Shown: positions 1 to 56,878 of the stretch, in pieces
How positions within the stretch are numbered: the stretch's first letter is position 1
Layout of the letters: the number at the start of each line of letters is the position of its first letter
Source of the DNA: Tepidanaerobacter sp. DTU063
Lineage (GTDB): Bacteria > Bacillota > Thermosediminibacteria > Thermosediminibacterales > Tepidanaerobacteraceae
NCBI GenBank assembly: GCA_001512695.1
Contig: LFSJ01000067.1
Coordinates: 44,640-101,517 of the forward strand
Length of the DNA: 56,878 nt
Direction of reading: 5' to 3'
Position numbers and translations under genes: made by a program
The notes under the pieces: generated by a model
Told to the model about the DNA's origin: nothing
Database searches by the model: none
The model's input: the letters and a program-made list of their open reading frames with translations, nothing else

Positions 1-969
1 ATGAAGTTTACCTGCCGCTGCAACCGAGCTTTGATTGGCAAGTTGAAAGCAGCTTGCTCCGTCACGATGTGAAATGAGTTTTTCTAAAAATTTCGCAAGG
101 CCTTCATCGTCATTGCTATCCGTCACATAATCTGCCTTGCTTTTAACCAGTTCGGGAGCATTGCCCATGGCCACTCCTAAACCTGCGTACTTGAGCATTT
201 CTATATCATTATAATTATCGCCCACGGTTATTATTTCGTCATGACTTATGCCTAGTGTTTCGGCAAGTTCAATTAGACCTTTGGCCTTGGACACGCCACC
301 CTTTAAAACATCGATGCAATTTGGTATGGAAGAAGTTATTGAGATCTCTTCTCCGTATTTAGCCGTGATTTTATTTATAAAATCTTTTAAATCACCAGGC
401 CTACCGTTGCTGTAAATGAATACCTTTGCAACCGGCTCTTCGAGCGCAGAAATCACTGTCTGGGTGCTTCCCATGTTTTTAATCGGCATAAAAGCGAAAT
501 CTCTCAGCAGGTTTAAATAACCTTTAAAAGTGTACTTTAGTGGCACGCGGAAAAATCGTTTGAAATATTGGCCTTGATATCTTCTGCCGCCGTATATCTT
601 TCCGCTTTTAACAAAAAGCAGTACTTTAAAACCTTCGTAGTCCAGCGTCATTCTCATAACATCTACCGCTATCTCATGAGGCAGCAAGTGATAAGTCACA
701 CAACTTGAATCTTTATCCGTAATTATTGCACCGTCGCAGCACACCATGGGAGCATTGACTCCGATTATCCGTGCCAACCTACGAACACTGTGATAATGCC
801 TTCCCGTAGCTATGGTAACCCTTATCCCCAAATCCTTAACCTTTTTAATCGCTTTCAGGGTGCGGGGGGTAACCAAGTGGCCGCTAGTTATTAATGTGCC
901 GTCAATATCCAGGGCTAGTAATTTGTAGTTTTTGTTAAGCAATGTATTTAATTCCTTTTGTGTCTCCAT
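1..969 (-). CDS. Cof-type HAD-superfamily hydrolase (3' end cut by window edge)
   Basis: This is a haloacid-dehalogenase-type phosphatase of the Cof/YidA class, which usually dephosphorylates sugar phosphates or similar small metabolites in the cytoplasm. I translated it by hand. Near the N-terminus the motif LLALDIDGTL carries the nucleophilic Asp (motif I), followed by ATGRHYHSVRRL (motif II). Near the left edge the frame reads GVAMGNAPELVKSKADYVT, the typical C-terminal Cof motif. The frame stays open to base 1, so only the last few residues are missing. The ATG at 969 has AAAGGA eight bases upstream. An in-frame ATG at 978 lies right against that site and is less likely. The substrate cannot be read from the sequence. 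Confidence 0.85.
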   Translation of the reverse strand, partial: METQKELNTLLNKNYKLLALDIDGTLITSGHLVTPRTLKAIKKVKDLGIRVTIATGRHYHSVRRLARIIGVNAPMVCCDGAIITDKDSSCVTYHLLPHEIAVDVMRMTLDYEGFKVLLFVKSGKIYGGRRYQGQYFKRFFRVPLKYTFKGYLNLLRDFAFMPIKNMGSTQTVISALEEPVAKVFIYSNGRPGDLKDFINKITAKYGEEISITSSIPNCIDVLKGGVSKAKGLIELAETLGISHDEIITVGDNYNDIEMLKYAGLGVAMGNAPELVKSKADYVTDSNDDEGLAKFLEKLISHRDGASCFQLANQSSVAAAGKLH

Positions 970-1009
970 TGACTTCATCCTTTGTCTTTTAAAGCATTAA
1001 TCATTTGTT

Positions 1010-1037
1010 ATTATATCTTATTAGCAACTATTTTCAA
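1010..1037 (-). promoter_or_regulatory. Probable sigma-A promoter of the HAD hydrolase gene
   Basis: On the minus strand TTGAAA (1032-1037) and TATAAT (1010-1015) are separated by 16 bp, about 40 bp upstream of the hydrolase start. This is a sequence match only. Confidence 0.5.
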
Positions 1038-1068
1038 ATAACAAGACAGTAATGATCCAAAATGATTC

Positions 1069-2319
1069 TTATTTCATCGTTTTTATGCCTTTCAAGGTCG
1101 GAGCGTTGTTATCGCTTTTGCCCAATTTGCGTCGATTCAGCTTTTCATCATTTAAGAGTTTTGCTCGAAATATAACTCCATCGCCAAATCTATCCTTTAT
1201 TTCGTCCATCACCTTGTTTAATTTCTTCTTTTTTTCATCCGTGTCAAAGAGGGACACCTGCTCAAATTCCTTTACCAACTGGGAAAGACTGACTCCCAAA
1301 AGTCTAAGGGGTGTTTTTCCATCCCAGTTGGAATACAAAAGCTTTTTCGCCAAATTGTAGATATCTTCAGTGCTATTGGTATAGGAAATGGTGGCCGAAC
1401 GGGTAATGGTGCAAAAGCTATTGTCCCTCAAAGTAATTGTCACCGTGCGGCCCATGTAATTTTCCCGTCTGACCCTTCTACCCACCTGTTCTGAAAGAGA
1501 TAATAACACCGTCTCCGCTTCATCATAGGATGTTATGTCCTTGGGAAGGGTTACCGAATGGCCCATGGATTTGGCCTCATCCATAGCGTGGGGGTCCACA
1601 GGACTTGTGTCGATGCCGTTTGCCCAAAGGTGCAGGTATCTGCCATTTAAGCCGAAAGCTTTGCCCAGGAGTCCTTGAGGGACCCGGGCCAGATCCCCAA
1701 TGGTCTTTATATTCATGTGGCTGAGATGCTCCGCCATGCGCCGGCCTACACCAAATAACTCGTCAACGGGCAGAGGCCATATAAGCTTGGGCACATCTTC
1801 AGGAGGCAGCACCGTAACGGCATCGGGCTTTTTCAAGTCCGATGCCATTTTGGCCAAAAGCTTGTTGCTCGATACGCCAATGGAACATAGCAAATCCAGT
1901 TCCGACCTAATTGCAGCCTGTATCTTATGGGCGATGGTCACGGAATCGCCAAAAAGCCTTTCGCATCCTGTCACATCGAGCCAGGCCTCATCAATGCTGA
2001 AAACCTCAACCAAAGGTGTAAATCTCCCCAGAATTTCCATGACCTTCTGGCTAGTTCTTACATATAATTCGTAGTCCGGCTCCACAAAAATAGCTTGCGG
2101 ACATAGCTTTCTTGCCTGCCAGTTGGGCATTGCCGTCTTAACTCCGTATTTGCGCGCTTCATAAGATGCCGTCAATATTATACCGGTGCGCTTTTTAGGG
2201 TCGCCCGCCACCAGGATAGGTTTGCCCTTAAGGCTGGGATCCTTTGCCTGGTGACAGGAAGCATAAAAAGCATTCATATCCACATGCAATATGGGAAGCA
2301 TAGCACCATCTCCGAACAT
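1069..2319 (-). CDS. dinB: DNA polymerase IV (Y-family translesion polymerase)
   Basis: This is an error-prone DNA polymerase that bypasses lesions during replication. The N-terminal ILHVDMNAFYAS carries the first catalytic Asp, and EVFSIDEAWLDVTG near residue 110 carries the SIDE catalytic acidic pair. The little-finger domain follows (around SMGHSVTLPKDI). The length of 416 residues is normal for the family. Two starts are possible: the ATG at 2319 with AAAGGA upstream, or the ATG at 2301 with GGAG upstream, which gives the family-typical N-terminus MLPILHVD. The gene stands alone, head to tail with the HAD gene. I saw no SOS box by eye. Confidence 0.93.
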   Translation of the reverse strand: MFGDGAMLPILHVDMNAFYASCHQAKDPSLKGKPILVAGDPKKRTGIILTASYEARKYGVKTAMPNWQARKLCPQAIFVEPDYELYVRTSQKVMEILGRFTPLVEVFSIDEAWLDVTGCERLFGDSVTIAHKIQAAIRSELDLLCSIGVSSNKLLAKMASDLKKPDAVTVLPPEDVPKLIWPLPVDELFGVGRRMAEHLSHMNIKTIGDLARVPQGLLGKAFGLNGRYLHLWANGIDTSPVDPHAMDEAKSMGHSVTLPKDITSYDEAETVLLSLSEQVGRRVRRENYMGRTVTITLRDNSFCTITRSATISYTNSTEDIYNLAKKLLYSNWDGKTPLRLLGVSLSQLVKEFEQVSLFDTDEKKKKLNKVMDEIKDRFGDGVIFRAKLLNDEKLNRRKLGKSDNNAPTLKGIKTMK

Positions 2320-2793
2320 GTGTTTTGTCCTTTATTATACCACCATTCTATAGTAAAATCAACATGACAGCGAGCCCACACCTGACAAGGACACGGGTAG
2401 GCTTCATTCGCCATGTCGGCAATTTCAGCTTCGTGCCTGGTGCCCAAACCTCATCCTAGACCATAGTATGCCTGGCAATTAGATTATGATAACGGCATGA
2501 CAAAGTGATTTTGCTTGTCATGTGATATCCGGTGAAGTAACGGTAGTCTCCCAAAATCAAGACCTGTTGTTCTAAAGCTTGGCCCTTCACTCCGCATGGG
2601 TTCACGGACAATTTGGCATCCTGCCAAGTGTCCAAAGCTTATCCTGCACGCTGCCCAAACTACGTTTGTTCCAATCAACAACGGTCTTGCTTAAAAGGGA
2701 GCCCTTTGCCGTTATCTTCACCAGAGTATAGGATCGATATGACAGCGCGACGTTTCGTATCAATAATGAACTTTAGAAAGGAGCAAAATCATC
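2320..2793. other. Gene-poor 474-bp stretch with a decayed inverted repeat
   Basis: No credible gene was found in any frame. The stretch looks compositionally unlike its neighbours (more GC-rich by eye). It contains an imperfect inverted repeat (listed separately) and several copies of the hexamer ATGACA or its complement. The last ~50 bases hold the leader and ribosome binding site (AAAGGAG, ten bases before ATG) of the repeat protein at 2794. Confidence 0.5.
2516..2744. repeat. Imperfect inverted repeat, arms 2516-2571 and 2676-2744
   Basis: The left arm, read on plus, and the right arm, read on minus, share the same order of blocks. These are TGTCAT, then GGTGAAG(A)TAACGG, then CTCCC, then CAAGACC(T)GTTGTT, with small insertions between them. 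The ~100 bp between the arms contains a palindrome around TTGGCATCCTGCCAA. The layout suggests the relic of a small non-autonomous element or a structured repeat. No transposase is present. The alignment was made by eye and other copies in the genome are unknown. Confidence 0.4.
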
Positions 2794-3300
2794 ATGGGAA
2801 CAGTTTCAGGAAGAGTAGGCGGCCCTGTAGGGGGCTACGATATAAGTGCCACTGTAGAAAACGGAGTAATCACCGGCAGGATTGGCGGTATGGTTTTCGG
2901 AGATGACATTAATTTAACTTACTCCATCGAAAAAGGTTTTATAAACGGAAGATTAGGTGGAGCCGTAATCGGTAAGGATGTTGCAGGGTACCTAATTTCA
3001 AACTCACTGTCTGCACGATTAGGGGGAGCAGTTGACGGTAAAAACTTGGAACTTGAAGCGAACAACAATTCTGTATATGGTCGATGCGGAGGTCCTGCAA
3101 TCGGTTTTGATGTACAAATTGATTTCTTAGAAGGTCAGGCAGTAGGTCGCCTAGGGGGAGAAGTCGTGGGAAAGGATGTTAAAGGCTACGTCACTGATGT
3201 GGAGCCTATCATAGCCGGTGCATTATTTGCAATAACTTACTATGTATATCAAGTAAATCATCAGGGAAGCAGCAGCGGAGGAGCCTCCGGCAGAAACTAG
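2794..3300 (+). CDS. Small protein of six tandem ~22-residue GRxGGxxxGxD repeats
   Basis: I do not recognise a named family. The 168-residue product is almost entirely a repeat of about 22 residues. Each unit begins GRxGG, continues with a Gly and an acidic or Asn residue about five positions later (for example GRLGGAVIGKDV), and ends in an alternating hydrophobic/polar strand. Six units start at GRVGG, GRIGG, GRLGG, ARLGG, GRCGG and GRLGG. A short hydrophobic stretch (IIAGALFAITYYVYQV) follows, then a Ser/Gly-rich tail. There is no signal peptide. The periodic Gly and beta-prone strands suggest a beta-solenoid or other stacked-beta fold, with the hydrophobic stretch perhaps binding membrane or a partner. 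The ribosome binding site AAAGGAG is strong, which supports real expression. Confidence 0.75.
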   Translation: MGTVSGRVGGPVGGYDISATVENGVITGRIGGMVFGDDINLTYSIEKGFINGRLGGAVIGKDVAGYLISNSLSARLGGAVDGKNLELEANNNSVYGRCGGPAIGFDVQIDFLEGQAVGRLGGEVVGKDVKGYVTDVEPIIAGALFAITYYVYQVNHQGSSSGGASGRN

Positions 3301-3321
3301 GCAAAAATAACGATGAGATAA

Positions 3322-3720
3322 TCAATTATCTCCTACAGCTTTTATCATCAGCCTTCTCCTTCTCGGACCGTCAAACTCGCAGAAAAACAGACTCTGCCAG
3401 GTGCCTAGAACCAAATCTCCGTTGCTAACGATAACCGTGGCTGTATTGCCCATAAGCGAGGCTTTCACATGGGCATCCGAGTTGCCCTCAATATGCCTGT
3501 AATTATCTTTATAGGGAACAAGCTTACTGAGGGTGCTTAAAATATCATGCACAACATCCGGATCGGCGTTTTCATTAATAGTAACGGCGGCAGTAGTATG
3601 GGGTACAAATACAAAGCAAACTCCGTCTTTTATACCAGACCTTTTCACATATGCTCTTACCGTAGAAGTTATGTCTATCATTTGATTGCGCCCTGTTGTT
3701 TCAATTGTCACAATCTCCAT
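3322..3720 (-). CDS. YjbQ/UPF0047 family protein
   Basis: The 132-residue product matches the UPF0047/YjbQ family throughout. It has FVPHTTAAVTINENADPDV with the conserved His and Asn, GNSDAHVKASLMG with the second conserved His, and LGTWQSLFFCEFDGPRRRR near the C-terminus. Family members have weak thiamine-phosphate-synthase activity, but the physiological role is uncertain. The ATG at 3720 follows GGGAGG. A short dyad (GAGATAATCAATTATCTC, 3315-3332) overlaps the stop codon. Confidence 0.88.
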   Translation of the reverse strand: MEIVTIETTGRNQMIDITSTVRAYVKRSGIKDGVCFVFVPHTTAAVTINENADPDVVHDILSTLSKLVPYKDNYRHIEGNSDAHVKASLMGNTATVIVSNGDLVLGTWQSLFFCEFDGPRRRRLMIKAVGDN

Positions 3721-3763
3721 GATGGATGCCTCCCTTTTTTTCCTTTGTTGTCAAATATACTTT

Positions 3764-4117
3764 TTAATCCTCAAACTCCTCGGGTGTAAATATCTCCTCT
3801 TTTATATATATTTCAAATTCTACATTTTCTAAAATCTCGGCAATAATCGTCTCTTTTGTCACAAACCTCACCACTGCAAAAGCAGATGATTCAAATGTGT
3901 CGTACAATCTTCCGGCACTCCAGCACCCCAAGGGAACCGTATGGGTGCTGTTGGCCACGTAGCCCACCTTGCCGATTGGGTCTAATATGGCCATAATTGC
4001 TTCTCCATCGTATTCATTATCATAGTCCTTTTCCAGCCGCAGTATTTGCCCCGGCTTAAAAACCTTCGTGCCAAAATAATTATTTACACCTACTACTGCC
4101 ACAAAAATCGAATCCAT
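3764..4117 (-). CDS. HIRAN-like domain protein
   Basis: This 117-residue protein has the layout of a HIRAN-type domain: VAVVGVNNYFG, then PGQILRLEKDYDNEYDGEAI and GKVGYVANSTHTV. Tyr/Asn and Gly-Tyr-Val-Ala are at the positions usual in stand-alone bacterial HIRAN-like proteins. In larger proteins HIRAN domains bind single-stranded 3' DNA ends. Stand-alone copies are mostly uncharacterised. The acidic tail EEIFTPEEFED is not part of the fold. The start follows GGGGGAG. Its role here is unknown. Confidence 0.65.
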   Translation of the reverse strand: MDSIFVAVVGVNNYFGTKVFKPGQILRLEKDYDNEYDGEAIMAILDPIGKVGYVANSTHTVPLGCWSAGRLYDTFESSAFAVVRFVTKETIIAEILENVEFEIYIKEEIFTPEEFED

Positions 4118-4186
4118 AATACTCCCCCTCTATAAAAAAAGAACAATTTTTTCTATAATACCCAAAGCCGCAGTTCCCGGCAATCC

Positions 4187-4384
4187 TCATTCCAGGCAAA
4201 TCGCCACATCATTTCCCATTTTAACTAAGGCAAACTCCTCTGAGGTTGCAAAATCCTCCATTTTGTATTCCATTCGGAATGGAAATGCCGTTTTTATGGT
4301 GTTGGCCTCTACAAAGCTAATGTAATCTCTTTTATTGCTTATTATATGAGTTTTTAAAAAAAATTTTTCTTTAACAAACTGTCG
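4187..4384 (-). pseudogene. Unidentified coding remnant without a start codon
   Basis: A 65-codon frame runs from just after an in-frame TAA (4385-4387) to TGA (4187-4189). The translation looks protein-like, with segments DYISFVEANTIKTAFPFRM and MEDFATSEEFALVKMGNDVA and a balanced amino-acid mix. There is no plausible start codon or ribosome binding site near the 5' end. I do not recognise the family. It is most simply the 3' end of a lost gene, though chance coding is possible in an AT-rich stretch. Confidence 0.35.
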
Positions 4385-4591
4385 TTATAAATCTGTTTTA
4401 AGCTTGTGACATATCAATTAGATAAATACGGAATCACTCTGGTAGTATAACATTTTTGTAATAAAAATCAATAAGACCTTTGATTTAAATACGTGGGTTT
4501 TTATGTGTAATTTTCTGTATTTTTCGATACCGTTATTATAATATTTCGGTATAAGGGGAGAAAATCCTCTTTGAATAGTTGAGCTATGAAA

Positions 4592-4620
4592 CAAAAAAAG
4601 ACTGGTGAAACAGTCTTTTA
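4592..4620 (-). terminator. Intrinsic terminator after the isomerase remnant
   Basis: On the minus strand AAAGACTG and CAGTCTTT form an 8-bp stem around a six-base loop, followed directly by further Ts. It begins at the stop codon of the isomerase remnant. Confidence 0.65.
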
Positions 4621-4728
4621 AGATTTGTGCCTTTTTAAAAACACCGGCAGTACTTGGCGAATGATCTTGTTGAAGTTTTCTGGTTCCCATGCACTTCGAC
4701 CTATGAATAAGCCATCAAATTGTATCCT
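4618..4728 (-). pseudogene. 3' remnant of a triosephosphate-isomerase-family gene
   Basis: The minus-strand frame ending at TAA 4618-4620 encodes FDGLFIGRSAWEPENFNK followed by IIRQVLPVFLKRHKS. This matches the last beta-strand and helix of TIM-barrel isomerases of the triosephosphate isomerase family. The GR in FIGRSAW, instead of the classical GG, is as I recall for the sugar-alcohol-pathway subfamily often found beside DHA-kinase genes. An in-frame TAA lies at 4729-4731, so only ~36 codons survive. It lies just past the dha operon terminator, in the same orientation as dhaKLM. The locus therefore probably once continued with this isomerase. Confidence 0.7.
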
Positions 4729-4743
4729 TTAGGCATGGGATCC

Positions 4744-4780
4744 CAAAAAAAATGACGTCAATAAACTTCATTGACGTCAT
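4744..4780 (-). terminator. Intrinsic terminator of the dhaKLM operon
   Basis: ATGACGTCAAT (4752-4762) and ATTGACGTCAT (4770-4780) form an 11-bp stem with a seven-base loop. On the minus strand the stem runs into eight Ts, about 50 bp after the dhaM stop codon. Confidence 0.85.
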
Positions 4781-4827
4781 CATAATTCTGCCATTGTCTC
4801 TAACAGGGAGTGGCTAATTCTCTTTTT

Positions 4828-5223
4828 TTATGCTATTTTCTTCATGCCTCTTGTATTTTCGGCCGCCTTTTTTACCTCCTCGATGCTTTTCCCGAAACTC
4901 GCCTCCATGGCAGCGGCAATTGCTCCTTCAAAGAAGGGTGAATCCGCCATCATGGTAGCCGACCTGGCTGGCTCTTCCAGGCTTTCAATTGCCATTTCCG
5001 AACTCATCACCGCACTGCCCAGATCAGGGATAACTAACACCCCATCACCGTCAAATACCTCTAATACTTTTTGTCCGATCAATAAGGCATCGGTTCCAAG
5101 CCTATTGTCTGCCGTTCCGGCGGCCACTTCAATTTTTATTTTTTCTCCTATCATTTGAGTAATAATTTCCTTAGCACCTTCGGCCATCTTTTTGCTATGT
5201 GAGACTAAAACTATACCGACCAA
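4828..5223 (-). CDS. dhaM: PTS-dependent dihydroxyacetone kinase, phosphotransferase subunit DhaM
   Basis: DhaM is the phosphoryl donor of the PEP-dependent DHA kinase. It takes phosphate from HPr on an active-site His and passes it to the ADP held by DhaL. This copy is 131 residues, one EIIA-mannose-like domain as in Lactococcus. It lacks the fused HPr and EI-like domains of the E. coli protein. The N-terminus VGIVLVSHSKKMAEG has the active His at residue 9, and VLVIPDLGSAVMSSEMA is the second family motif. It is the last gene of dhaK-dhaL-dhaM and is followed by a strong terminator. Confidence 0.92.
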   Translation of the reverse strand: MVGIVLVSHSKKMAEGAKEIITQMIGEKIKIEVAAGTADNRLGTDALLIGQKVLEVFDGDGVLVIPDLGSAVMSSEMAIESLEEPARSATMMADSPFFEGAIAAAMEASFGKSIEEVKKAAENTRGMKKIA

Positions 5224-5249
5224 CGCATCACCCCATTCCAGCGTAGCAG

Positions 5250-5894
5250 TCAGCTATCCTTGATGCCTTTGAGAATTGCCGTCAGCATGATGTGGCAGGA
5301 AGTGGCTCCCGGGTCTTGATGACCTATGCTTCTTTCACCTAAGTAGCTGGCTCTCCCTTTTTTGGCGATGATGCCCTTAGTATACTCTACGCCAGCTTCC
5401 GCTGCCTTCACAGCCTCTTCCATAAGATTTATATCTATGGTTGGAGAAGACTTTAATGCTTCAACTGCAGGTTCCAAGGCGTCTACTATAGTTTTTTCGC
5501 CTTTTACAGCCTTCCCCCGCATTTTTATGCCTTCCAAGGCTGCTTCAAGTGTCACCAACAGGTCTTCAAAACCCAGTTCCGTTTTAGAACCTATTGCCTG
5601 GCCTGCCCGCATAAAGGCAGTACCGTACAATGGTCCTGAAGCACCCCCTACCGTCGAAACCAGTGTCATGCCTACCGTTTTTAAAATACTGCCACAATCC
5701 TTGTCGCCCATTGCGGCAATCTTTTCGGTGACGGCTTTGAATCCTTTTGACATGTTTATACCATGGTCGGCATCGCCGATGGCTGAGTCAAGTTCTGTCA
5801 AAAAATCTTTGTTTGCATGTATATCATTTGCAATAAGGTTTAAGATTTCAATTAGTTTTGCACTGTTTACAGCCACATTTAAGTCCCCTTTCAA
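5250..5894 (-). CDS. dhaL: Dihydroxyacetone kinase subunit DhaL (ADP-binding)
   Basis: DhaL holds ADP as a permanent cofactor and transfers phosphate from DhaM to dihydroxyacetone on DhaK. The 214-residue product has DSAIGDADHGINMSKGF, with the Asp residues that bind the two Mg ions, then TVGGASGPLYGTAFMRAG around the phosphate loop. Near the C-terminus it has KKGRASYLGERSIGHQDPGA, also typical. The gap of 8 bp to dhaK and of 26 bp to dhaM indicates one transcript. Confidence 0.93.
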   Translation of the reverse strand: MKGDLNVAVNSAKLIEILNLIANDIHANKDFLTELDSAIGDADHGINMSKGFKAVTEKIAAMGDKDCGSILKTVGMTLVSTVGGASGPLYGTAFMRAGQAIGSKTELGFEDLLVTLEAALEGIKMRGKAVKGEKTIVDALEPAVEALKSSPTIDINLMEEAVKAAEAGVEYTKGIIAKKGRASYLGERSIGHQDPGATSCHIMLTAILKGIKDS

Positions 5895-5902
5895 CAGATG
5901 TA

Positions 5903-6901
5903 TCAGAGTTGTCTAAAAGCAGGTGTATCGGCCTGTGCATCTAATAGCTCTTTTAACTCGTCGTCTAATTTCAACAGGGTAATTGAAGCTCCCGCCATTT
6001 CAATAGAAGTCATGAATTCTCCTACAAAGGTCCTATAAACTTTTATTCCTTTTTCATTTAATATCTGGCTTACCCGGCGATTCATTATAAACTGTTCCAT
6101 CAAAGGTGTTGCGCCGAGGCCGTTGATCATAACAGCCACTTCATCTCCGGATTCGTAGGGAAGGTCATTCACTATCTTTTCCATCAAGTGATCTACCAGT
6201 TCATCAGCCTTCATGATATGTGTGCGCTTTGTGCCCGGCTCGCCGTGAATGCCCATTCCGATTTCCATTTCGTCTTCGCCAAGTGTAAAGGTGGGCTTGC
6301 CTGCTGCAGGCACTATGCATGGGGTGAGGGCCATTCCCATACTTCTTGTATTTGCAATGACTTTTTCAGCAACAGCCTTGACCTCTTCCAATGTCCCACC
6401 GGCTTCGGCCTTGGCTCCTGCAATTTTATGGACAAATACCGTTCCCGCAATTCCGCGCCTGCCAGTGGTATAAAGGCTGTCTTCCACCGCAACGTCATCG
6501 TTTACTACTACGCTGGCAACTTTTATTCCCTCAGCTTCTGCCATTTCTCCTGCCATTTCAAAGTTCATAATGTCACCGGTGTAGTTCTTGATGATCAGCA
6601 GGACACCCGCACCGCCGTCAACGGCTTTAATGGCTTCGAAAACCTGGTCTGGAGTAGGTGAGGTAAACACAGCGCCGGCTACTCCGGCATCTAGCATGCC
6701 CTTTCCTACAAAGCCTGCATGAGACGGTTCGTGGCCACTGCCACCGCCGGATACCAATGCAACCTTACCTTTTACTGGAGCATCAGCCCTTACCATAACT
6801 TCGAAACCTTCCAGTTTGCGAACGTACTGCGGATATGCTGCTGCCATACCCTCCAGCATTTCCTGTACTACTTCTTCAGGACTGTTAATAATCTTTTTCA
6901 T
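5903..6901 (-). CDS. dhaK: Dihydroxyacetone kinase subunit DhaK (DHA-binding)
   Basis: DhaK binds dihydroxyacetone as a hemiaminal on a His and presents it to DhaL for phosphorylation, giving DHA phosphate for glycolysis. The chosen start (ATG at 6901, after AGGAGGG) gives 332 residues, the normal length. The open frame continues upstream to 7000 but crosses the sigma-54 promoter. Motifs are VSGGGSGHEPSHAGFVGKGM with a conserved His, and MGIHGEPGTKRTH with the substrate-binding His. It is the first gene of the dha operon and lies behind a sigma-54 promoter at 6939-6956. Confidence 0.95.
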   Translation of the reverse strand: MKKIINSPEEVVQEMLEGMAAAYPQYVRKLEGFEVMVRADAPVKGKVALVSGGGSGHEPSHAGFVGKGMLDAGVAGAVFTSPTPDQVFEAIKAVDGGAGVLLIIKNYTGDIMNFEMAGEMAEAEGIKVASVVVNDDVAVEDSLYTTGRRGIAGTVFVHKIAGAKAEAGGTLEEVKAVAEKVIANTRSMGMALTPCIVPAAGKPTFTLGEDEMEIGMGIHGEPGTKRTHIMKADELVDHLMEKIVNDLPYESGDEVAVMINGLGATPLMEQFIMNRRVSQILNEKGIKVYRTFVGEFMTSIEMAGASITLLKLDDELKELLDAQADTPAFRQL

Positions 6902-6938
6902 GAAATCCCTCCTAAAAGATAATCTTGCATTGATAATA

Positions 6939-6956
6939 AAGCAAAAATCGTGCCAA
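6939..6956 (-). promoter_or_regulatory. Sigma-54 (-24/-12) promoter of dhaKLM
   Basis: On the minus strand the sequence is TTGGCACG-ATTT-TTGCTT, a near-perfect fit to the sigma-54 consensus (TTGGCACG, four bases, TTGCW). It lies 37 bp upstream of the dhaK ATG, in the only sizeable gap of this part of the island. A sigma-54 activator gene lies two genes upstream. Confidence 0.85.
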
Positions 6957-7010
6957 TATCCTAAATAACTGTAATACACGGTTTTTTTGAGATATTTCAA
7001 AATAATAGTT

Positions 7011-7024
7011 GGTAATTTCTATCA
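7011..7024. promoter_or_regulatory. Possible activator half-site upstream of the dhaK promoter
   Basis: GGTAATTTCTATCA matches 11 of 14 positions of GGTAAAAAGTATCA, one arm of the 15-bp inverted repeat upstream of the glpP sigma-54 promoter. It lies about 55 bp upstream of the -24 element and overlaps the stop codon of the chemoreceptor gene. No clear second arm was found. It may be an enhancer site for the HPr-PAS-sigma-54 activator. Confidence 0.35.
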
Positions 7025-8758
7025 ACCAGCGTCTCTTAACACTTCTCGAATTATGTCATAATTCTCATCACTGGCAATGACAAAACCGTTTATCACAGAA
7101 CTTTTATGCTTATCCAAGAGGCCTATATCCTCATATTTCAAAAAAGCATTCTTGAGCTTTTCGCACAATTCCCTATCAAAGCCCGGCCGTGCCGCTATGC
7201 AATCCTTAGGTATCGGGTCGGTCTGGGCCAGATAAACAAGTTTGTCCACTTCAAGGCCGCGACTCTTCGCATCATCGATGGCTTCCGAGTAGGTAGCACC
7301 TACTCTAACCGATCCCGATATCACTGCTTGAACTACATTGCTGTGCGTTCCAAGAAAGAGCTGCTCTTTTAAATCCCTTTCGGGGTCTATGCCTGCCTTC
7401 TTTAGGATAAGCCTGGGATATGCATATCCCGAAGCAGATTTTGGGTCCACAAAGGCCATACGCTCTCCTCTGACATCTTTCAAATCGGTTATTCCCGATT
7501 CTCTATTGGTGATAATATATCCCAAGTAATCAGGAGCACCATTTACAATTGGAGTAACCAAGGGAATAACCGCTGCCTTGTTTTTCGCATTGACATAGGC
7601 TAAGGGCGAAAACCAACCCACATCTACAATCCCGTCTATCAAACTATTGGCAAGGGCATCGTAATCAGTGGCGACCAAGACTCTAGGTATGAGGCCAACT
7701 TTTTTACAAACGGTATTTATCACAGGAAGGTACAATGATTTTATAATTTCAGGGCTGAGGGCAGGATTTATTCCAAAAATTATCTCCTCTTTCTTCTTTA
7801 AACTGGTGGATTGCTTTTGCAATGAATATACTTTGTCAACTAAATTATCAGCAATATTGAGAAGCTGTTCGTTTTGTTTTTCCTGGTCTTTTATCAGGTA
7901 CGCCACTTCTATGGTGGAGTCGGCTGTAGATGCTGTTTTTTCTGAAAAAGATGCGAAAATATCTGCCAGATACTGTGTAGACTTCGCCTGATTTGCTGAA
8001 GAATCCAGCAGATTGCTGTTAAGCTCCGATATATCCTCAAAGGCGGCAACAGCGCCTTCCATCACATCTTTTCCCAATTGCATCTTGGATTTTAGATTTT
8101 TAAGGCTTACTGCCCCATCTTTAGAAATGCGACACGCTCTACTGATGCCATCGTCTATGAGTTCAGCAGTTTTGTGTATTTCTTGAGCTTTATCCTTACT
8201 CCTCTCGGCAAGTTTTCTGATTTCAGCAGCAACAACGCTGAATCCCCGTCCAGCTTCACCTGCTCTCGCAGCTTCAATTGCAGCGTTTAGTGCAAGGAGA
8301 TTTGTCTGCTGCGCAATGTGCTTTATAAAATCTACAAAGCCCTTTACTTGTTTTGTAAGTTCAAGTAAGGTCTCTACTTCGTCGGAGGACTTGTCAATTT
8401 CTGCAGTTACCTGTTCCAAGGCTGTCTCTACATCGCTTATTGCTAAGCTGCCTTCTTTTACTTTGCTTAAATAGTCCCTTGATATACTTGCTACAGAAGA
8501 TGCAGTTTCTCTTAAATTTTCTGCTAATCGAGACAGGTTGTTGAGCTGCTCCGAACCGCTAGCTGTATTTGCACTGATTTCTTGGGAATGAGATGATATC
8601 GTTTCTATTACCTTCACTAGATTTCTTATGGTTTCAGTGTTTTGTGCAACCACCCATTTTATCTCATGGGCATCATAGCCCAGCTCTTCGCTTAATCTCA
8701 GTATTTCGCTTTGAGAAGCGGGGGACACTTTGTCAATACTTTTCCCGGAATTTGCCAT
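7022..8758 (-). CDS. Soluble chemoreceptor-type protein fused to a PhnD-like binding domain
   Basis: This is a 578-residue two-part protein. Residues ~30-320 are a long helical methyl-accepting signalling region. Its kinase-control tip at ~145-185 ([20 protein letters not shown] then [16 protein letters not shown]) is fully conserved. Residues ~327-578 resemble the PhnD/SsuA periplasmic-binding fold: [41 protein letters not shown] and [17 protein letters not shown]. There is no signal peptide, membrane helix or HAMP domain, so it should be cytoplasmic. The binding domain sits on the C-terminal side of the receptor. It lies between the sigma-54 activator and dhaK, which suggests it senses a phosphorylated or small polar ligand of glycerol/DHA metabolism (inference). 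The partner kinase is not in the window. Confidence 0.8.
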
Positions 8759-8781
8759 CCAACAGCCCCCTTTTTAATATT

Positions 8782-10461
8782 TTATTTTACAAGACCGTAC
8801 TTTCTCGCTTTTGCAGCCACAGTTTTATGCGTTAAGCCCAGGGCTTTGCCAGCTGCGTTGAAACTTTTGTACTTTTTTAAAGCCGTTTTTATTATTGCTT
8901 TATCGTACTCGTCATAAGTAGCCAGTTCTCCATCTAAGTCTAAATTTATAAGGCTCGCTTTTTTTTCCATGGCTTTTCCGGTTACATGAGATGGCAAGTC
9001 CCAAATGTCAATTACGTCACTGTCGGATAGGTTTATCATCCGCTCTATAATATTCTCCAGTTCCCGAACATTGCCCGGCCAGTCGTAGTTGTACAAATAC
9101 CCCATAGCTCTTTTTGTAATTGTCTTTTCCTTTTTGCCAAGCTTTCTGCAGAGCTTTTCCAAAAAATGCTCCACAAGAAGCGGAATGTCGTCTTTTCTTT
9201 CCCTTAAACTCGGCAGCACGATCGGCACTACATTGAGACGGTAATAAAGGTCTTCTCGAAATTCGTCTCTCTCTACCATTTCTTTCAAATTTCTATTGGT
9301 TGCCGCAACAACTCTCACATCGGTTTTTAATACCTCGTTTCCGCCAACTCTTTCAAATTCTCGCTCTTGCAAGACTCTTAATAGTTTGGACTGCAGGTTT
9401 TTGTCTAATTCACCGATTTCATCCAAAAAAATTGTGCCTCCATTTGCAAGTTCAAACTTACCTATTTTTTGGAAAATTGCCCCGGTAAAAGCCCCCCTTT
9501 CATGTCCGAAAAGTTCGCTCTCCATCAGAGTTGCCGGTATGCCGGGGCAGTTTACCTTGATAAAAGGGCCATTGCGGCGGCTGCTGGCACGGTGTATGGC
9601 CTTAGCGACCAGTTCTTTACCTGTGCCACTTTCTCCCTGTATGAGGATTGTCGATGAGGTCTTGGCAGCCTTAAAAGCTATATCCAGCACCACCGCAAAC
9701 TTCTCACTGCGACCTATTATATCACTAAAGGCTTCGTTAAATTCCATTCTCTTCTTTTGTTCTATTAATAAATCTTTGGTCGGAGATATCTCTAAGGTAT
9801 ATTCCGGTGAAAAGCTTTCGGCAGTGGAGACGTCTTTGTTAAATACAATTGTATAGCCGGCTATTTCCCCATCTATAAATATTGGGTTTATGTCGGTAGA
9901 TGCCAGATTGCTCCTGGTGTTGTCATCCAAGCGAAATATTCCACTACCGATAGATGATGTGGTAGTCAAATCGATGCCTGGAATTATATCTTGTATGTTA
10001 TTGCAGCCTAAAATATGATTTTTGTCTATGCCCATTAATTCTTCGACAATTCGATTGCATAAAATTACGGCGCCTGTCTTATTGGTAACTATAATGCCCA
10101 GGCCTACGCTGTCAAAGATCTTGTCTGCTTTTATAGTGTTTTTCTCCAATATGTCATCAACCTGTTCTAATTCAATAGGGCTCTGAGGCAATAGATCGCG
10201 TCTAAAGAGTTCTTCAACACTTTCTATCGCCTCATCTACTTTTGGCCCTTTTGCTACTATTGTAATGCGTTCTCCGGGCTTAATGTTAAGGGAGTGAATA
10301 GCCATCAGAGCAGTAGCCGGCACTTCTCTTCCGGACTCGTTGCGTATATATATACTCGTTCCCATCGTGCTCTCAATCTCGTGTGCTTTATTGACCAACA
10401 TGGCAGCAGCTCTGATATGCATTCCTTTAGGATGGGTAAAGACGGCATCCTTTTGAAGCAT
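8782..10461 (-). CDS. Sigma-54-dependent activator with HPr, PAS, AAA+ and HTH domains
   Basis: This is an enhancer-binding transcription activator of 559 residues. Residues 1-88 are an HPr-like domain. The phospho-acceptor His falls exactly at position 15 (GMHIRAAAM) with Arg17 kept. The site matching regulatory Ser46 is Ala51, so HPr kinase should not act on it. Residues ~108-215 look like a PAS domain (SVGLGIIVTNKTGAVILCNR). The AAA+ domain has Walker A GESGTGKE at 276-283 and the sigma-54 loop GAFTGA at 323-328. The C-terminus is a Fis-type HTH (AGKALGLTHKTVAAKARKYG). It probably drives the two sigma-54 promoters in this island. Its HPr domain may read PTS phosphorylation state, possibly through DhaM (inference). 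Confidence 0.9.
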   Translation of the reverse strand: MLQKDAVFTHPKGMHIRAAAMLVNKAHEIESTMGTSIYIRNESGREVPATALMAIHSLNIKPGERITIVAKGPKVDEAIESVEELFRRDLLPQSPIELEQVDDILEKNTIKADKIFDSVGLGIIVTNKTGAVILCNRIVEELMGIDKNHILGCNNIQDIIPGIDLTTTSSIGSGIFRLDDNTRSNLASTDINPIFIDGEIAGYTIVFNKDVSTAESFSPEYTLEISPTKDLLIEQKKRMEFNEAFSDIIGRSEKFAVVLDIAFKAAKTSSTILIQGESGTGKELVAKAIHRASSRRNGPFIKVNCPGIPATLMESELFGHERGAFTGAIFQKIGKFELANGGTIFLDEIGELDKNLQSKLLRVLQEREFERVGGNEVLKTDVRVVAATNRNLKEMVERDEFREDLYYRLNVVPIVLPSLRERKDDIPLLVEHFLEKLCRKLGKKEKTITKRAMGYLYNYDWPGNVRELENIIERMINLSDSDVIDIWDLPSHVTGKAMEKKASLINLDLDGELATYDEYDKAIIKTALKKYKSFNAAGKALGLTHKTVAAKARKYGLVK

Positions 10462-10495
10462 GGCTTTTCACCCTTTCACTCTGCCTTTATTACTA

Positions 10496-10849
10496 TCATT
10501 CGACATTTCCTGTTGCTATTAAATCGATCCCCGTCCCCGCAATATTCTCAACTACAACATCTCCCACTTTAACGGGGGGCTCAACTATAATATCTTTCGT
10601 TTCAAGCATGGCTTTTTTCAGCAATTTTTTGGGGATTGGTTCTTTTGTCCTCACAGGTAGGACCCCACCGGTGGAAAGCTTTAAGGTGGTGGTAAGGGTT
10701 CTTCTTGGATCTAAAACTTCATTTTTTGCATAATCAATTCCACGTTTGCATTCGTAACCTTCTATGCTGACAATTTCGCCATTATTAAGCTTAACTTGAA
10801 TTTGACAACCTTTTGGGCATACTATACATGTTATCTTCTTAGTTTCCAT
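10496..10849 (-). CDS. DUF1667 protein, small Cys-rich partner of glycerol-3-phosphate oxidoreductase
   Basis: The 117-residue protein has an N-terminal CIVCPKGCQIQV motif and a further GYECKRGIDYA motif, typical of DUF1667. The four Cys probably bind an Fe-S cluster or metal. DUF1667 genes commonly follow a GlpA-like and an FAD/NAD oxidoreductase gene, as here. The three are thought to form a soluble glycerol-3-phosphate dehydrogenase complex. Its start overlaps the end of the previous gene by 11 bp, which suggests translational coupling. Confidence 0.8.
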   Translation of the reverse strand: METKKITCIVCPKGCQIQVKLNNGEIVSIEGYECKRGIDYAKNEVLDPRRTLTTTLKLSTGGVLPVRTKEPIPKKLLKKAMLETKDIIVEPPVKVGDVVVENIAGTGIDLIATGNVE

Positions 10850-12116
10850 CAGCTACACCTTCTTCCTGAAGGAAAAATCTTAGGCTCTTTAAATCTTTAT
10901 TGGCCAAGTCTTCTTTTTTCAGTTCAATGCTAATCATTTCGCTGGGCCTTACATGTTGAAGTACCCTTGTGCGAATCAAATTCTTATCTGATTCTATGAA
11001 AAGCCTGGCTTTTTCCATGGGTTTGGTGCTGCGCATGAAGAAATTCTGTTTTTCACCCAAAATCTTCTCAGGATCAACTAAGTGGGGTACTACGTAACTG
11101 ATTCCCGGGCCGGCAGACACTGAAATATACTCATCTGATGGTATTTTGTCTTTAAGGTAATCCACCGCTCCAAGGCCAGCAAGTCTCGATTCCATCGTCA
11201 CGAAATCCACCAAGTCATGGACATGAACTACATTACCACAGGCAAAAATCCCGGGGACGGACGTTTCCATCCTCTGATTTACAACGGGTCCACCGGTGAC
11301 ATCGTGAATTTTGATGCTCGCCATTTTAGATAGCTCATTTTCCGGAATCAGACCAACCGAGAGGAGCAGAGTATCGCAAGAATAATATTTCTCGGTTGAG
11401 GGAATTGGCTTTAAGTTTTCATCTACCTGGGCGATAGTTACTCCTTCTATCCTGCTATTGCCGTGAATGTAGACAACGGTGTGGCTCAGAAGAAGGGGTA
11501 TGCCGAAGTCTTCAAGACACTGGACAACATTGCGGGTAAGCCCATTAGAATAGGGCATGATTTCCGCAACGCACTTTACCTTTGCACCTTCAAGAGTAAA
11601 GCGTCGTGCCATGATCAAGCCTATATCACCGGAACCTAGAATGACTATTTCCTTGCCAGGCATGTATCCTTCAATATTTACAAACCTTTGGGCGGTGCCA
11701 GCAGTAAATATCCCTGCGGGTCTGAAACCGGGAATATTAATAGCTCCCCTGGTCCTTTCCCTGCATCCCATGGTGAGGATTATCGCATCTGCTTGAATCT
11801 GCATCAATCCCTTTTCGCGGTTGACTGCAGTGAGCTGTTTATTTTCGTTAAGGTCAATCACCATCGTATCAAGCAGAACTTCTATATTTAAATCTTCTAA
11901 TTCCTCAATAAATCTATGTGCATATTCAGGACCGGTAAGTTCTTCTTTAAAAATATGAAGGCCAAACCCATTGTGAATACATTGTGGCAGGATACCGCCT
12001 AAGCGTGAATCGCGCTCAATTAGTAAAACGTCTTCTACTCCGTTCTTTTTCGCTTCGATTGCCGCGGCAAGGCCGGCAGGACCACCGCCGATTACTACCA
12101 GTTCCTTATTTATCAT
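10839..12116 (-). CDS. NAD(P)/FAD-dependent oxidoreductase, second subunit of GlpA-like system
   Basis: This flavoprotein belongs to the pyridine-nucleotide-disulfide oxidoreductase fold. The N-terminal ELVVIGGGPAGLAAAIEAKK is the FAD Rossmann motif. The internal EIVILGSGDIGLIMARRF is the second nucleotide-binding motif. PGIFACGNVVHVHDLVDFV is the C-terminal FAD motif with GN in place of GD. Between the GlpA-like and DUF1667 genes it probably passes electrons from glycerol-3-phosphate oxidation to an unknown acceptor. The ATG at 12116 follows GGCGGTG and gives MINKELVV. The frame overlaps the GlpA-like gene by 11 bp. Confidence 0.83.
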   Translation of the reverse strand: MINKELVVIGGGPAGLAAAIEAKKNGVEDVLLIERDSRLGGILPQCIHNGFGLHIFKEELTGPEYAHRFIEELEDLNIEVLLDTMVIDLNENKQLTAVNREKGLMQIQADAIILTMGCRERTRGAINIPGFRPAGIFTAGTAQRFVNIEGYMPGKEIVILGSGDIGLIMARRFTLEGAKVKCVAEIMPYSNGLTRNVVQCLEDFGIPLLLSHTVVYIHGNSRIEGVTIAQVDENLKPIPSTEKYYSCDTLLLSVGLIPENELSKMASIKIHDVTGGPVVNQRMETSVPGIFACGNVVHVHDLVDFVTMESRLAGLGAVDYLKDKIPSDEYISVSAGPGISYVVPHLVDPEKILGEKQNFFMRSTKPMEKARLFIESDKNLIRTRVLQHVRPSEMISIELKKEDLANKDLKSLRFFLQEEGVADGN

Positions 12117-13578
12117 TGTCGTCACCGCCTTCGTTTTGTAGAAATTCTTTGATACGACCCATTAGTATATTAGAACCTGGTCCTTTTTTGGTTATATCAA
12201 TGGCATCCGCACCCAGTTCGCGCATTAAAATCTCCAGTACTCTTGGTGAGCAAAAACCACCCTGACATCTTCCCATGCCTGCACGAGTCCTCCTCTTCAC
12301 AGCATCTATGCTGCGTGCGCCAACTGGTCTCCTTATGGCATCGATAATTTCCCCTTCGGTAACAGTTTCACAGCGACAGATGACGCGGCCGTATGCGGGG
12401 TTTTCCTTGATGAGCTTGCTGCGCTCTTCGTTACTCATTTCTCTAAACCGTACCTTCTTCGGTCTGTGCGGTATAAAATCTGCTTTTTCCTTTAGGGTTA
12501 AGCCCTCTTCCTGCAAGATGTCCTTTACCATGAGAGCTATGGCCGGTGCAGATGTTAAGCCTGGTGATTGAATGCCGCCCACGTTGATAAAGCCCTTCAC
12601 CAGTTTAGAAGCCTCGATTATAAAATCATTGGTATTTGATACCGCTCTCAGGCCCGCAAACGAGGTTATTACATTTTTCAGAGGCAAATCCGGCACAAGT
12701 TTTTTTCCGCCCGCTATGATTTCTTCGATGCCCGGAACATTTACGCTGGTGTCATGTTTGTCTTCGATGTTATTTGAGTTAGGACCAATGAAAATATTGC
12801 CATCAACGGTGGGACATACCAGTATTCCCTTTGAAATCTTGGTTGGCGTTGGGAATATGGCCTTTTTTACCAAGTTCCCGAATTGCTTATCAAATATCAG
12901 GTATTCGCCCTTTCTTGGAGTTATTGAATACTCTTCTGCTCCAGCCATTTTTGATATTTCATCAGCGAATAGACCAGCAGCATTTATTACATATTTGGTC
13001 TGAATAGATCCTTTCGGGGTCTTCACTAAAAAGCTATTGTCTTCTAAAACCTCTATGTCCGTCACAGGTGCATTTAGCCAGAATTTAACACCGTTTTGAT
13101 TGGCATTTTCAGCAAGAGCTATAACAAGTTCATATGGACATACCAGCCCACCTGTTGGAGCATCGAGGGCTCCTCGAACATTTGGGCTCAGATTTGGTTC
13201 TAAATCAAGCAATTCATCTTTTCCGATGATGCGAAGCTTTTCTACTCCGTTAATTCGCCCTCGCTCTAACAACTCTTCAAGGGCTTGTTCTTCTTCATCG
13301 GTTACCGCGACTACTAGAGAACCGTTCATAACAAAGGGAACATCAAGTTCCTCACACAAGGCAGGAAAAAGCCTATTGCCTATAACATTCAATTTAGCTT
13401 TCCAAGTACCAGGGGCTGCATCAAAGCCCGCATGGACTATGGCGCTGTTTGCTTTGCTTGTACCGCACGCCACATCCTCTTCTTTTTCCACTACGGTAAT
13501 GCTCAAATCATACTTTGACAGTTCGCGAGCTATAGAGCAACCCGTTACGCCTGCTCCAATAATTACTATGTCTTCCAT
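12106..13578 (-). CDS. GlpA-like glycerol-3-phosphate dehydrogenase with C-terminal BFD [2Fe-2S] domain
   Basis: This is an FAD-dependent oxidoreductase of 490 residues of the DAO/GlpA type, predicted to oxidise glycerol 3-phosphate to DHA phosphate. The N-terminus DIVIIGAGVTGCSIARELSK is the FAD motif. HAGFDAAPGTWKAKLN and SFAGLRAVSN are family motifs near the active site. The C-terminal ~90 residues form a bacterioferritin-associated-ferredoxin-like domain with VICRCETVTEGEI and GMGRCQGGFCSPRV, so four Cys (CxC then CxxxxC) for a [2Fe-2S] cluster. It follows glpK after 115 bp, and a hairpin lies in that gap. Confidence 0.87.
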   Translation of the reverse strand: MEDIVIIGAGVTGCSIARELSKYDLSITVVEKEEDVACGTSKANSAIVHAGFDAAPGTWKAKLNVIGNRLFPALCEELDVPFVMNGSLVVAVTDEEEQALEELLERGRINGVEKLRIIGKDELLDLEPNLSPNVRGALDAPTGGLVCPYELVIALAENANQNGVKFWLNAPVTDIEVLEDNSFLVKTPKGSIQTKYVINAAGLFADEISKMAGAEEYSITPRKGEYLIFDKQFGNLVKKAIFPTPTKISKGILVCPTVDGNIFIGPNSNNIEDKHDTSVNVPGIEEIIAGGKKLVPDLPLKNVITSFAGLRAVSNTNDFIIEASKLVKGFINVGGIQSPGLTSAPAIALMVKDILQEEGLTLKEKADFIPHRPKKVRFREMSNEERSKLIKENPAYGRVICRCETVTEGEIIDAIRRPVGARSIDAVKRRTRAGMGRCQGGFCSPRVLEILMRELGADAIDITKKGPGSNILMGRIKEFLQNEGGDDNDK

Positions 13579-13602
13579 ATTCTACCTCCCTAAAAATGGG
13601 AA

Positions 13603-13628
13603 AACCACACCTATATAAAGGTGTGGTT
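13603..13628 (-). promoter_or_regulatory. Hairpin between glpK and the GlpA-like gene
   Basis: AACCACACCT and AGGTGTGGTT form a 10-bp stem with a six-base loop. On the minus strand it is followed by TTTTCCCATTTTTAGGG, a broken T-run. It could be a weak terminator that lowers downstream expression, or a GlpP-dependent antitermination site. It lies ~25 bp before the GlpA-like start. Confidence 0.5.
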
Positions 13629-13693
13629 CTCCTTATTCTCCGCCACAGCTTTAAATGCTTAAGAAATTTTTTAAGCTTTTGCTTTGACAAGTA

Positions 13694-15214
<1,521 letters not shown>

Positions 15215-15235
15215 TTATTTTAGATTTATGTGTGC

Positions 15236-15255
15236 GGTGCGGCCTAGGCCGCACC
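15236..15255 (-). promoter_or_regulatory. Perfect 20-bp palindrome in the glpK leader
   Basis: GGTGCGGCCTAGGCCGCACC is a perfect palindrome about 50 bp upstream of glpK. In the transcript it would fold into a very stable hairpin. It lacks a T-run on either strand, so it is not a plain terminator. About 20 bases upstream, AGTGCCGCATTAG can pair with the TGCGGC of the palindrome, giving a competing fold. With glpP in the same operon, this could be a GlpP-responsive leader or an mRNA-stability element. Confidence 0.5.
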
Positions 15256-15341
15256 AAAATTTCCTAATGCGGCACTTTTGTTACTATTAACTTTTATATA
15301 TTATTTTGCAGTCAGTAAGGATATTAATATTTTTCTGACAA

Positions 15342-15680
15342 TCAAACATACAAGCAGTAGAGAATAAATCCGCCTAGAATTCCTCCAAGAATTGCATTAA
15401 TAACCGTCCCTAAACCTTTGCCTACATCGTCACCGGATAGGGCTGAAGCTACAAACAAGCCAATAAATGCTGCCCAGGCCATGTCAATCCAAGCTGCTCC
15501 GGATTGATAGATTAGACCTACTCCGTGGTTGAGTGTCCATGTGGTACCGACTATAAACCCGGCAGCGATCCAACCGCCAATAGGTCCTAAATGTTCAACA
15601 AGTTTTCCCCAGCATAGTCTTATGAGAAATGGGAATATAAAACCACCAGCTATAGTCGCTATAATCTTTGGAAATGTCAT
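15342..15680 (-). CDS. Small membrane protein, putative glycerol transporter subunit (Lin0368-like)
   Basis: This is a hydrophobic 112-residue protein with about three membrane segments (around IIATIAGGFIFPFLIRL, IGGWIAAGFIVGTTWTLNH and the C-terminal GGILGGFILYCLYV). It is a divergent relative of its upstream neighbour: both have GGW followed by a membrane segment with a conserved NH (WTLNHG here, WFMNHF there), then an (F/I)-D-M-A motif. As I recall, such pairs next to glycerol genes are annotated as Lin0368/Lin0367-type putative glycerol transporters. There is no glpF here, and the position between glpP and glpK fits glycerol uptake. Confidence 0.62.
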   Translation of the reverse strand: MTFPKIIATIAGGFIFPFLIRLCWGKLVEHLGPIGGWIAAGFIVGTTWTLNHGVGLIYQSGAAWIDMAWAAFIGLFVASALSGDDVGKGLGTVINAILGGILGGFILYCLYV

Positions 15681-15714
15681 TTATATACCTCCCCCTTATT
15701 TTTTCATGATAAGC

Positions 15715-16098
15715 CTACGCGGAAATGTCTTCTTTTGCTGAAACAGCGGCATCTCTTTCTGCCCACATTTTTTCAATGGCAACCGCTGTTACACCGGCAA
15801 GTACAGCACCAATAGCTACAAAAGCTAATGTAGGCAGTGAGTCGATTCCTGCTTGCGGACCATTGAGAAATACGTCCCTAAGAGTGCCCGTCACTGCAAT
15901 ACCGGCTGCCATGTCGACAAAGGCGCCTTCGTTAGCAACAAGTTCTAGGAAATGGTTCATAAACCACATTATTGAAATAATCGCAAGCCCGGCAAACCAG
16001 CCTCCAAAAATACCGTATGCCTCTGCAAAAGCCCCCCATACTGACATTACGAATATACCAGCAATAGCAAATCCAATAATAGAACCGATGTTTTTCAC
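15715..16098 (-). CDS. Small membrane protein, putative glycerol transporter subunit
   Basis: This 127-residue membrane protein has about three hydrophobic segments (GSIIGFAIAGIFVMSVWGAF, WFAGLAIISIMWFMNH, LAFVAIGAVLAGVTAVAI) and a charged C-terminal tail (EKMWAERDAAVSAKEDISA). It starts at GTG 16098 after GGAGGTG and is the first gene after glpP. Together with the next gene it looks like a two-subunit channel or carrier. The shared WFMNH/WTLNH and FVDMA/WIDMA motifs suggest an ancient duplication. Transport of glycerol is inferred from context, not shown. Confidence 0.6.
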   Translation of the reverse strand: MKNIGSIIGFAIAGIFVMSVWGAFAEAYGIFGGWFAGLAIISIMWFMNHFLELVANEGAFVDMAAGIAVTGTLRDVFLNGPQAGIDSLPTLAFVAIGAVLAGVTAVAIEKMWAERDAAVSAKEDISA

Positions 16099-16241
16099 AA
16101 AATGTCACCTCCAAGTTATTTTGGTCCTAAGAAGTTGTAACCTATTAATAACTCAAGAGCCCTTTTGTGAACACCCCCCTCCTTTTTGGGCAAATTAAAA
16201 ATCCTTCCAAGGCAAATAAAGACAACACAATAGTAGTGTAC

Positions 16242-16850
16242 TTATTTACCCAGGAAGGACTTTCTCCACATCTCCAAGTCCTCAAAAGGTATGTTCCATA
16301 TATTTTCATTTGACACCGAGATGGCTATGGCACCTTCTTGAAGTGCCGCCTTCACTTCACTTTCCTCTTCGATAAGGCCTCCGGCGATTATCGGGTAAGA
16401 AACCCTTTGGCAAATCCTTCTGATAACTTTCGGTATTACCGCCGGTAGGATTTCAATAGCATTGGGGGTTACATGCTTTACGGACTTAGTAGCGGTATCA
16501 ATGGCGAGACTGTCAAGTACGAATATTCTTTGGATGGTGAAAAGGCCTTCAGCTTTTGCGCAACTAACGAGATTTGATCTAGTTGTAAGAATTCCATCCG
16601 GCTTAATCTCTTGGGCTATATATTTCATGCCCATACCATTTTTGCTAATGCCTTCAAGTAAATCGACATGTAGGAAAACTCTTTTGCCTGCGCTTTTAGC
16701 TCGATTTACAACATCCTTAATATTCAGTATATTGCCGGTCAGAATAAATATGCATCGAGATTTCTTGGATAGAGCTAAGTCGATTCTCTCGATATCTCGT
16801 ATTGCCGGTATTACTGGTGACATGATCAAATCATTCAAAACATCATCCAA
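16242..16850 (-). CDS. glpP: Glycerol-3-phosphate-responsive antiterminator GlpP
   Basis: GlpP binds leader RNA of glycerol genes when glycerol 3-phosphate is present and prevents premature termination. The 202-residue product is collinear with the family: SPVIPAIRDIERIDLAL at the N-terminus, FLHVDLLEGI, ILTTRSNLVSCAKAEGLFTI, then PNAIEILPAVIPKVI and PIIAGGLIEEESEVKAAL, which form the TIM-barrel ligand site. It is the first gene of the glp transcript, behind a sigma-54 promoter. The island thus combines sigma-54 activation with possible antitermination. The start follows AGAGGTG. Confidence 0.92.
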   Translation of the reverse strand: MDDVLNDLIMSPVIPAIRDIERIDLALSKKSRCIFILTGNILNIKDVVNRAKSAGKRVFLHVDLLEGISKNGMGMKYIAQEIKPDGILTTRSNLVSCAKAEGLFTIQRIFVLDSLAIDTATKSVKHVTPNAIEILPAVIPKVIRRICQRVSYPIIAGGLIEEESEVKAALQEGAIAISVSNENIWNIPFEDLEMWRKSFLGK

Positions 16851-16882
16851 GGAATCACCTCTAGATTACACAGTAATACCTG

Positions 16883-16904
16883 CAAACACCCCATTATGTG
16901 TTTG
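16883..16904 (-). promoter_or_regulatory. Hairpin in the glpP leader
   Basis: CAAACAC and GTGTTTG form a 7-bp stem with an eight-base loop between the sigma-54 promoter and glpP. A second small dyad (ATTAC-TG-TGTAAT) follows. There is no T-run. It could be an RNA target of GlpP or nothing. Confidence 0.3.
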
Positions 16905-16925
16905 TAAATATCCACTTTTATATTA

Positions 16926-16943
16926 TTGCAAAATCTGTGCCAA
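16926..16943 (-). promoter_or_regulatory. Sigma-54 (-24/-12) promoter of the glp operon
   Basis: The minus strand reads TTGGCACA-GATT-TTGCAA, matching the sigma-54 consensus at all key positions (GG at -24, GC at -12, correct spacing). It lies 75 bp upstream of the glpP ATG, in the gap after plsY. Confidence 0.85.
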
Positions 16944-16985
16944 ATTGACAAATGCAGTTAATTGGGCATTTACAGGTTGCGGACA

Positions 16986-17042
16986 TGGTAAAAAGTATCA
17001 GATATGATATGCGTTTTTGCAGTTATTTGATACTTTTTACCA
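16986..17042. promoter_or_regulatory. 15-bp perfect inverted repeat, probable activator binding site
   Basis: TGGTAAAAAGTATCA (16986-17000) and TGATACTTTTTACCA (17028-17042) are perfect inverted copies, 27 bp apart. The centre lies about 70 bp upstream of the -24 element, the usual place for a sigma-54 enhancer. It could also fold as a hairpin after plsY, but it has no T-run of its own. A similar half-site lies upstream of the dhaK promoter. Confidence 0.6.
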
Positions 17043-17047
17043 ATTGG

Positions 17048-17644
17048 TCATCTCTTTACCTTTTGGCCTAATTTGTTTTCCTTACCAGCAAGCAGCCTCT
17101 CTATGTTGTCCCTGTGGCGATATACGGCTATCGCTCCTATAATTAGGCCAACTATTATGTGTTTTGCCGGGTATTTAAATATTATAAGAAGTATAGGTAA
17201 CAGAGTTGCTGTAGTAATTGAACCTAACGAAACGTAGCGGGATATGAATATAACTGAAATGCCAACTATTATAAGTATGGGAGCCACTTTCGGAAAGACG
17301 CCAATGACAACTCCTAAGCTAGTGGCTATGCCCTTGCCTCCCTTGAAGTTGAGAAAGATTGACCAGTCGTGACCTACGACTACCGCAATGGCAGCAAGCA
17401 GGGCCAGGTTTTCTCCACCTATAAGTCTGCCGATGGATACCGTTATTAGGCCTTTTAACAAATCTGCCACGAAAACTATAAGGGCTGGCTTTGCTCCTAG
17501 CACGCGAAGAACATTGGTGGAGCCGGGATTCCCACTACCGTATTGGCGGATATCGATGGAGTAAAATTTGCTGCAGATATAATACGCAAAGGAGATGGAA
17601 CCTATCAGGTAACTTACTATAATATATACGATAGTTTTTATCAA
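17048..17644 (-). CDS. plsY: Acyl-phosphate:glycerol-3-phosphate acyltransferase PlsY
   Basis: PlsY is a membrane enzyme that makes lysophosphatidic acid from acyl phosphate and glycerol 3-phosphate, the first step of phospholipid synthesis. The 198-residue protein has the three family motifs: GSGNPGSTNVLR with the catalytic loop, FKGGKGIATSLGV, and RHRDNIERLLAGKE at the C-terminus. About five membrane helices are visible. It begins at TTG 17644 after AAAGGTG. Its position upstream of glpP may be coincidental or reflect a shared need for glycerol 3-phosphate. Confidence 0.95.
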   Translation of the reverse strand: MIKTIVYIIVSYLIGSISFAYYICSKFYSIDIRQYGSGNPGSTNVLRVLGAKPALIVFVADLLKGLITVSIGRLIGGENLALLAAIAVVVGHDWSIFLNFKGGKGIATSLGVVIGVFPKVAPILIIVGISVIFISRYVSLGSITTATLLPILLIIFKYPAKHIIVGLIIGAIAVYRHRDNIERLLAGKENKLGQKVKR

Positions 17645-17773
17645 GACGATTCTTCACCTTTCTGAAGAGATTTTTCACAATTTCTAATTCACTTAATATT
17701 ATACACTTCATGTTGCATGAAGTCAATGATTTTTTTAAAAAAAGTTGGTACTTTTTTACCTTTCTCCCTGAAA

Positions 17774-17796
17774 CAAAAAAGCCGCTGCATTGCGGC
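17774..17796 (-). terminator. Intrinsic terminator after the DUF3842 gene
   Basis: On the minus strand GCCGC-AATGCA-GCGGC is followed by six Ts, 20 bp after the stop codon of the DUF3842 gene. Confidence 0.75.
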
Positions 17797-17815
17797 ATGA
17801 TGATTTTTACAAGTT

Positions 17816-18226
17816 CTACAATAGTTCTTTTATTTTTTCTATAGCATCTTTGATCGCCAAAAACAATGGCTTCTTTTCTATCCCCAAGAGGGTAATGTCA
17901 TCGGTGTCTATAATCGGTATAAGAATCTTCTTGGCATTGCAGGAGGCTATGGCCGTTGCAATGCTTGGAGTTATCTCCCCCAACATGGAGTTGGGAATAA
18001 TTATTCCCAGGGAACCAACTATGACATCTACCTTGTTTACGGCAAAAGTTATAGCGCTCTCTCCGGTAGCACCCTTGTTGGCCTTTTCCTTCATCATGTT
18101 GGAGGTTGCGGCTGAATTCGTCCCCAGGGCATAGATTTTAATGTCACTGGGGAGATCCTGCCTCAAAAGTGATATGATTTGACTGCCGATGCCTCCTCCC
18201 ATGCCGTCTACTACTGCTATATTCAT
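17816..18226 (-). CDS. DUF3842 family protein
   Basis: This 136-residue protein starts with NIAVVDGMGGGIGSQIISLL, a Gly-rich Rossmann-like loop. It continues with IYALGTNSAATSNMMKEKAN, GESAITFAVNKVDVIVGSLG and IIIPNSMLGEITPSIA, the pattern of DUF3842. The function is unknown. It overlaps the cooT stop by four bases (ATGA), so the two are translationally coupled. A role in metal or cofactor handling for the WL enzymes is only a guess from the neighbours. Confidence 0.8.
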   Translation of the reverse strand: MNIAVVDGMGGGIGSQIISLLRQDLPSDIKIYALGTNSAATSNMMKEKANKGATGESAITFAVNKVDVIVGSLGIIIPNSMLGEITPSIATAIASCNAKKILIPIIDTDDITLLGIEKKPLFLAIKDAIEKIKELL

Positions 18227-18420
18227 TTTGATTTCTCTCTCTCAAGTATTATTTTATGTTCAAGAAGTTTAATTTCTTTAATCACGGCATCTACAATCTT
18301 CTGTTCACCTAATAGGTCATACATAAACAATTTCCCATCTTGAGGTTCTATGTGGATTACATTGTCCATCAGCTTTTTTTCCTGGCCATCTTCCAGGATG
18401 TACACCTTAGATTCACACAT
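18223..18420 (-). CDS. cooT: CooT-type nickel-binding protein
   Basis: This 65-residue protein begins MCESKVYILEDG. Cys2 followed by a beta-rich small domain is characteristic of CooT, a homodimeric nickel-binding protein first seen with CO dehydrogenase maturation genes. The rest (IEPQDGKLFMYDLLGEQK) fits the family. It lies downstream of acsV, in the same orientation as the cluster whose enzymes CooS and AcsB both need nickel. The fit of sequence and context is good. Confidence 0.8.
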   Translation of the reverse strand: MCESKVYILEDGQEKKLMDNVIHIEPQDGKLFMYDLLGEQKIVDAVIKEIKLLEHKIILEREKSK

Positions 18421-18437
18421 TCTAGCACCTCCCTTAC

Positions 18438-18683
18438 TTATATGTGTTTTTTGGCTTCAAGCAAGTAATCACTGGCGGCTTTAAGGGAGTCAGCTGCTTT
18501 TGTAATCATTTCATATACCTTGGCATTTCCAATTTTCTCTGCTTTCTCAGCCCATTCTCTGAAACCCTGTTCGTGGGAGTTGTTATGCTCAATCCAGTGG
18601 GCTAAAAGTATTCTCAAGGTCTCAACATCTTTTTCCTTACTTGCCCTGCCTCCGCATCCTCTGCAGCAATTGTGTTCGCTCAT
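18438..18683 (-). CDS. Small Cys/His protein of unknown function
   Basis: I do not recognise a characterised family. The 81-residue product has an N-terminal Cys cluster (HNCCRGCGGRA), then LRILLAHWIEHNNSHEQGFREW with three His and several Glu, and a helical C-terminus (YEMITKAADSLKAASDYLLEA). The His/Cys-rich pattern and the position just upstream of cooT suggest metal binding, perhaps nickel or cobalt for the WL enzymes (inference). The start follows GGAGGAG. Confidence 0.65.
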   Translation of the reverse strand: MSEHNCCRGCGGRASKEKDVETLRILLAHWIEHNNSHEQGFREWAEKAEKIGNAKVYEMITKAADSLKAASDYLLEAKKHI

Positions 18684-18703
18684 GATACTCCTCCTTCTAT
18701 TTT

Positions 18704-18731
18704 ATGATATCACATAAACACCCTGTGTAAA
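18704..18731 (-). promoter_or_regulatory. Possible sigma-A promoter for the cooT group
   Basis: TTTACA (18726-18731) and TATCAT (18704-18709) on the minus strand are 16 bp apart and lie ~20 bp before the start of the 81-residue gene. The short leader makes this tentative. Confidence 0.35.
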
Positions 18732-18830
18732 GCTAATTTCGTCTAGATGACAGAAACAATCATCCCTTAATTGTGTGGTTCCTTAGTACTGTCGTTATAA
18801 TCGCAACTTGAATACTTGTGGCTGTAAAAC

Positions 18831-20759
18831 CTATAAATTCATCGCCTTTTTTAAGCTGGGGAATAGACTGGTATCCGTATGAGGCAGAAAACAGGCGCTA
18901 ATAAATTCTTCCATGTAAGCCGGGTCTGCGCTCAGTTCGATGTAAGTCATACTGTCGGCAATCTCCTTTACCTTTTCCCGAGCATCGTCACTTACAAGAC
19001 ATGCATATGCCCCGGTGAGGGAGCTGTTGCCGATAAACTCAAATTTTTCATGGGGTAAATCGGGCAACAGGCCGATAGTAATTGAATTGTTTATATCAAG
19101 GTTTTGCCCTATGCCTCCAGCGATGATGACCCTGTCAATATCGGAAACATCCATTCCTATGTTGTTCAGAAGGGTTTTTGCACCGGAATAGACGGCACCT
19201 TTGGCCCGGAGGAAATTGTCGATATCAATCTCATTTATTGTTATGTCTAGACCGTCCTTGGTTTCACTGCCGAAGGCTACTACGTATTCAAAACAGCCGA
19301 AATGCTGGTTGTACCTTATTCTGTCAGATTTTATGTTTTGATTTATTTTCCCCTTCATATCTATTATACCCTTTAAAAACATTTCGGCAATAAGGTCAAT
19401 TATTCCAGAGCCGCATATGCCTTTGGGTTTTGTGTCTCCGATGACCCTGACAACGGGTCTTAAATTTTGCCTATCAATTCTTACCTCATCAATGGCACCG
19501 CTGGCTGCCCTCATGCCGCAGCTGATTTCGCCGCCCTCAAAGGCCGGTCCTGCCGAACAAGCACAGGTCAACATCCATTCCTTATTTCCCAGCACTATTT
19601 CTCCGTTGGTGCCCAAATCTATAAAGAGCACGGTCTCGTCACCGTTCCACAGACCCGATGCCAAAACTCCCGCAACTATATCGCCGCCCACATAGCTTGC
19701 CACATTGGGGAGAATAAATACCGGGGCATTTTTGTTTATACCAAGTGAAATGTCGCCAGCCTTCAATGCAGGTGCGTTTCTAAATGCCGGTATATAAGGT
19801 TCCAGCCGGATATTTTCCGCATAAACCCTCAGCAGCAGATGGGCCATGGTTGTATTACCTGCAAAGACCGAGAAAACTATTTCGTCTTGTGTAATTTCAA
19901 GCTCTTTTATCATTTCCCTGAGCAGCTGATTTACGGTGCCTTCAACTATGGCATGGTTGAGTTTCTCCAGTCCATTTTCCTTCGTGGAATAGATAATGCG
20001 GTTAATTATGTCGCCACCGTACTGCATCTGAAGGTTACCGCTGTTGGCAGATGATTTTATTTCTCCGGTCTCAATATCCACCAAGCAGGCTGCCACAGTA
20101 GTTGTGCCTACATCAACACAAAGTCCATAAGAAGAGGTCTTGCTTTCGGCAGACACATTAATGACATCGTATCCGCCTCCATTTTTCAAAAGTGTCAGGG
20201 TTATTCCGTAATCGGAATCCCTTAACAGCACAGGCAGCTTTCTCAGTGCATCTATGGTCCAATTTACCATTGTACATCCCAAAACGCTTTTCAGCTCTCG
20301 CTGTACCCTTTCCAGGTCGGGGATATTGTCATCTATTGTAGGCTCGGGGAGCTTGACAGGGACAATCTTAAAACTAGTTCCAACTTTAATACCTGAATCC
20401 TTTAGAATATCAATAGCCCTGTTGACTAATTTTGTGCTTGCTCTAGACGTTATATTTTCCACCATTATGTCGTTGACAACATCCACTTCCATAAGCTTAA
20501 CGGTCATGTCTTCTTGGACCCAGGTAAGACAGGCAAGCCTCGTGCCTTGCTGGATTTCGTCTTCCGTGAGAATGGGAGTGTATTCATGCTTGTGTTGGCC
20601 CGATTTGACCGTTACCCGGCATTTGCCACAATGGCCTTTGCCTCCGCAAGGGGCGTCAAGAAATACACCGGCCTTTCGTGCCGCTTCCATTAAATTGGTG
20701 CCCTTGGCAACCTCAACAGCCTTACCTATGGGCAAAAAGGTAACTATACATTTATCCAT
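18831..20759 (-). CDS. acsV: Corrinoid activation protein (RACo/AcsV)
   Basis: This ATP-dependent reductive activator returns the inactive Co(II) form of the corrinoid iron-sulfur protein to Co(I). With the start at ATG 20759 the protein is about 642 residues. The N-terminal ferredoxin-like domain has DAPCGGKGHCGKCRVTV and a fourth Cys in TRLACLTW, ligands of a [2Fe-2S] cluster. A linker follows. The large C-terminal ASKHA-type ATPase (DUF4445) has YGLCVDVGTTTVAACLVDI, FSVFAGNTTMAHLLL, VLFIDLGTNGEIVLG and RVIIAGGIGQNLDI. It is the last WL gene, after gcvH. A 13-bp stem hairpin (20822-20852) lies between gcvH and acsV. Confidence 0.92.
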   Translation of the reverse strand: MDKCIVTFLPIGKAVEVAKGTNLMEAARKAGVFLDAPCGGKGHCGKCRVTVKSGQHKHEYTPILTEDEIQQGTRLACLTWVQEDMTVKLMEVDVVNDIMVENITSRASTKLVNRAIDILKDSGIKVGTSFKIVPVKLPEPTIDDNIPDLERVQRELKSVLGCTMVNWTIDALRKLPVLLRDSDYGITLTLLKNGGGYDVINVSAESKTSSYGLCVDVGTTTVAACLVDIETGEIKSSANSGNLQMQYGGDIINRIIYSTKENGLEKLNHAIVEGTVNQLLREMIKELEITQDEIVFSVFAGNTTMAHLLLRVYAENIRLEPYIPAFRNAPALKAGDISLGINKNAPVFILPNVASYVGGDIVAGVLASGLWNGDETVLFIDLGTNGEIVLGNKEWMLTCACSAGPAFEGGEISCGMRAASGAIDEVRIDRQNLRPVVRVIGDTKPKGICGSGIIDLIAEMFLKGIIDMKGKINQNIKSDRIRYNQHFGCFEYVVAFGSETKDGLDITINEIDIDNFLRAKGAVYSGAKTLLNNIGMDVSDIDRVIIAGGIGQNLDINNSITIGLLPDLPHEKFEFIGNSSLTGAYACLVSDDAREKVKEIADSMTYIELSADPAYMEEFISACFLPHTDTSLFPSLKKAMNL

Positions 20760-20821
20760 ATTGGTTATCACCCTATCTGTTTCTTCGAAATATACAATTT
20801 AAAGCTCCCATTTTATTAATA

Positions 20822-20852
20822 CTACAAGCCACTTGTTAAAAGTGGCTTGTAG
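20822..20852 (-). other. Intercistronic hairpin between gcvH and acsV
   Basis: CTACAAGCCACTT and AAGTGGCTTGTAG form a 13-bp perfect stem with a five-base loop. On the minus strand it is followed by TATTAATAAAATGGG, not a clean T-run. It may be a weak terminator or an mRNA-end stabiliser setting the gcvH/acsV ratio. Confidence 0.5.
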
Positions 20853-20858
20853 GGACTA

Positions 20859-21236
20859 TTATTCCAGGGTTTTTTCGTAGTCACTGCTAGAAAGGAGATT
20901 TGCCTCTTCAGCAGGATCGCTTACTTTCACCTTAATTATCCAACCGTCTTCATAAGGTGAACTGTTTACCAGCTCAGGCTCATCATCGAGTGCTTCATTT
21001 ACTTCGATAATCTCTCCGCTAATGGGTGCGTAAAGGTCTGAGGCAACTTTAGCCGATTCTATGCTGCCAAAGGGCTCACCCTGAGTGACTGTATCGCCAA
21101 CTTCAGGCAAATCCACAAACAAAACTTCGCCCAGCTGGTCTTGGGCATAGTCAGTTATTCCGACTGTAGCAACATCGCCTTCAACTTTCGCCCATGTATG
21201 CTCTTGATGATATTTCAAATCTCCTGGAAATTCCAT
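20859..21236 (-). CDS. gcvH: Glycine cleavage system H protein (lipoyl carrier)
   Basis: GcvH carries the aminomethyl group on a lipoyl-lysine during glycine cleavage or synthesis. The 125-residue protein has EHTWAKVEGDVATVGITDYA, then GSIESAKVASDLYAPISGEI, where Lys63 is the lipoylation site, and ELVNSSPYEDGWIIKVKV near the C-terminus. It follows acsB after 20 bp, so it belongs to the WL transcript. Neither gcvP nor gcvT is in the window, but lpdA lies in the same cluster. This points to a link between glycine and the WL methyl branch. Confidence 0.95.
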   Translation of the reverse strand: MEFPGDLKYHQEHTWAKVEGDVATVGITDYAQDQLGEVLFVDLPEVGDTVTQGEPFGSIESAKVASDLYAPISGEIIEVNEALDDEPELVNSSPYEDGWIIKVKVSDPAEEANLLSSSDYEKTLE

Positions 21237-21256
21237 ATGAAAACTCCTTCCCTTTT

Positions 21257-23380
21257 TTAGAACATTGGATCCATGGTTAGTGCAGGATGACCCACATTGG
21301 TCAAGAATTCCACAACTGTATCCGGGTCCGTTCCAACACTTTCATCTGCAATCATTTCATAGAAGTTTTCGATTCCTATTTCTTTGCCTCTCTCTATCAA
21401 TTTTTCTTTAAGAGCTTCTTTTAATTCTTTAGGCATCCAGACTACCCGCTGCAAGCCACCATCAGCATATAAGAACTTTTTGCTGGTGATAAATTGTCTT
21501 CCGTGGCCCATAAATCCAGGTGTCTGAACTCCGCCACCGGTGGTTGAAGCCAATTCGCCAAAGGTCATTCCGAGAGGTGTCATGCCATGGTATTCACGGT
21601 TGACGATAATTACGCCATTAGCTTCCGGCATGATTCCACAGATGCATTCGAAACAGCCGCAGGAAGTCATGGGATCTTCCATAATGGTATAAATGTTTAC
21701 CGATGTTGTAGCACCATTGGACTGTTCCGTTACTGCCTTGTCTACAGATGCCCAATGACCTTTTCTTTCATCAAGGCATTCGCCTTTAACTATGGGCTGA
21801 CAAGGTCCTGTGGGATCTAGTTCGTGTGTAGCTTTTGCGTCAAGCCAGCTTACAGCACCGCAAAGGCCCAAGCGCTCCGGTGTTACGATACACACGTGAG
21901 CGGGTGCAAAGGATTGACACAGCAGGCAGGAGTAGAAAGTATCCACACTTTCGTCTGTAAGGCCAGCAAGTCTTGCATCTCGTGCGTTGTACCTTGGGCG
22001 TGCGACTTCATTGAGCAATTCTTCTACCTTTTCTTTGTCAGTGATAATTGTGACTTGCACCTTATCAACGATGCTGCCAAACTCATCTAACATCTTGGCA
22101 TACATAACTTCACCGATATGTTTCAGCCTAAATCCTGCTTCATAGGAGGATTTGCTGATTCTCACCCAGGCGATATCTCTCTGGCCGATATGCATAACAC
22201 CTTCGATATAGTTCATGAAGTAGTGGATTCTGCGTTCCATTACCGGTTCAAAGTCTTCCTGCATGTTCTTACCCGCTACCTCAACTAGTACGGCCAGGGG
22301 CAGTTTGCCACCTTCGGGTCCAAGTGTATCTACGTCAGGACCGATGAGTTCAATCTTATGATCTTCTACTTCCGACATTTCACGCATTTTGACTAATTCC
22401 CATGCTGTTGTACGGCCGCCACCAAATTCTGCAAACATATCGTCCTTGCGCACCCTTTCACCTTCGAAAGCAGGTGCAAATCCCACGGGAATTGGAATCT
22501 CGGTAACTTTTATCTTAATGCCGCGAGCCTCAAGGGATGATTGAACCAATTTGTCATAATCCTTTTGAACGATCAGGTTCATGGGAACTTCCTGTACATC
22601 CTGGTCAGTAAGTACGGGGAAGCCCAAGGCAATAGCACCGGCTCCTGCTGACACCACAAGTTCGCTTAGGGGTCCCAATGCATTCACGAAGGCAGGAACC
22701 CTTTCCTTGGTGTATTTTAACAGCTCCGCTAAATCTCCGGGCGTTACATTTCCGAAAATAAGGGCTGCTCTTATTGCAAATGATACAATGTGGATTACCG
22801 AAGTCACGTCGTATCCCAGGGGAACTACTCTAAAGTCAAGGCCTATCTTAACACCTGCTTCGATGGCCTGGTCGATAACCTTGCCAACCAAGGTCACCAG
22901 GATACCCTTGGATTGATAATCCTTGATAATCTTTGCTGCCTCTTCTGCAGTAGGTGCTTCACCGATCACAACAGCTACACCGGGAATATCGCCGGTTACC
23001 AGGGGCACACCCATTGAACGGATCACAGTATCCGGGATAAAACCTACGCATGGGTCCTCATATGGGGTTTTTCCTCCCACGTATTTGCAGACCTCTATAA
23101 CTTCTGCTGCTACTGCTGTTGCAAGACCCGCGTTCAAGGCCTTTTCGAGATTTTGTTCCTTGACTATGAGGCTTTCAATTATTCCCAAAGCCCCTTTCAA
23201 CTCTGCCAAGGTCCCGATTTTCTGTCCGGTAGCTGCGTAGATAACGGGAAGGCTATAAGCCGTATTTGGGAAAACAACTTTTTCTTCTTCGCCGTATTCC
23301 TTGATAGTATCTTCCACCAAGGATTTAGCGGCAGCTAGGGCTTGCTCGGAACCCGTGAAAATAATGTCAAACAATGTCAT
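21257..23380 (-). CDS. acsB: Acetyl-CoA synthase (CODH/ACS beta subunit)
   Basis: The enzyme joins CO, a methyl group from the corrinoid protein and CoA to acetyl-CoA, or runs in reverse. The 707-residue protein is near the usual ~730. The A-cluster ligands are visible: CLLCQSFAPAHVC, then GLCGAVSWLDAK, and SCGCFECICG, which holds the CxC that binds the proximal and distal nickel. N-terminal domain motifs such as YEDPCVGFIPDTVIRSMGVP are also typical. It is transcribed after acsE and before gcvH. Confidence 0.96.
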   Translation of the reverse strand: MTLFDIIFTGSEQALAAAKSLVEDTIKEYGEEEKVVFPNTAYSLPVIYAATGQKIGTLAELKGALGIIESLIVKEQNLEKALNAGLATAVAAEVIEVCKYVGGKTPYEDPCVGFIPDTVIRSMGVPLVTGDIPGVAVVIGEAPTAEEAAKIIKDYQSKGILVTLVGKVIDQAIEAGVKIGLDFRVVPLGYDVTSVIHIVSFAIRAALIFGNVTPGDLAELLKYTKERVPAFVNALGPLSELVVSAGAGAIALGFPVLTDQDVQEVPMNLIVQKDYDKLVQSSLEARGIKIKVTEIPIPVGFAPAFEGERVRKDDMFAEFGGGRTTAWELVKMREMSEVEDHKIELIGPDVDTLGPEGGKLPLAVLVEVAGKNMQEDFEPVMERRIHYFMNYIEGVMHIGQRDIAWVRISKSSYEAGFRLKHIGEVMYAKMLDEFGSIVDKVQVTIITDKEKVEELLNEVARPRYNARDARLAGLTDESVDTFYSCLLCQSFAPAHVCIVTPERLGLCGAVSWLDAKATHELDPTGPCQPIVKGECLDERKGHWASVDKAVTEQSNGATTSVNIYTIMEDPMTSCGCFECICGIMPEANGVIIVNREYHGMTPLGMTFGELASTTGGGVQTPGFMGHGRQFITSKKFLYADGGLQRVVWMPKELKEALKEKLIERGKEIGIENFYEMIADESVGTDPDTVVEFLTNVGHPALTMDPMF

Positions 23381-23422
23381 ACATATCCCTCCAAGGACAT
23401 TTATTTTTAGCTTTCAAGCTAA

Positions 23423-24208
23423 TTACAATTCAAGGTACGAATCGGCATATAAGTATCTTTCTTTTATCAAATCGGCTGTCTTTATTACATCCATTACTAG
23501 CTTATCTAATGGATTGATTATAGCAGAAGTTAGACCACACTGGATGGCCATGGCACAGAAAGTGGCTTCAATCAAACCTCTAATTTCTTTGGGGCAACCG
23601 TTGGAAACATTGCTGAGGCCACCAGTGGTTTTAAGACCCATTTCCGAAATCTGCCTGACAGCTTCCAGCACTTCTTGCTGTTTGTCCTGCATACCCTTAA
23701 CTACGACAAAGAGGGGGTCAAAGAGAATATTTTCCTGATCAAGACCTGCTTCCATGGCCCGCTCTAAAATTTCAGTGCAGTACATGATTCTCTCGTCATT
23801 ATCTCTAGGTATGCCCTCTTTGGCGCAAAGGCCGATGACTATGGCATCGTATTCAGCGGCTAAATTTACCATGTCCAGCCTCGGACCTGCATCGGCAGAG
23901 TTGATTATGGGTTTGCCTGCTGTGCGATCGTAAACTTTGATCCCGGCTTCCAGGGCTTTCATGTTGGCAGTATCAAGGCACAGGGGTGTTTCCGGAAACT
24001 CATCCTGCAAAATCTTCACTACCCAGGGCATGAGTTCTTCTCCGTCCCTGTCTGCTGGCCCGATGTTTACATCCAGGTAGTTGGCACCTGCGTCAATCTG
24101 TTCCTTGGCCCGCTTTAAAATGGGCTCCGGATTTCTCTCCTCAAGGGCTTTTCTGATAGTTGGTGAAATAACGTGAATTCTCTCACCGATAGTTAAAAAT
24201 CTTGCCAT
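23423..24208 (-). CDS. acsE: Methyltetrahydrofolate:corrinoid/iron-sulfur protein methyltransferase
   Basis: AcsE moves the methyl group from methyl-tetrahydrofolate to the cobalt of the AcsCD corrinoid protein. The start chosen (ATG 24208, after TTAGGAGGAAGG) gives 261 residues, the normal size. An open frame extends upstream but lacks a ribosome binding site. The TIM-barrel pterin-binding motifs are FLTIGERIHVISPTI, ANYLDVNIGPADRDGEE, PLCLDTANMKALEAGI and GGLSNVSNGCPKE with the conserved Asn. Confidence 0.95.
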   Translation of the reverse strand: MARFLTIGERIHVISPTIRKALEERNPEPILKRAKEQIDAGANYLDVNIGPADRDGEELMPWVVKILQDEFPETPLCLDTANMKALEAGIKVYDRTAGKPIINSADAGPRLDMVNLAAEYDAIVIGLCAKEGIPRDNDERIMYCTEILERAMEAGLDQENILFDPLFVVVKGMQDKQQEVLEAVRQISEMGLKTTGGLSNVSNGCPKEIRGLIEATFCAMAIQCGLTSAIINPLDKLVMDVIKTADLIKERYLYADSYLEL

Positions 24209-24372
24209 TTGCCTTCCTCCTAAATTGTTCTGTTTTTCCCGACCCGGTAAAGATAAGGGCACCATTCCCAATGCAAGACCTTGGCTCTCGTACACAACAA
24301 GGTACTTGCTTGAAAGAAATTCCTGCCCATATCTTCACCGGACAATCTTTCCACACAACGTAAAGGTACTAT
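24209..24372 (-). pseudogene. Frameshifted coding remnant between acsC and acsE
   Basis: The 164-bp gap reads as protein in two frames. Directly after the acsC stop, in the same frame, it gives IVPLRCVERLSGEDMG. One base out of phase it continues QEFLSSKYLVVYESQGLALG and then MVPLSLPGREKQNN up to the acsE start. Joined by a one-base shift near 24324 these make a ~45-residue small domain-like sequence. It has no start codon or ribosome binding site. It may be a decayed small gene or lost C-terminal extension. I do not recognise the family. Confidence 0.35.
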
Positions 24373-25731
24373 TTAAGATACGGCCTGTCGATAGTTCTTC
24401 AAGAAATTAGGTAAGGTGGCAGCTTCTTCGGTGCCAACCACAACTTTCCAGCCCGGCAGCTCATCTTCTATATCGGCTTTGAGCACGGCTACTTTGCCGG
24501 GGATTATAAGTTCTCTGGTCTTTAGTTTGTTTTCTACTTCAAATTCTTTTACCGCATTAGCTATTGATTTGCCGTTAAACTTGCCGGCAGCCCAAGCAGT
24601 AAGCACCGAGTATCCACCTGCATCGGGTATCAAGACCCAAGAAGGCACCTTCGACCTTTCAACTTCTCCCGAAACTATGAAATAGGTCAATGCAAAGTCA
24701 ACAGTAACAAGAAGCGGTGATTCTTCATTGGCGTCACCTATCTTGTATATGCCCTGTTCTATCCGCATCGGTCTTTGAGGATCTGTAAAGATGTTTTGCC
24801 TGTGAGCGAACAGTGGCAATGCCATTGAGTAATCGATATCGCTTAAGACGATTATAGACGCATATTTTTGAACAAAGAGTGTCGCGCAGGCCAGCTGCAT
24901 CATCTTATCTTCTGCCATATCGCAGACAAAGGCAACTGTGGGATATCCGAAGGTCCTGTCGCCGGACAAAAGGGCAGTCCTTCTTATGTTTACCATATCA
25001 TCAAAGGCATTTTTCAAGTTGCGGCTGCCTGCATCCAGCAACAATTCCCTATAGCCGGTATTTTGAATCTTCTCTACCAGTTCATACAAGCTTTCTTTAC
25101 CTGATGCGGTAACTCCGAGCAGCAGCTTCTTATCCTTTGCCAAGTTTACCATCGCCTCGTAGTTTTCCCCATTGGCACCATAGAGTATGGGACCTCTATC
25201 TGCACACTCATTTACTGCTGCGGCTGCAATCTCTGCATTTTCAGTGATGATCATGGGTACTACCTTGGGACAATTTTCCATGACTTTTTTAATGAGGCCG
25301 ATAAATGCATCTTTGTCCTGGCTCTCGCACCTGAATGCAGCTATTTCCACGTACATTTCTTCGTTGATCCTGTTATAGTCTACGGCATTGATGTTATTGA
25401 TCTTTTTATCAACTTCTTCAGGGCTCATTGTGTCTGAAAACATTACCGCAAATCTGGGGCGGTTGACAAAGGTTTTTTCATGCCTGAAAAGCACCGTCTC
25501 TCCGCCAAGAGCATATTCGAAATCTTTTGCACCGAATTTTACGGTTCTCATGGGAGGTGCTGTGGCTTCAGCAAGCTGTGCCTTGGCTTCATCCGACATG
25601 TAAGGGCACTTTTCCGCCTCCACGTTCCCCTGTGCCAGTTTCATGGCAAAGGCCAGGCAGGTGGGGAATCCGCACTCTTTACAGTTTTTCTTTGGCAGTA
25701 ATTTATATATTTGCATGCCATTGAGGGCCAT
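24373..25731 (-). CDS. acsC: Corrinoid iron-sulfur protein large subunit (gamma)
   Basis: AcsC carries the [4Fe-4S] cluster and, with AcsD, the corrinoid that receives the methyl group. The N-terminus has KKNCKECGFPTCLAFAMKLA followed by EKCPY, the four Cys ligands. The TIM-barrel middle and C-terminal corrinoid-binding region (YFIVSGEVERSKVPSWVLIP, YSVLTAWAAGKFNG) are typical. The length of 452 residues is normal. It lies 18 bp after acsD. Confidence 0.96.
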   Translation of the reverse strand: MALNGMQIYKLLPKKNCKECGFPTCLAFAMKLAQGNVEAEKCPYMSDEAKAQLAEATAPPMRTVKFGAKDFEYALGGETVLFRHEKTFVNRPRFAVMFSDTMSPEEVDKKINNINAVDYNRINEEMYVEIAAFRCESQDKDAFIGLIKKVMENCPKVVPMIITENAEIAAAAVNECADRGPILYGANGENYEAMVNLAKDKKLLLGVTASGKESLYELVEKIQNTGYRELLLDAGSRNLKNAFDDMVNIRRTALLSGDRTFGYPTVAFVCDMAEDKMMQLACATLFVQKYASIIVLSDIDYSMALPLFAHRQNIFTDPQRPMRIEQGIYKIGDANEESPLLVTVDFALTYFIVSGEVERSKVPSWVLIPDAGGYSVLTAWAAGKFNGKSIANAVKEFEVENKLKTRELIIPGKVAVLKADIEDELPGWKVVVGTEEAATLPNFLKNYRQAVS

Positions 25732-25749
25732 AATTCATCTCTCCTTTAC

Positions 25750-26688
25750 TTATTCGGTCATCTGGTTTACAAAATTGCGAACTACTTCAACTGAACGGGG
25801 ATGCCTGAGAATTACCGCATTGGCACCGGCTGCGAGAACTCCAACTGCAGTGGAAATCTCCATGCCGACGCCCCTGTCTTCCTGGCTGCCCCATTCGGGC
25901 GCATCGTCTTCCGTGGCGATAGATTCCTTTACCTTCCAGCTTTCAAAGGATACGGGTAAAATCATTGGCACCTGCAGGGTGCTGTCATTTTGCTGGAGAG
26001 CTGCGAGTCTTATCCTGTCCATAGTGGTAACTACGTACTCAAAGCCATATCCCACCGCCGAACATCCGGGATCCATGACCATTCTATCCGGCTGGATGCC
26101 AAGCTGGGTGATTAGTATGTTTAGCTGCTTTGCAAGGTTTAGGTCGACGGAGGATTCGGCAGCGACTATGTTGCCATAGGCAAGGCCAACCGCCGCTCCC
26201 ACTTCTTTATAATTGGATTCTACAGCAGACAGGAATACGAAGTTTTTATTGGCCAATGCTTCAGCGACTTTTGTAAAGACTTTGGCGGTCTTTTCGCTGT
26301 TTTGACAGCCCGCAATAACCAGGGGTACATTGACATTGTCGGCTACATTTTTCGCAACCTCGGCGCATTCTTCCGGTGACCTATCAAGGCCGTCAGGATT
26401 TGCACCTTCAAACTTCAGGCATATAAAATCGGGATTGTAGTTTTCTATGCAAAACTTGGCCCATTTTACCGGGTCATCGACCACATCTTTGAAAATGTTT
26501 AGCACAGCTTCAGGCCAGGATTCTGGATATACATCCCATATTTCCATGCCGATGGCCGGTTTGTTTCCGATATCGCCGTCAAAGCTGTAAAAGGGAAGGA
26601 CCGATTCGCCGCCTATTTTTAGGTCGGTTCCAATTGTAACTTCATTGATTTTGCCAGAATACTTTTGTGTTGGCATTTTATAAGCCAT
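25750..26688 (-). CDS. acsD: Corrinoid iron-sulfur protein small subunit (delta)
   Basis: AcsD pairs with AcsC to hold the corrinoid cofactor. The 312-residue TIM-barrel protein shows IGMEIWDVYPESWPE, FICLKFEGANPDGLDRSPEE and MDPGCSAVGYGFEYVVTTMD, all characteristic. It follows the AcsF-like ATPase gene by ~35 bp and is co-directional with the whole cluster. Confidence 0.96.
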   Translation of the reverse strand: MAYKMPTQKYSGKINEVTIGTDLKIGGESVLPFYSFDGDIGNKPAIGMEIWDVYPESWPEAVLNIFKDVVDDPVKWAKFCIENYNPDFICLKFEGANPDGLDRSPEECAEVAKNVADNVNVPLVIAGCQNSEKTAKVFTKVAEALANKNFVFLSAVESNYKEVGAAVGLAYGNIVAAESSVDLNLAKQLNILITQLGIQPDRMVMDPGCSAVGYGFEYVVTTMDRIRLAALQQNDSTLQVPMILPVSFESWKVKESIATEDDAPEWGSQEDRGVGMEISTAVGVLAAGANAVILRHPRSVEVVRNFVNQMTE

Positions 26689-26723
26689 AGTATCTCCTCC
26701 AATTATTTATTGACATATGGGCT

Positions 26724-27503
26724 TTAAGCCTTTATATGGGAAATTAACACCTCGTCAAAAATTTGCCTTGCGGCATTTACTGCCACGGAGTCTTTGGGCA
26801 GCTTGACAAGGGGTATGCCCTTGTTGTCATACTCGAAGACTTTCGCGTCAAGGGGAACAGTGCCGGCTAATTTTAAGCCGTAGCCTTCTATAGCTGCCTT
26901 TATGTCATCGGACAGCCCTTCGTCAGGGACCCGGTTTACTATGAGGTAAAGTTCCTTCACATCTAGCTTTAATTCTTCGATGAGCTGCTTCACTCTAGCC
27001 GCCGCCTGGATTCCACGCTTGGAGCATTCGCTCACTGCAAACATTATGTCCACGTTCTTGGTGGTTCGCCGGCTCAGGTGCTCAAGGCCTGCTTCATTGT
27101 CGATGACTAATACTTTGTAGTTGTCTGAGAGCCTGTCGGTTGCTTCTCTCAAAATGCCGTTGGCAAAGCAGTAGCAACCTTCTCCTTCCGGCCTCCCCAT
27201 GACCAATAAGTCAAATCCCTTGCCTTCAATTATGGCCTGCTGGAGTTTGTAATTAATATAGTCAGTTTTGCTCATGCCACCCGGCAAATTCCCGTCGCGA
27301 TTCTTTATGCTCACATCTTCTCTGATATCTGCCAAGGTTATCTCGATGTCTTCACCTAAGACTTCATTTAAATTGGCATTGGGGTCTGCGTCAACCGCCA
27401 GGACCGGTGTTAAACTTTTTTCTACCAGGTAATCGATTAAAAAACCTGCCAGGGTGGTTTTGCCGGTTCCGCCTTTTCCGGCAACGGCTACAGTGTAAGC
27501 CAT
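26724..27503 (-). CDS. CooC/AcsF-type nickel-insertion ATPase
   Basis: This 259-residue P-loop ATPase belongs to the MinD/NifH-like CooC family. Motifs are VAVAGKGGTGKTTLAGFL (deviant Walker A), VLAVDADPNANLNEVLG and EGCYCFANGILRE, which holds the CxC used for metal binding in this family. It sits beside acsD/acsC/acsB and therefore probably matures acetyl-CoA synthase (AcsF role). A second family member beside cooS probably serves the CO dehydrogenase. Confidence 0.88.
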   Translation of the reverse strand: MAYTVAVAGKGGTGKTTLAGFLIDYLVEKSLTPVLAVDADPNANLNEVLGEDIEITLADIREDVSIKNRDGNLPGGMSKTDYINYKLQQAIIEGKGFDLLVMGRPEGEGCYCFANGILREATDRLSDNYKVLVIDNEAGLEHLSRRTTKNVDIMFAVSECSKRGIQAAARVKQLIEELKLDVKELYLIVNRVPDEGLSDDIKAAIEGYGLKLAGTVPLDAKVFEYDNKGIPLVKLPKDSVAVNAARQIFDEVLISHIKA

Positions 27504-27515
27504 ACTATCATCTCC

Positions 27516-28898
27516 TTATACTTTATGGGCTGATTTGCCGTTTACATCTTGAAGGGCTTCCATTACCGCTTCGCTTAATGTGGGATGTGAGTGAATGACT
27601 CTGCCGAGCTGCTCTGCTGTAAGTCCATATCTTACGCCTACTGCAAGTTCGTGGATGATATCCGTCGCATTGGGCCCGATGATTGAAGCTCCCAGTAATT
27701 TGTCTGTTTGCTCATCGACGATGACTTTAACCTTGCCGAAAAACTCTCCCATTGCCTGGGCTTTTCCGAGACCTCTAAAGGCAAAATCTCCTTTTTTAAT
27801 GCTGTAACCCTTGGCAACTGCTTCTTCTTCAGTAAGCCCCACTCCCGATACCTCGGGGTCTGTAAACACTCCTCTAGGGACCGCAGAGTAATCCATTTGG
27901 ATATTGTTTCCCATGATATTTTCCACAGCGCATTCTGCCTCGGCTGAGGCTAGGTGGGCAAGTTGTGCTCCTGGCACCACATCTCCGATTGCGTAAATTC
28001 CTTTCACATTTGTCTCCATATATTCATCGACAAGTATCCTGCCTCTATCAGTGGCAACTCCCAACTGCTCAAGGCCTATATCGGCAATATTGGCCTTGCG
28101 GCCGATAGCAACCAGCATTATATCTGCCTCGATTTCTTTCCCGTTATCGAGAATAGCCTTAACGCCGGTATCGGTTTTTTCGGCACTTTCAATCTTGGTC
28201 TTCAGCATTAGCTTTATCTTCTTGCGCTTCATCGCTTTTGCCATTTCACTGCCGATTTCCTTATCTTCCAGGGGCAGGGCATGATCCATCATTTCCACTA
28301 TGGTAATGGAAGTGCCCAGGTTGTTGAAAAACATTGCAAATTCGCATCCGATAACCCCGGCTCCAACAATGATCATGCTCTTTGGAATCTGCCTCAAATT
28401 TAGCGCTTCATCACTTGTAATAACCCTTTCGCCATCATAGGGGAAGATGGGAATTTGGGCAGGTGATGAGCCGGTGGCAATAATTATGGCATCCGCTTCA
28501 ACGTCCTCTTTGCTGCCATCTTCTTTAGTCACTTCAACTTTATTCCTGTCTGTTATTTTGCCTGTGCCTTTGACAAGCCTGACATTGTTTTTGTCGAGCA
28601 AAAACTCTATGCCCTGGACCAAGCGCTCCACTACTTTATCCTTCCGGTCCATTATGAAATCGATGTCGGGCCTGATATCACCATCTACTAAAATTCCAAA
28701 ATCCTTGGCCTGTCTTATCTTTGTCAAAACATCGCTTGATGCAAGGAGCGCCTTTGTTGGAATACAGCCCCTATTAAGACAGGTCCCTCCTACCGTGTCC
28801 TTTTCAATTAGTGTAACCTGAGCTCCCATTTTTGCCGCTTTGATGGCCCCCACGTATCCACCGGGGCCAGCACCTAATATTGCTATTCTTTTAGTCAC
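27516..28898 (-). CDS. lpdA: Dihydrolipoyl dehydrogenase
   Basis: This flavoprotein reoxidises dihydrolipoyl groups with NAD. The N-terminal KRIAILGAGPGGYVGAIKAA binds FAD. GGTCLNRGCIPTKALL holds the redox disulfide. SMIIVGAGVIGCEFAMFFNN is the NAD site. The C-terminal HSHPTLSEAVMEAL carries the catalytic His-Glu pair. The second of two adjacent GTG codons (28898), seven bases after AGGAGG, gives MTKRIAIL. The only lipoyl protein in the window is GcvH, a likely partner. There is no gap to metF (stop at 28917). Confidence 0.94.
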   Translation of the reverse strand: MTKRIAILGAGPGGYVGAIKAAKMGAQVTLIEKDTVGGTCLNRGCIPTKALLASSDVLTKIRQAKDFGILVDGDIRPDIDFIMDRKDKVVERLVQGIEFLLDKNNVRLVKGTGKITDRNKVEVTKEDGSKEDVEADAIIIATGSSPAQIPIFPYDGERVITSDEALNLRQIPKSMIIVGAGVIGCEFAMFFNNLGTSITIVEMMDHALPLEDKEIGSEMAKAMKRKKIKLMLKTKIESAEKTDTGVKAILDNGKEIEADIMLVAIGRKANIADIGLEQLGVATDRGRILVDEYMETNVKGIYAIGDVVPGAQLAHLASAEAECAVENIMGNNIQMDYSAVPRGVFTDPEVSGVGLTEEEAVAKGYSIKKGDFAFRGLGKAQAMGEFFGKVKVIVDEQTDKLLGASIIGPNATDIIHELAVGVRYGLTAEQLGRVIHSHPTLSEAVMEALQDVNGKSAHKV

Positions 28899-28916
28899 CA
28901 CCAAGCCTCCTGTCAT

Positions 28917-29789
28917 CTAGAATCCACACATGTCAAGAAGTGTGGGGACATTTTCCTCTGCCCCAATGGCCATGATGTGGACTCCGTCGCATATTTTCTC
29001 TTCTTTTATTTGTTCGATAAATTCAGCTGCGATATTTAGCCCTTCTTTTGTCTTGTCTTCAGCTTTTCTCATTCTCTCAATTATCTCATCAGGCACCTGG
29101 ATACCCGGAACGTTGTTGTTCATATATTTTGCCATACCGGCAGATTTTAGCGGTATGACTCCTACCAGCACTTTGGTGTTTAGATCCTTTATTTCGTCCA
29201 TGAAACTCCTAATGACATCTATATCATAAACAGCCTGGGTTTGGAAAAACTTCGCACCCGCCTGTATTTTTTTCTTCATCTTAATTATCTGCAGCTCTAA
29301 GGGATCGTATAAAGGTGTCACACTGGCTCCCAAGAAGTACTCGGGTGTCCCTGAAAGCTCATTGCCGTTTAAATCCTGTCCCTCCATAAGTTTTGTTGCC
29401 GCTTGAAGAATATTTACCGAATCCATGTCAAATACTCCGCGGGCATCCGGATGGTCCCCTATGCTGGGATGGTCTCCGGTCAGTGCCAATACATTTTTGA
29501 TGCCCAAAGCTGCCGCTGAAAGCAGCTCGCCCTGAATAGCTATGCGGTTTCTGTCCCTGCCGGTAATCTGCATAATCGGTTCCAGGCCCTCATCCAGCAG
29601 CATTTTTGCTCCTCCCAGGGAAGAAGCCCTCACTACGGCACTTTGAAAATCCGTGACATTTACTCCATCTACCCTTCCCTTGACCGCCCTGGCACACTCC
29701 CTAATGTGGCCAAAGTCAATGCCTTTTGGTGGAGCCATTTCAGCAGTGATAACAAAGTCTCCTCTTGCCAATTTTTCCTTCAGATTCAT
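28917..29789 (-). CDS. metF: 5,10-Methylenetetrahydrofolate reductase, catalytic subunit
   Basis: MetF reduces methylene-tetrahydrofolate to methyl-tetrahydrofolate in the methyl branch, or the reverse in acetate oxidation. The 290-residue TIM-barrel flavoprotein has FVITAEMAPPKGIDF with the catalytic Glu, NVLALTGDHPSIGDHPDARG and GAKFFQTQAVYDID. The C-terminus is the short type that works with MetV, encoded 12 bp upstream. The start follows TAGGAGGAAGG. Confidence 0.94.
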   Translation of the reverse strand: MNLKEKLARGDFVITAEMAPPKGIDFGHIRECARAVKGRVDGVNVTDFQSAVVRASSLGGAKMLLDEGLEPIMQITGRDRNRIAIQGELLSAAALGIKNVLALTGDHPSIGDHPDARGVFDMDSVNILQAATKLMEGQDLNGNELSGTPEYFLGASVTPLYDPLELQIIKMKKKIQAGAKFFQTQAVYDIDVIRSFMDEIKDLNTKVLVGVIPLKSAGMAKYMNNNVPGIQVPDEIIERMRKAEDKTKEGLNIAAEFIEQIKEEKICDGVHIMAIGAEENVPTLLDMCGF

Positions 29790-29801
29790 CCGACCTTCCT
29801 C

Positions 29802-30449
29802 CTATCTACCGACGACATACTTTCTGGGATGTGCCGCCTTGCTGTAATCCTTGGGGCCCTTTATCTCCAGCAGTGTGTCAAGCATATCTTGTTCTTTCAG
29901 TCGGTTGTATATTAAAACCCATGCACAGTCATTGTCTGGATCCACCTCGCATTTGCCGTTTGTTGCTCCACCGCATGGGCCATTTAGCAAGCTCTTGGCG
30001 CACTTTGTTATGGGGCAAATGCCGGCAGTCCATCCAAGTTCGCACTGGCCGCAGGCTTTGCAAGCCTCGTGAAAATGGCCTATTCTCTCTACTTCACCTA
30101 TGAACAGGGTGTCATTGGCAGGGTATACCGGGATTTTCGCAAAAGCTGCCACCGTCTGGGCACCGTCTCCGCAGGCCATGCATAAAACCGCATCGGCACT
30201 TGCTAGTTCGACCTTTTGTTTTTTGAGAGTTGCTCTAACCTGCAATCTGTGACAGGACGGGTCTAAAACTGTGGTTCCGGTTACGGTTTTGCCGTGTTCT
30301 TCAAGCTTGTTTTTCATTTCATCGATCTGCTGCTGGCCACCTGTCATACAGGATGTGGCACACAAGCTGCAACCCGTTATGAAAATTTTATCTTTACCCT
30401 TCAAAAAATTTAGTATTTCCTCAAAAGGTTTTTGTTTGGATATAATCAT
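29802..30449 (-). CDS. metV: MetV, iron-sulfur/zinc partner of methylenetetrahydrofolate reductase
   Basis: MetV is the accessory subunit of the acetogen-type reductase. The 215-residue protein has many paired Cys: ITGCSLCATSCMTGG, ACKACGQCELGW, GICPITKCAKSLLNGPCGG and KCEVDPDNDCAW. These fit an Fe-S cluster and the zinc-type C-terminal domain of this family. It lies between folD and metF. No RnfC2, HdrABC or MvhD gene is nearby, so the electron donor for the reductase cannot be told from this window. Confidence 0.9.
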   Translation of the reverse strand: MIISKQKPFEEILNFLKGKDKIFITGCSLCATSCMTGGQQQIDEMKNKLEEHGKTVTGTTVLDPSCHRLQVRATLKKQKVELASADAVLCMACGDGAQTVAAFAKIPVYPANDTLFIGEVERIGHFHEACKACGQCELGWTAGICPITKCAKSLLNGPCGGATNGKCEVDPDNDCAWVLIYNRLKEQDMLDTLLEIKGPKDYSKAAHPRKYVVGR

Positions 30450-30461
30450 AAAATTTTCCTC

Positions 30462-31316
30462 CTATAGCCCCTCTTGTTGTTTAAATGCTTCGACTACGTG
30501 CTTGGCAAGTACCGTGGATGTTACAGAACCAACACCTCCGGGGACGGGAGTAATCTGGCCCGCGATTTCACTTACATCGTCAAAGTCCACATCGCCGCAG
30601 AGCTTCCCATTTTCATCAAAGTTAATTCCAACGTCTATTACAACTGCCCCTTCGCTAAGCATATCCCTTGTAACCATTCGAGCCTTTCCTGCCGCTGCAA
30701 TGAGTATCTCGGCTCTCTTGGCTTCACCGGCCAGGTCTTTGGTCCTGGTGTGGCATACTGTCACGGTAGCATGGCGCTTGAGTAGCATCATCGCCAAAGG
30801 CCTGCCTACAACCATGCTCCTTCCAATAACCACTGCCCTTTTACCCTTGATTTCGATTCCGTAATGGTCTAAAATCTCAATTACCGCTTGAGGTGTACAT
30901 GGAGGAAACCCATCGCTGTCGCCGCTCATCACTTTACTGACATTGATGGGATTAAAGCAGTCCACGTCCTTTTCAGGAGCTATTTTATACTTGACAACAT
31001 CTTCCGAAATCTGCTCCGGAAGCGGCCTCATAATGATAATACCGTGTATCTTTGAATCATTGTTCAACCTGTCAAGGACTTCCAAAAACTCATCCTGACT
31101 GATTTCTTCAGGAAGTTTTTCCACATGACAGTCTATGCCGATATCGGTGCACCGCTTAACGGCACCTTTGATGTACGATGCTGAATCGGGCCGATCTCCT
31201 GCCATCACTATGCAAAGGCTGGGAGCCTTGCCTGATTCCTTGAGCTTTTCAACTTCGGCCACAAGCTTTTCCTTTAACGATGCCGCTACTTCTTTGCCGC
31301 TGAGTATTTTAGTCAT
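30462..31316 (-). CDS. folD: Bifunctional methylenetetrahydrofolate dehydrogenase/cyclohydrolase FolD
   Basis: FolD interconverts formyl-, methenyl- and methylene-tetrahydrofolate. The start at ATG 31316 (after AAGGGGG) gives 284 residues. A longer open frame upstream overlaps fchA and has no good signal. Motifs are PSLCIVMAGDRPDSASYIKG with the catalytic Tyr-x-x-x-Lys, GIIIMRPLPEQI, DVDCFNPINVSKV and KRAVVIGRSMVVGRPLAMML for the cofactor. It follows fchA directly. Confidence 0.94.
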   Translation of the reverse strand: MTKILSGKEVAASLKEKLVAEVEKLKESGKAPSLCIVMAGDRPDSASYIKGAVKRCTDIGIDCHVEKLPEEISQDEFLEVLDRLNNDSKIHGIIIMRPLPEQISEDVVKYKIAPEKDVDCFNPINVSKVMSGDSDGFPPCTPQAVIEILDHYGIEIKGKRAVVIGRSMVVGRPLAMMLLKRHATVTVCHTRTKDLAGEAKRAEILIAAAGKARMVTRDMLSEGAVVIDVGINFDENGKLCGDVDFDDVSEIAGQITPVPGGVGSVTSTVLAKHVVEAFKQQEGL

Positions 31317-31329
31317 TTGCCAAACCCCC

Positions 31330-31959
31330 TTAATTTTTAAGCCGTTCTTCAACTTTTGCGTAAGTTTCATCGACAATCTTGATGCCCTCTTCCACCAAGG
31401 CATCCATTTCCTCGCTGACCTTTGAGACAAAGCTCTCATCTTTGATTCCGTTCAAATTTATTATTACATTCAGCTTTCCGCTAATTAAGGCAGCTTTCAA
31501 ACACAGCACTCCCACGCCCACGTCACTTAAAGCCATGATGGAACCTATTTCTCCAAGCCGTGCCTGAAGCTTAATAGCTTCCAAGGCCGCTTTGATAATG
31601 TCCATGGGCACGCTGCAGGCATGTTTTAACGCCTTTTCCATAGCCTCTTCCCGAGCAGCTTTTTCTTCATCCGTATTCTTTGGCATGCGGTATACCTTGG
31701 CCACTTCGCCAAAAACCTCGGCATCGCCGTCTACCATTGACAGTAAATCTTGCTGTAACTTTGTCGCCTTTTCCATGATCTCATAGACTTCTGCTTCCAC
31801 GTCTTTATACTTCTTTTTACCAACAGTTAAGTTGCCTACCATGTTGCCTAAGGCCATGCCTATGGCACCAACTAAGGCCGCAGCGCCTCCTCCTCCGGGG
31901 ACCGGTTCCTTAGAGGCCAAGACCTCTACAAAATCCTTACAGCTTTTTTCGATTAACAC
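31330..31959 (-). CDS. fchA: Methenyltetrahydrofolate cyclohydrolase / cyclodeaminase family (FchA)
   Basis: FchA converts formyl- to methenyl-tetrahydrofolate in the methyl branch. The 209-residue protein fits the formiminotransferase-cyclodeaminase fold: SKEPVPGGGGAAALVGAIGM, GNMVGNLTVGKKKY, GDAEVFGEVAKVYRMPK, and the helix with CLKAALISGKLNVIINLN. The GTG start at 31959 follows GGAGGG and overlaps the DUF166 gene by seven bases. Having both FchA and FolD is common in acetogens. Confidence 0.92.
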   Translation of the reverse strand: MLIEKSCKDFVEVLASKEPVPGGGGAAALVGAIGMALGNMVGNLTVGKKKYKDVEAEVYEIMEKATKLQQDLLSMVDGDAEVFGEVAKVYRMPKNTDEEKAAREEAMEKALKHACSVPMDIIKAALEAIKLQARLGEIGSIMALSDVGVGVLCLKAALISGKLNVIINLNGIKDESFVSKVSEEMDALVEEGIKIVDETYAKVEERLKN

Positions 31960-32777
31960 TGGCTTCCCTCCTCAGAGTTTTTTTGAGCATCCCTTGCCGC
32001 ATATAAGTTGATGTATGCCGCTAAGTGCATAGGCGAGTCGTTTATATCAGGGTCCATTTGACTGCTAGAAAGGCAAGGATAGGTATGCCACAACTTGTTG
32101 GCCGTATCGACTATGTCTTCCTTATTTAACCCTATGAGCCCCGAAGCTACATGATAGGTAGCTCCGCAGGGAGATGAACATTTAACATCTACATCTCTTA
32201 CATTCCCCTTGTTATCGGTTACAAGCCTGTATTGCGGTTTTCCTATCTTGAATTGATCTATGAAATTGTTTATATATTCAAACTTTCCTTTCGAAAGTGA
32301 ACAGAATGGCCGAGGGAAAGCATATTCTAGTCCTTTTTCTTCACACAGGCCCTTTAATTTATCAACCAGGGATGTAGTCAGCCAAGCCGGGTCTTCCCGA
32401 GGAACTACCACCGCTTTGCAGCCGGCATCCGAAACTCGCTTTATGAGTTCAATGAGTATGTCCGGATGCACACCTACGGCTACGAACACATCATGAGTTG
32501 GGATAGGTTCCTTTACATATGATTCGGCATCATCAATAAGTTCAGGGAGGACAGAGGGAAAAAGCATGATGCCTGCTAAATATTCCGTATAATCCAGCGG
32601 GAATCTTTGCCTGAATTCAAAGCAGGATTTAGTGCACAAGTGGGGATTGTATTTAAAGTTTGTAAGATGGGGTAAGAACTTTCGGGCAGCGAATTCTCCT
32701 CCGTATTTGACCTGAAAGAAGCCTGGCAGGTCCGGTGTGTCTTTGCTGGCTGCAATGAAAAGTTTTAGATGTTCCAC
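31953..32777 (-). CDS. DUF166 family protein in the WL cluster
   Basis: The family DUF166 (found in methanogens and acetogens) is unassigned biochemically. With the start at GTG 32777 (after AAAGGTGG) the protein is 274 residues. The open frame reaches 32933, but that part crosses a hairpin and has no signal. Features are KYGGEFAARKFLPHLTNF, DVFVAVGVHPDILIELI, AVVVPREDPAWL and several Cys (CTKSCFEF, VKCSSPCGATYHVA). Late in the protein, WHTYPCLSSSQMDPDI is notable. The Cys set suggests a metal or Fe-S site. It lies between fhs and fchA and overlaps fchA, so a role in C1-folate or WL cofactor metabolism is plausible. Confidence 0.72.
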   Translation of the reverse strand: MEHLKLFIAASKDTPDLPGFFQVKYGGEFAARKFLPHLTNFKYNPHLCTKSCFEFRQRFPLDYTEYLAGIMLFPSVLPELIDDAESYVKEPIPTHDVFVAVGVHPDILIELIKRVSDAGCKAVVVPREDPAWLTTSLVDKLKGLCEEKGLEYAFPRPFCSLSKGKFEYINNFIDQFKIGKPQYRLVTDNKGNVRDVDVKCSSPCGATYHVASGLIGLNKEDIVDTANKLWHTYPCLSSSQMDPDINDSPMHLAAYINLYAARDAQKNSEEGSQC

Positions 32778-32914
32778 GGGAAGACCACCTTTAAGTCTGT
32801 TTTGATTTGCCGAATAAAGATCAATTTGAACATTTTTACCGATAGTGATTGTTAGGTCTTTCTCATAATTATATACATGTCTAGACAATCTATAATATAA
32901 TAATATCTGTTTTT

Positions 32915-32954
32915 GGTCGTCATGTAAACCCATGAGCGGAATTACATGACGACC
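32915..32954 (-). other. Stable stem-loop between fhs and the DUF166 gene
   Basis: GGTCGTCATGTAA (32915-32927) and TTACATGACGACC (32942-32954) form a perfect 13-bp stem with a 14-base loop, 20 bp after the fhs stop. In the minus direction it is followed by AAAAACAG, so it is not an intrinsic terminator. It probably stabilises or marks processing of the fhs mRNA, or acts as an attenuation element. Confidence 0.55.
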
Positions 32955-32974
32955 TTTTGTTGGAACTTTAATTT

Positions 32975-34654
32975 CTAAAATAGTCCTGTTATTCTTCCGT
33001 TTGCATCTACATCAATGTTTTCTGCTGCCGGGCGTTTTGGAAGGCCGGGCATTGTCATAATATCACCGGTAAGCACTACGGCAAAGCCGGCACCGGCGGA
33101 TATTCTCACATTTCTTACATTTATCTTAAAGCCGGTGGGTCGACCCAACAGTTTGGGGTCATCGGTCAATGAATACTGGGTTTTTGCAACGCAGATGGGC
33201 ACATTCCTGAATCCCAATTCTTCCAAGGTTTTTATTTCTTTCAATGCTGCGGGCGCAAATTCTACTCCGTCTGCGCCGTATATTTCCTTGGCAATGGTAA
33301 TTATTTTATCTTTCAAACCCATGTCCAAGTCGTAGATGGGCCTATAGTTGTTTTTGCCTTCTTCGATGATTCTCACGACTTCTTTTGCAAGCTCAAGGCC
33401 ACCTTCGCCGCCCTTTGCCCAAACTTCGGACAGCACGGCATTTACGCCTAAGCGCTTGCACTCTTCCTGAACAAGGGCAAGTTCTTTCTCGGTATCAGTC
33501 GGGAACTGGTTAATGGCTACAACTGCCGGAATGCCGAATTTTTCCGTTACGTTCTCCACGTGTTTCAATAGGTTTGGTAATCCCTTCTTTAGTGCATCCA
33601 GGTTTTCCTCATTTAGATTTTCTTTACTGACTCCTCCATTATATTTCAATGCGCGAATAGTTGCAACTATCACAACTGCATCCGGTTTCAGGTCTGCCAT
33701 GCGACATTTTATATCCAAAAATTTTTCAGCACCTAAGTCTGCACCAAAACCTGCTTCCGTCACTACGTAATCCGCCAGCTTCATGGCCATTTTTGTGGCG
33801 ATGATGCTGTTGCAGCCGTGAGCGATATTGGCAAAAGGCCCTCCGTGTACGAATGCCGGCGTTCCCTCTAGGGTCTGCACCAGGTTAGGCTTGAAGGCGT
33901 CTTTAAGCAGTGCCGCCATAGCGCCATGGGCTTTCAATTGCCCTGCTGTAACGGGTTTGCCGTCATACGTATAACCTACGATTATTCGTGCAAGGCGATT
34001 TTTCAAGTCTTCAATATCGCTGGCCAGGCAAAATACTGCCATTATTTCCGAAGCTACAGTTATGTCATACCCGTCTTCCCTGGGCACTCCGTTGGCTTTT
34101 CCGCCAAGGCCGTCTACCACGAACCTCAGCTGGCGGTCATTCATGTCCACACATCTCTTCCAGGTAATGCGGCGGGGATCGATGTTTAGCTCATTTCCCT
34201 GGTAAATGTGGTTGTCAACCATGGCCGCCAAGAGATTGTTGGCTGCACCTATAGCATGGAAATCCCCCGTAAAATGAAGGTTTATGTCTTCCATGGGAAC
34301 TACCTGGGCATAGCCGCCCCCTGCTGCGCCGCCTTTTACTCCAAAGACGGGGCCAAGCGAAGGTTCTCTAAGGGCAATCATGGCATTTTTACCAAGCTTT
34401 CTTAATGCATCGCCTAAGCCGACGGTAGTGGTGGTTTTGCCTTCTCCGGCAGGTGTAGGATTGATAGCCGTCGTCAATATGAGCTTGGCATCTTGCTTGT
34501 CCTTGTACCGCTCTAGCAGGTTGTAGTCGATTTTGGCCTTGTATCTGCCGTAGTATTCCAGGTCGTCTTCAGTTAGGCCAATTTTAGCGGCTACATCCTT
34601 GATGTGCTCTAATTTAGCTTCTTGGGCAATTTCAATGTCGCTCTTAAAAGCCAT
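32975..34654 (-). CDS. fhs: Formate-tetrahydrofolate ligase
   Basis: The enzyme activates formate with ATP to 10-formyl-tetrahydrofolate (or makes ATP in reverse during acetate oxidation). The 559-residue length is normal. Motifs are [20 protein letters not shown] (phosphate loop), [24 protein letters not shown]-like [20 protein letters not shown] and [16 protein letters not shown]. It has its own 116-bp leader after cooC. Confidence 0.97.
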
Positions 34655-34770
34655 TTTTCTTCCTCCCTTGAATATATTTGCTGTTTTTTAAAAGTAGCTC
34701 TGATAGAAGATGAGGGTGGATTTCTAAGGAGCTGATTTGCCATTCTTCTGTCCAGAGCTTTGTGCCAAAA

Positions 34771-35550
34771 TCAATTGTCCAACAACTTCAGTATATTGTC
34801 CTTAATTGCTTCCACCTGTTGAGTATAAAGTATACATCTTTTAAAAGGAGTCTGGCCTTGCCTATCAGCTTCTATTAGTTCCGGATCATAGGAGAGAAAA
34901 CCTAAAAGCTCAACATCTTCACAGGCTTTGATTAAAAACTCCCTTTCCTCTTGATTCCTGATCTTATTTCCTACAGCAAAAATTTTCGTGATTCCAAGGT
35001 CTCCAGCCAACTTTTTTATAGTTTTCAGGGTCTGGATGCTTCTTTGGCCGGGTTCTACAACTACAATGAAAGCATCGACACAGCCTGCAGTGGCTCTTCC
35101 CAGATGCTCGATTCCCGCTTCCATATCCATTATTAAAGCTTCCTGTGAATCTAATAGCAGGTGCTGGGTCAGTGCTCGCAAAAAGGCGTGCTCGGGGCAT
35201 ATACAGCCTGAACCTCCTGCTTTAACCGTGCCCATGACCAAAAGTTTTACTCCGTCGTGTTCGACACAGTACTTTTCAGGTATGTCGTCGACCTTTGGGT
35301 TCAACTTGAACATCTGGCCGGTCACTCCCGGTCGGGCTTCTGTTCTTTGTGCTATTAAGTCCTTTATTTCAGAGAGTGGAGTTATCGATGATATTTTTTC
35401 ACCAGGCAAGCCTAGGGCCATGGAAAGATTCGCATCGGGGTCTGCATCAACGGCAAGCACTTTGTATCCATCTTTTGCTAGTACTTTGGAAAGGACTCCA
35501 GCAAAGGTGGTCTTGCCAACGCCACCTTTGCCGGTAATGGCTATTTTCAT
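34771..35550 (-). CDS. cooC: CooC-type nickel-insertion ATPase for CO dehydrogenase
   Basis: CooC is a dimeric ATPase needed to insert nickel into the CODH C-cluster. The start at ATG 35550 (after AAGGAT) gives 259 residues and begins at the phosphate loop KIAITGKGGVGKTTFAGVL. The longer frame overlaps cooS and is unlikely. Further motifs are VLAVDADPDANLSMALG and GSGCICPEHAFLRAL with the CxC nickel site. DMEAGIEHLGRATA is the family-typical Walker B region. It follows cooS after 31 bp. Confidence 0.93.
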   Translation of the reverse strand: MKIAITGKGGVGKTTFAGVLSKVLAKDGYKVLAVDADPDANLSMALGLPGEKISSITPLSEIKDLIAQRTEARPGVTGQMFKLNPKVDDIPEKYCVEHDGVKLLVMGTVKAGGSGCICPEHAFLRALTQHLLLDSQEALIMDMEAGIEHLGRATAGCVDAFIVVVEPGQRSIQTLKTIKKLAGDLGITKIFAVGNKIRNQEEREFLIKACEDVELLGFLSYDPELIEADRQGQTPFKRCILYTQQVEAIKDNILKLLDN

Positions 35551-35581
35551 GGGCAACACATCCTTAATATCCTGGGGCTTG

Positions 35582-37483
35582 TTAAATTCCCAAGGCTTTT
35601 CGTTTTGTTTCAATATGCTCAATAATCTTTTTGGCGGCTTCTTTCGGGTCTGATTCTATGTCAAATTTTCCGCCATAGATAGCTTCTACATCCTCGGTGA
35701 GGAATTTGGTTAAGTTTTCAGAACCGGTCACCTGGGGCGCTACTCCTAACATGGTATATACGCCTGAAGCCACAACATATGTTCCGATAGATAAAGCTTT
35801 TTCTGACATCCATTCGGGAGCCGCTCCGGCAACGGGTAAATCATCTATGTCCACATCCATGAACTTTGCTACTTCTGAAAGCAGGAGTAGTATTCTGCTT
35901 ATGTCAACACAAGAGCCCATGTGCAGCACCGGTGGAATTTTCACCAGTTCGCAGACGGTGGCAAGGCCTTGGCCGCACAGTTTTGCGGCTTCTTTTGTCA
36001 TGAGGCCGGCTTTTATGCAGGCATAGGCACCGCATCCGGTGGTAACAACTAATACGTCATTTTTGATTAATTCTTTAGCAAGTTCTACATGGCCTTTATC
36101 GTGGGGAACCTTGTGATTGTTACAACCTACGATGGCTACTGCTCCGCGCAGTACTCCGGATTTGATGGCATCTACCAACGGTTTTACGGTTCCCTGAGGA
36201 TGTGCAAAGCTGTTCGTGACACCATCCAAGGCGCTTATGATTGATTCATTGCTAAAGCCTACTAATCCTTTTGATTTTTCTTCCGGAATGAAGGTATTTC
36301 CTGTTCTGTTTTTGAAATTGAGCACTGCTTCCCGAACGATTTTTTTGGCTGATTCTATTGCTTTTGCTTCGTCAAACTGCATGTGTATGGCGCCCGGAAT
36401 TTTGGCTTTAGGTGAAGTTGTAATGAGCTTTGTATGATAGCATTTTGCCACTTGTGACAAGGCGGGCATAATGCACTGAACATCGACTACCATGGCGTCT
36501 ACGACACCTGTTACTATCGCTAACTCCTGCTGGAAGAAGTTGCCTGCCATGGGAACATTATGGCGCATGGCGATTTCATTACCCGTGCAACACATGCCTA
36601 CCAGGTTTATCCCTTCCGCGTCCTGTTTTTTGGCAAGTTCTATTAATTCTTTGTCATTTACTGCAACAAGTATCGCCTCTGACAGTGTTGGCTCGTGGCC
36701 GTGGATTACTATGTTTACTTCATTTTCCTTGAGAACTCCGAGGTTTGCTTCGATTTCGTGAGGCTCGGGAACGCCGAAAATTATGTCGGATAGTTCCGTT
36801 CCAATCATGGAACCGCCCCATCCGTCACTTAGTGCAGCTCTCGTCGCCGCAGTCATGATGTTTCTATAATCGGCATCACAGCCGATGTGTGTTGAATGCA
36901 AAACTTCGACGATGTCTCTATCTATAGCTCGAGGCAGCACGTTCATTTTGTTCCAAATGTCCAGTCTGCCTTTTGTTGCCCTCTCAGTAAATCTAAGATG
37001 GCCGAAAGGTTTGCCGAATTCCTGGAGGGCAACTTCGGATACCTTTGCTGCGATATCTTCTATATCCAAATTTTCAGTTTCTATACCCCATTCTTTGGCT
37101 AGTGAAATGAGTTTTTCGGAATTCTTTACCTCGTAACCTGATTCGGGATTTTTCGCAGCATAGTGCAGGGCATGGGCAATATCTCGACCGTGGTCCGAGT
37201 GGGCCGCTGATCCTGCTGCTATAGCCCTGGCAAGGTTTCTGGCCGCTATGGTGTCTTCGTCAGCACCGCAAATGCCTTTCTTAGGACCGTCTTCGCTGAC
37301 CTTTACTATGCGACAGGGGCCCATGGAGCAATTGGTACAGCACAATCCCATCTCTCCAAAGCCGCACTGGGGTTGCATGGCTTCAGCCCTATCCCAAACG
37401 GTCTCAATGTTTTCATTTTTCGCCTTTTCCATTAACTTGTAGTTTGCTGCATCACAGCTCAGACACTTGAAGTCTCCAGACAT
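35582..37483 (-). CDS. cooS: Anaerobic carbon-monoxide dehydrogenase catalytic subunit
   Basis: The nickel-iron CODH interconverts CO and CO2, supplying CO to AcsB or oxidising it during acetate oxidation. The 633-residue protein has the N-terminal Cys sets for the D and B clusters (CGFGEMGLCCTNCSMGPCRI and GICGADEDTIAARN). The C-cluster regions are HSTHIGCDADYRN, GMCCTGNEIAMRHNVPMAGN, VVDVQCIMPAL, VVTTGCGAYACIKAGL and LHMGSCVDISRIL. It lies between cooF and cooC, at the head of the WL cluster, and is probably the AcsA partner of AcsB as no other CODH gene is present here. Confidence 0.96.
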   Translation of the reverse strand: MSGDFKCLSCDAANYKLMEKAKNENIETVWDRAEAMQPQCGFGEMGLCCTNCSMGPCRIVKVSEDGPKKGICGADEDTIAARNLARAIAAGSAAHSDHGRDIAHALHYAAKNPESGYEVKNSEKLISLAKEWGIETENLDIEDIAAKVSEVALQEFGKPFGHLRFTERATKGRLDIWNKMNVLPRAIDRDIVEVLHSTHIGCDADYRNIMTAATRAALSDGWGGSMIGTELSDIIFGVPEPHEIEANLGVLKENEVNIVIHGHEPTLSEAILVAVNDKELIELAKKQDAEGINLVGMCCTGNEIAMRHNVPMAGNFFQQELAIVTGVVDAMVVDVQCIMPALSQVAKCYHTKLITTSPKAKIPGAIHMQFDEAKAIESAKKIVREAVLNFKNRTGNTFIPEEKSKGLVGFSNESIISALDGVTNSFAHPQGTVKPLVDAIKSGVLRGAVAIVGCNNHKVPHDKGHVELAKELIKNDVLVVTTGCGAYACIKAGLMTKEAAKLCGQGLATVCELVKIPPVLHMGSCVDISRILLLLSEVAKFMDVDIDDLPVAGAAPEWMSEKALSIGTYVVASGVYTMLGVAPQVTGSENLTKFLTEDVEAIYGGKFDIESDPKEAAKKIIEHIETKRKALGI

Positions 37484-37501
37484 AAAATCACCTCATGTTT
37501 T

Positions 37502-37921
37502 TTATACTATCTTAACTTTTAATGCTCTTGTGGGACACGATAAGGCACACAGGGGTTCTTCTGAATGGGCACATCTGTCGCAGATGGTGGGAAATGTATG
37601 TAATTCTATAGCACCAAAAGGACATGCATCTTCGCACAGGCCGCAGCCGGTACATGACATCTCATCGACTAGAATAATTCCGCTTTCCTCGTCCTTTGAC
37701 AGGGCTCCTGTCGGACATACACTAATACAGCGAGGATTTTTGCAGAGCATGCATTGTTCCAACTTCAATTTGCCGCCTTTGGTTTTTATTCTGATTCGAG
37801 AAATCTTGTTTTCCCTTATGGCGCCAGCTATACTTTTCGTCTTTGAATGAGCTGCCGCACAGGCCAGTTCGCAGGTCTTGCAACCAAGGCAAAGGTCTCT
37901 TTCAAAAAGAATCTTTACCAT
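37502..37921 (-). CDS. cooF: Ferredoxin-like 4Fe-4S protein (CooF-like)
   Basis: This 139-residue polyferredoxin probably carries electrons from CooS. It has four Cys groups: CLGCKTCELACAAAH, QCMLCKNPRCISVCPTGAL, SCTGCGLCEDACPFGAI and ICDRCAHSEEPLCALSCPT, the HycB/CooF pattern of up to four [4Fe-4S] clusters. It is the first gene of the WL cluster, 18 bp before cooS, and has its own promoter. The redox partner (hydrogenase, Rnf or other) is not in the window. Confidence 0.88.
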   Translation of the reverse strand: MVKILFERDLCLGCKTCELACAAAHSKTKSIAGAIRENKISRIRIKTKGGKLKLEQCMLCKNPRCISVCPTGALSKDEESGIILVDEMSCTGCGLCEDACPFGAIELHTFPTICDRCAHSEEPLCALSCPTRALKVKIV

Positions 37922-37982
37922 TTGAACTCCTCTTTTCTTTTTATAATTTTATGTTTGTTACTATTTTCACAATCCTAGTTAG

Positions 37983-38011
37983 ATGATACTACATTGACAA
38001 ATATTTGTCAA
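37983..38011 (-). promoter_or_regulatory. Sigma-A promoter and palindromic operator of the WL cluster
   Basis: On the minus strand TTGACA (38006-38011) and TATCAT (37983-37988) lie 17 bp apart, a near-ideal promoter ~60 bp before cooF. The -35 box is part of TTGACAAATATTTGTCAA (37994-38011), an 18-bp perfect palindrome. A dimeric regulator bound there would block or tune transcription of the whole cluster. The regulator is unknown. The half-site resembles the TTGA...TCAA type of Crp/Fnr-family sites, without being diagnostic. Confidence 0.75.
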
Positions 38012-38054
38012 TATGTTTAATAGGTAAAAACGATAATAAATAATTCAATTCAAT

Positions 38055-38099
38055 AATAAAAAGGAAAGGTCTCTAAAGGTTCACCCTCAGGACCTTTCC
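38055..38099 (-). terminator. Intrinsic terminator after endonuclease IV
   Basis: GGAAAGGTC (38063-38071) and GACCTTTCC (38091-38099) form a 9-bp stem. On the minus strand it is followed by TTTTTATT. It insulates the WL promoter from upstream transcription. Confidence 0.8.
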
Positions 38100-38125
38100 C
38101 CGTATCTTTGAGAGCTTTAACCGCT

Positions 38126-38956
38126 TTAATTTTCAGCAACTGCCCTTAGCATCTTTATTTCCTTTTTGTAATTTTCAATACCACCTGGAGTCTCCAACAG
38201 AAAAGGCTTGTCCTGTAATTTGGGATGTGTTATGATTCTTTTTATTGCATCTAGTCCCAGCTCTCCCTCTCCCAGGCTTGCGTGCCTGTCCTTACGACTC
38301 CCCAAAGGAAACTTGCTGTCATTGAGATGGACTACCTTTAACTTGGAAAGCCCCAAGATTTTATCAAAATCAAAAAGCACCTCATCCAGGCTTTCAACTA
38401 TGTCGTATCCGGCTCCTAGGACGTGGCAGGTGTCAAAACACACTCCAAAGGCATCGGGATTCCCTGTCAAATCCATGATTTCATACAATTGCTCGAAAGT
38501 ATATCCCACTTCGCTGCCGGAACCTGACATTGTTTCAAGAAGCACCATCACTTTTTCACGACCACATGCAAATTCTTTTAAAGCGGAAGCTATTTTTCGT
38601 ATCCCCCTATCCACGCCGGCACCTACGTGGCTGCCGGGATGGAGCACAATGTAGAGAGCTCCTACGACTTCCATCCGCTCCAAATCCTCCCTCAAGACCC
38701 TCATGCTAAATTCCCTTGCCTCTTTTTTCCCAGAGGCAAGATTTAATGTGTAAGGGGCGTGGGCTACTATGGGGCCAAAACTTGTTTCCTTTATAAGCGC
38801 TTTCATCTTCATTATGTCAGCAGCATCTAAGGCTTTGGCAGCACTGCCCCGGGGATTTCGAGTGAAAAACTGCATGGTGTTTGCCCCAATAGAAAGTGCC
38901 TCTTTTAAAGCGTGCTCATAGCCTTTTGAAATGGATATAAAAGCTCCAAGTAACAT
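38126..38956 (-). CDS. nfo: Endonuclease IV (AP endonuclease)
   Basis: This metal-dependent endonuclease cuts DNA at abasic sites during base-excision repair. From ATG 38956 (after GGGTGGAAG) the protein is 276 residues. The TIM-barrel zinc ligands are in motifs typical of the family: IVAHAPYTLNLAS, YIVLHPGSHVGAG, LLETMSGSGSEVG, FGVCFDTCHVLGAGYD, VVHLNDSKFPLGSRKDRHA and FLLETPGG. A GTG five codons upstream overlaps the ribosome binding site and is less likely. Confidence 0.94.
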   Translation of the reverse strand: MLLGAFISISKGYEHALKEALSIGANTMQFFTRNPRGSAAKALDAADIMKMKALIKETSFGPIVAHAPYTLNLASGKKEAREFSMRVLREDLERMEVVGALYIVLHPGSHVGAGVDRGIRKIASALKEFACGREKVMVLLETMSGSGSEVGYTFEQLYEIMDLTGNPDAFGVCFDTCHVLGAGYDIVESLDEVLFDFDKILGLSKLKVVHLNDSKFPLGSRKDRHASLGEGELGLDAIKRIITHPKLQDKPFLLETPGGIENYKKEIKMLRAVAEN

Positions 38957-38979
38957 GTCAATAACTTCCACCCTTTAGT

Positions 38980-40038
38980 CTAATCGTTTAATTTTTTTAC
39001 TGCTTGAAAGCCCTTTGTCTTCAAAAACCTCACATTGTGCTCAAAGTTCACTAAAGCATCAAAGGGGTCAATCAAGTCAAAGTTCAATTTGTCGAAGATG
39101 CTTTTGTCTATTTTTACCGATAAAGTCGTTATGTTCATAACCTGCCCCAAGCTGGTATCTACTACGCAGGTCAGGATGTTTATAGTCACTGATTGTAACG
39201 GCAAAAGGCCCAATATATTTCTGGCAATGCGCCACATGAGACTTGTTAGGTACAGTTTCGAAATAGCATGGTAGTCAGTCTTACTATATTTTCTAATAGA
39301 GAGCCTGCCGGTCTTAGTCAGGGTCTTATAGTGAGTTGGGATTACATCTTCCAGGTTGATATGACAGTCAATTATCATGGAGTCTGCATCGGGGATTTGA
39401 AAGCTAAAGGAGTTGACAAGGCCTGCCAGTTCACTGCAAAACTTTATGTCTTTTAGCAGGGTTCCGTAGGCTCTTGTATCGCGGTTCAATACCGATTCGG
39501 CTAGCCTCCTTTGTTTTTCCCAGGCCTCATACAGCTTCTTATCCTCTTCTACGGCTTTTATAACTTCTTCTTCGAGTTCTGCCCTTCGCTTCGCTTCCAA
39601 AGACTTAAAAACTCTTCCTAAAATACTAGGCTTAAAGCTTTCCAATTTCTCCAAAGCGGATAATTCATTTGGCCCCTTATCTCCCGCCTTAAAAGGGGGC
39701 GGCTCTTTTGCTATTGCTTCCCAGTCGTACTCATAATCACATTTTTCGTGAAGGGATGTTATGTATTCAAGAGCCTCCTCAAACTCTGCTACTTCCTGAT
39801 AGGGGTCTGCACTATCGTCCCTGGCTGCAGATTTGCTGCCAAGCTTGCTGCCAACTTTGCTGCTTTTTGTGTAATAGATACCGGTACCCGGCACGCCGAT
39901 GGATACGGTCCTCCTGCCGCTAGTGCTTATGGTGTGCCTCAAGCCCCTCGTGCCAAAGCTGATACTAGCGCTCTTTTTCCCTAGATTTAGCCTCACACCG
40001 GGAGCTAATTTTATGCTCTTTCTAAATCTAAAGCCCAT
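38980..40038 (-). CDS. DUF4236 domain protein
   Basis: The first ~60 residues (MGFRFRKSIKLAPGVRLNLG, then GLRHTISTSGRRTVSIGVPG and TGIYYT) are a clear DUF4236 domain, a short beta-rich N-terminal module of unknown function. The rest of this ~352-residue protein is unassigned. It has a charged helical stretch around residues 150-200 (EEEVIKAVEEDKKLYEAWEK), then an alpha/beta C-terminal part. There is no signal peptide. The ATG at 40038 follows GAGG. It lies upstream of nfo in the same direction. Confidence 0.75.
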   Translation of the reverse strand: MGFRFRKSIKLAPGVRLNLGKKSASISFGTRGLRHTISTSGRRTVSIGVPGTGIYYTKSSKVGSKLGSKSAARDDSADPYQEVAEFEEALEYITSLHEKCDYEYDWEAIAKEPPPFKAGDKGPNELSALEKLESFKPSILGRVFKSLEAKRRAELEEEVIKAVEEDKKLYEAWEKQRRLAESVLNRDTRAYGTLLKDIKFCSELAGLVNSFSFQIPDADSMIIDCHINLEDVIPTHYKTLTKTGRLSIRKYSKTDYHAISKLYLTSLMWRIARNILGLLPLQSVTINILTCVVDTSLGQVMNITTLSVKIDKSIFDKLNFDLIDPFDALVNFEHNVRFLKTKGFQAVKKLND

Positions 40039-40167
40039 AAGCAAAACCTCACTTTAACCCATCACTTTACTTTATTATAGCATATTCAAGCTCCCGGTCT
40101 AATTTCCGATAATTTGTCAATACGGCAGCTGTTTTGATATAATAGTCAAAAAGTTGAGGTGATTTTG

Positions 40168-40830
40168 ATGAAGGTTGAATTCTTGGGTCACGCAGCTTTT
40201 TTAATAACGGAAGAGAGCTACACCCTCCTCTTTGACCCCTTTTTAACGGGAAATCCCCTGGCAGCAAAAAAGGCCGATGAAGTAAAAGTTACGCACATTT
40301 TTGTCTCCCACGCCCATTCTGACCATCTAGGCGATGCAATACAAATTGCCAAAAATAGTGATGCTACAGTATATGCCGTTTTTGAAGTGGCGCAAATCTT
40401 TGAAAAGGAAGGAATAAAGGTCCAGGCAGGCAACTTGGGCGGAAGGCTTCCGGCGGATTTTGGCAGCGTGAAGATTTTCCAGGCCTTCCACAGCAGCGGA
40501 GTGGCAGGGGGCAGTGCCTCTGGTTTTGTAGTAGAGTTAATAGGCAAAAAAATATACTTTGCAGGAGATACGGCCCTTTTTGGTGACATGAGTTTACTTG
40601 AAAGTGAAGAAATAGATTTAGCACTCTTGCCCATAGGCGATATCTACACCATGGGAATTGAAGATGCAGCCAAGGCAGTGGAAATGATCAAGCCCAAAAA
40701 GGTGATACCTATGCACTACAACACCTTCCCTGCCATACAAAGGGACCCCATGGAATTTAAAAAGCTGGTGGAGGCAAGAACCCAAACGGAAGTAATCATC
40801 CTAAAACCCGGCGAATCTGTAGAAATATAA
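40168..40830 (+). CDS. UPF0173-type metal-dependent hydrolase (metallo-beta-lactamase fold)
   Basis: This is a small metallo-beta-lactamase-fold hydrolase, 220 residues from ATG 40168 (after TTGAGGTGA). Metal ligands are in HIFVSHAHSDHLGDA (HxHxDH), FHSSGVAGGSASGF, YFAGDTALFGDM and VIPMHYNTFPAI. The opening KVEFLGHAAFLI is typical of UPF0173. The substrate is unknown. It is one of the few plus-strand genes here and ends in its own terminator. Confidence 0.9.
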   Translation: MKVEFLGHAAFLITEESYTLLFDPFLTGNPLAAKKADEVKVTHIFVSHAHSDHLGDAIQIAKNSDATVYAVFEVAQIFEKEGIKVQAGNLGGRLPADFGSVKIFQAFHSSGVAGGSASGFVVELIGKKIYFAGDTALFGDMSLLESEEIDLALLPIGDIYTMGIEDAAKAVEMIKPKKVIPMHYNTFPAIQRDPMEFKKLVEARTQTEVIILKPGESVEI

Positions 40831-40836
40831 GGAGAA

Positions 40837-40874
40837 GGGGCTTTTGCAAAAGAATGCAAGAGCCCCTTTTTTAT
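40837..40874 (+). terminator. Intrinsic terminator of the UPF0173 gene
   Basis: GGGGCTTTTGCA and TGCAAGAGCCCC pair as a 12-base stem with one mismatch and are followed by TTTTTTATT on the plus strand, six bases after the stop codon. Confidence 0.85.
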
Positions 40875-40913
40875 TAATCTTCGAATTTTAATTTTAAAAA
40901 CGACAGAACATGG

Positions 40914-41558
40914 TCACTGCCTTGGGAATCTTCTTTTTGCCAAGACATCCATGATTTCAGAATCAGTTACCTGAAAGAACTTGTAGTAAAACTGGCCAAC
41001 GGAATAAAAGGGATCTTCCGATTTTACGCATATCAACTCATCCACTATTTTTTCCATCTTTACCCTGGTATCAGGCGCTATAACGGGCGTGGCTAAAATC
41101 AACTTTTTTGGCTTTAGGCCTTTCAAAAAATTTATTGCCGACATTACGGTATATCCGGTGGCTATACCATCATCAACAACAATAGCATTCTTGTCCGACA
41201 AACTTTCATACTCGTCCGTTCCCCTGTACTGTTTCAGCCTAGTTCTAGCCTCTTCAGCCTTACGCTTAGCCTCTATTTCAATATATGCCTCGGGTACGCG
41301 GAGCCTGAAGATAATATTGTGATTTAAAATCGTACCGCCCCTTGAATCTACTGCACCTATCGCCAGCTCTTCATTGTAGGGGGCTCCCAGCTTTCTTGTA
41401 ACCACAATATCCATGGGAAGATTCAGCTGTTCACACACCACATCGGCAATGATGACACCACCTCTAGGGATGGCTAATACTATGCTAGCCGGATCATTTT
41501 TATATGTCTTTAACTTTTCAGCCAATTGCATTGCCGCATCCTGCCGATCCTGAAACAT
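40914..41558 (-). CDS. Phosphoribosyltransferase-family protein
   Basis: The 214-residue protein has the PRPP-binding motif IVVDDGIATGYTVMSAI and the early IVLAIPRGGVIIADVV. It also has DIVVTRKLGAPYNEELAIGA, the signature of the stand-alone type I phosphoribosyltransferases often annotated as ComF- or Rv0571c-like. The natural substrate is unknown for this group. It has an isolated position, transcribed toward the UPF0173 gene. Confidence 0.85.
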   Translation of the reverse strand: MFQDRQDAAMQLAEKLKTYKNDPASIVLAIPRGGVIIADVVCEQLNLPMDIVVTRKLGAPYNEELAIGAVDSRGGTILNHNIIFRLRVPEAYIEIEAKRKAEEARTRLKQYRGTDEYESLSDKNAIVVDDGIATGYTVMSAINFLKGLKPKKLILATPVIAPDTRVKMEKIVDELICVKSEDPFYSVGQFYYKFFQVTDSEIMDVLAKRRFPRQ

Positions 41559-42075
41559 TAAAAGCCTCCTTTCAACAAAATATTAGTTTGCTTGGAAATC
41601 ACGATATTAGATTCTGAATCGACAATTAATTCATTGTTTTAACTTTATTTTAACACACAATCTCGACTAATGAAATCATTTGACCTTCTGTATACCAGTG
41701 TCGGCATATTACGCCTGGTTTTATCCCCATACCTGTAATAATTAATCGTTAATAAAAAATGCTAGATTTAAAAGATTTTTATAGTTTTTTGACTGTTGGG
41801 AAATTGAAGACAAGATCATCAACGATGTTGACCTAAAAGAAGGCCTGGTGGAGATTTGGAACAACTAAAATATTAAAAGGTGAGCACATAAATAAGATAT
41901 GAGACAGATATATAAAAAGAATGTGTAAAGGGTTGGATTGATTCAGCAAAAATACTATCAGCAACATAATGTTTGACTGTGTGTCAAAAAGTAGGAATCC
42001 GCTGTACAGCGGAGCAGATGATGATTGTCCCATACGGGTTATTACACTATATAGAAAGGTTGTCAGTGAGACACC

Positions 42076-42102
42076 AGGCAAACCGCAAGGTTGCCTTTTT
42101 AT
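42076..42102 (+). terminator. Intrinsic terminator upstream of the DUF151 gene
   Basis: AGGCAA (42076-42081) and TTGCCT (42091-42096) form a stem with a nine-base loop, followed by TTTT and ATTTG. No gene ends just before it, so it may end a short untranslated RNA or be a leader attenuator. Confidence 0.5.
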
Positions 42103-42131
42103 TTGCTACCAATATGTGTTATTGTTATAAT
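42103..42131 (+). promoter_or_regulatory. Probable sigma-A promoter of the DUF151 gene
   Basis: TTGCTA (42103-42108) and TATAAT (42126-42131) are 17 bp apart, ~50 bp before the start codon. Confidence 0.55.
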
Positions 42132-42179
42132 AGATTTAGAGGAAAATTTTTACCTCATCATTTTACTGAGGTGAATCAT

Positions 42180-42593
42180 ATGATTGAAATGAAGGTCAAA
42201 ACTGTAACTGTCGACATTGGCGGGAATTTTACAGTCCTGTTGGTTGACAAGGAGAAAGAAAAAATGGTGCTCCCTATAGTTATAGGTGGGCTGGAAGCTC
42301 ACAACATAGTTATGCCCATTCAGGGAGTAGAACCACCCAGGCCAATGACTCCTGATCTTTTAAAAACAGCTATCGAAAAACTCGGCGGAGTTGTAGAAAA
42401 AGTTGTCATTACTAGTATAAAAGGTAATACTTATTATGCTGAAATTCACATAAACCAAAATGGCCAATCCATTGTGCTAGATTCCAGACCAAGCGATGCC
42501 ATAGCCTTAGCAGTAAGATGTGATATTCCTATATTCATGAATAGATGGCTTGTAGAGTTCACCTATGACACGTCGGATATACAGTTATCATAG
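42180..42593 (+). CDS. Bifunctional nuclease family protein (DUF151)
   Basis: The 137-residue product matches the DUF151/bifunctional-nuclease family: VLPIVIGGLEAHNIVMPIQG, RPMTPDLLKTAIEKLGG, VVITSIKGNTYYAEIHI and LDSRPSDAIALAVRCDIPIF. Plant and bacterial members have been reported to have nuclease activity, but the role in bacteria is unclear. The ATG at 42180 follows CTGAGGTG. A longer frame upstream crosses the promoter and is rejected. Confidence 0.88.
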   Translation: MIEMKVKTVTVDIGGNFTVLLVDKEKEKMVLPIVIGGLEAHNIVMPIQGVEPPRPMTPDLLKTAIEKLGGVVEKVVITSIKGNTYYAEIHINQNGQSIVLDSRPSDAIALAVRCDIPIFMNRWLVEFTYDTSDIQLS

Positions 42594-42634
42594 TATGTTA
42601 ATATTATAGCAAAAATTCAAACACTTTATATGTA

Positions 42635-42671
42635 AAATAGAGACCTCCCTTAAAAGGCGAGGTCTCTATTT
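42635..42671. terminator. Bidirectional terminator between the DUF151 and MATE genes
   Basis: AAATAGAGACCTC and GAGGTCTCTATTT form a 13-bp stem with an 11-base loop. A- and T-rich tails on both sides let it serve both converging genes. Confidence 0.75.
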
Positions 42672-42687
42672 CAATTGGCAAAATGTA

Positions 42688-44124
42688 TTAGTTTTGGTGT
42701 GCTCTGCTTTCTTTAAGGCAGGATATATATACTTCACCGCATTTATCTCCTTTGGCAATTTCGACTTCTTCATGCAGCGATTTTAGCTCATTTAATACGC
42801 GAAGCCCTAGCAGCAATGCAATTAAAAATGAGCAAAGATCCGATATGGGCTGGCTGATTTGAACACCAAGGAGGCCCAGCTTGCGAGGCAAAATCAAGAT
42901 TGCCGGTAAGAAAAACAGGCCCTGCCGTGACATTGCAACAATTGAAGCCTCAAATGATCTGCCTATTGTTTGAAGCAGCATATTAGTCATTACAACCCAT
43001 GAAGAAAGCGGGAACGCAATGCAATAATACCTAAAAGCGCGAGTTCCGATTGCTATAACCTCCAAATCTTCTTTTCGAAAGGCTGCCACTATATTAGATG
43101 AGAACACAAAACCGATTGCAGCCATGAACACCAAGAATGTCACCGAAACTTTAACGCTGAACCAGAAGGCACGCAGCACCCTATCATATCGTTTTGCCCC
43201 ATAGTTAAACCCGCACACCGGCTGAAAGCCTTGGCCAAACCCAATCATTACCAATATCACAAATTGAAATACTCGTGTTACTATTGCCATCGCGGCAACA
43301 GCAGCATCACCGTAGACACCGGCACTGCGGTTCATGAAAATCATGGCAATACTCCCCAGTGTCTGGCGATAAAAAGACGGCATACCACCTTTCAGGATTT
43401 GTTTATAAACTTCCCATTTCGGGGTAAAGTTTCTAGAACTGATCTTTATATTTCCACCTCTTGACGAATTGTAATATAGAATGCTAAAACTGATAAATTG
43501 GCTAATAATTGTGGCTATAGCTGCACCGGCGGTACCCATATTGAGACCAAAGATGAATATAGGGTCTAATATAATGTTAATAATACCTCCCGTTGTTATT
43601 CCCTTCATCGCAAAGTATGCACTGCCTTGGAAGCGTAAGATATTGTTTAATACAAAAGATGCGGTCATGAAAGGTGCACCAAGCAGGATGAACTTTATAT
43701 AAGCTTTTGCATAAGGAGCGATGGTTGGAGTAGCTCCGAGAGCGTACACAAGTGTGTCCAAGAAAATAAGGCCAATTACCGTTATTACTACGCCCAAAAT
43801 AAGAGCAGTAAAAAAACCGGTAGCTGCAACTTGTGCAGCGTGCTCTCGCTTCTTTTGACCAAGGAGTCTTGAAATATAATTTCCCGAACCCATGCCGATG
43901 GTAAAGCCGACTGCCTGAATAATCGACATTAGGGAAAAAGCAACACCTACAGCACCTGAGGCACTGGTGCTTATTTTACTCACAAAAAAGGTGTCGGCCA
44001 TATTGTATATTGAAGTAATCAGCATGCTTGTAATAGTAGGAATGGCTAGTGTAACAATCAGTTTCTCAACTGGAGTCTGTGTCATCATTTGAAATTTTTC
44101 GTCGGGAGTCATGTTGTTTTTCAT
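42688..44124 (-). CDS. MATE-family efflux transporter
   Basis: This is a polytopic membrane protein of about 478 residues with roughly twelve hydrophobic segments, predicted to export cationic drugs or metabolites with Na or H gradients. The N-terminal half has TPVEKLIVTLAIPTITSMLI, YNMADTFFVSKI and GSGNYISRLLGQKKREHAA. In the second half FGQGFQPVCGFNYGAKRYDR is the repeated counterpart. The start at ATG 44124 is chosen over an upstream GTG. The substrate is unknown. Confidence 0.92.
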   Translation of the reverse strand: MKNNMTPDEKFQMMTQTPVEKLIVTLAIPTITSMLITSIYNMADTFFVSKISTSASGAVGVAFSLMSIIQAVGFTIGMGSGNYISRLLGQKKREHAAQVAATGFFTALILGVVITVIGLIFLDTLVYALGATPTIAPYAKAYIKFILLGAPFMTASFVLNNILRFQGSAYFAMKGITTGGIINIILDPIFIFGLNMGTAGAAIATIISQFISFSILYYNSSRGGNIKISSRNFTPKWEVYKQILKGGMPSFYRQTLGSIAMIFMNRSAGVYGDAAVAAMAIVTRVFQFVILVMIGFGQGFQPVCGFNYGAKRYDRVLRAFWFSVKVSVTFLVFMAAIGFVFSSNIVAAFRKEDLEVIAIGTRAFRYYCIAFPLSSWVVMTNMLLQTIGRSFEASIVAMSRQGLFFLPAILILPRKLGLLGVQISQPISDLCSFLIALLLGLRVLNELKSLHEEVEIAKGDKCGEVYISCLKESRAHQN

Positions 44125-44205
44125 GGATAACACTCTCTCTATAAATCAAGTTATACTTGCTAGATTTGCAGATACTAACATTATAACATGAATTAAGAAT
44201 GATTC

Positions 44206-45294
44206 TCATATATCTTTTTTAAGCAGCTCGATAATATCCTTGGCCGTTGGAGGACAACCCGGTACATTTTGTTCAAAATATCTTGTGCAGGCTCCTACCC
44301 CGATACCTTTGCCCTCTACTCGCTTAAATCCCTGGCCAATACAAATCTTTCCTTTAAGTTTCCTTAAAAGACCCTGTTCATCGAGTCTTGCCAAGGCATG
44401 AATTAAGCTGCCATAGCAGGCAGAGCACGCATCCCTTTCCTCCACATACTTTGACAATCTTTCGACTGCACGGGAGCGTGGTATTTTCCTGGTATTAAAA
44501 TCCTCATTTAGCTCGTATATTTGGTTGCTTGAAGCAAGGCAATTGCCCACACCTATTTCTTTAGCTATTTTTATATGCGTTATCTCCTCTGCATCATAGC
44601 CCATCAAATCTGCTACATATGAATCAATCAACACAGGGTCAAAACCAACTATGATCCTGTCCATCTGGACGGGGTTTCCCCCTTCTTCAAAGTCTAAATC
44701 GCCCATTAGGCCGTCAACGATTATTAAGTGGCTTTTGACCGCCTTATTGAGATATGCAATGGGTTTATGTAATCCCATGCTGTGAAATCTTCTCTTTTCA
44801 CTATTGGGAATGCAGCCTTTTAAATTTTTTAATGCACATGTTATCTTGGTCTGACAATGGCCTTTTAAAACCGGCATGTTTATTAAATAATCTACTTTAA
44901 GCACCTGCTCACATACATTTATCTCCATTCCATCAACATAGCACGTCGTATAAGAGTCCTTTTGCAAATCAATGAGAGGAACATTATATTTTCTTGCAAT
45001 TTGAGTGTATCCACACACTTCAAAGGCCCTTGAGGTTCTATCGCCCACCCAGGAACCCTCCATGATTATTATATTGTCAAAGCCCTTTGATTTTAAGTAT
45101 TGAACGGTTCCCTCTACAAGTTCCGGCGATGTTGTGGCTCCGGATGTGGAGGGTTTGGCAACTACCAGGTTGGGCTTTATGGCTATGAGAGCATTTTTGT
45201 CTATATAGTCTTCTATATTTATTTTTGAAAGAACATCAAAAATCATCTTTTTAGCTTCATTGCCGTATATTATATTGATCTTGTCCCTATCCAT
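44206..45294 (-). CDS. DUF362 domain protein (possible iron-sulfur protein)
   Basis: The 362-residue protein has the DUF362 core: NALIAIKPNLVVAKPSTSGA, NIIIMEGSWVG, LINMPVLKGHCQTKITCALK, NLKGCIP and DRIIVGFDPVLIDSYVADLM. The C-terminal part holds several Cys (RDACSACYGSLIHAL, ICIGQGF, GVGACTRYFEQNVPGCPP), which may bind an Fe-S cluster but not in the classic ferredoxin pattern. The function of the family is unknown. It is a single gene between two converging or unlinked units. Confidence 0.8.
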   Translation of the reverse strand: MDRDKINIIYGNEAKKMIFDVLSKINIEDYIDKNALIAIKPNLVVAKPSTSGATTSPELVEGTVQYLKSKGFDNIIIMEGSWVGDRTSRAFEVCGYTQIARKYNVPLIDLQKDSYTTCYVDGMEINVCEQVLKVDYLINMPVLKGHCQTKITCALKNLKGCIPNSEKRRFHSMGLHKPIAYLNKAVKSHLIIVDGLMGDLDFEEGGNPVQMDRIIVGFDPVLIDSYVADLMGYDAEEITHIKIAKEIGVGNCLASSNQIYELNEDFNTRKIPRSRAVERLSKYVEERDACSACYGSLIHALARLDEQGLLRKLKGKICIGQGFKRVEGKGIGVGACTRYFEQNVPGCPPTAKDIIELLKKDI

Positions 45295-45432
45295 TTCTTT
45301 CCCGCCTTAAACTTTTATGAAATGTTCAAACATATATAATTATAGCACTAGATAAAAGTAAAATAAAGTAAAAAGAAGCCCCCCGATAGCGCCATCAAAA
45401 GTGCTTTCGTGTCCCGAAGAACCTGCTTTTCC

Positions 45433-45474
45433 TCAAAAAAAAGCAAGACCTTCAAACTATGAAAGTCTTGCTTT
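45433..45474 (-). terminator. Intrinsic terminator of the NCS2 permease gene
   Basis: AAGCAAGACC and its partner GTCTTGCTT form a stem of about 9-10 bp. On the minus strand it is followed by eight Ts, about 40 bp past the permease stop codon. Confidence 0.8.
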
Positions 45475-45510
45475 ACATATTATGCCCTCAGTTTCAACAT
45501 ACGAATGTTG

Positions 45511-46845
45511 CTACCTGATAAATGCGAAGTAAAGTATGAACAAGATTGTCAGAATGTACATGAGCCAGTGAATTTCTTTGCCTTTTCCTGTAAGGAACTT
45601 AATGGCTGTGTAAGCCACGAAGCCCAGAGCTAAACCATAGGAAATACTGTAGGTCATCGGCATGGCAATTGCTGTGATAAAGGCCGGAAAAGCTTCAGAT
45701 ATGTCACTAAAATCGATTTCATTTAAGCTGCTTGCCATAAATACCCCTACCATTATTAGCGCCGGGGCCACAGCTTCACCGGGAACCGCCAGTGCAATTG
45801 GTGACAAAATGACGCTTGCCACGAACATTAAAGATACAACAACAGCTGTGAGACCAGTCCTGCCACCTACGCTGACACCTGCAGCACTTTCAACGTAAGT
45901 TGTGGTGTTGCTGGTTCCAAGAAGTGAACCTACAACTGTTCCAAGGGAATCGGCAAACAGTGCTTTGTTGCCTCTCTTTAAGTTTCCGTGTTCGTCAATC
46001 ATTCCGGTGCGGCTGGCAACACCTACGAATGTACCTATAGTGTCAAAAAGATCTGCGAAGAAGAGTGAAAATATGACCGGAAACATGGAGAATTTCAAGG
46101 CGCCTGCCAAGTCAAGTTTCAGTAATCCCGGTGCAAGGCTAGGAGGCGTTGAAATGATACTTGAGGGAATTTGGGTAATCCCCATAGGGATTCCTACAAT
46201 CGATGTTATAACTATACTAATTAAAATTCCGCCTTTTATTCCTTTGGCTACGAGAACCGCCATAATGATGAGTCCGATGGTTGCAAGTAAGGTGCCCGGC
46301 TGGGTAAAATCGCCAAGATCTACTAAGGTAGCTTCATTGGCTACCACTATGCCGGAATTAACCAATCCTATAAAAGCGATAAATAATCCAATACCTGCTC
46401 CTACAGCATGTTTCATTGAAATTGGAATTGCTCTTATCAAAAGTTCCCTAAGACCCGTCAAGGTTACTATTACTGCAATGATACCGGATAAAAATACTGC
46501 TCCCAGTGCTGTCTGCCAGGAAAGGCCCATGCTGCCAACCATGACGTATGCGAAAAAGGCATTAAGTCCCATCCCGGGTGCCAATGCAAAGGGATAATTA
46601 GCATAAAGGCCCATAAAAAGTGTTGATATAGCCGCTGCCAGAGCAGTAGCCATAAAGACTGCTCCCCTATCCATTCCTGCATCTGCAAGTATGAGCGGGT
46701 TTACAAAGAGGATGTAAGCCATGGTCACAAACGTGGTAAGGCCTGCTAAGATTTCGGTTTTAACGTTTGTCCCATTTTCGGATAAGGCAAAAAAACCCTC
46801 GAGTCCGCTTTTAGGTGCGTTTGAAATTGTACTCTCCTCCTTCAT
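45511..46845 (-). CDS. NCS2-family guanine/hypoxanthine permease (AzgA/PbuG type)
   Basis: This 444-residue membrane protein imports purine bases. The N-terminal FALSENGTNVKTEILAGLTT and FVTMAYILFVNP are typical of the AzgA/PbuG branch. Further motifs are LAPGMGLNAFFAYVMVGSMG, SLFFADLFDTIGTFVGVASR and GTSNTTTYVESAAGVSVGGR, and about twelve hydrophobic segments are visible. The gene is preceded by a guanine riboswitch with a terminator, so it should be shut off when guanine or hypoxanthine is plentiful. This agrees with the predicted substrate. Confidence 0.93.
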   Translation of the reverse strand: MKEESTISNAPKSGLEGFFALSENGTNVKTEILAGLTTFVTMAYILFVNPLILADAGMDRGAVFMATALAAAISTLFMGLYANYPFALAPGMGLNAFFAYVMVGSMGLSWQTALGAVFLSGIIAVIVTLTGLRELLIRAIPISMKHAVGAGIGLFIAFIGLVNSGIVVANEATLVDLGDFTQPGTLLATIGLIIMAVLVAKGIKGGILISIVITSIVGIPMGITQIPSSIISTPPSLAPGLLKLDLAGALKFSMFPVIFSLFFADLFDTIGTFVGVASRTGMIDEHGNLKRGNKALFADSLGTVVGSLLGTSNTTTYVESAAGVSVGGRTGLTAVVVSLMFVASVILSPIALAVPGEAVAPALIMVGVFMASSLNEIDFSDISEAFPAFITAIAMPMTYSISYGLALGFVAYTAIKFLTGKGKEIHWLMYILTILFILYFAFIR

Positions 46846-46904
46846 GATGAAACCTCCTCTTTTTATTTTACCTTAAAATATATTATGTAATCCCCTAAAG
46901 GGGA

Positions 46905-46934
46905 AGAAATAATAAAATCCCCGCAAAAACGGGG
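46905..46934 (-). terminator. Riboswitch-controlled terminator before the NCS2 gene
   Basis: On the minus strand CCCC-GTTTTTGC-GGGG is followed by ATTTTATTATTTC. Upstream, GGGGAACTCATGCATTCCCC can pair as an alternative fold, and its 5' part is shared with aptamer stem P1 (TACAGG-GG). A second small hairpin (CCCCTAAAGGGG, 46892-46903) follows. Confidence 0.65.
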
Positions 46935-46948
46935 AATGCATGAGTTCC

Positions 46949-47017
46949 CCTGTAGCCTGTGGTGTTTTACGGACACCTGGTAGAAACTTTCGAGCCATAT
47001 TCCCGAAATTATACAGG
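46949..47017 (-). ncRNA. Guanine-type purine riboswitch aptamer
   Basis: On the minus strand the 69-nt aptamer runs from CCTGTA (P1) through TAATTT, P2 with GGGAATATGGCTC, the conserved junction AGTTTCTACC, P3 with loop CCGTAAA, and back to CTACAGG. The 3' strand of P1 is preceded by C, the base that selects guanine over adenine. The P3 side is longer than usual (GGTGT/ACACC, then an internal loop and CC/GG). A terminator follows, so it is an OFF switch for the purine permease. Confidence 0.9.
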
Positions 47018-47047
47018 GTTTTAAGAGTATCTGCTTGACTATAAAAT

Positions 47048-47076
47048 ATTTTAACCGAGAAAGCGCGCATTGTCAA
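47048..47076 (-). promoter_or_regulatory. Sigma-A promoter of the riboswitch-NCS2 transcript
   Basis: TTGACA (47071-47076) and TAAAAT (47048-47053) on the minus strand are exactly 17 bp apart, ~30 bp before the aptamer. Confidence 0.75.
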
Positions 47077-47245
47077 CACAAAAAGCGAACTATATGCTCA
47101 AATTTATAATTAAAGTTCGTTAATTGCAGGGGCGTGAATGCTTTAACTGCTTATGTATATTATTTTAGACAGATTTGGACTCGTAGATCAGTCTCCGATT
47201 ATATTTTTATACACTTTTTATTTTCTAGCAGGACTTTTCGTTTTT

Positions 47246-47273
47246 TTGTCAAATTATATACACATAATATAAT
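47246..47273 (+). promoter_or_regulatory. Probable sigma-A promoter of the FMN-binding lipoprotein gene
   Basis: TTGTCA (47246-47251) and TATAAT (47268-47273) are 16 bp apart, ~30 bp before the start codon. Confidence 0.55.
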
Positions 47274-47303
47274 TAACACTTTCACATACGGAGGGGATAA
47301 TAA

Positions 47304-48104
47304 ATGAGAAAGTTTTTCACTGTTATATTAGCGGTGCTTCTGATTACAGCCCTTGTTACAGGGTGCGGTCAGAAAAAGCCTCAGGAACAAGCTCCGCAAG
47401 AACAAGCAGGTCCTGAAAGCGAAGCTGTATCTTACGAAGATGGTGTTTATTATGCTGAAGCTGCAGACTTTGACGACCACGGATGGAAGGCTATGGTTAC
47501 AGTAATAGTGGAAGGCGGCAAAATTAGCAATGTCTTTTTTGATGAGATCAATAAAGAAGACATGCTGAAGAGCTTTGATCCAGAATACGCAGCCAATATG
47601 AAGGATAAATCCGGCGCAACACCGCTGGATGCATACAATAATTTACAGCAATCGCTGGTCTCAAAACAAAATCCCGACAACGTGGATGCGGTAACCGGTG
47701 CCACCCATAGCTCTGACACCTTCAAAGACCTTGCTAAAAAAGCCCTTGAGGCTTCGCCGGTAGAAGCCTCAGGAGCTTATAAAAACGGCTTATACAAGGC
47801 AGCCGATAAAGATTTTGACGACCACGGCTGGAAAGGAATGGCGGCAGTCTTGATTAGGGATGGTAAAATAGCCATTGCCGCTTATGACGAAATAAATAAA
47901 GACGGTGTTTACAAGAGCACCGATGCAGACTATGCCAATAACATGAAAGCACAATCCGGCGTAACTCCTGCAGAAGCCATTGATACCTTGACAAAATCAG
48001 TAATTGATAAACAGGCCGCCGACGTTGATTCAGTCACCGGAGCCACCGGAACTGCCGAAAGATTTAAGGCACTGATGCAGGAGGCTCTTTCCCTTGCGAA
48101 ATAA
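47304..48104 (+). CDS. Lipoprotein with two tandem FMN-binding domains
   Basis: This exported electron-transfer-type lipoprotein has 266 residues. A signal peptide (RKFFTVILAVLLITALVTGC) ends in a lipobox with Cys at ~21. A short Gln/Pro/Glu linker follows. Two homologous FMN-binding domains come next, each with DFDDHGWK near the start and a flavinylation-type motif near the end: DAVTGATHSS in the first, DSVTGATGTA in the second. The Thr in each can be covalently linked to FMN by ApbE in this family. The layout resembles PplA, the flavoprotein of Gram-positive extracellular electron transfer. No apbE or NADH dehydrogenase gene is in the window. Confidence 0.87.
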   Translation: MRKFFTVILAVLLITALVTGCGQKKPQEQAPQEQAGPESEAVSYEDGVYYAEAADFDDHGWKAMVTVIVEGGKISNVFFDEINKEDMLKSFDPEYAANMKDKSGATPLDAYNNLQQSLVSKQNPDNVDAVTGATHSSDTFKDLAKKALEASPVEASGAYKNGLYKAADKDFDDHGWKGMAAVLIRDGKIAIAAYDEINKDGVYKSTDADYANNMKAQSGVTPAEAIDTLTKSVIDKQAADVDSVTGATGTAERFKALMQEALSLAK

Positions 48105-48126
48105 ATACTGCTTATTTTAACTTTGA

Positions 48127-48155
48127 AACTTCGGGCTTTTGCCCGAAGTTTTTTC
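48127..48155 (+). terminator. Intrinsic terminator of the FMN-binding lipoprotein gene
   Basis: AACTTCGGGC and GCCCGAAGTT form a 10-bp stem with loop TTTT, followed by TTTTC, ~20 bp after the stop codon. Confidence 0.85.
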
Positions 48156-48203
48156 TATGTTATAATCAAGAAAATGCTTGCCCTTTTTTCGGGAGGTAGG
48201 ACC

Positions 48204-49223
48204 ATGAGAATATATTTGACCCAAACTTCCAACATAAATAGCACCATCACATCTCAAGAAGTAACAAGCGCTTACGTAACACAGAAGCTGGACAACGGTT
48301 ATATGGTAAATATAGGCGGCTCTGAAGTCTTTGCCTACTCTTCGCTAGACTTTAAGGCGGGCGACTTTCTAAAATTAAAAAGAGTAGAATCATCAACATC
48401 CCAAATTATTTTTAAAGTGGTTGACCACGAGTCAGAAGCGCAGGTTTTACCAAAAGCCTTGACGAGCTTTGATATATCCCATACCCGAGAAACTCAAGTC
48501 GCATTCAATCTTTTGTCAGAGCTTAATTTACCCATAACAGAAGAACGTGTTGCATTTATTGCCGAGCTCCTATATCACTTGACAAATGAGGAAAAAGCCG
48601 AGCCTTCTATGCCTTTGTCAAAGGAGCAACCCTTCGAAGCCTTAGTTTCTACTTTTCATAAAGCTATTGCCGACTATATTGATAATGGCTTTATTCTATC
48701 GGATAACCAGCTCCTTGAGCTTCTCGAAAATTTTGCTGCTGTTGACAAAAATAAGGTATTTACTTTCAGCAAAGCTCTGCCCCATAAGAGGACAAAAGAA
48801 GCAGTCCTGAAAGAGCAGCTGGCTCTAAAAGCGATTAACCTCCTGCACAGCAAAGATTCTGCAAGCAACATTTACTTTTTTGCATTGCCCTTACCTATTT
48901 ACCAAAACGTTTACTTAAAGGTATCCAAGCACTCCTCAAAAGACGATAAAGAAACTTCCAGTTTAAGTTTTATCATTAATACAAAAAATCTGGGAGCAAT
49001 ACTTGTGGAACTCATGTACGCAGACGGAAAAATAACCGCATCATCTACCTTTGAAGATAAAAAGGCAATGAATGCGGTTAAGCAGTTTTTAAATGAGAAT
49101 AGGGATATCCCGAATGTCATCAAAGCCATGAAGCTAAAGGTGGGGAGGATCACCATAAGAGACTTCTTTTTTGGGGATATAAAAAAGCAGCCGATAACTA
49201 CGGGTATAAATATAAAGGTTTAA
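48204..49223 (+). CDS. Hypothetical protein, FliK/YlqG-like position
   Basis: This 339-residue cytoplasmic protein starts at ATG 48204 after GGGAGGT. I see no catalytic motif. The C-terminal ~110 residues (LSFIINTKNLGAILVELMYA, then KITASSTFEDKKAMNAVKQF) have the look of a FliK/hook-length-control C-terminal domain. The gene directly after it encodes a FlhB C-terminal homologue, the order seen for ylqG-ylqH in Bacillus. It is probably a YlqG-type relative of FliK. No flagellar genes are nearby. Confidence 0.55.
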   Translation: MRIYLTQTSNINSTITSQEVTSAYVTQKLDNGYMVNIGGSEVFAYSSLDFKAGDFLKLKRVESSTSQIIFKVVDHESEAQVLPKALTSFDISHTRETQVAFNLLSELNLPITEERVAFIAELLYHLTNEEKAEPSMPLSKEQPFEALVSTFHKAIADYIDNGFILSDNQLLELLENFAAVDKNKVFTFSKALPHKRTKEAVLKEQLALKAINLLHSKDSASNIYFFALPLPIYQNVYLKVSKHSSKDDKETSSLSFIINTKNLGAILVELMYADGKITASSTFEDKKAMNAVKQFLNENRDIPNVIKAMKLKVGRITIRDFFFGDIKKQPITTGINIKV

Positions 49224-49242
49224 TCATAAGGTCGGTGATAAC

Positions 49243-49551
49243 ATGAATGAAAAATCAAGCTCAAAAAGTAAAAAGGCTGTTGCCTTGAGATACGACAGCG
49301 CCAAAGACACGGCTCCAAAAATCGTTGCTTCCGGAAAAGGCCTACTGGCAGAAAAAATCCTTGAGCTTGCCCGGAAGGAAAACATACCCGTATATAAGGA
49401 TCCCCATCTGGTAGAAGCCTTGATTCAGCTTGACATCAACGTGGAAATACCCTCTGAACTATACAGGGCCGTAGCCGAGATCCTGGCCTTTATTTACACT
49501 GTTGATGCCGCAAACAATCCTGGTGGAAAATTCTACGATGAGAATAGTTAG
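49243..49551 (+). CDS. FlhB C-terminal-like export switch protein (YlqH-like)
   Basis: This 102-residue stand-alone protein resembles the cytoplasmic domain of FlhB/YscU type III export switches: AVALRYDSAKDTAPKIVASG, GLLAEKILELARKENIPVYK, DPHLVEALIQLDINVEIPSE and YRAVAEILAFIY. The NPTH autocleavage motif of full FlhB is absent, as usual in these paralogues. With the FliK-like gene 19 bp upstream it probably forms one transcript. The function outside flagella is unclear. Confidence 0.85.
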   Translation: MNEKSSSKSKKAVALRYDSAKDTAPKIVASGKGLLAEKILELARKENIPVYKDPHLVEALIQLDINVEIPSELYRAVAEILAFIYTVDAANNPGGKFYDENS

Positions 49552-49598
49552 TAAGTAAATACTTTTAATCCTGATTTTTTTAAACTGTGCATTTCTCA

Positions 49599-50414
49599 TT
49601 AAATCTCCTCTTTAGGTTTAAAAATACCAAAATATTTACTAATTTTTATTCCTCCTATTCTATTTGGTATAATTTTCCCATTTTCTAGACAGAAAAAAGT
49701 CAATCCGGGTCGCTGCACAAAGTAAACATGATTATCACTGACATATTCTGCAGAAAAAGAAACACTATCTGCTGTAAAATACGGTTTACCAGCAAATTCT
49801 CCACTGTAAAAATGATGTGTATGGCCATTGAAAACCGCTATAATATTACTATCTCTTACTAGCTGAATGAACTTTTCAGGGTACTGTGCCCTGGGCATTG
49901 AAAATTGGCTGTCCAACAGATGATGATGTGTAAGCAGAATTGTAGGTTCATTTTTTGAATCTTGTATTGCCTCTTCTAGCCAATCACAGTCAGCTTCTGT
50001 TATCATGCCATCTGGATGTTTTTCTGAGGAGCTGTCAAGGGAAATTATATTTATTCCTGCCTCATTGACAAGTACATGGTATGAACTCTCATTTATACCT
50101 ACACTTCCAAGCCAGCCTTTATTAAACTCTTTGATATTATCATGATTTCCTAAGGTTACTATTATAGGTATATTGCCGAATATCTCCCTAAGATGCATTT
50201 TCAAATGTTTATAATCCTCGTCATTACCATTTTCTGTAAGATCCCCGCTTATGAGCACAAAGTCGATATCAGTGACATTGACTTCCTTAACAAGACTTCT
50301 GATCTGTTCTACAGGCGGTGTTAACTCTTTGAATATCTCTGCATAAAAGCTATTACATTTAGTATAATCAATTAGGTAATGGATATCAGACAAGTGTAAA
50401 AAACAGCGCTTCAT
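49599..50414 (-). CDS. CpdA-like metallophosphoesterase
   Basis: This calcineurin-like phosphoesterase has 271 residues. Metal-binding motifs in order are FLHLSDIHYL (DxH), VLISGDLTENGND (GDxxxxG), VTLGNHDN (GNHD), ILLTHHHL and VFNGHTHHF (GHxH). The spacing matches class III cyclic-nucleotide phosphodiesterases (CpdA/Rv0805). It overlaps the PHP gene by four bases (ATGA) and is the last gene of the nucleoside-importer operon. A nucleotide or cyclic nucleotide substrate is plausible, but the sequence alone does not prove it. Confidence 0.85.
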   Translation of the reverse strand: MKRCFLHLSDIHYLIDYTKCNSFYAEIFKELTPPVEQIRSLVKEVNVTDIDFVLISGDLTENGNDEDYKHLKMHLREIFGNIPIIVTLGNHDNIKEFNKGWLGSVGINESSYHVLVNEAGINIISLDSSSEKHPDGMITEADCDWLEEAIQDSKNEPTILLTHHHLLDSQFSMPRAQYPEKFIQLVRDSNIIAVFNGHTHHFYSGEFAGKPYFTADSVSFSAEYVSDNHVYFVQRPGLTFFCLENGKIIPNRIGGIKISKYFGIFKPKEEI

Positions 50415-51133
50415 ACCTTCACCTCTCGCCCAATGAGTTTTAAAAATTTCTCCACGGAGGTATTTGCTACAAGCTCTTTGGGAAAACTTATTTCCTCAAG
50501 AATTTTAATGGCACAATCAAAGTTACCAACAGCATTTGCAAAATGTGCATCAGAGCCGACAGCAATCGGAACACCGTATTTTTCACAAAGCTGTAGCATT
50601 TCCATGAGATTTTCTCGCACATTTAGGCGGTAGTATGCTGTCTTGAGGGATGAGTTGTTTACTTCCAACATCGTGCCCGTCTCTCTTGCATGCTTTACTA
50701 ACTCGACATAATCTACGGGAATATTGCCATCTTCAGGATGACCTATAATCTTAACATAGGGGTTGTCCATCGCTCCTAACATGGCTCTGGTATTTTGGTT
50801 TTTCGAACCTGCTTTTAAAAGAACTGTATGGAAGCTCGCTATGCAAAAGTCCAAGTTTTCAAGTATCTGTTCATCTAAGTCTACTCTACCTTCATAGTCG
50901 CAAATATTAAGTTCAGCTCCGTAGAGCATTTTTACACCGTATAGCTCCCTATCCAAGACATGTAAATTTTTAAAATATAAAACATGGGGTGCATCTTCTA
51001 ATGCAGGTGCATGATCCGTTATCCCAAGGACCTTAATACCTCGCTTTGCAGCAGCTTGCGCATTTTCTAGTATCGTTGAATACGCATGTGCGCTTGCTAT
51101 CGTGTGTGTATGGGGATCAACTAGAAGCCGCAT
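50411..51133 (-). CDS. PHP-domain phosphoesterase (YcdX-like)
   Basis: The 240-residue protein has the PHP metal-site motifs: LVDPHTHTIASAHAYSTI with HTH, GITDHAP, DFCIASFHTVLL, IIGHPEDGNIPVD and VAVGSDAHFANAVGNF, as IAVGSDAHFANAV. The order fits YcdX-type trinuclear-metal phosphatases. The start at ATG 51133 lies within the end of the permease gene (17-bp overlap). It sits between importer genes and the CpdA-like gene, so it may remove phosphate from imported or salvaged nucleotides (inference). Confidence 0.85.
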   Translation of the reverse strand: MRLLVDPHTHTIASAHAYSTILENAQAAAKRGIKVLGITDHAPALEDAPHVLYFKNLHVLDRELYGVKMLYGAELNICDYEGRVDLDEQILENLDFCIASFHTVLLKAGSKNQNTRAMLGAMDNPYVKIIGHPEDGNIPVDYVELVKHARETGTMLEVNNSSLKTAYYRLNVRENLMEMLQLCEKYGVPIAVGSDAHFANAVGNFDCAIKILEEISFPKELVANTSVEKFLKLIGREVKV

Positions 51134-52064
51134 CTTTATTAAACACCTCCAGCATCTTTTTTTGTTTTGCATATCTCTTTTGAACAGTGAAAACTATAAG
51201 AGCTAAGATGGTTGCCACATAAGGAATAGAAGATGTTATCTGAGTTTTAAGGGAGGTGTTTTGTAAAAAATTCCCAAGAGCTTGGCAGCATCCGAAAAAC
51301 AAACTGGCGAAAAGGACTCCAATGGGATGGGATTTCCCCAGATGATTTGCAGCCATTGCTATGTAACCGCGTCCAGCAGTAATATTTTCAATAAATAATC
51401 TCACCGAACCCATCGACAACAAACATCCCGCAAAACCACACAGTATTCCCGAAAAACTAATAGTTAAAAATTGATACTTTTCGACTGGTGTCCCCAGGCT
51501 GCGCGCAGCTTCACTGTTGATACCAATAGCTCTGATTCGGTACCCTATAACCGTTTTGTAAAAAAATAAATATACAAGTATTGCGATTACAAAAGACATA
51601 TAATCAAGTAATGTCAGTCCTGAAAAAATAGTTGACAAAACTGCAGTTTTTTCAATAAAAGGGAGGCGTATTTTAGGTATTCCAACCAAGCTGGGATGAG
51701 TAAAAACACCTCTTGTATTGAAAATAATATATAACAAGTAAGTTGTTGCTCCGGCTACGGTGTTATTAATCGCAAGACCAACAACAACAGGAGATGCTTT
51801 AAGTTTCAGCACAAAAAAACCTACACAGGCCGATACCAAAACACTAGCCATCACACCAGCTAATATTGATAACACAACACTTTTGGTAAAATAATTTACC
51901 ACTATACTAAAAAAAGCACTTACAAGCATTGCTCCTTCCATGGATAGGTTGAAAATATCCGCTTTAGCGCAAATAGCCGCTGCCAGAGAGGCATAAAGCA
52001 AGGGTGACATCATTCGAATAGTGGAATTAATGATTGTAGCGATATAGTCTATGCTAAACAACAT
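51117..52064 (-). CDS. ABC transporter permease, nucleoside/sugar BMP-type
   Basis: This inner-membrane permease of about 315 residues has eight or more hydrophobic segments. It belongs to the RbsC/BMP-associated type: ATIINSTIRMMSPLLYASLA, GAMLVSAFFSIVVNYFTK, and the cytoplasmic RIRAIGINSEAARSLGTPVE motif that contacts the ATPase. Later GRGYIAMAANHLGKSHPIGV appears. The ATG at 52064 follows AAAGGAGG and overlaps the previous permease by 11 bp. It is the second of two permeases in the importer. Confidence 0.9.
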   Translation of the reverse strand: MLFSIDYIATIINSTIRMMSPLLYASLAAAICAKADIFNLSMEGAMLVSAFFSIVVNYFTKSVVLSILAGVMASVLVSACVGFFVLKLKASPVVVGLAINNTVAGATTYLLYIIFNTRGVFTHPSLVGIPKIRLPFIEKTAVLSTIFSGLTLLDYMSFVIAILVYLFFYKTVIGYRIRAIGINSEAARSLGTPVEKYQFLTISFSGILCGFAGCLLSMGSVRLFIENITAGRGYIAMAANHLGKSHPIGVLFASLFFGCCQALGNFLQNTSLKTQITSSIPYVATILALIVFTVQKRYAKQKKMLEVFNKDAASS

Positions 52065-53154
52065 CAGCTCCATCCTCCTTTTGAGCCCTGAGACGACCAA
52101 ATCTAAAATCAACGACAAGTTTTGCAGTAACAAACATGGTCAAAACACCTTCAATTATGTCAGATATTTCGCTGGGTATTCCATGTCTCAATTCAATGGA
52201 ACCGCCTCCAGTTGTCAGGCCGGCAAGGAAAACTGAACTGACAAAAACTCCCACTGGATGATTTGAAGCCATAAGGGATGCGATTATGCCGCTCCACGCG
52301 TATCCACCGGATGTGATCATCCCATCCACATATCTAAACCTGGTACCAAGGGATTCGCAAGCCCCTCCAAGGCCTGCTAGGGCGCCGCTTATCATTAAAA
52401 CCAAATACATGGTTTTTAAACTGTCAATGCCCCCATAATCAGCAAATCTGGGATTTAAACCACTCATCTTGGCTTCGTATCCAAAGCTGGTGCGCTTCAT
52501 CATAAATAGCACCAGGAGGGTACATGCTATTGCAATTATAAATCCATAGTGCAACGTATATCTAGGAAATATCCGAGGCAAAGTACCATCTATAATTTTT
52601 TGGGTTTGTACTGCCAGTCTGTCTACAGCCAAGGGGTCTCGAAAATCGTATGTAGTCAAGTAAGATGCTATATTATCTGCGATATAATTCATCATCAGGG
52701 TGACTATGAGCAGATAAACTTCAAACTTGGCGCTGATATAAGCAGCAATAAGAGAATAAATGATGCCAGCTAGCATTCCTGCGGAGAGAGAAACAATGAT
52801 TATTACAATTGAAGGACCAGAAATAGATACTGCTGTAATAGCTGCTGTGAATGCTCCAAGTATCATTTGACCTGATGCCCCCATGCTGGAATATCCTGAA
52901 CCCCATGCCAAAGCAGCGGAAAGGCCTGCAAAAATAATAGGTGTGGCACGGGTTAATGTTACAGTAATAGCGTGCATTGAGCCGAATCCGCCGACTATCA
53001 GCCCTTTTATGGCAGCAAAGGGATCTCCGCCGGAAAGGGCGATTATTATCCCTCCCACAATTAGGCCGAGGGTGATAGATATGAAAGGAAGTTTTACAGA
53101 TTCAATCAGGTTTTTTTGCACATAATAGATAAAATTGATTTTTTTAACCTCCAT
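52054..53154 (-). CDS. ABC transporter permease, nucleoside/sugar BMP-type
   Basis: This 366-residue permease is the larger of the pair. Motifs are GGFGSMHAITVTLTRATPII, SSMGASGQMILGAF, TSFGYEAKMSGLNPRFADYG (coupling helix region) and GYAWSGIIASLMASNHPVGV. Its ATG shares one base with the stop codon of the ATPase gene (TAATG), so the two are tightly coupled. Many hydrophobic segments are visible. Confidence 0.9.
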   Translation of the reverse strand: MEVKKINFIYYVQKNLIESVKLPFISITLGLIVGGIIIALSGGDPFAAIKGLIVGGFGSMHAITVTLTRATPIIFAGLSAALAWGSGYSSMGASGQMILGAFTAAITAVSISGPSIVIIIVSLSAGMLAGIIYSLIAAYISAKFEVYLLIVTLMMNYIADNIASYLTTYDFRDPLAVDRLAVQTQKIIDGTLPRIFPRYTLHYGFIIAIACTLLVLFMMKRTSFGYEAKMSGLNPRFADYGGIDSLKTMYLVLMISGALAGLGGACESLGTRFRYVDGMITSGGYAWSGIIASLMASNHPVGVFVSSVFLAGLTTGGGSIELRHGIPSEISDIIEGVLTMFVTAKLVVDFRFGRLRAQKEDGADVV

Positions 53155-54656
53155 TATGCAGTCTTACCCCCTAACATTAAAAAGCCAAGCTTGCGACTGT
53201 CCAGGTTTTTATTTGTAAATTCGTGTTCAATTCTACCTTCGTATATGACATATATCCTGTCGCTTAGTTTTAATATTTCGCTAAGTTCTGAAGAAATCAG
53301 TAAAATTCCACCTCCATTATTCCTCTTTTCGATCAATTTCTCGTGAATAAATTCCATAGCACCAACGTCTATACCGCGAGTAGGCTCACAAGCAACCAGA
53401 AAAGGTGTTTTCTTTTCAATTTCCCTGGCAACTATAAGCTTTTGTGCATTCCCCCCAGAAAGCTCTTTCATCTTTTGTGCCAGAAAACTTACTTTTACCC
53501 CATAGTTTTCAACAATTCTATAGACATGTTTTCTTATCTCTCTGAAATTAAGGAGGCCTTTTTTTGAGAACCGCTCTGTGTTTTCATCACCCATTAAAAC
53601 ATTTTCAGCTATAGTTGCTTCTTTTGCGCTTCCCCAATAATATCTATCCTCAGGAATATGGGCAAGGCCTGCTTTTCTGATAAATCCTACACCTTTATTT
53701 GTCACATTGATTCCACAGACTTCTATTTTACCTGTATAATCAGTGTCAAGACCGGTAATACACTTTATTAGCTCACTTTGGCCGTTGCCTGATACTCCCG
53801 CAATCCCTACTATCTCCCCTCCCCTAACTGATATATTAATGTTGCCTAGCAATTTCTTGCCGGATTCATCTACCTTAGACAAATTTTTTACAGATAATAC
53901 CTCTTTGCAAGGCTCTAAATCCTTAATAACGGGAGATGTAGTTTGACGGCCTATCATAAAGTAAGATAATTCCTCTATTGAGGTCTCTTCTCTACGTTTT
54001 TCTGCAACTACTTCTCCATCTCTCATAACCACAATGCGATCAGCCACTTCCATAACTTCTCCTAGCTTATGTGTGATAAGTATTATACTCTTTCCCATAT
54101 TTGACAGGCGTTTCATTGTCTTTAATAATTCGTCTACCTCAATTGGGGTTAATACAGAAGAAGGTTCATCAAAGATGAGAATGTCTGCATTCTGATGAAG
54201 TATTTTGAGAATCTCAATTCGCTGTTGAACGCCAACAGGACAGTCTTTAACTAATTTATCTGGATCGACTTCTAGCATATAGCGTTTAGACAATTCCCGC
54301 ACCTTTTTTCTGTTGGCATCTATATCTAGAAAAACACCTTTGGAGATTTCGTTGTTGTATATGATATTTTCGGTAACGGTCATAGTATCAAAAAGCATAA
54401 AGTGCTGCTGTACCATTCCTATCCCTTGTTTCATGGCATCGGATGGATTTCTAAAAACCTGTTTTTTACCGTTGATATATATTTCTCCGCTGTTGGGCCG
54501 TTCTAAGCCATACAATATTTTCATCAATGTTGATTTACCTGCACCGTTTTCCCCCACAATGGCAAGTATTTCTCCCTTTTCTAAGGTTATACTGACATTT
54601 TTGTTGGCTACGACTCGATCATAGACTTTAACTATGTTTTTCATCTCTAATATCAA
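53154..54656 (-). CDS. ABC transporter ATP-binding protein with two ABC domains (nucleoside importer)
   Basis: This is a double ATPase of ~500 residues. Domain 1 has AIVGENGAGKSTLMKIL, signature CPVGVQQRIEILKIL (altered LSGGQ), and DILIFDEPSSVLTP. Domain 2 has a degenerate Walker A (GIAGVSGNGQSELIKCI), signature ELSGGNAQKLIVAREI and LVACEPTRGIDVGAME. This is the usual asymmetric arrangement of the RbsA/YufO class. A TTG at 54656, five bases after AGAGGTGGT, is the most likely start (MILEMKNIV). Confidence 0.92.
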   Translation of the reverse strand: MILEMKNIVKVYDRVVANKNVSITLEKGEILAIVGENGAGKSTLMKILYGLERPNSGEIYINGKKQVFRNPSDAMKQGIGMVQQHFMLFDTMTVTENIIYNNEISKGVFLDIDANRKKVRELSKRYMLEVDPDKLVKDCPVGVQQRIEILKILHQNADILIFDEPSSVLTPIEVDELLKTMKRLSNMGKSIILITHKLGEVMEVADRIVVMRDGEVVAEKRREETSIEELSYFMIGRQTTSPVIKDLEPCKEVLSVKNLSKVDESGKKLLGNINISVRGGEIVGIAGVSGNGQSELIKCITGLDTDYTGKIEVCGINVTNKGVGFIRKAGLAHIPEDRYYWGSAKEATIAENVLMGDENTERFSKKGLLNFREIRKHVYRIVENYGVKVSFLAQKMKELSGGNAQKLIVAREIEKKTPFLVACEPTRGIDVGAMEFIHEKLIEKRNNGGGILLISSELSEILKLSDRIYVIYEGRIEHEFTNKNLDSRKLGFLMLGGKTA

Positions 54657-54699
54657 AAAGACCACCTCTTTACCTTTTCCTTCAAAGGCTTTCCTTTCT

Positions 54700-54738
54700 A
54701 AAATGCGGACGAACCCATAATAGGCTCGTCCGCATTTT
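54700..54738 (-). terminator. Intercistronic hairpin between the BMP and ATPase genes
   Basis: AAAATGCGGACGA and TCGTCCGCATTTT form a 13-bp stem with a 13-base loop. On the minus strand it ends in TTTT and then AGAAAGG. It is a likely partial terminator that lets the binding protein be made in excess over the membrane parts. Confidence 0.7.
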
Positions 54739-54768
54739 CAATTAAAATATATGCTTCCCCAACACAGA

Positions 54769-55821
54769 TTATTGCTCCAGCGGAACTTCTATCACTATCT
54801 CTCCCCTGATGATTGCTTCTGCTGCTTTACGGCCTGCCTCCACAACTCCTTCATGCATTATTTCATCATTCCAGTAATTGGCACTATCAGTAGTAATATT
54901 TACGACCCCGAAGGCGCCCTCTTTGATGCCTAATATCTGTGCTCCTCCCTTGTGGTTTCCATTGAGGAAATCTTCTATGATTAGAGTCGTGCAGACACCG
55001 GTGTCTTTGATCAAACCACCTAATATATAGGGATTGTCCGGTGTCGTCTGGTCCACACTTAATCCAGATGTATATATGGGAGTTCCTTTGGCTGCTAAAT
55101 CCAGACATGCCTGGAATATACCGTGGTTTGCACTGGAAGAGACGTTGCCAAATATAAATTTGCACCCTGCTGCTTGTTGCTGAATTGCCATTTCATATGC
55201 GATGCTTGTATCATCATAGGAATTCGTAAAATTATGTATAAACTCGGCATCAGGTATTACTGACTTTACACCTTCCATAAAACCGTATCTGTACTCATAA
55301 TTTGACTGCTGCTGAAAGTTATTTACACATCCGAACAATTTCTCATCAGAAAAAGCTGTCCCGATCATCACACCATAAACGTAACTACCATCGGCAGTGT
55401 TGAAGGCTATACTCTTGATCCGTTCATTAGATGCAATAGTATCAATTACGGCAAATTCTGTACCAGGAAACTCATCGGCAAGGGCAGAGAAAGGTTCGGC
55501 AGCATACCATCCAACTCCTATGATTAAATCATAACCCTCAACACAGGCAGCTCTCGTTTTCTCTGACCAGTCAGCAGTGTCCGAACATTCAATTGATATA
55601 GCCTGAAAACCGTATTTCTCTGCAGCTTCCATAAATGCATTGTAAGCTTGAAGAATAAACTGCTCAGTTCCAATTGTTTGTGAAACCAGTGCAATCTTAA
55701 TGCCCGCATACGGATTGTCATTGCCTGTTTCTGTTTCTGATGCAGTTTCTCCTGATCCTCCGCAGGCAGTCATTGTAAATAATAATAAGACTGTCATAAA
55801 AACCGCAAATAATCTTTTCAC
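54769..55821 (-). CDS. BMP-family lipoprotein, nucleoside-type substrate-binding protein
   Basis: This 350-residue lipoprotein binds substrate for the ABC importer. The GTG start (55821) six bases after GAGGAGG gives a signal peptide (KRLFAVFMTVLLLFTMTAC) with Cys as the lipid anchor. The mature part fits the BMP (PnrA-like) fold: DLIIGVGWYAAEPFSALADE, SIAFNTADGSYVYGVMIGTA, YRYGFMEGVKSVIPDAEFIH and IFQACLDLAAKGTPIYTSGL. Family members bind purine nucleosides. An imperfect dyad TGACATGAGTCA (55892-55903) lies ~70 bp upstream. Confidence 0.9.
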   Translation of the reverse strand: MKRLFAVFMTVLLLFTMTACGGSGETASETETGNDNPYAGIKIALVSQTIGTEQFILQAYNAFMEAAEKYGFQAISIECSDTADWSEKTRAACVEGYDLIIGVGWYAAEPFSALADEFPGTEFAVIDTIASNERIKSIAFNTADGSYVYGVMIGTAFSDEKLFGCVNNFQQQSNYEYRYGFMEGVKSVIPDAEFIHNFTNSYDDTSIAYEMAIQQQAAGCKFIFGNVSSSANHGIFQACLDLAAKGTPIYTSGLSVDQTTPDNPYILGGLIKDTGVCTTLIIEDFLNGNHKGGAQILGIKEGAFGVVNITTDSANYWNDEIMHEGVVEAGRKAAEAIIRGEIVIEVPLEQ

Positions 55822-55891
55822 TTTTTCCCTCCTCATCAGTGGAAAAAATTATTCTCACATTATGTATACCATAAAATATATTTTTGTAATA

Positions 55892-55903
55892 TGACATGAG
55901 TCA
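55892..55903. promoter_or_regulatory. Possible operator upstream of the BMP gene
   Basis: TGAC-ATGA-GTCA is a short dyad in the 166-bp gap between the BMP gene and the Crp/Fnr-type regulator gene. It is short enough to occur by chance. Confidence 0.25.
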
Positions 55904-55987
55904 CTTTTTGATTAATTGTGCTATGTATAACTACTCCGTCTTATTTGATTTGAATATTTTTTCTGTAATATTTTTAATTAGCAATTA

Positions 55988-56668
55988 TCACCCATAATAT
56001 CTATATGGTTCAGATGCTATTTCTCTCAGTTTTTTTTCATCTACCACTAAATATTTCTGCTTCTCTTTTTTTAGCATACCCCTGTCGCAAAAGTCCTTCA
56101 TCATGCGGAGAAGGTGACGATAGCTTGTTGCTATCAGTTCCGAACATTCAAGCAGGCTACTCTGAAAAATACCGTCCTCTGTATTTTGTAATATAAAAGA
56201 GGCAAGCCGTGTTTCCAGGGGCATAAACATCAAAACCGCCATGTTGTTGTCCAAGGTCTTTACTATGCTGCACAAAAGCTTGCAGATATAGCGCAAAAAT
56301 GAGTTGTCGTTTAGCAAAATGTGGCGATGTTTTTCAAGGTTTATTCCAAAGCAGTAACATTTTTCCACTGCCTGAACGCTGGTATCAGGTTTTTTCCCCC
56401 ATAACAATGATACTTCCCCAATAACGCGAAAACGTTGATAGTAACCAAAAGGAACAATATTTCCTGAAAGATTAGTGCTAAATACTTTTACTCTGCCGCT
56501 TGCAAGGAAGTATAAATATTCAGAATACTCTCCTTGGTGAATCAGGTATTCGCCTTCTTTAAAAAGAAATAACTCAACAATTTCGGAAATATCTAGAGAG
56601 AAAATGCCAGATATTCTTGTCTCTTTCAGAAGCTTTTTTAACAACTGATCATCATTTATGGATTTCAA
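55988..56668 (-). CDS. Crp/Fnr-family transcriptional regulator (YeiL-like)
   Basis: This 226-residue regulator has an N-terminal cyclic-nucleotide-binding-type beta-barrel (FKEGEYLIHQGEYSEYLYFL, ASGRVKVF, VIGEVSLLWG) and a C-terminal HTH (CSELIATSYRHLLRMMKDFC). The stretch after GEVSLL reads KKPDTSVQA, so the Arg that holds the cAMP phosphate in true cAMP receptors is missing. A different ligand is expected. It resembles YeiL, which in E. coli is linked to nucleoside use. Its position just upstream of a nucleoside-type importer, on the same strand, makes it the likely regulator. Confidence 0.85.
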   Translation of the reverse strand: MKSINDDQLLKKLLKETRISGIFSLDISEIVELFLFKEGEYLIHQGEYSEYLYFLASGRVKVFSTNLSGNIVPFGYYQRFRVIGEVSLLWGKKPDTSVQAVEKCYCFGINLEKHRHILLNDNSFLRYICKLLCSIVKTLDNNMAVLMFMPLETRLASFILQNTEDGIFQSSLLECSELIATSYRHLLRMMKDFCDRGMLKKEKQKYLVVDEKKLREIASEPYRYYG

Positions 56669-56773
56669 ATATATTTCCCTCCAAACCGATGCAGGTTAAA
56701 CTATTTTCTCTTTTCACTGCTGGCCTGCACATTTGCAAAGTTTCCTCAATTAACAACGTAATCATCTAAATTA

Positions 56774-56802
56774 ATAGTAAATGATAAAACAAAATGTATC
56801 AA
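56774..56802 (-). promoter_or_regulatory. Possible sigma-A promoter of the Crp/Fnr regulator
   Basis: TTGATA (56797-56802) and TACTAT (56774-56779) on the minus strand are 17 bp apart, ~105 bp before the regulator start. Confidence 0.35.
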
Positions 56803-56878
56803 GTTTTCATGTTCTGAATGATAATGTCAATTTGTTGTAGGATAATTAAACTTAAAGGTATCCCCATCTTTTTGATAC

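Follow-up and report, generated by a model that had tools for sequence, protein, structure and literature searches.

A chemoreceptor joined to a C-terminal PhnD-like binding domain recurs in bacterial glycerol operons and may report an intracellular pathway intermediate

The locus studied here raises the question what a chemotaxis-type receptor does inside an operon for glycerol breakdown, and what the binding domain at the end of its polypeptide might report to the cell. The gene lies in a 56,878-nucleotide stretch of contig LFSJ01000067.1 from Tepidanaerobacter sp. DTU063 (the window; Table 1), which belongs to a draft genome of 2.34 Mb with an estimated completeness of 82.8%. On the reverse strand, plsY, glpP, two DUF6905 genes, glpK, a glpO-like gene, genes for an FAD/NAD oxidoreductase, a DUF1667 protein and an activator, the fusion gene, dhaK, dhaL and dhaM follow each other in this order. 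Our preferred reading, to which we assign a probability of roughly 0.6, is that the fusion works as a chemoreceptor in the cytosol, informs CheA/CheW of a phosphorylated intermediate of the glycerol pathway and thereby biases swimming by glycerol flux.

Table 1. Features of the fusion gene and its neighbourhood, numbered from the first nucleotide of the window.
Feature	Position	Strand	Basis or remark
MCP-PhnD fusion receptor	7022..8758	-	578 aa ORF and domain search
MCPsignal PF00015, residues 118-270	7949..8407	-	Pfam, E 3.2e-33
Receptor tip hairpin, residues 143-187	8198..8332	-	33 fusions compared, mean pairwise identity 0.68
Four-residue linker, residues 321-324	7787..7798	-	AlphaFold2; end of C-terminal MCP helix to first binding-domain strand
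PhnD-like binding domain, residues 324-575	7034..7789	-	Pfam, fold, head-group and tail residues
HPr-PAS-sigma54 AAA+-HTH activator	8782..10461	-	Domain search; upstream of fusion, 23 bp gap
dhaK	5903..6898	-	PF02733
dhaL	5250..5894	-	PF02734
dhaM (EIIA-man)	4828..5223	-	PF03610
DUF1667 protein, glycerol-3-phosphate oxidation set	10496..10849	-	Identified through relative L049:5858-6211
FAD/NAD oxidoreductase, glp set	10839..12125	-	Domain search
GlpO/GlpA-like glycerol-3-phosphate dehydrogenase/oxidase	12106..13578	-	Domain search
glpK-type FGGY kinase	13694..15187	-	FGGY_N and FGGY_C
GlpP, glycerol-3-phosphate responsive antiterminator	16242..16850	-	PF04309, E 2.9e-65
Sigma-54 -24/-12 type promoter TGGCACGATTTTTGCT	6940..6955	-	Exact match, 57 bp upstream of dhaK
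Second sigma-54 type promoter TGGCACAGATTTTGCA	16927..16942	-	Exact match, ahead of glpP

The fusion is encoded by a single intact open reading frame with a complete coding sequence, and its ATG start is preceded by a purine-rich ribosome-binding stretch. The open frame comprises 583 codons in total; an overlooked N-terminal domain, a membrane helix or a wrong start can be dismissed, because only the five extra codons upstream of the start are open and no hydrophobic stretch exists. An assembly or frame artefact was likewise rejected, since full-length intact fusion relatives are present in many genomes, and orthologues of 53-81% identity have an unbroken gene. The Pfam family Phosphonate-bd (PF12974) matched residues 328-567 over its entire profile (E 1.7e-63), and the fusion scores over the cut-off of NCBIfam TIGR01098; with the PhnD equivalog TIGR03431 it reached 142 bits versus a cut-off of 261 and is not assigned to that group. 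Hydrophobicity analysis (19-residue Kyte-Doolittle windows, with a best mean of 1.25 for the whole protein and of 0.50 for its N-terminal part) revealed neither a membrane helix nor a signal peptide, and no HAMP match was obtained in the domain search. The initial annotation, which had been made from the bare sequence, is confirmed on these points: it had described an intact receptor tip with a PhnD-like domain behind it, now borne out by the PF00015 match, the full-profile PF12974 match and the fold, and had noted that signal peptide, membrane helix and HAMP are missing. Its reservation that the C-terminal part might resemble no PhnD-like profile is dispelled by the PF12974 E-value. The fusion of an MCP hairpin with a PhnD-family domain is real and far beyond chance.

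The AlphaFold2 model of the full-length protein contains helix from residue 13 to 320; strand one of the binding domain starts at residue 325. When the C-terminal domain was modelled alone, a mean pLDDT of 89.8 was obtained, and Foldseek placed this domain structurally nearest to PtxB, ArrX, HtxB, GpxB and PhnD. The full-length model aligned with the cytoplasmic domain of a T. maritima receptor (2ch7) over 308 columns with a target TM-score of 0.83, and the alignment to this receptor extends with equal spacing over 263 residues (37-299 to 25-287). The intact tip is flanked by arms of about equal length, hence the binding domain is placed at the tip-distal end. According to the model it occupies the end at which membrane receptors carry their membrane segment and sensor, but it is joined to the C-terminal arm. 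One or two membrane helices near the N-terminus are present in several of the more distant fusions. In these proteins, too, the MCP module precedes the binding domain, which must therefore lie inside the cell for the tip to contact CheA.

The full fusion was detected in 16 of the 299 sampled genomes of the phylum by a profile search with the C-terminal part. All fusions scored at least 309 bits and ordinary binding proteins at most 171 bits with this survey profile, which was seeded mainly from relatives of the window protein; judged by their sequences, the fusions are a distinct family clearly apart from ordinary binding proteins. Nine of the 16 survey fusions are located in glycerol operons, which is the less biased figure. 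Including targeted searches, 24 of 33 fusions are so located, in several layouts, six taxonomic families and two tree branches, a proportion that was raised by the choice of lineages searched (16 fusions from the survey, 10 from targeted searches around three linked lineages and seven from the family of the window organism). G014, in which only GlpP is adjacent, was counted as unlinked. If a 1-4% chance for a random gene to lie near glpK is taken as an assumption and not as a measured value, the probability of finding five or more linked families among 13 is 1e-4 or less. The proposal of an internal sensor tied to glycerol genes is upheld insofar as the linkage is real and recurs in differing operon layouts; the concern that the fusion might be common outside such surroundings applies in part, as 7 of the 16 phylum-survey fusions have no clear glycerol neighbours.

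Families f1 and f3 share the order glpK-glpO-FAD oxidoreductase-DUF1667-activator-fusion-dhaKLM in 12 of 12 fusions, with an identical operon in 12 genomes. The same order without the activator is found for four of the five f67 fusions, and some of these glycerol operons contain an extra DJ-1/PfpI or GlpP gene. DJ-1/PfpI proteins are encoded next to the fusion in several glycerol operons (L119:6238-6759, L128:9168-9689), possibly to deal with methylglyoxal arising from dihydroxyacetone phosphate (DHAP). In family f54 the fusion terminates the order GlpP-GlpF-GlpK-GlpA-GlpB-GlpC-pyk-gap-pgk-tpi-(gpm)-eno-fusion (5/5, the upstream part being fully read only in G112), whereas GlpP-fusion-GlpF-GlpK-GlpA-GlpB-GlpC is found in f77 (both fusions) and GlpF-GlpK-GlpA-GlpB-GlpC-fusion in f8 (one genome). 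In the phylogenetic tree 21 fusions, including all those of f1, f3, f54, f77 and f8, form a single clade (100/100), of which 20 are glycerol-linked, and the linked f67 clade is separate from it. Three changes between the linked and unlinked state were counted on the tree compared with 8.1 in shuffles, a value that serves only as a guide because near-copies favour such clustering. With somewhat less than even odds, the fusions would be a family of cytosolic chemoreceptors in which a C-terminal binding protein of periplasmic type senses glycerol-3-phosphate (G3P) or DHAP, a family taken into glycerol operons by two separate branches and giving rise to taxis driven by intracellular glycerol flux.

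The residues of the binding pocket restrict the possible ligands. Phosphite is contacted in Te_PtxB by Y55, Y100, S130, T131, S132 and H160 (PMC5700983), and each of the 33 fusions carries the corresponding head-group residues Y366, Y411, S441, S443 and H472 without exception. The tail pair E492/D519, in which E492 is replaced by D in one fusion, aligns with E177/D205 of E. coli PhnD, the residues holding the amine of 2-aminoethylphosphonate (numbering and contacts from PMC12718374). GpxB, a PhnD-family protein that binds G1P and G3P at 1-2.5 uM, has R223/T247 at these places (PMC12718374). With the GpxB-PhnD equivalence taken from that paper and not from a direct GpxB alignment, this pair is absent from the fusion, which has E492/D519 instead. 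A GpxB-type glycerol-phosphate pocket is thus not supported, and the ligand cannot be deduced from the pocket. A phosphite sensor is also disfavoured, because the capping tyrosine Y208 of PtxB is absent and D519 stands at its place. Unlike in 16 stand-alone relatives, where they vary, the E/D pair and a WFSP motif are fixed in the fusions. The linked clade A further shows lobe-1 and loop residues peculiar to it (A333, L/M334, S335 and C520). The conserved head-group site gives good support for a phosphorylated ligand. DHAP and G3P are reasonable candidates given this intact phospho-head-group pocket, and they appear most likely, because they are common to all linked operon layouts; free dihydroxyacetone is less likely, since dhaKLM were not seen in the neighbourhoods of f54, f77 and f8. 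Of the earlier suggestion of dihydroxyacetone phosphate or glycerol phosphate, the fit to the phospho-site persists, while the R/T pair of GpxB does not come to its aid.

It is also conceivable, although we consider it unlikely, that the fusion is a general cytosolic sensor of phospho-compounds and that its glycerol linkage merely reflects shared regulation; inorganic phosphate, PEP, another triose phosphate, phosphoethanolamine or 2-aminoethylphosphonate would then come into play. The head-group site and the E/D pair are indeed fixed in glycerol-linked and unlinked fusions alike, this pair is that of the 2-aminoethylphosphonate-binding PhnD (PMC12718374), and lower glycolysis genes also occur in the f54 and f8 operons. 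However, glycerol genes have become neighbours of the fusion in two separate clades and in several operon layouts, and the residues specific to clade A suggest a tuned ligand.

The output of the receptor can be approached from its tip, which is the part contacting CheA/CheW in known receptors. Over the 33 fusions the tip is the best-conserved part (mean pairwise identity 0.68, compared with 0.54 for the binding domain) and both arms drift (0.29). The genome itself encodes CheW and a CheA complete in its five domains (contigs C107 and C67) as well as CheC. Among its several other receptors, one can be aligned to the fusion over 290 residues without any gap, and the unlinked fusion L121 adjoins cheA-cheW-cheC-cheY and flagellar genes. 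The initial annotation had also considered direct signalling to the adjacent activator, i.e. that the fusion bypasses CheA and controls the HPr-PAS-sigma54 protein by direct contact. Such a contact would agree with the close spacing of the two genes in the window and with their adjacency in 12 of 12 f1/f3 genomes, but it has hardly any probability in view of the fusion operons of four other families (f67, f54, f77 and f8), which lack a neighbouring activator, of the conserved CheA/CheW-type tip, and of G015, G018 and G270, where the activator is found in the same glp-dha operon without an adjacent fusion and the sigma-54 sites persist. G015 and G018 gave no fusion match at all in the C-terminal profile search. 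Since fusion and activator each occur without the other, direct signalling between them is unlikely. As far as can be judged from sequences and gene order, CheA/CheW are favoured over the activator as partner by the tip conservation, this mutual independence and the position of L121 beside che genes. An improbable variant is that the MCP half serves as dimerisation scaffold of a non-chemotactic regulator outside the chemosensory array. It would be in line with the weak methylation sites (the strict consensus is absent from the window protein, which has relaxed matches at residues 56 and 112) and with the fusion carrier G069, in which no CheA dimerisation domain was detected; against it stand the tip conservation and the presence of CheA in 15 of 16 fusion genomes. 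G069 as a fusion genome devoid of CheA is not decisive, because CheW-type domains and six chemoreceptor loci are kept there. One CheW fragment stands alone in a 79-codon frame of this genome, hence CheA is possibly broken, perhaps split by a contig end. Apart from the fusion, the chemoreceptors L004 (C30) and L008 (C92) of the window organism extend some 120 residues beyond the MCP hairpin, with 285-291 residues following the tip; these extensions may be further C-terminal sensors.

In the preferred reading as a reporter of glycerol flux, the fusion would be a wholly cytosolic chemoreceptor. Its PhnD-like domain would take up a small, phosphorylated intracellular compound of the glycerol pathway, with G3P or DHAP as the most likely ligand. 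Closure of the two lobes would be transmitted through the four-residue linker to the C-terminal coiled-coil arm of the receptor, and the conserved tip would pass the signal via CheW to CheA, so that swimming becomes biased by the glycerol catabolic flux in the sense of a metabolism-dependent taxis. The fusion probably shares a transcript with the glycerol genes, hence the receptor would be made during glycerol use. Starting from the observed architecture, the conserved tip and pocket, the recurrent glycerol linkage, the CheA and CheW of the genome and the independence from the activator, we infer the ligand identity, the sign of the response, the CheA/CheW contact and the co-transcription. Such a mechanism suggests that these bacteria steer by a glycerol-breakdown product inside the cell and not by the glycerol outside.

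Cytosolic chemoreceptors are common and mostly without known ligand. Receptors that carry a binding-protein fold outside the membrane are known as well. A PhnD-like domain also acts as sensor of a signalling protein in the TtrS sensor kinases, where it lies outside the cytoplasm and forms the N-terminal part of a histidine kinase protein; the fusion gave a weak match to this group (NCBIfam NF040750). The closest parallel in domain order is TlpD of Helicobacter pylori, which has no membrane helix, an MCP hairpin first and a C-terminal sensor, and which signals to CheA/CheW (PMC6715182, PMC13001251). However, TlpD carries a CZB zinc domain, senses HOCl and is not linked to a glycerol operon, whereas the fusion has a two-lobed PhnD-like domain. 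The fold and the phospho-headgroup residues are shared with PtxB, PhnD, HtxB and GpxB of the PhnT family, among which GpxB binds glycerol phosphates. These proteins are secreted and feed ABC transporters, in contrast to the cytosolic domain covalently joined to a receptor, and the tail contacts of the fusion differ from those of PtxB and GpxB. As proposed for the fusion, the cytosolic receptor MtpA of Methylobacterium follows the product of a substrate oxidation in metabolism-linked formaldehyde taxis; unlike in the fusion, no domain other than MCP was detected in this receptor (PMC10613068). C-terminal sensors on cytosolic receptors, binding-protein folds in receptors and metabolism-linked taxis via a cytosolic receptor are known separately, and their combination was not found in open-access papers; this literature yielded no description of a chemoreceptor-PhnD fusion with glycerol linkage and nothing relevant on dihydroxyacetone chemotaxis. 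The architecture may well be listed already in domain databases. If true, the proposed function would show clearly how a binding-protein fold was transferred into the cytosol and attached to the tail of a receptor, and it would provide a route for anaerobes to steer by an intracellular metabolite level. Solved ligand complexes of binding-domain relatives and an operon that names the pathway make ligand and output directly testable.

Finally, the surroundings of the fusion deserve some remarks. The promoter before glpP is likely the start of the fusion-bearing operon, and one or both sigma-54 sites occur at matching places in several relatives, some of which have no clear dhaK site. Both promoters are likely targets of the HPr-PAS-AAA+ activator; given their positions ahead of glpP and dhaK, it probably drives the operon and dhaKLM. 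The HPr-like domain at the N-terminus of the activator, encoded near the dhaM-type EIIA, suggests a PTS-type phosphorylation control of glycerol genes. Between glpP and glpK, two small hydrophobic DUF6905 proteins are encoded in tandem (15342-15680 and 15715-16098, reverse strand) at the place of GlpF (MIP) in relatives; none of the operons read had both, and the pair may represent unrecognised glycerol uptake proteins. Directly beside the glycerol operon (18831-37483, reverse strand), open reading frames resembling a Wood-Ljungdahl cluster were recognised by eye from the translations only, among them CO dehydrogenase/acetyl-CoA synthase, formate-THF ligase and a RACo-like protein.
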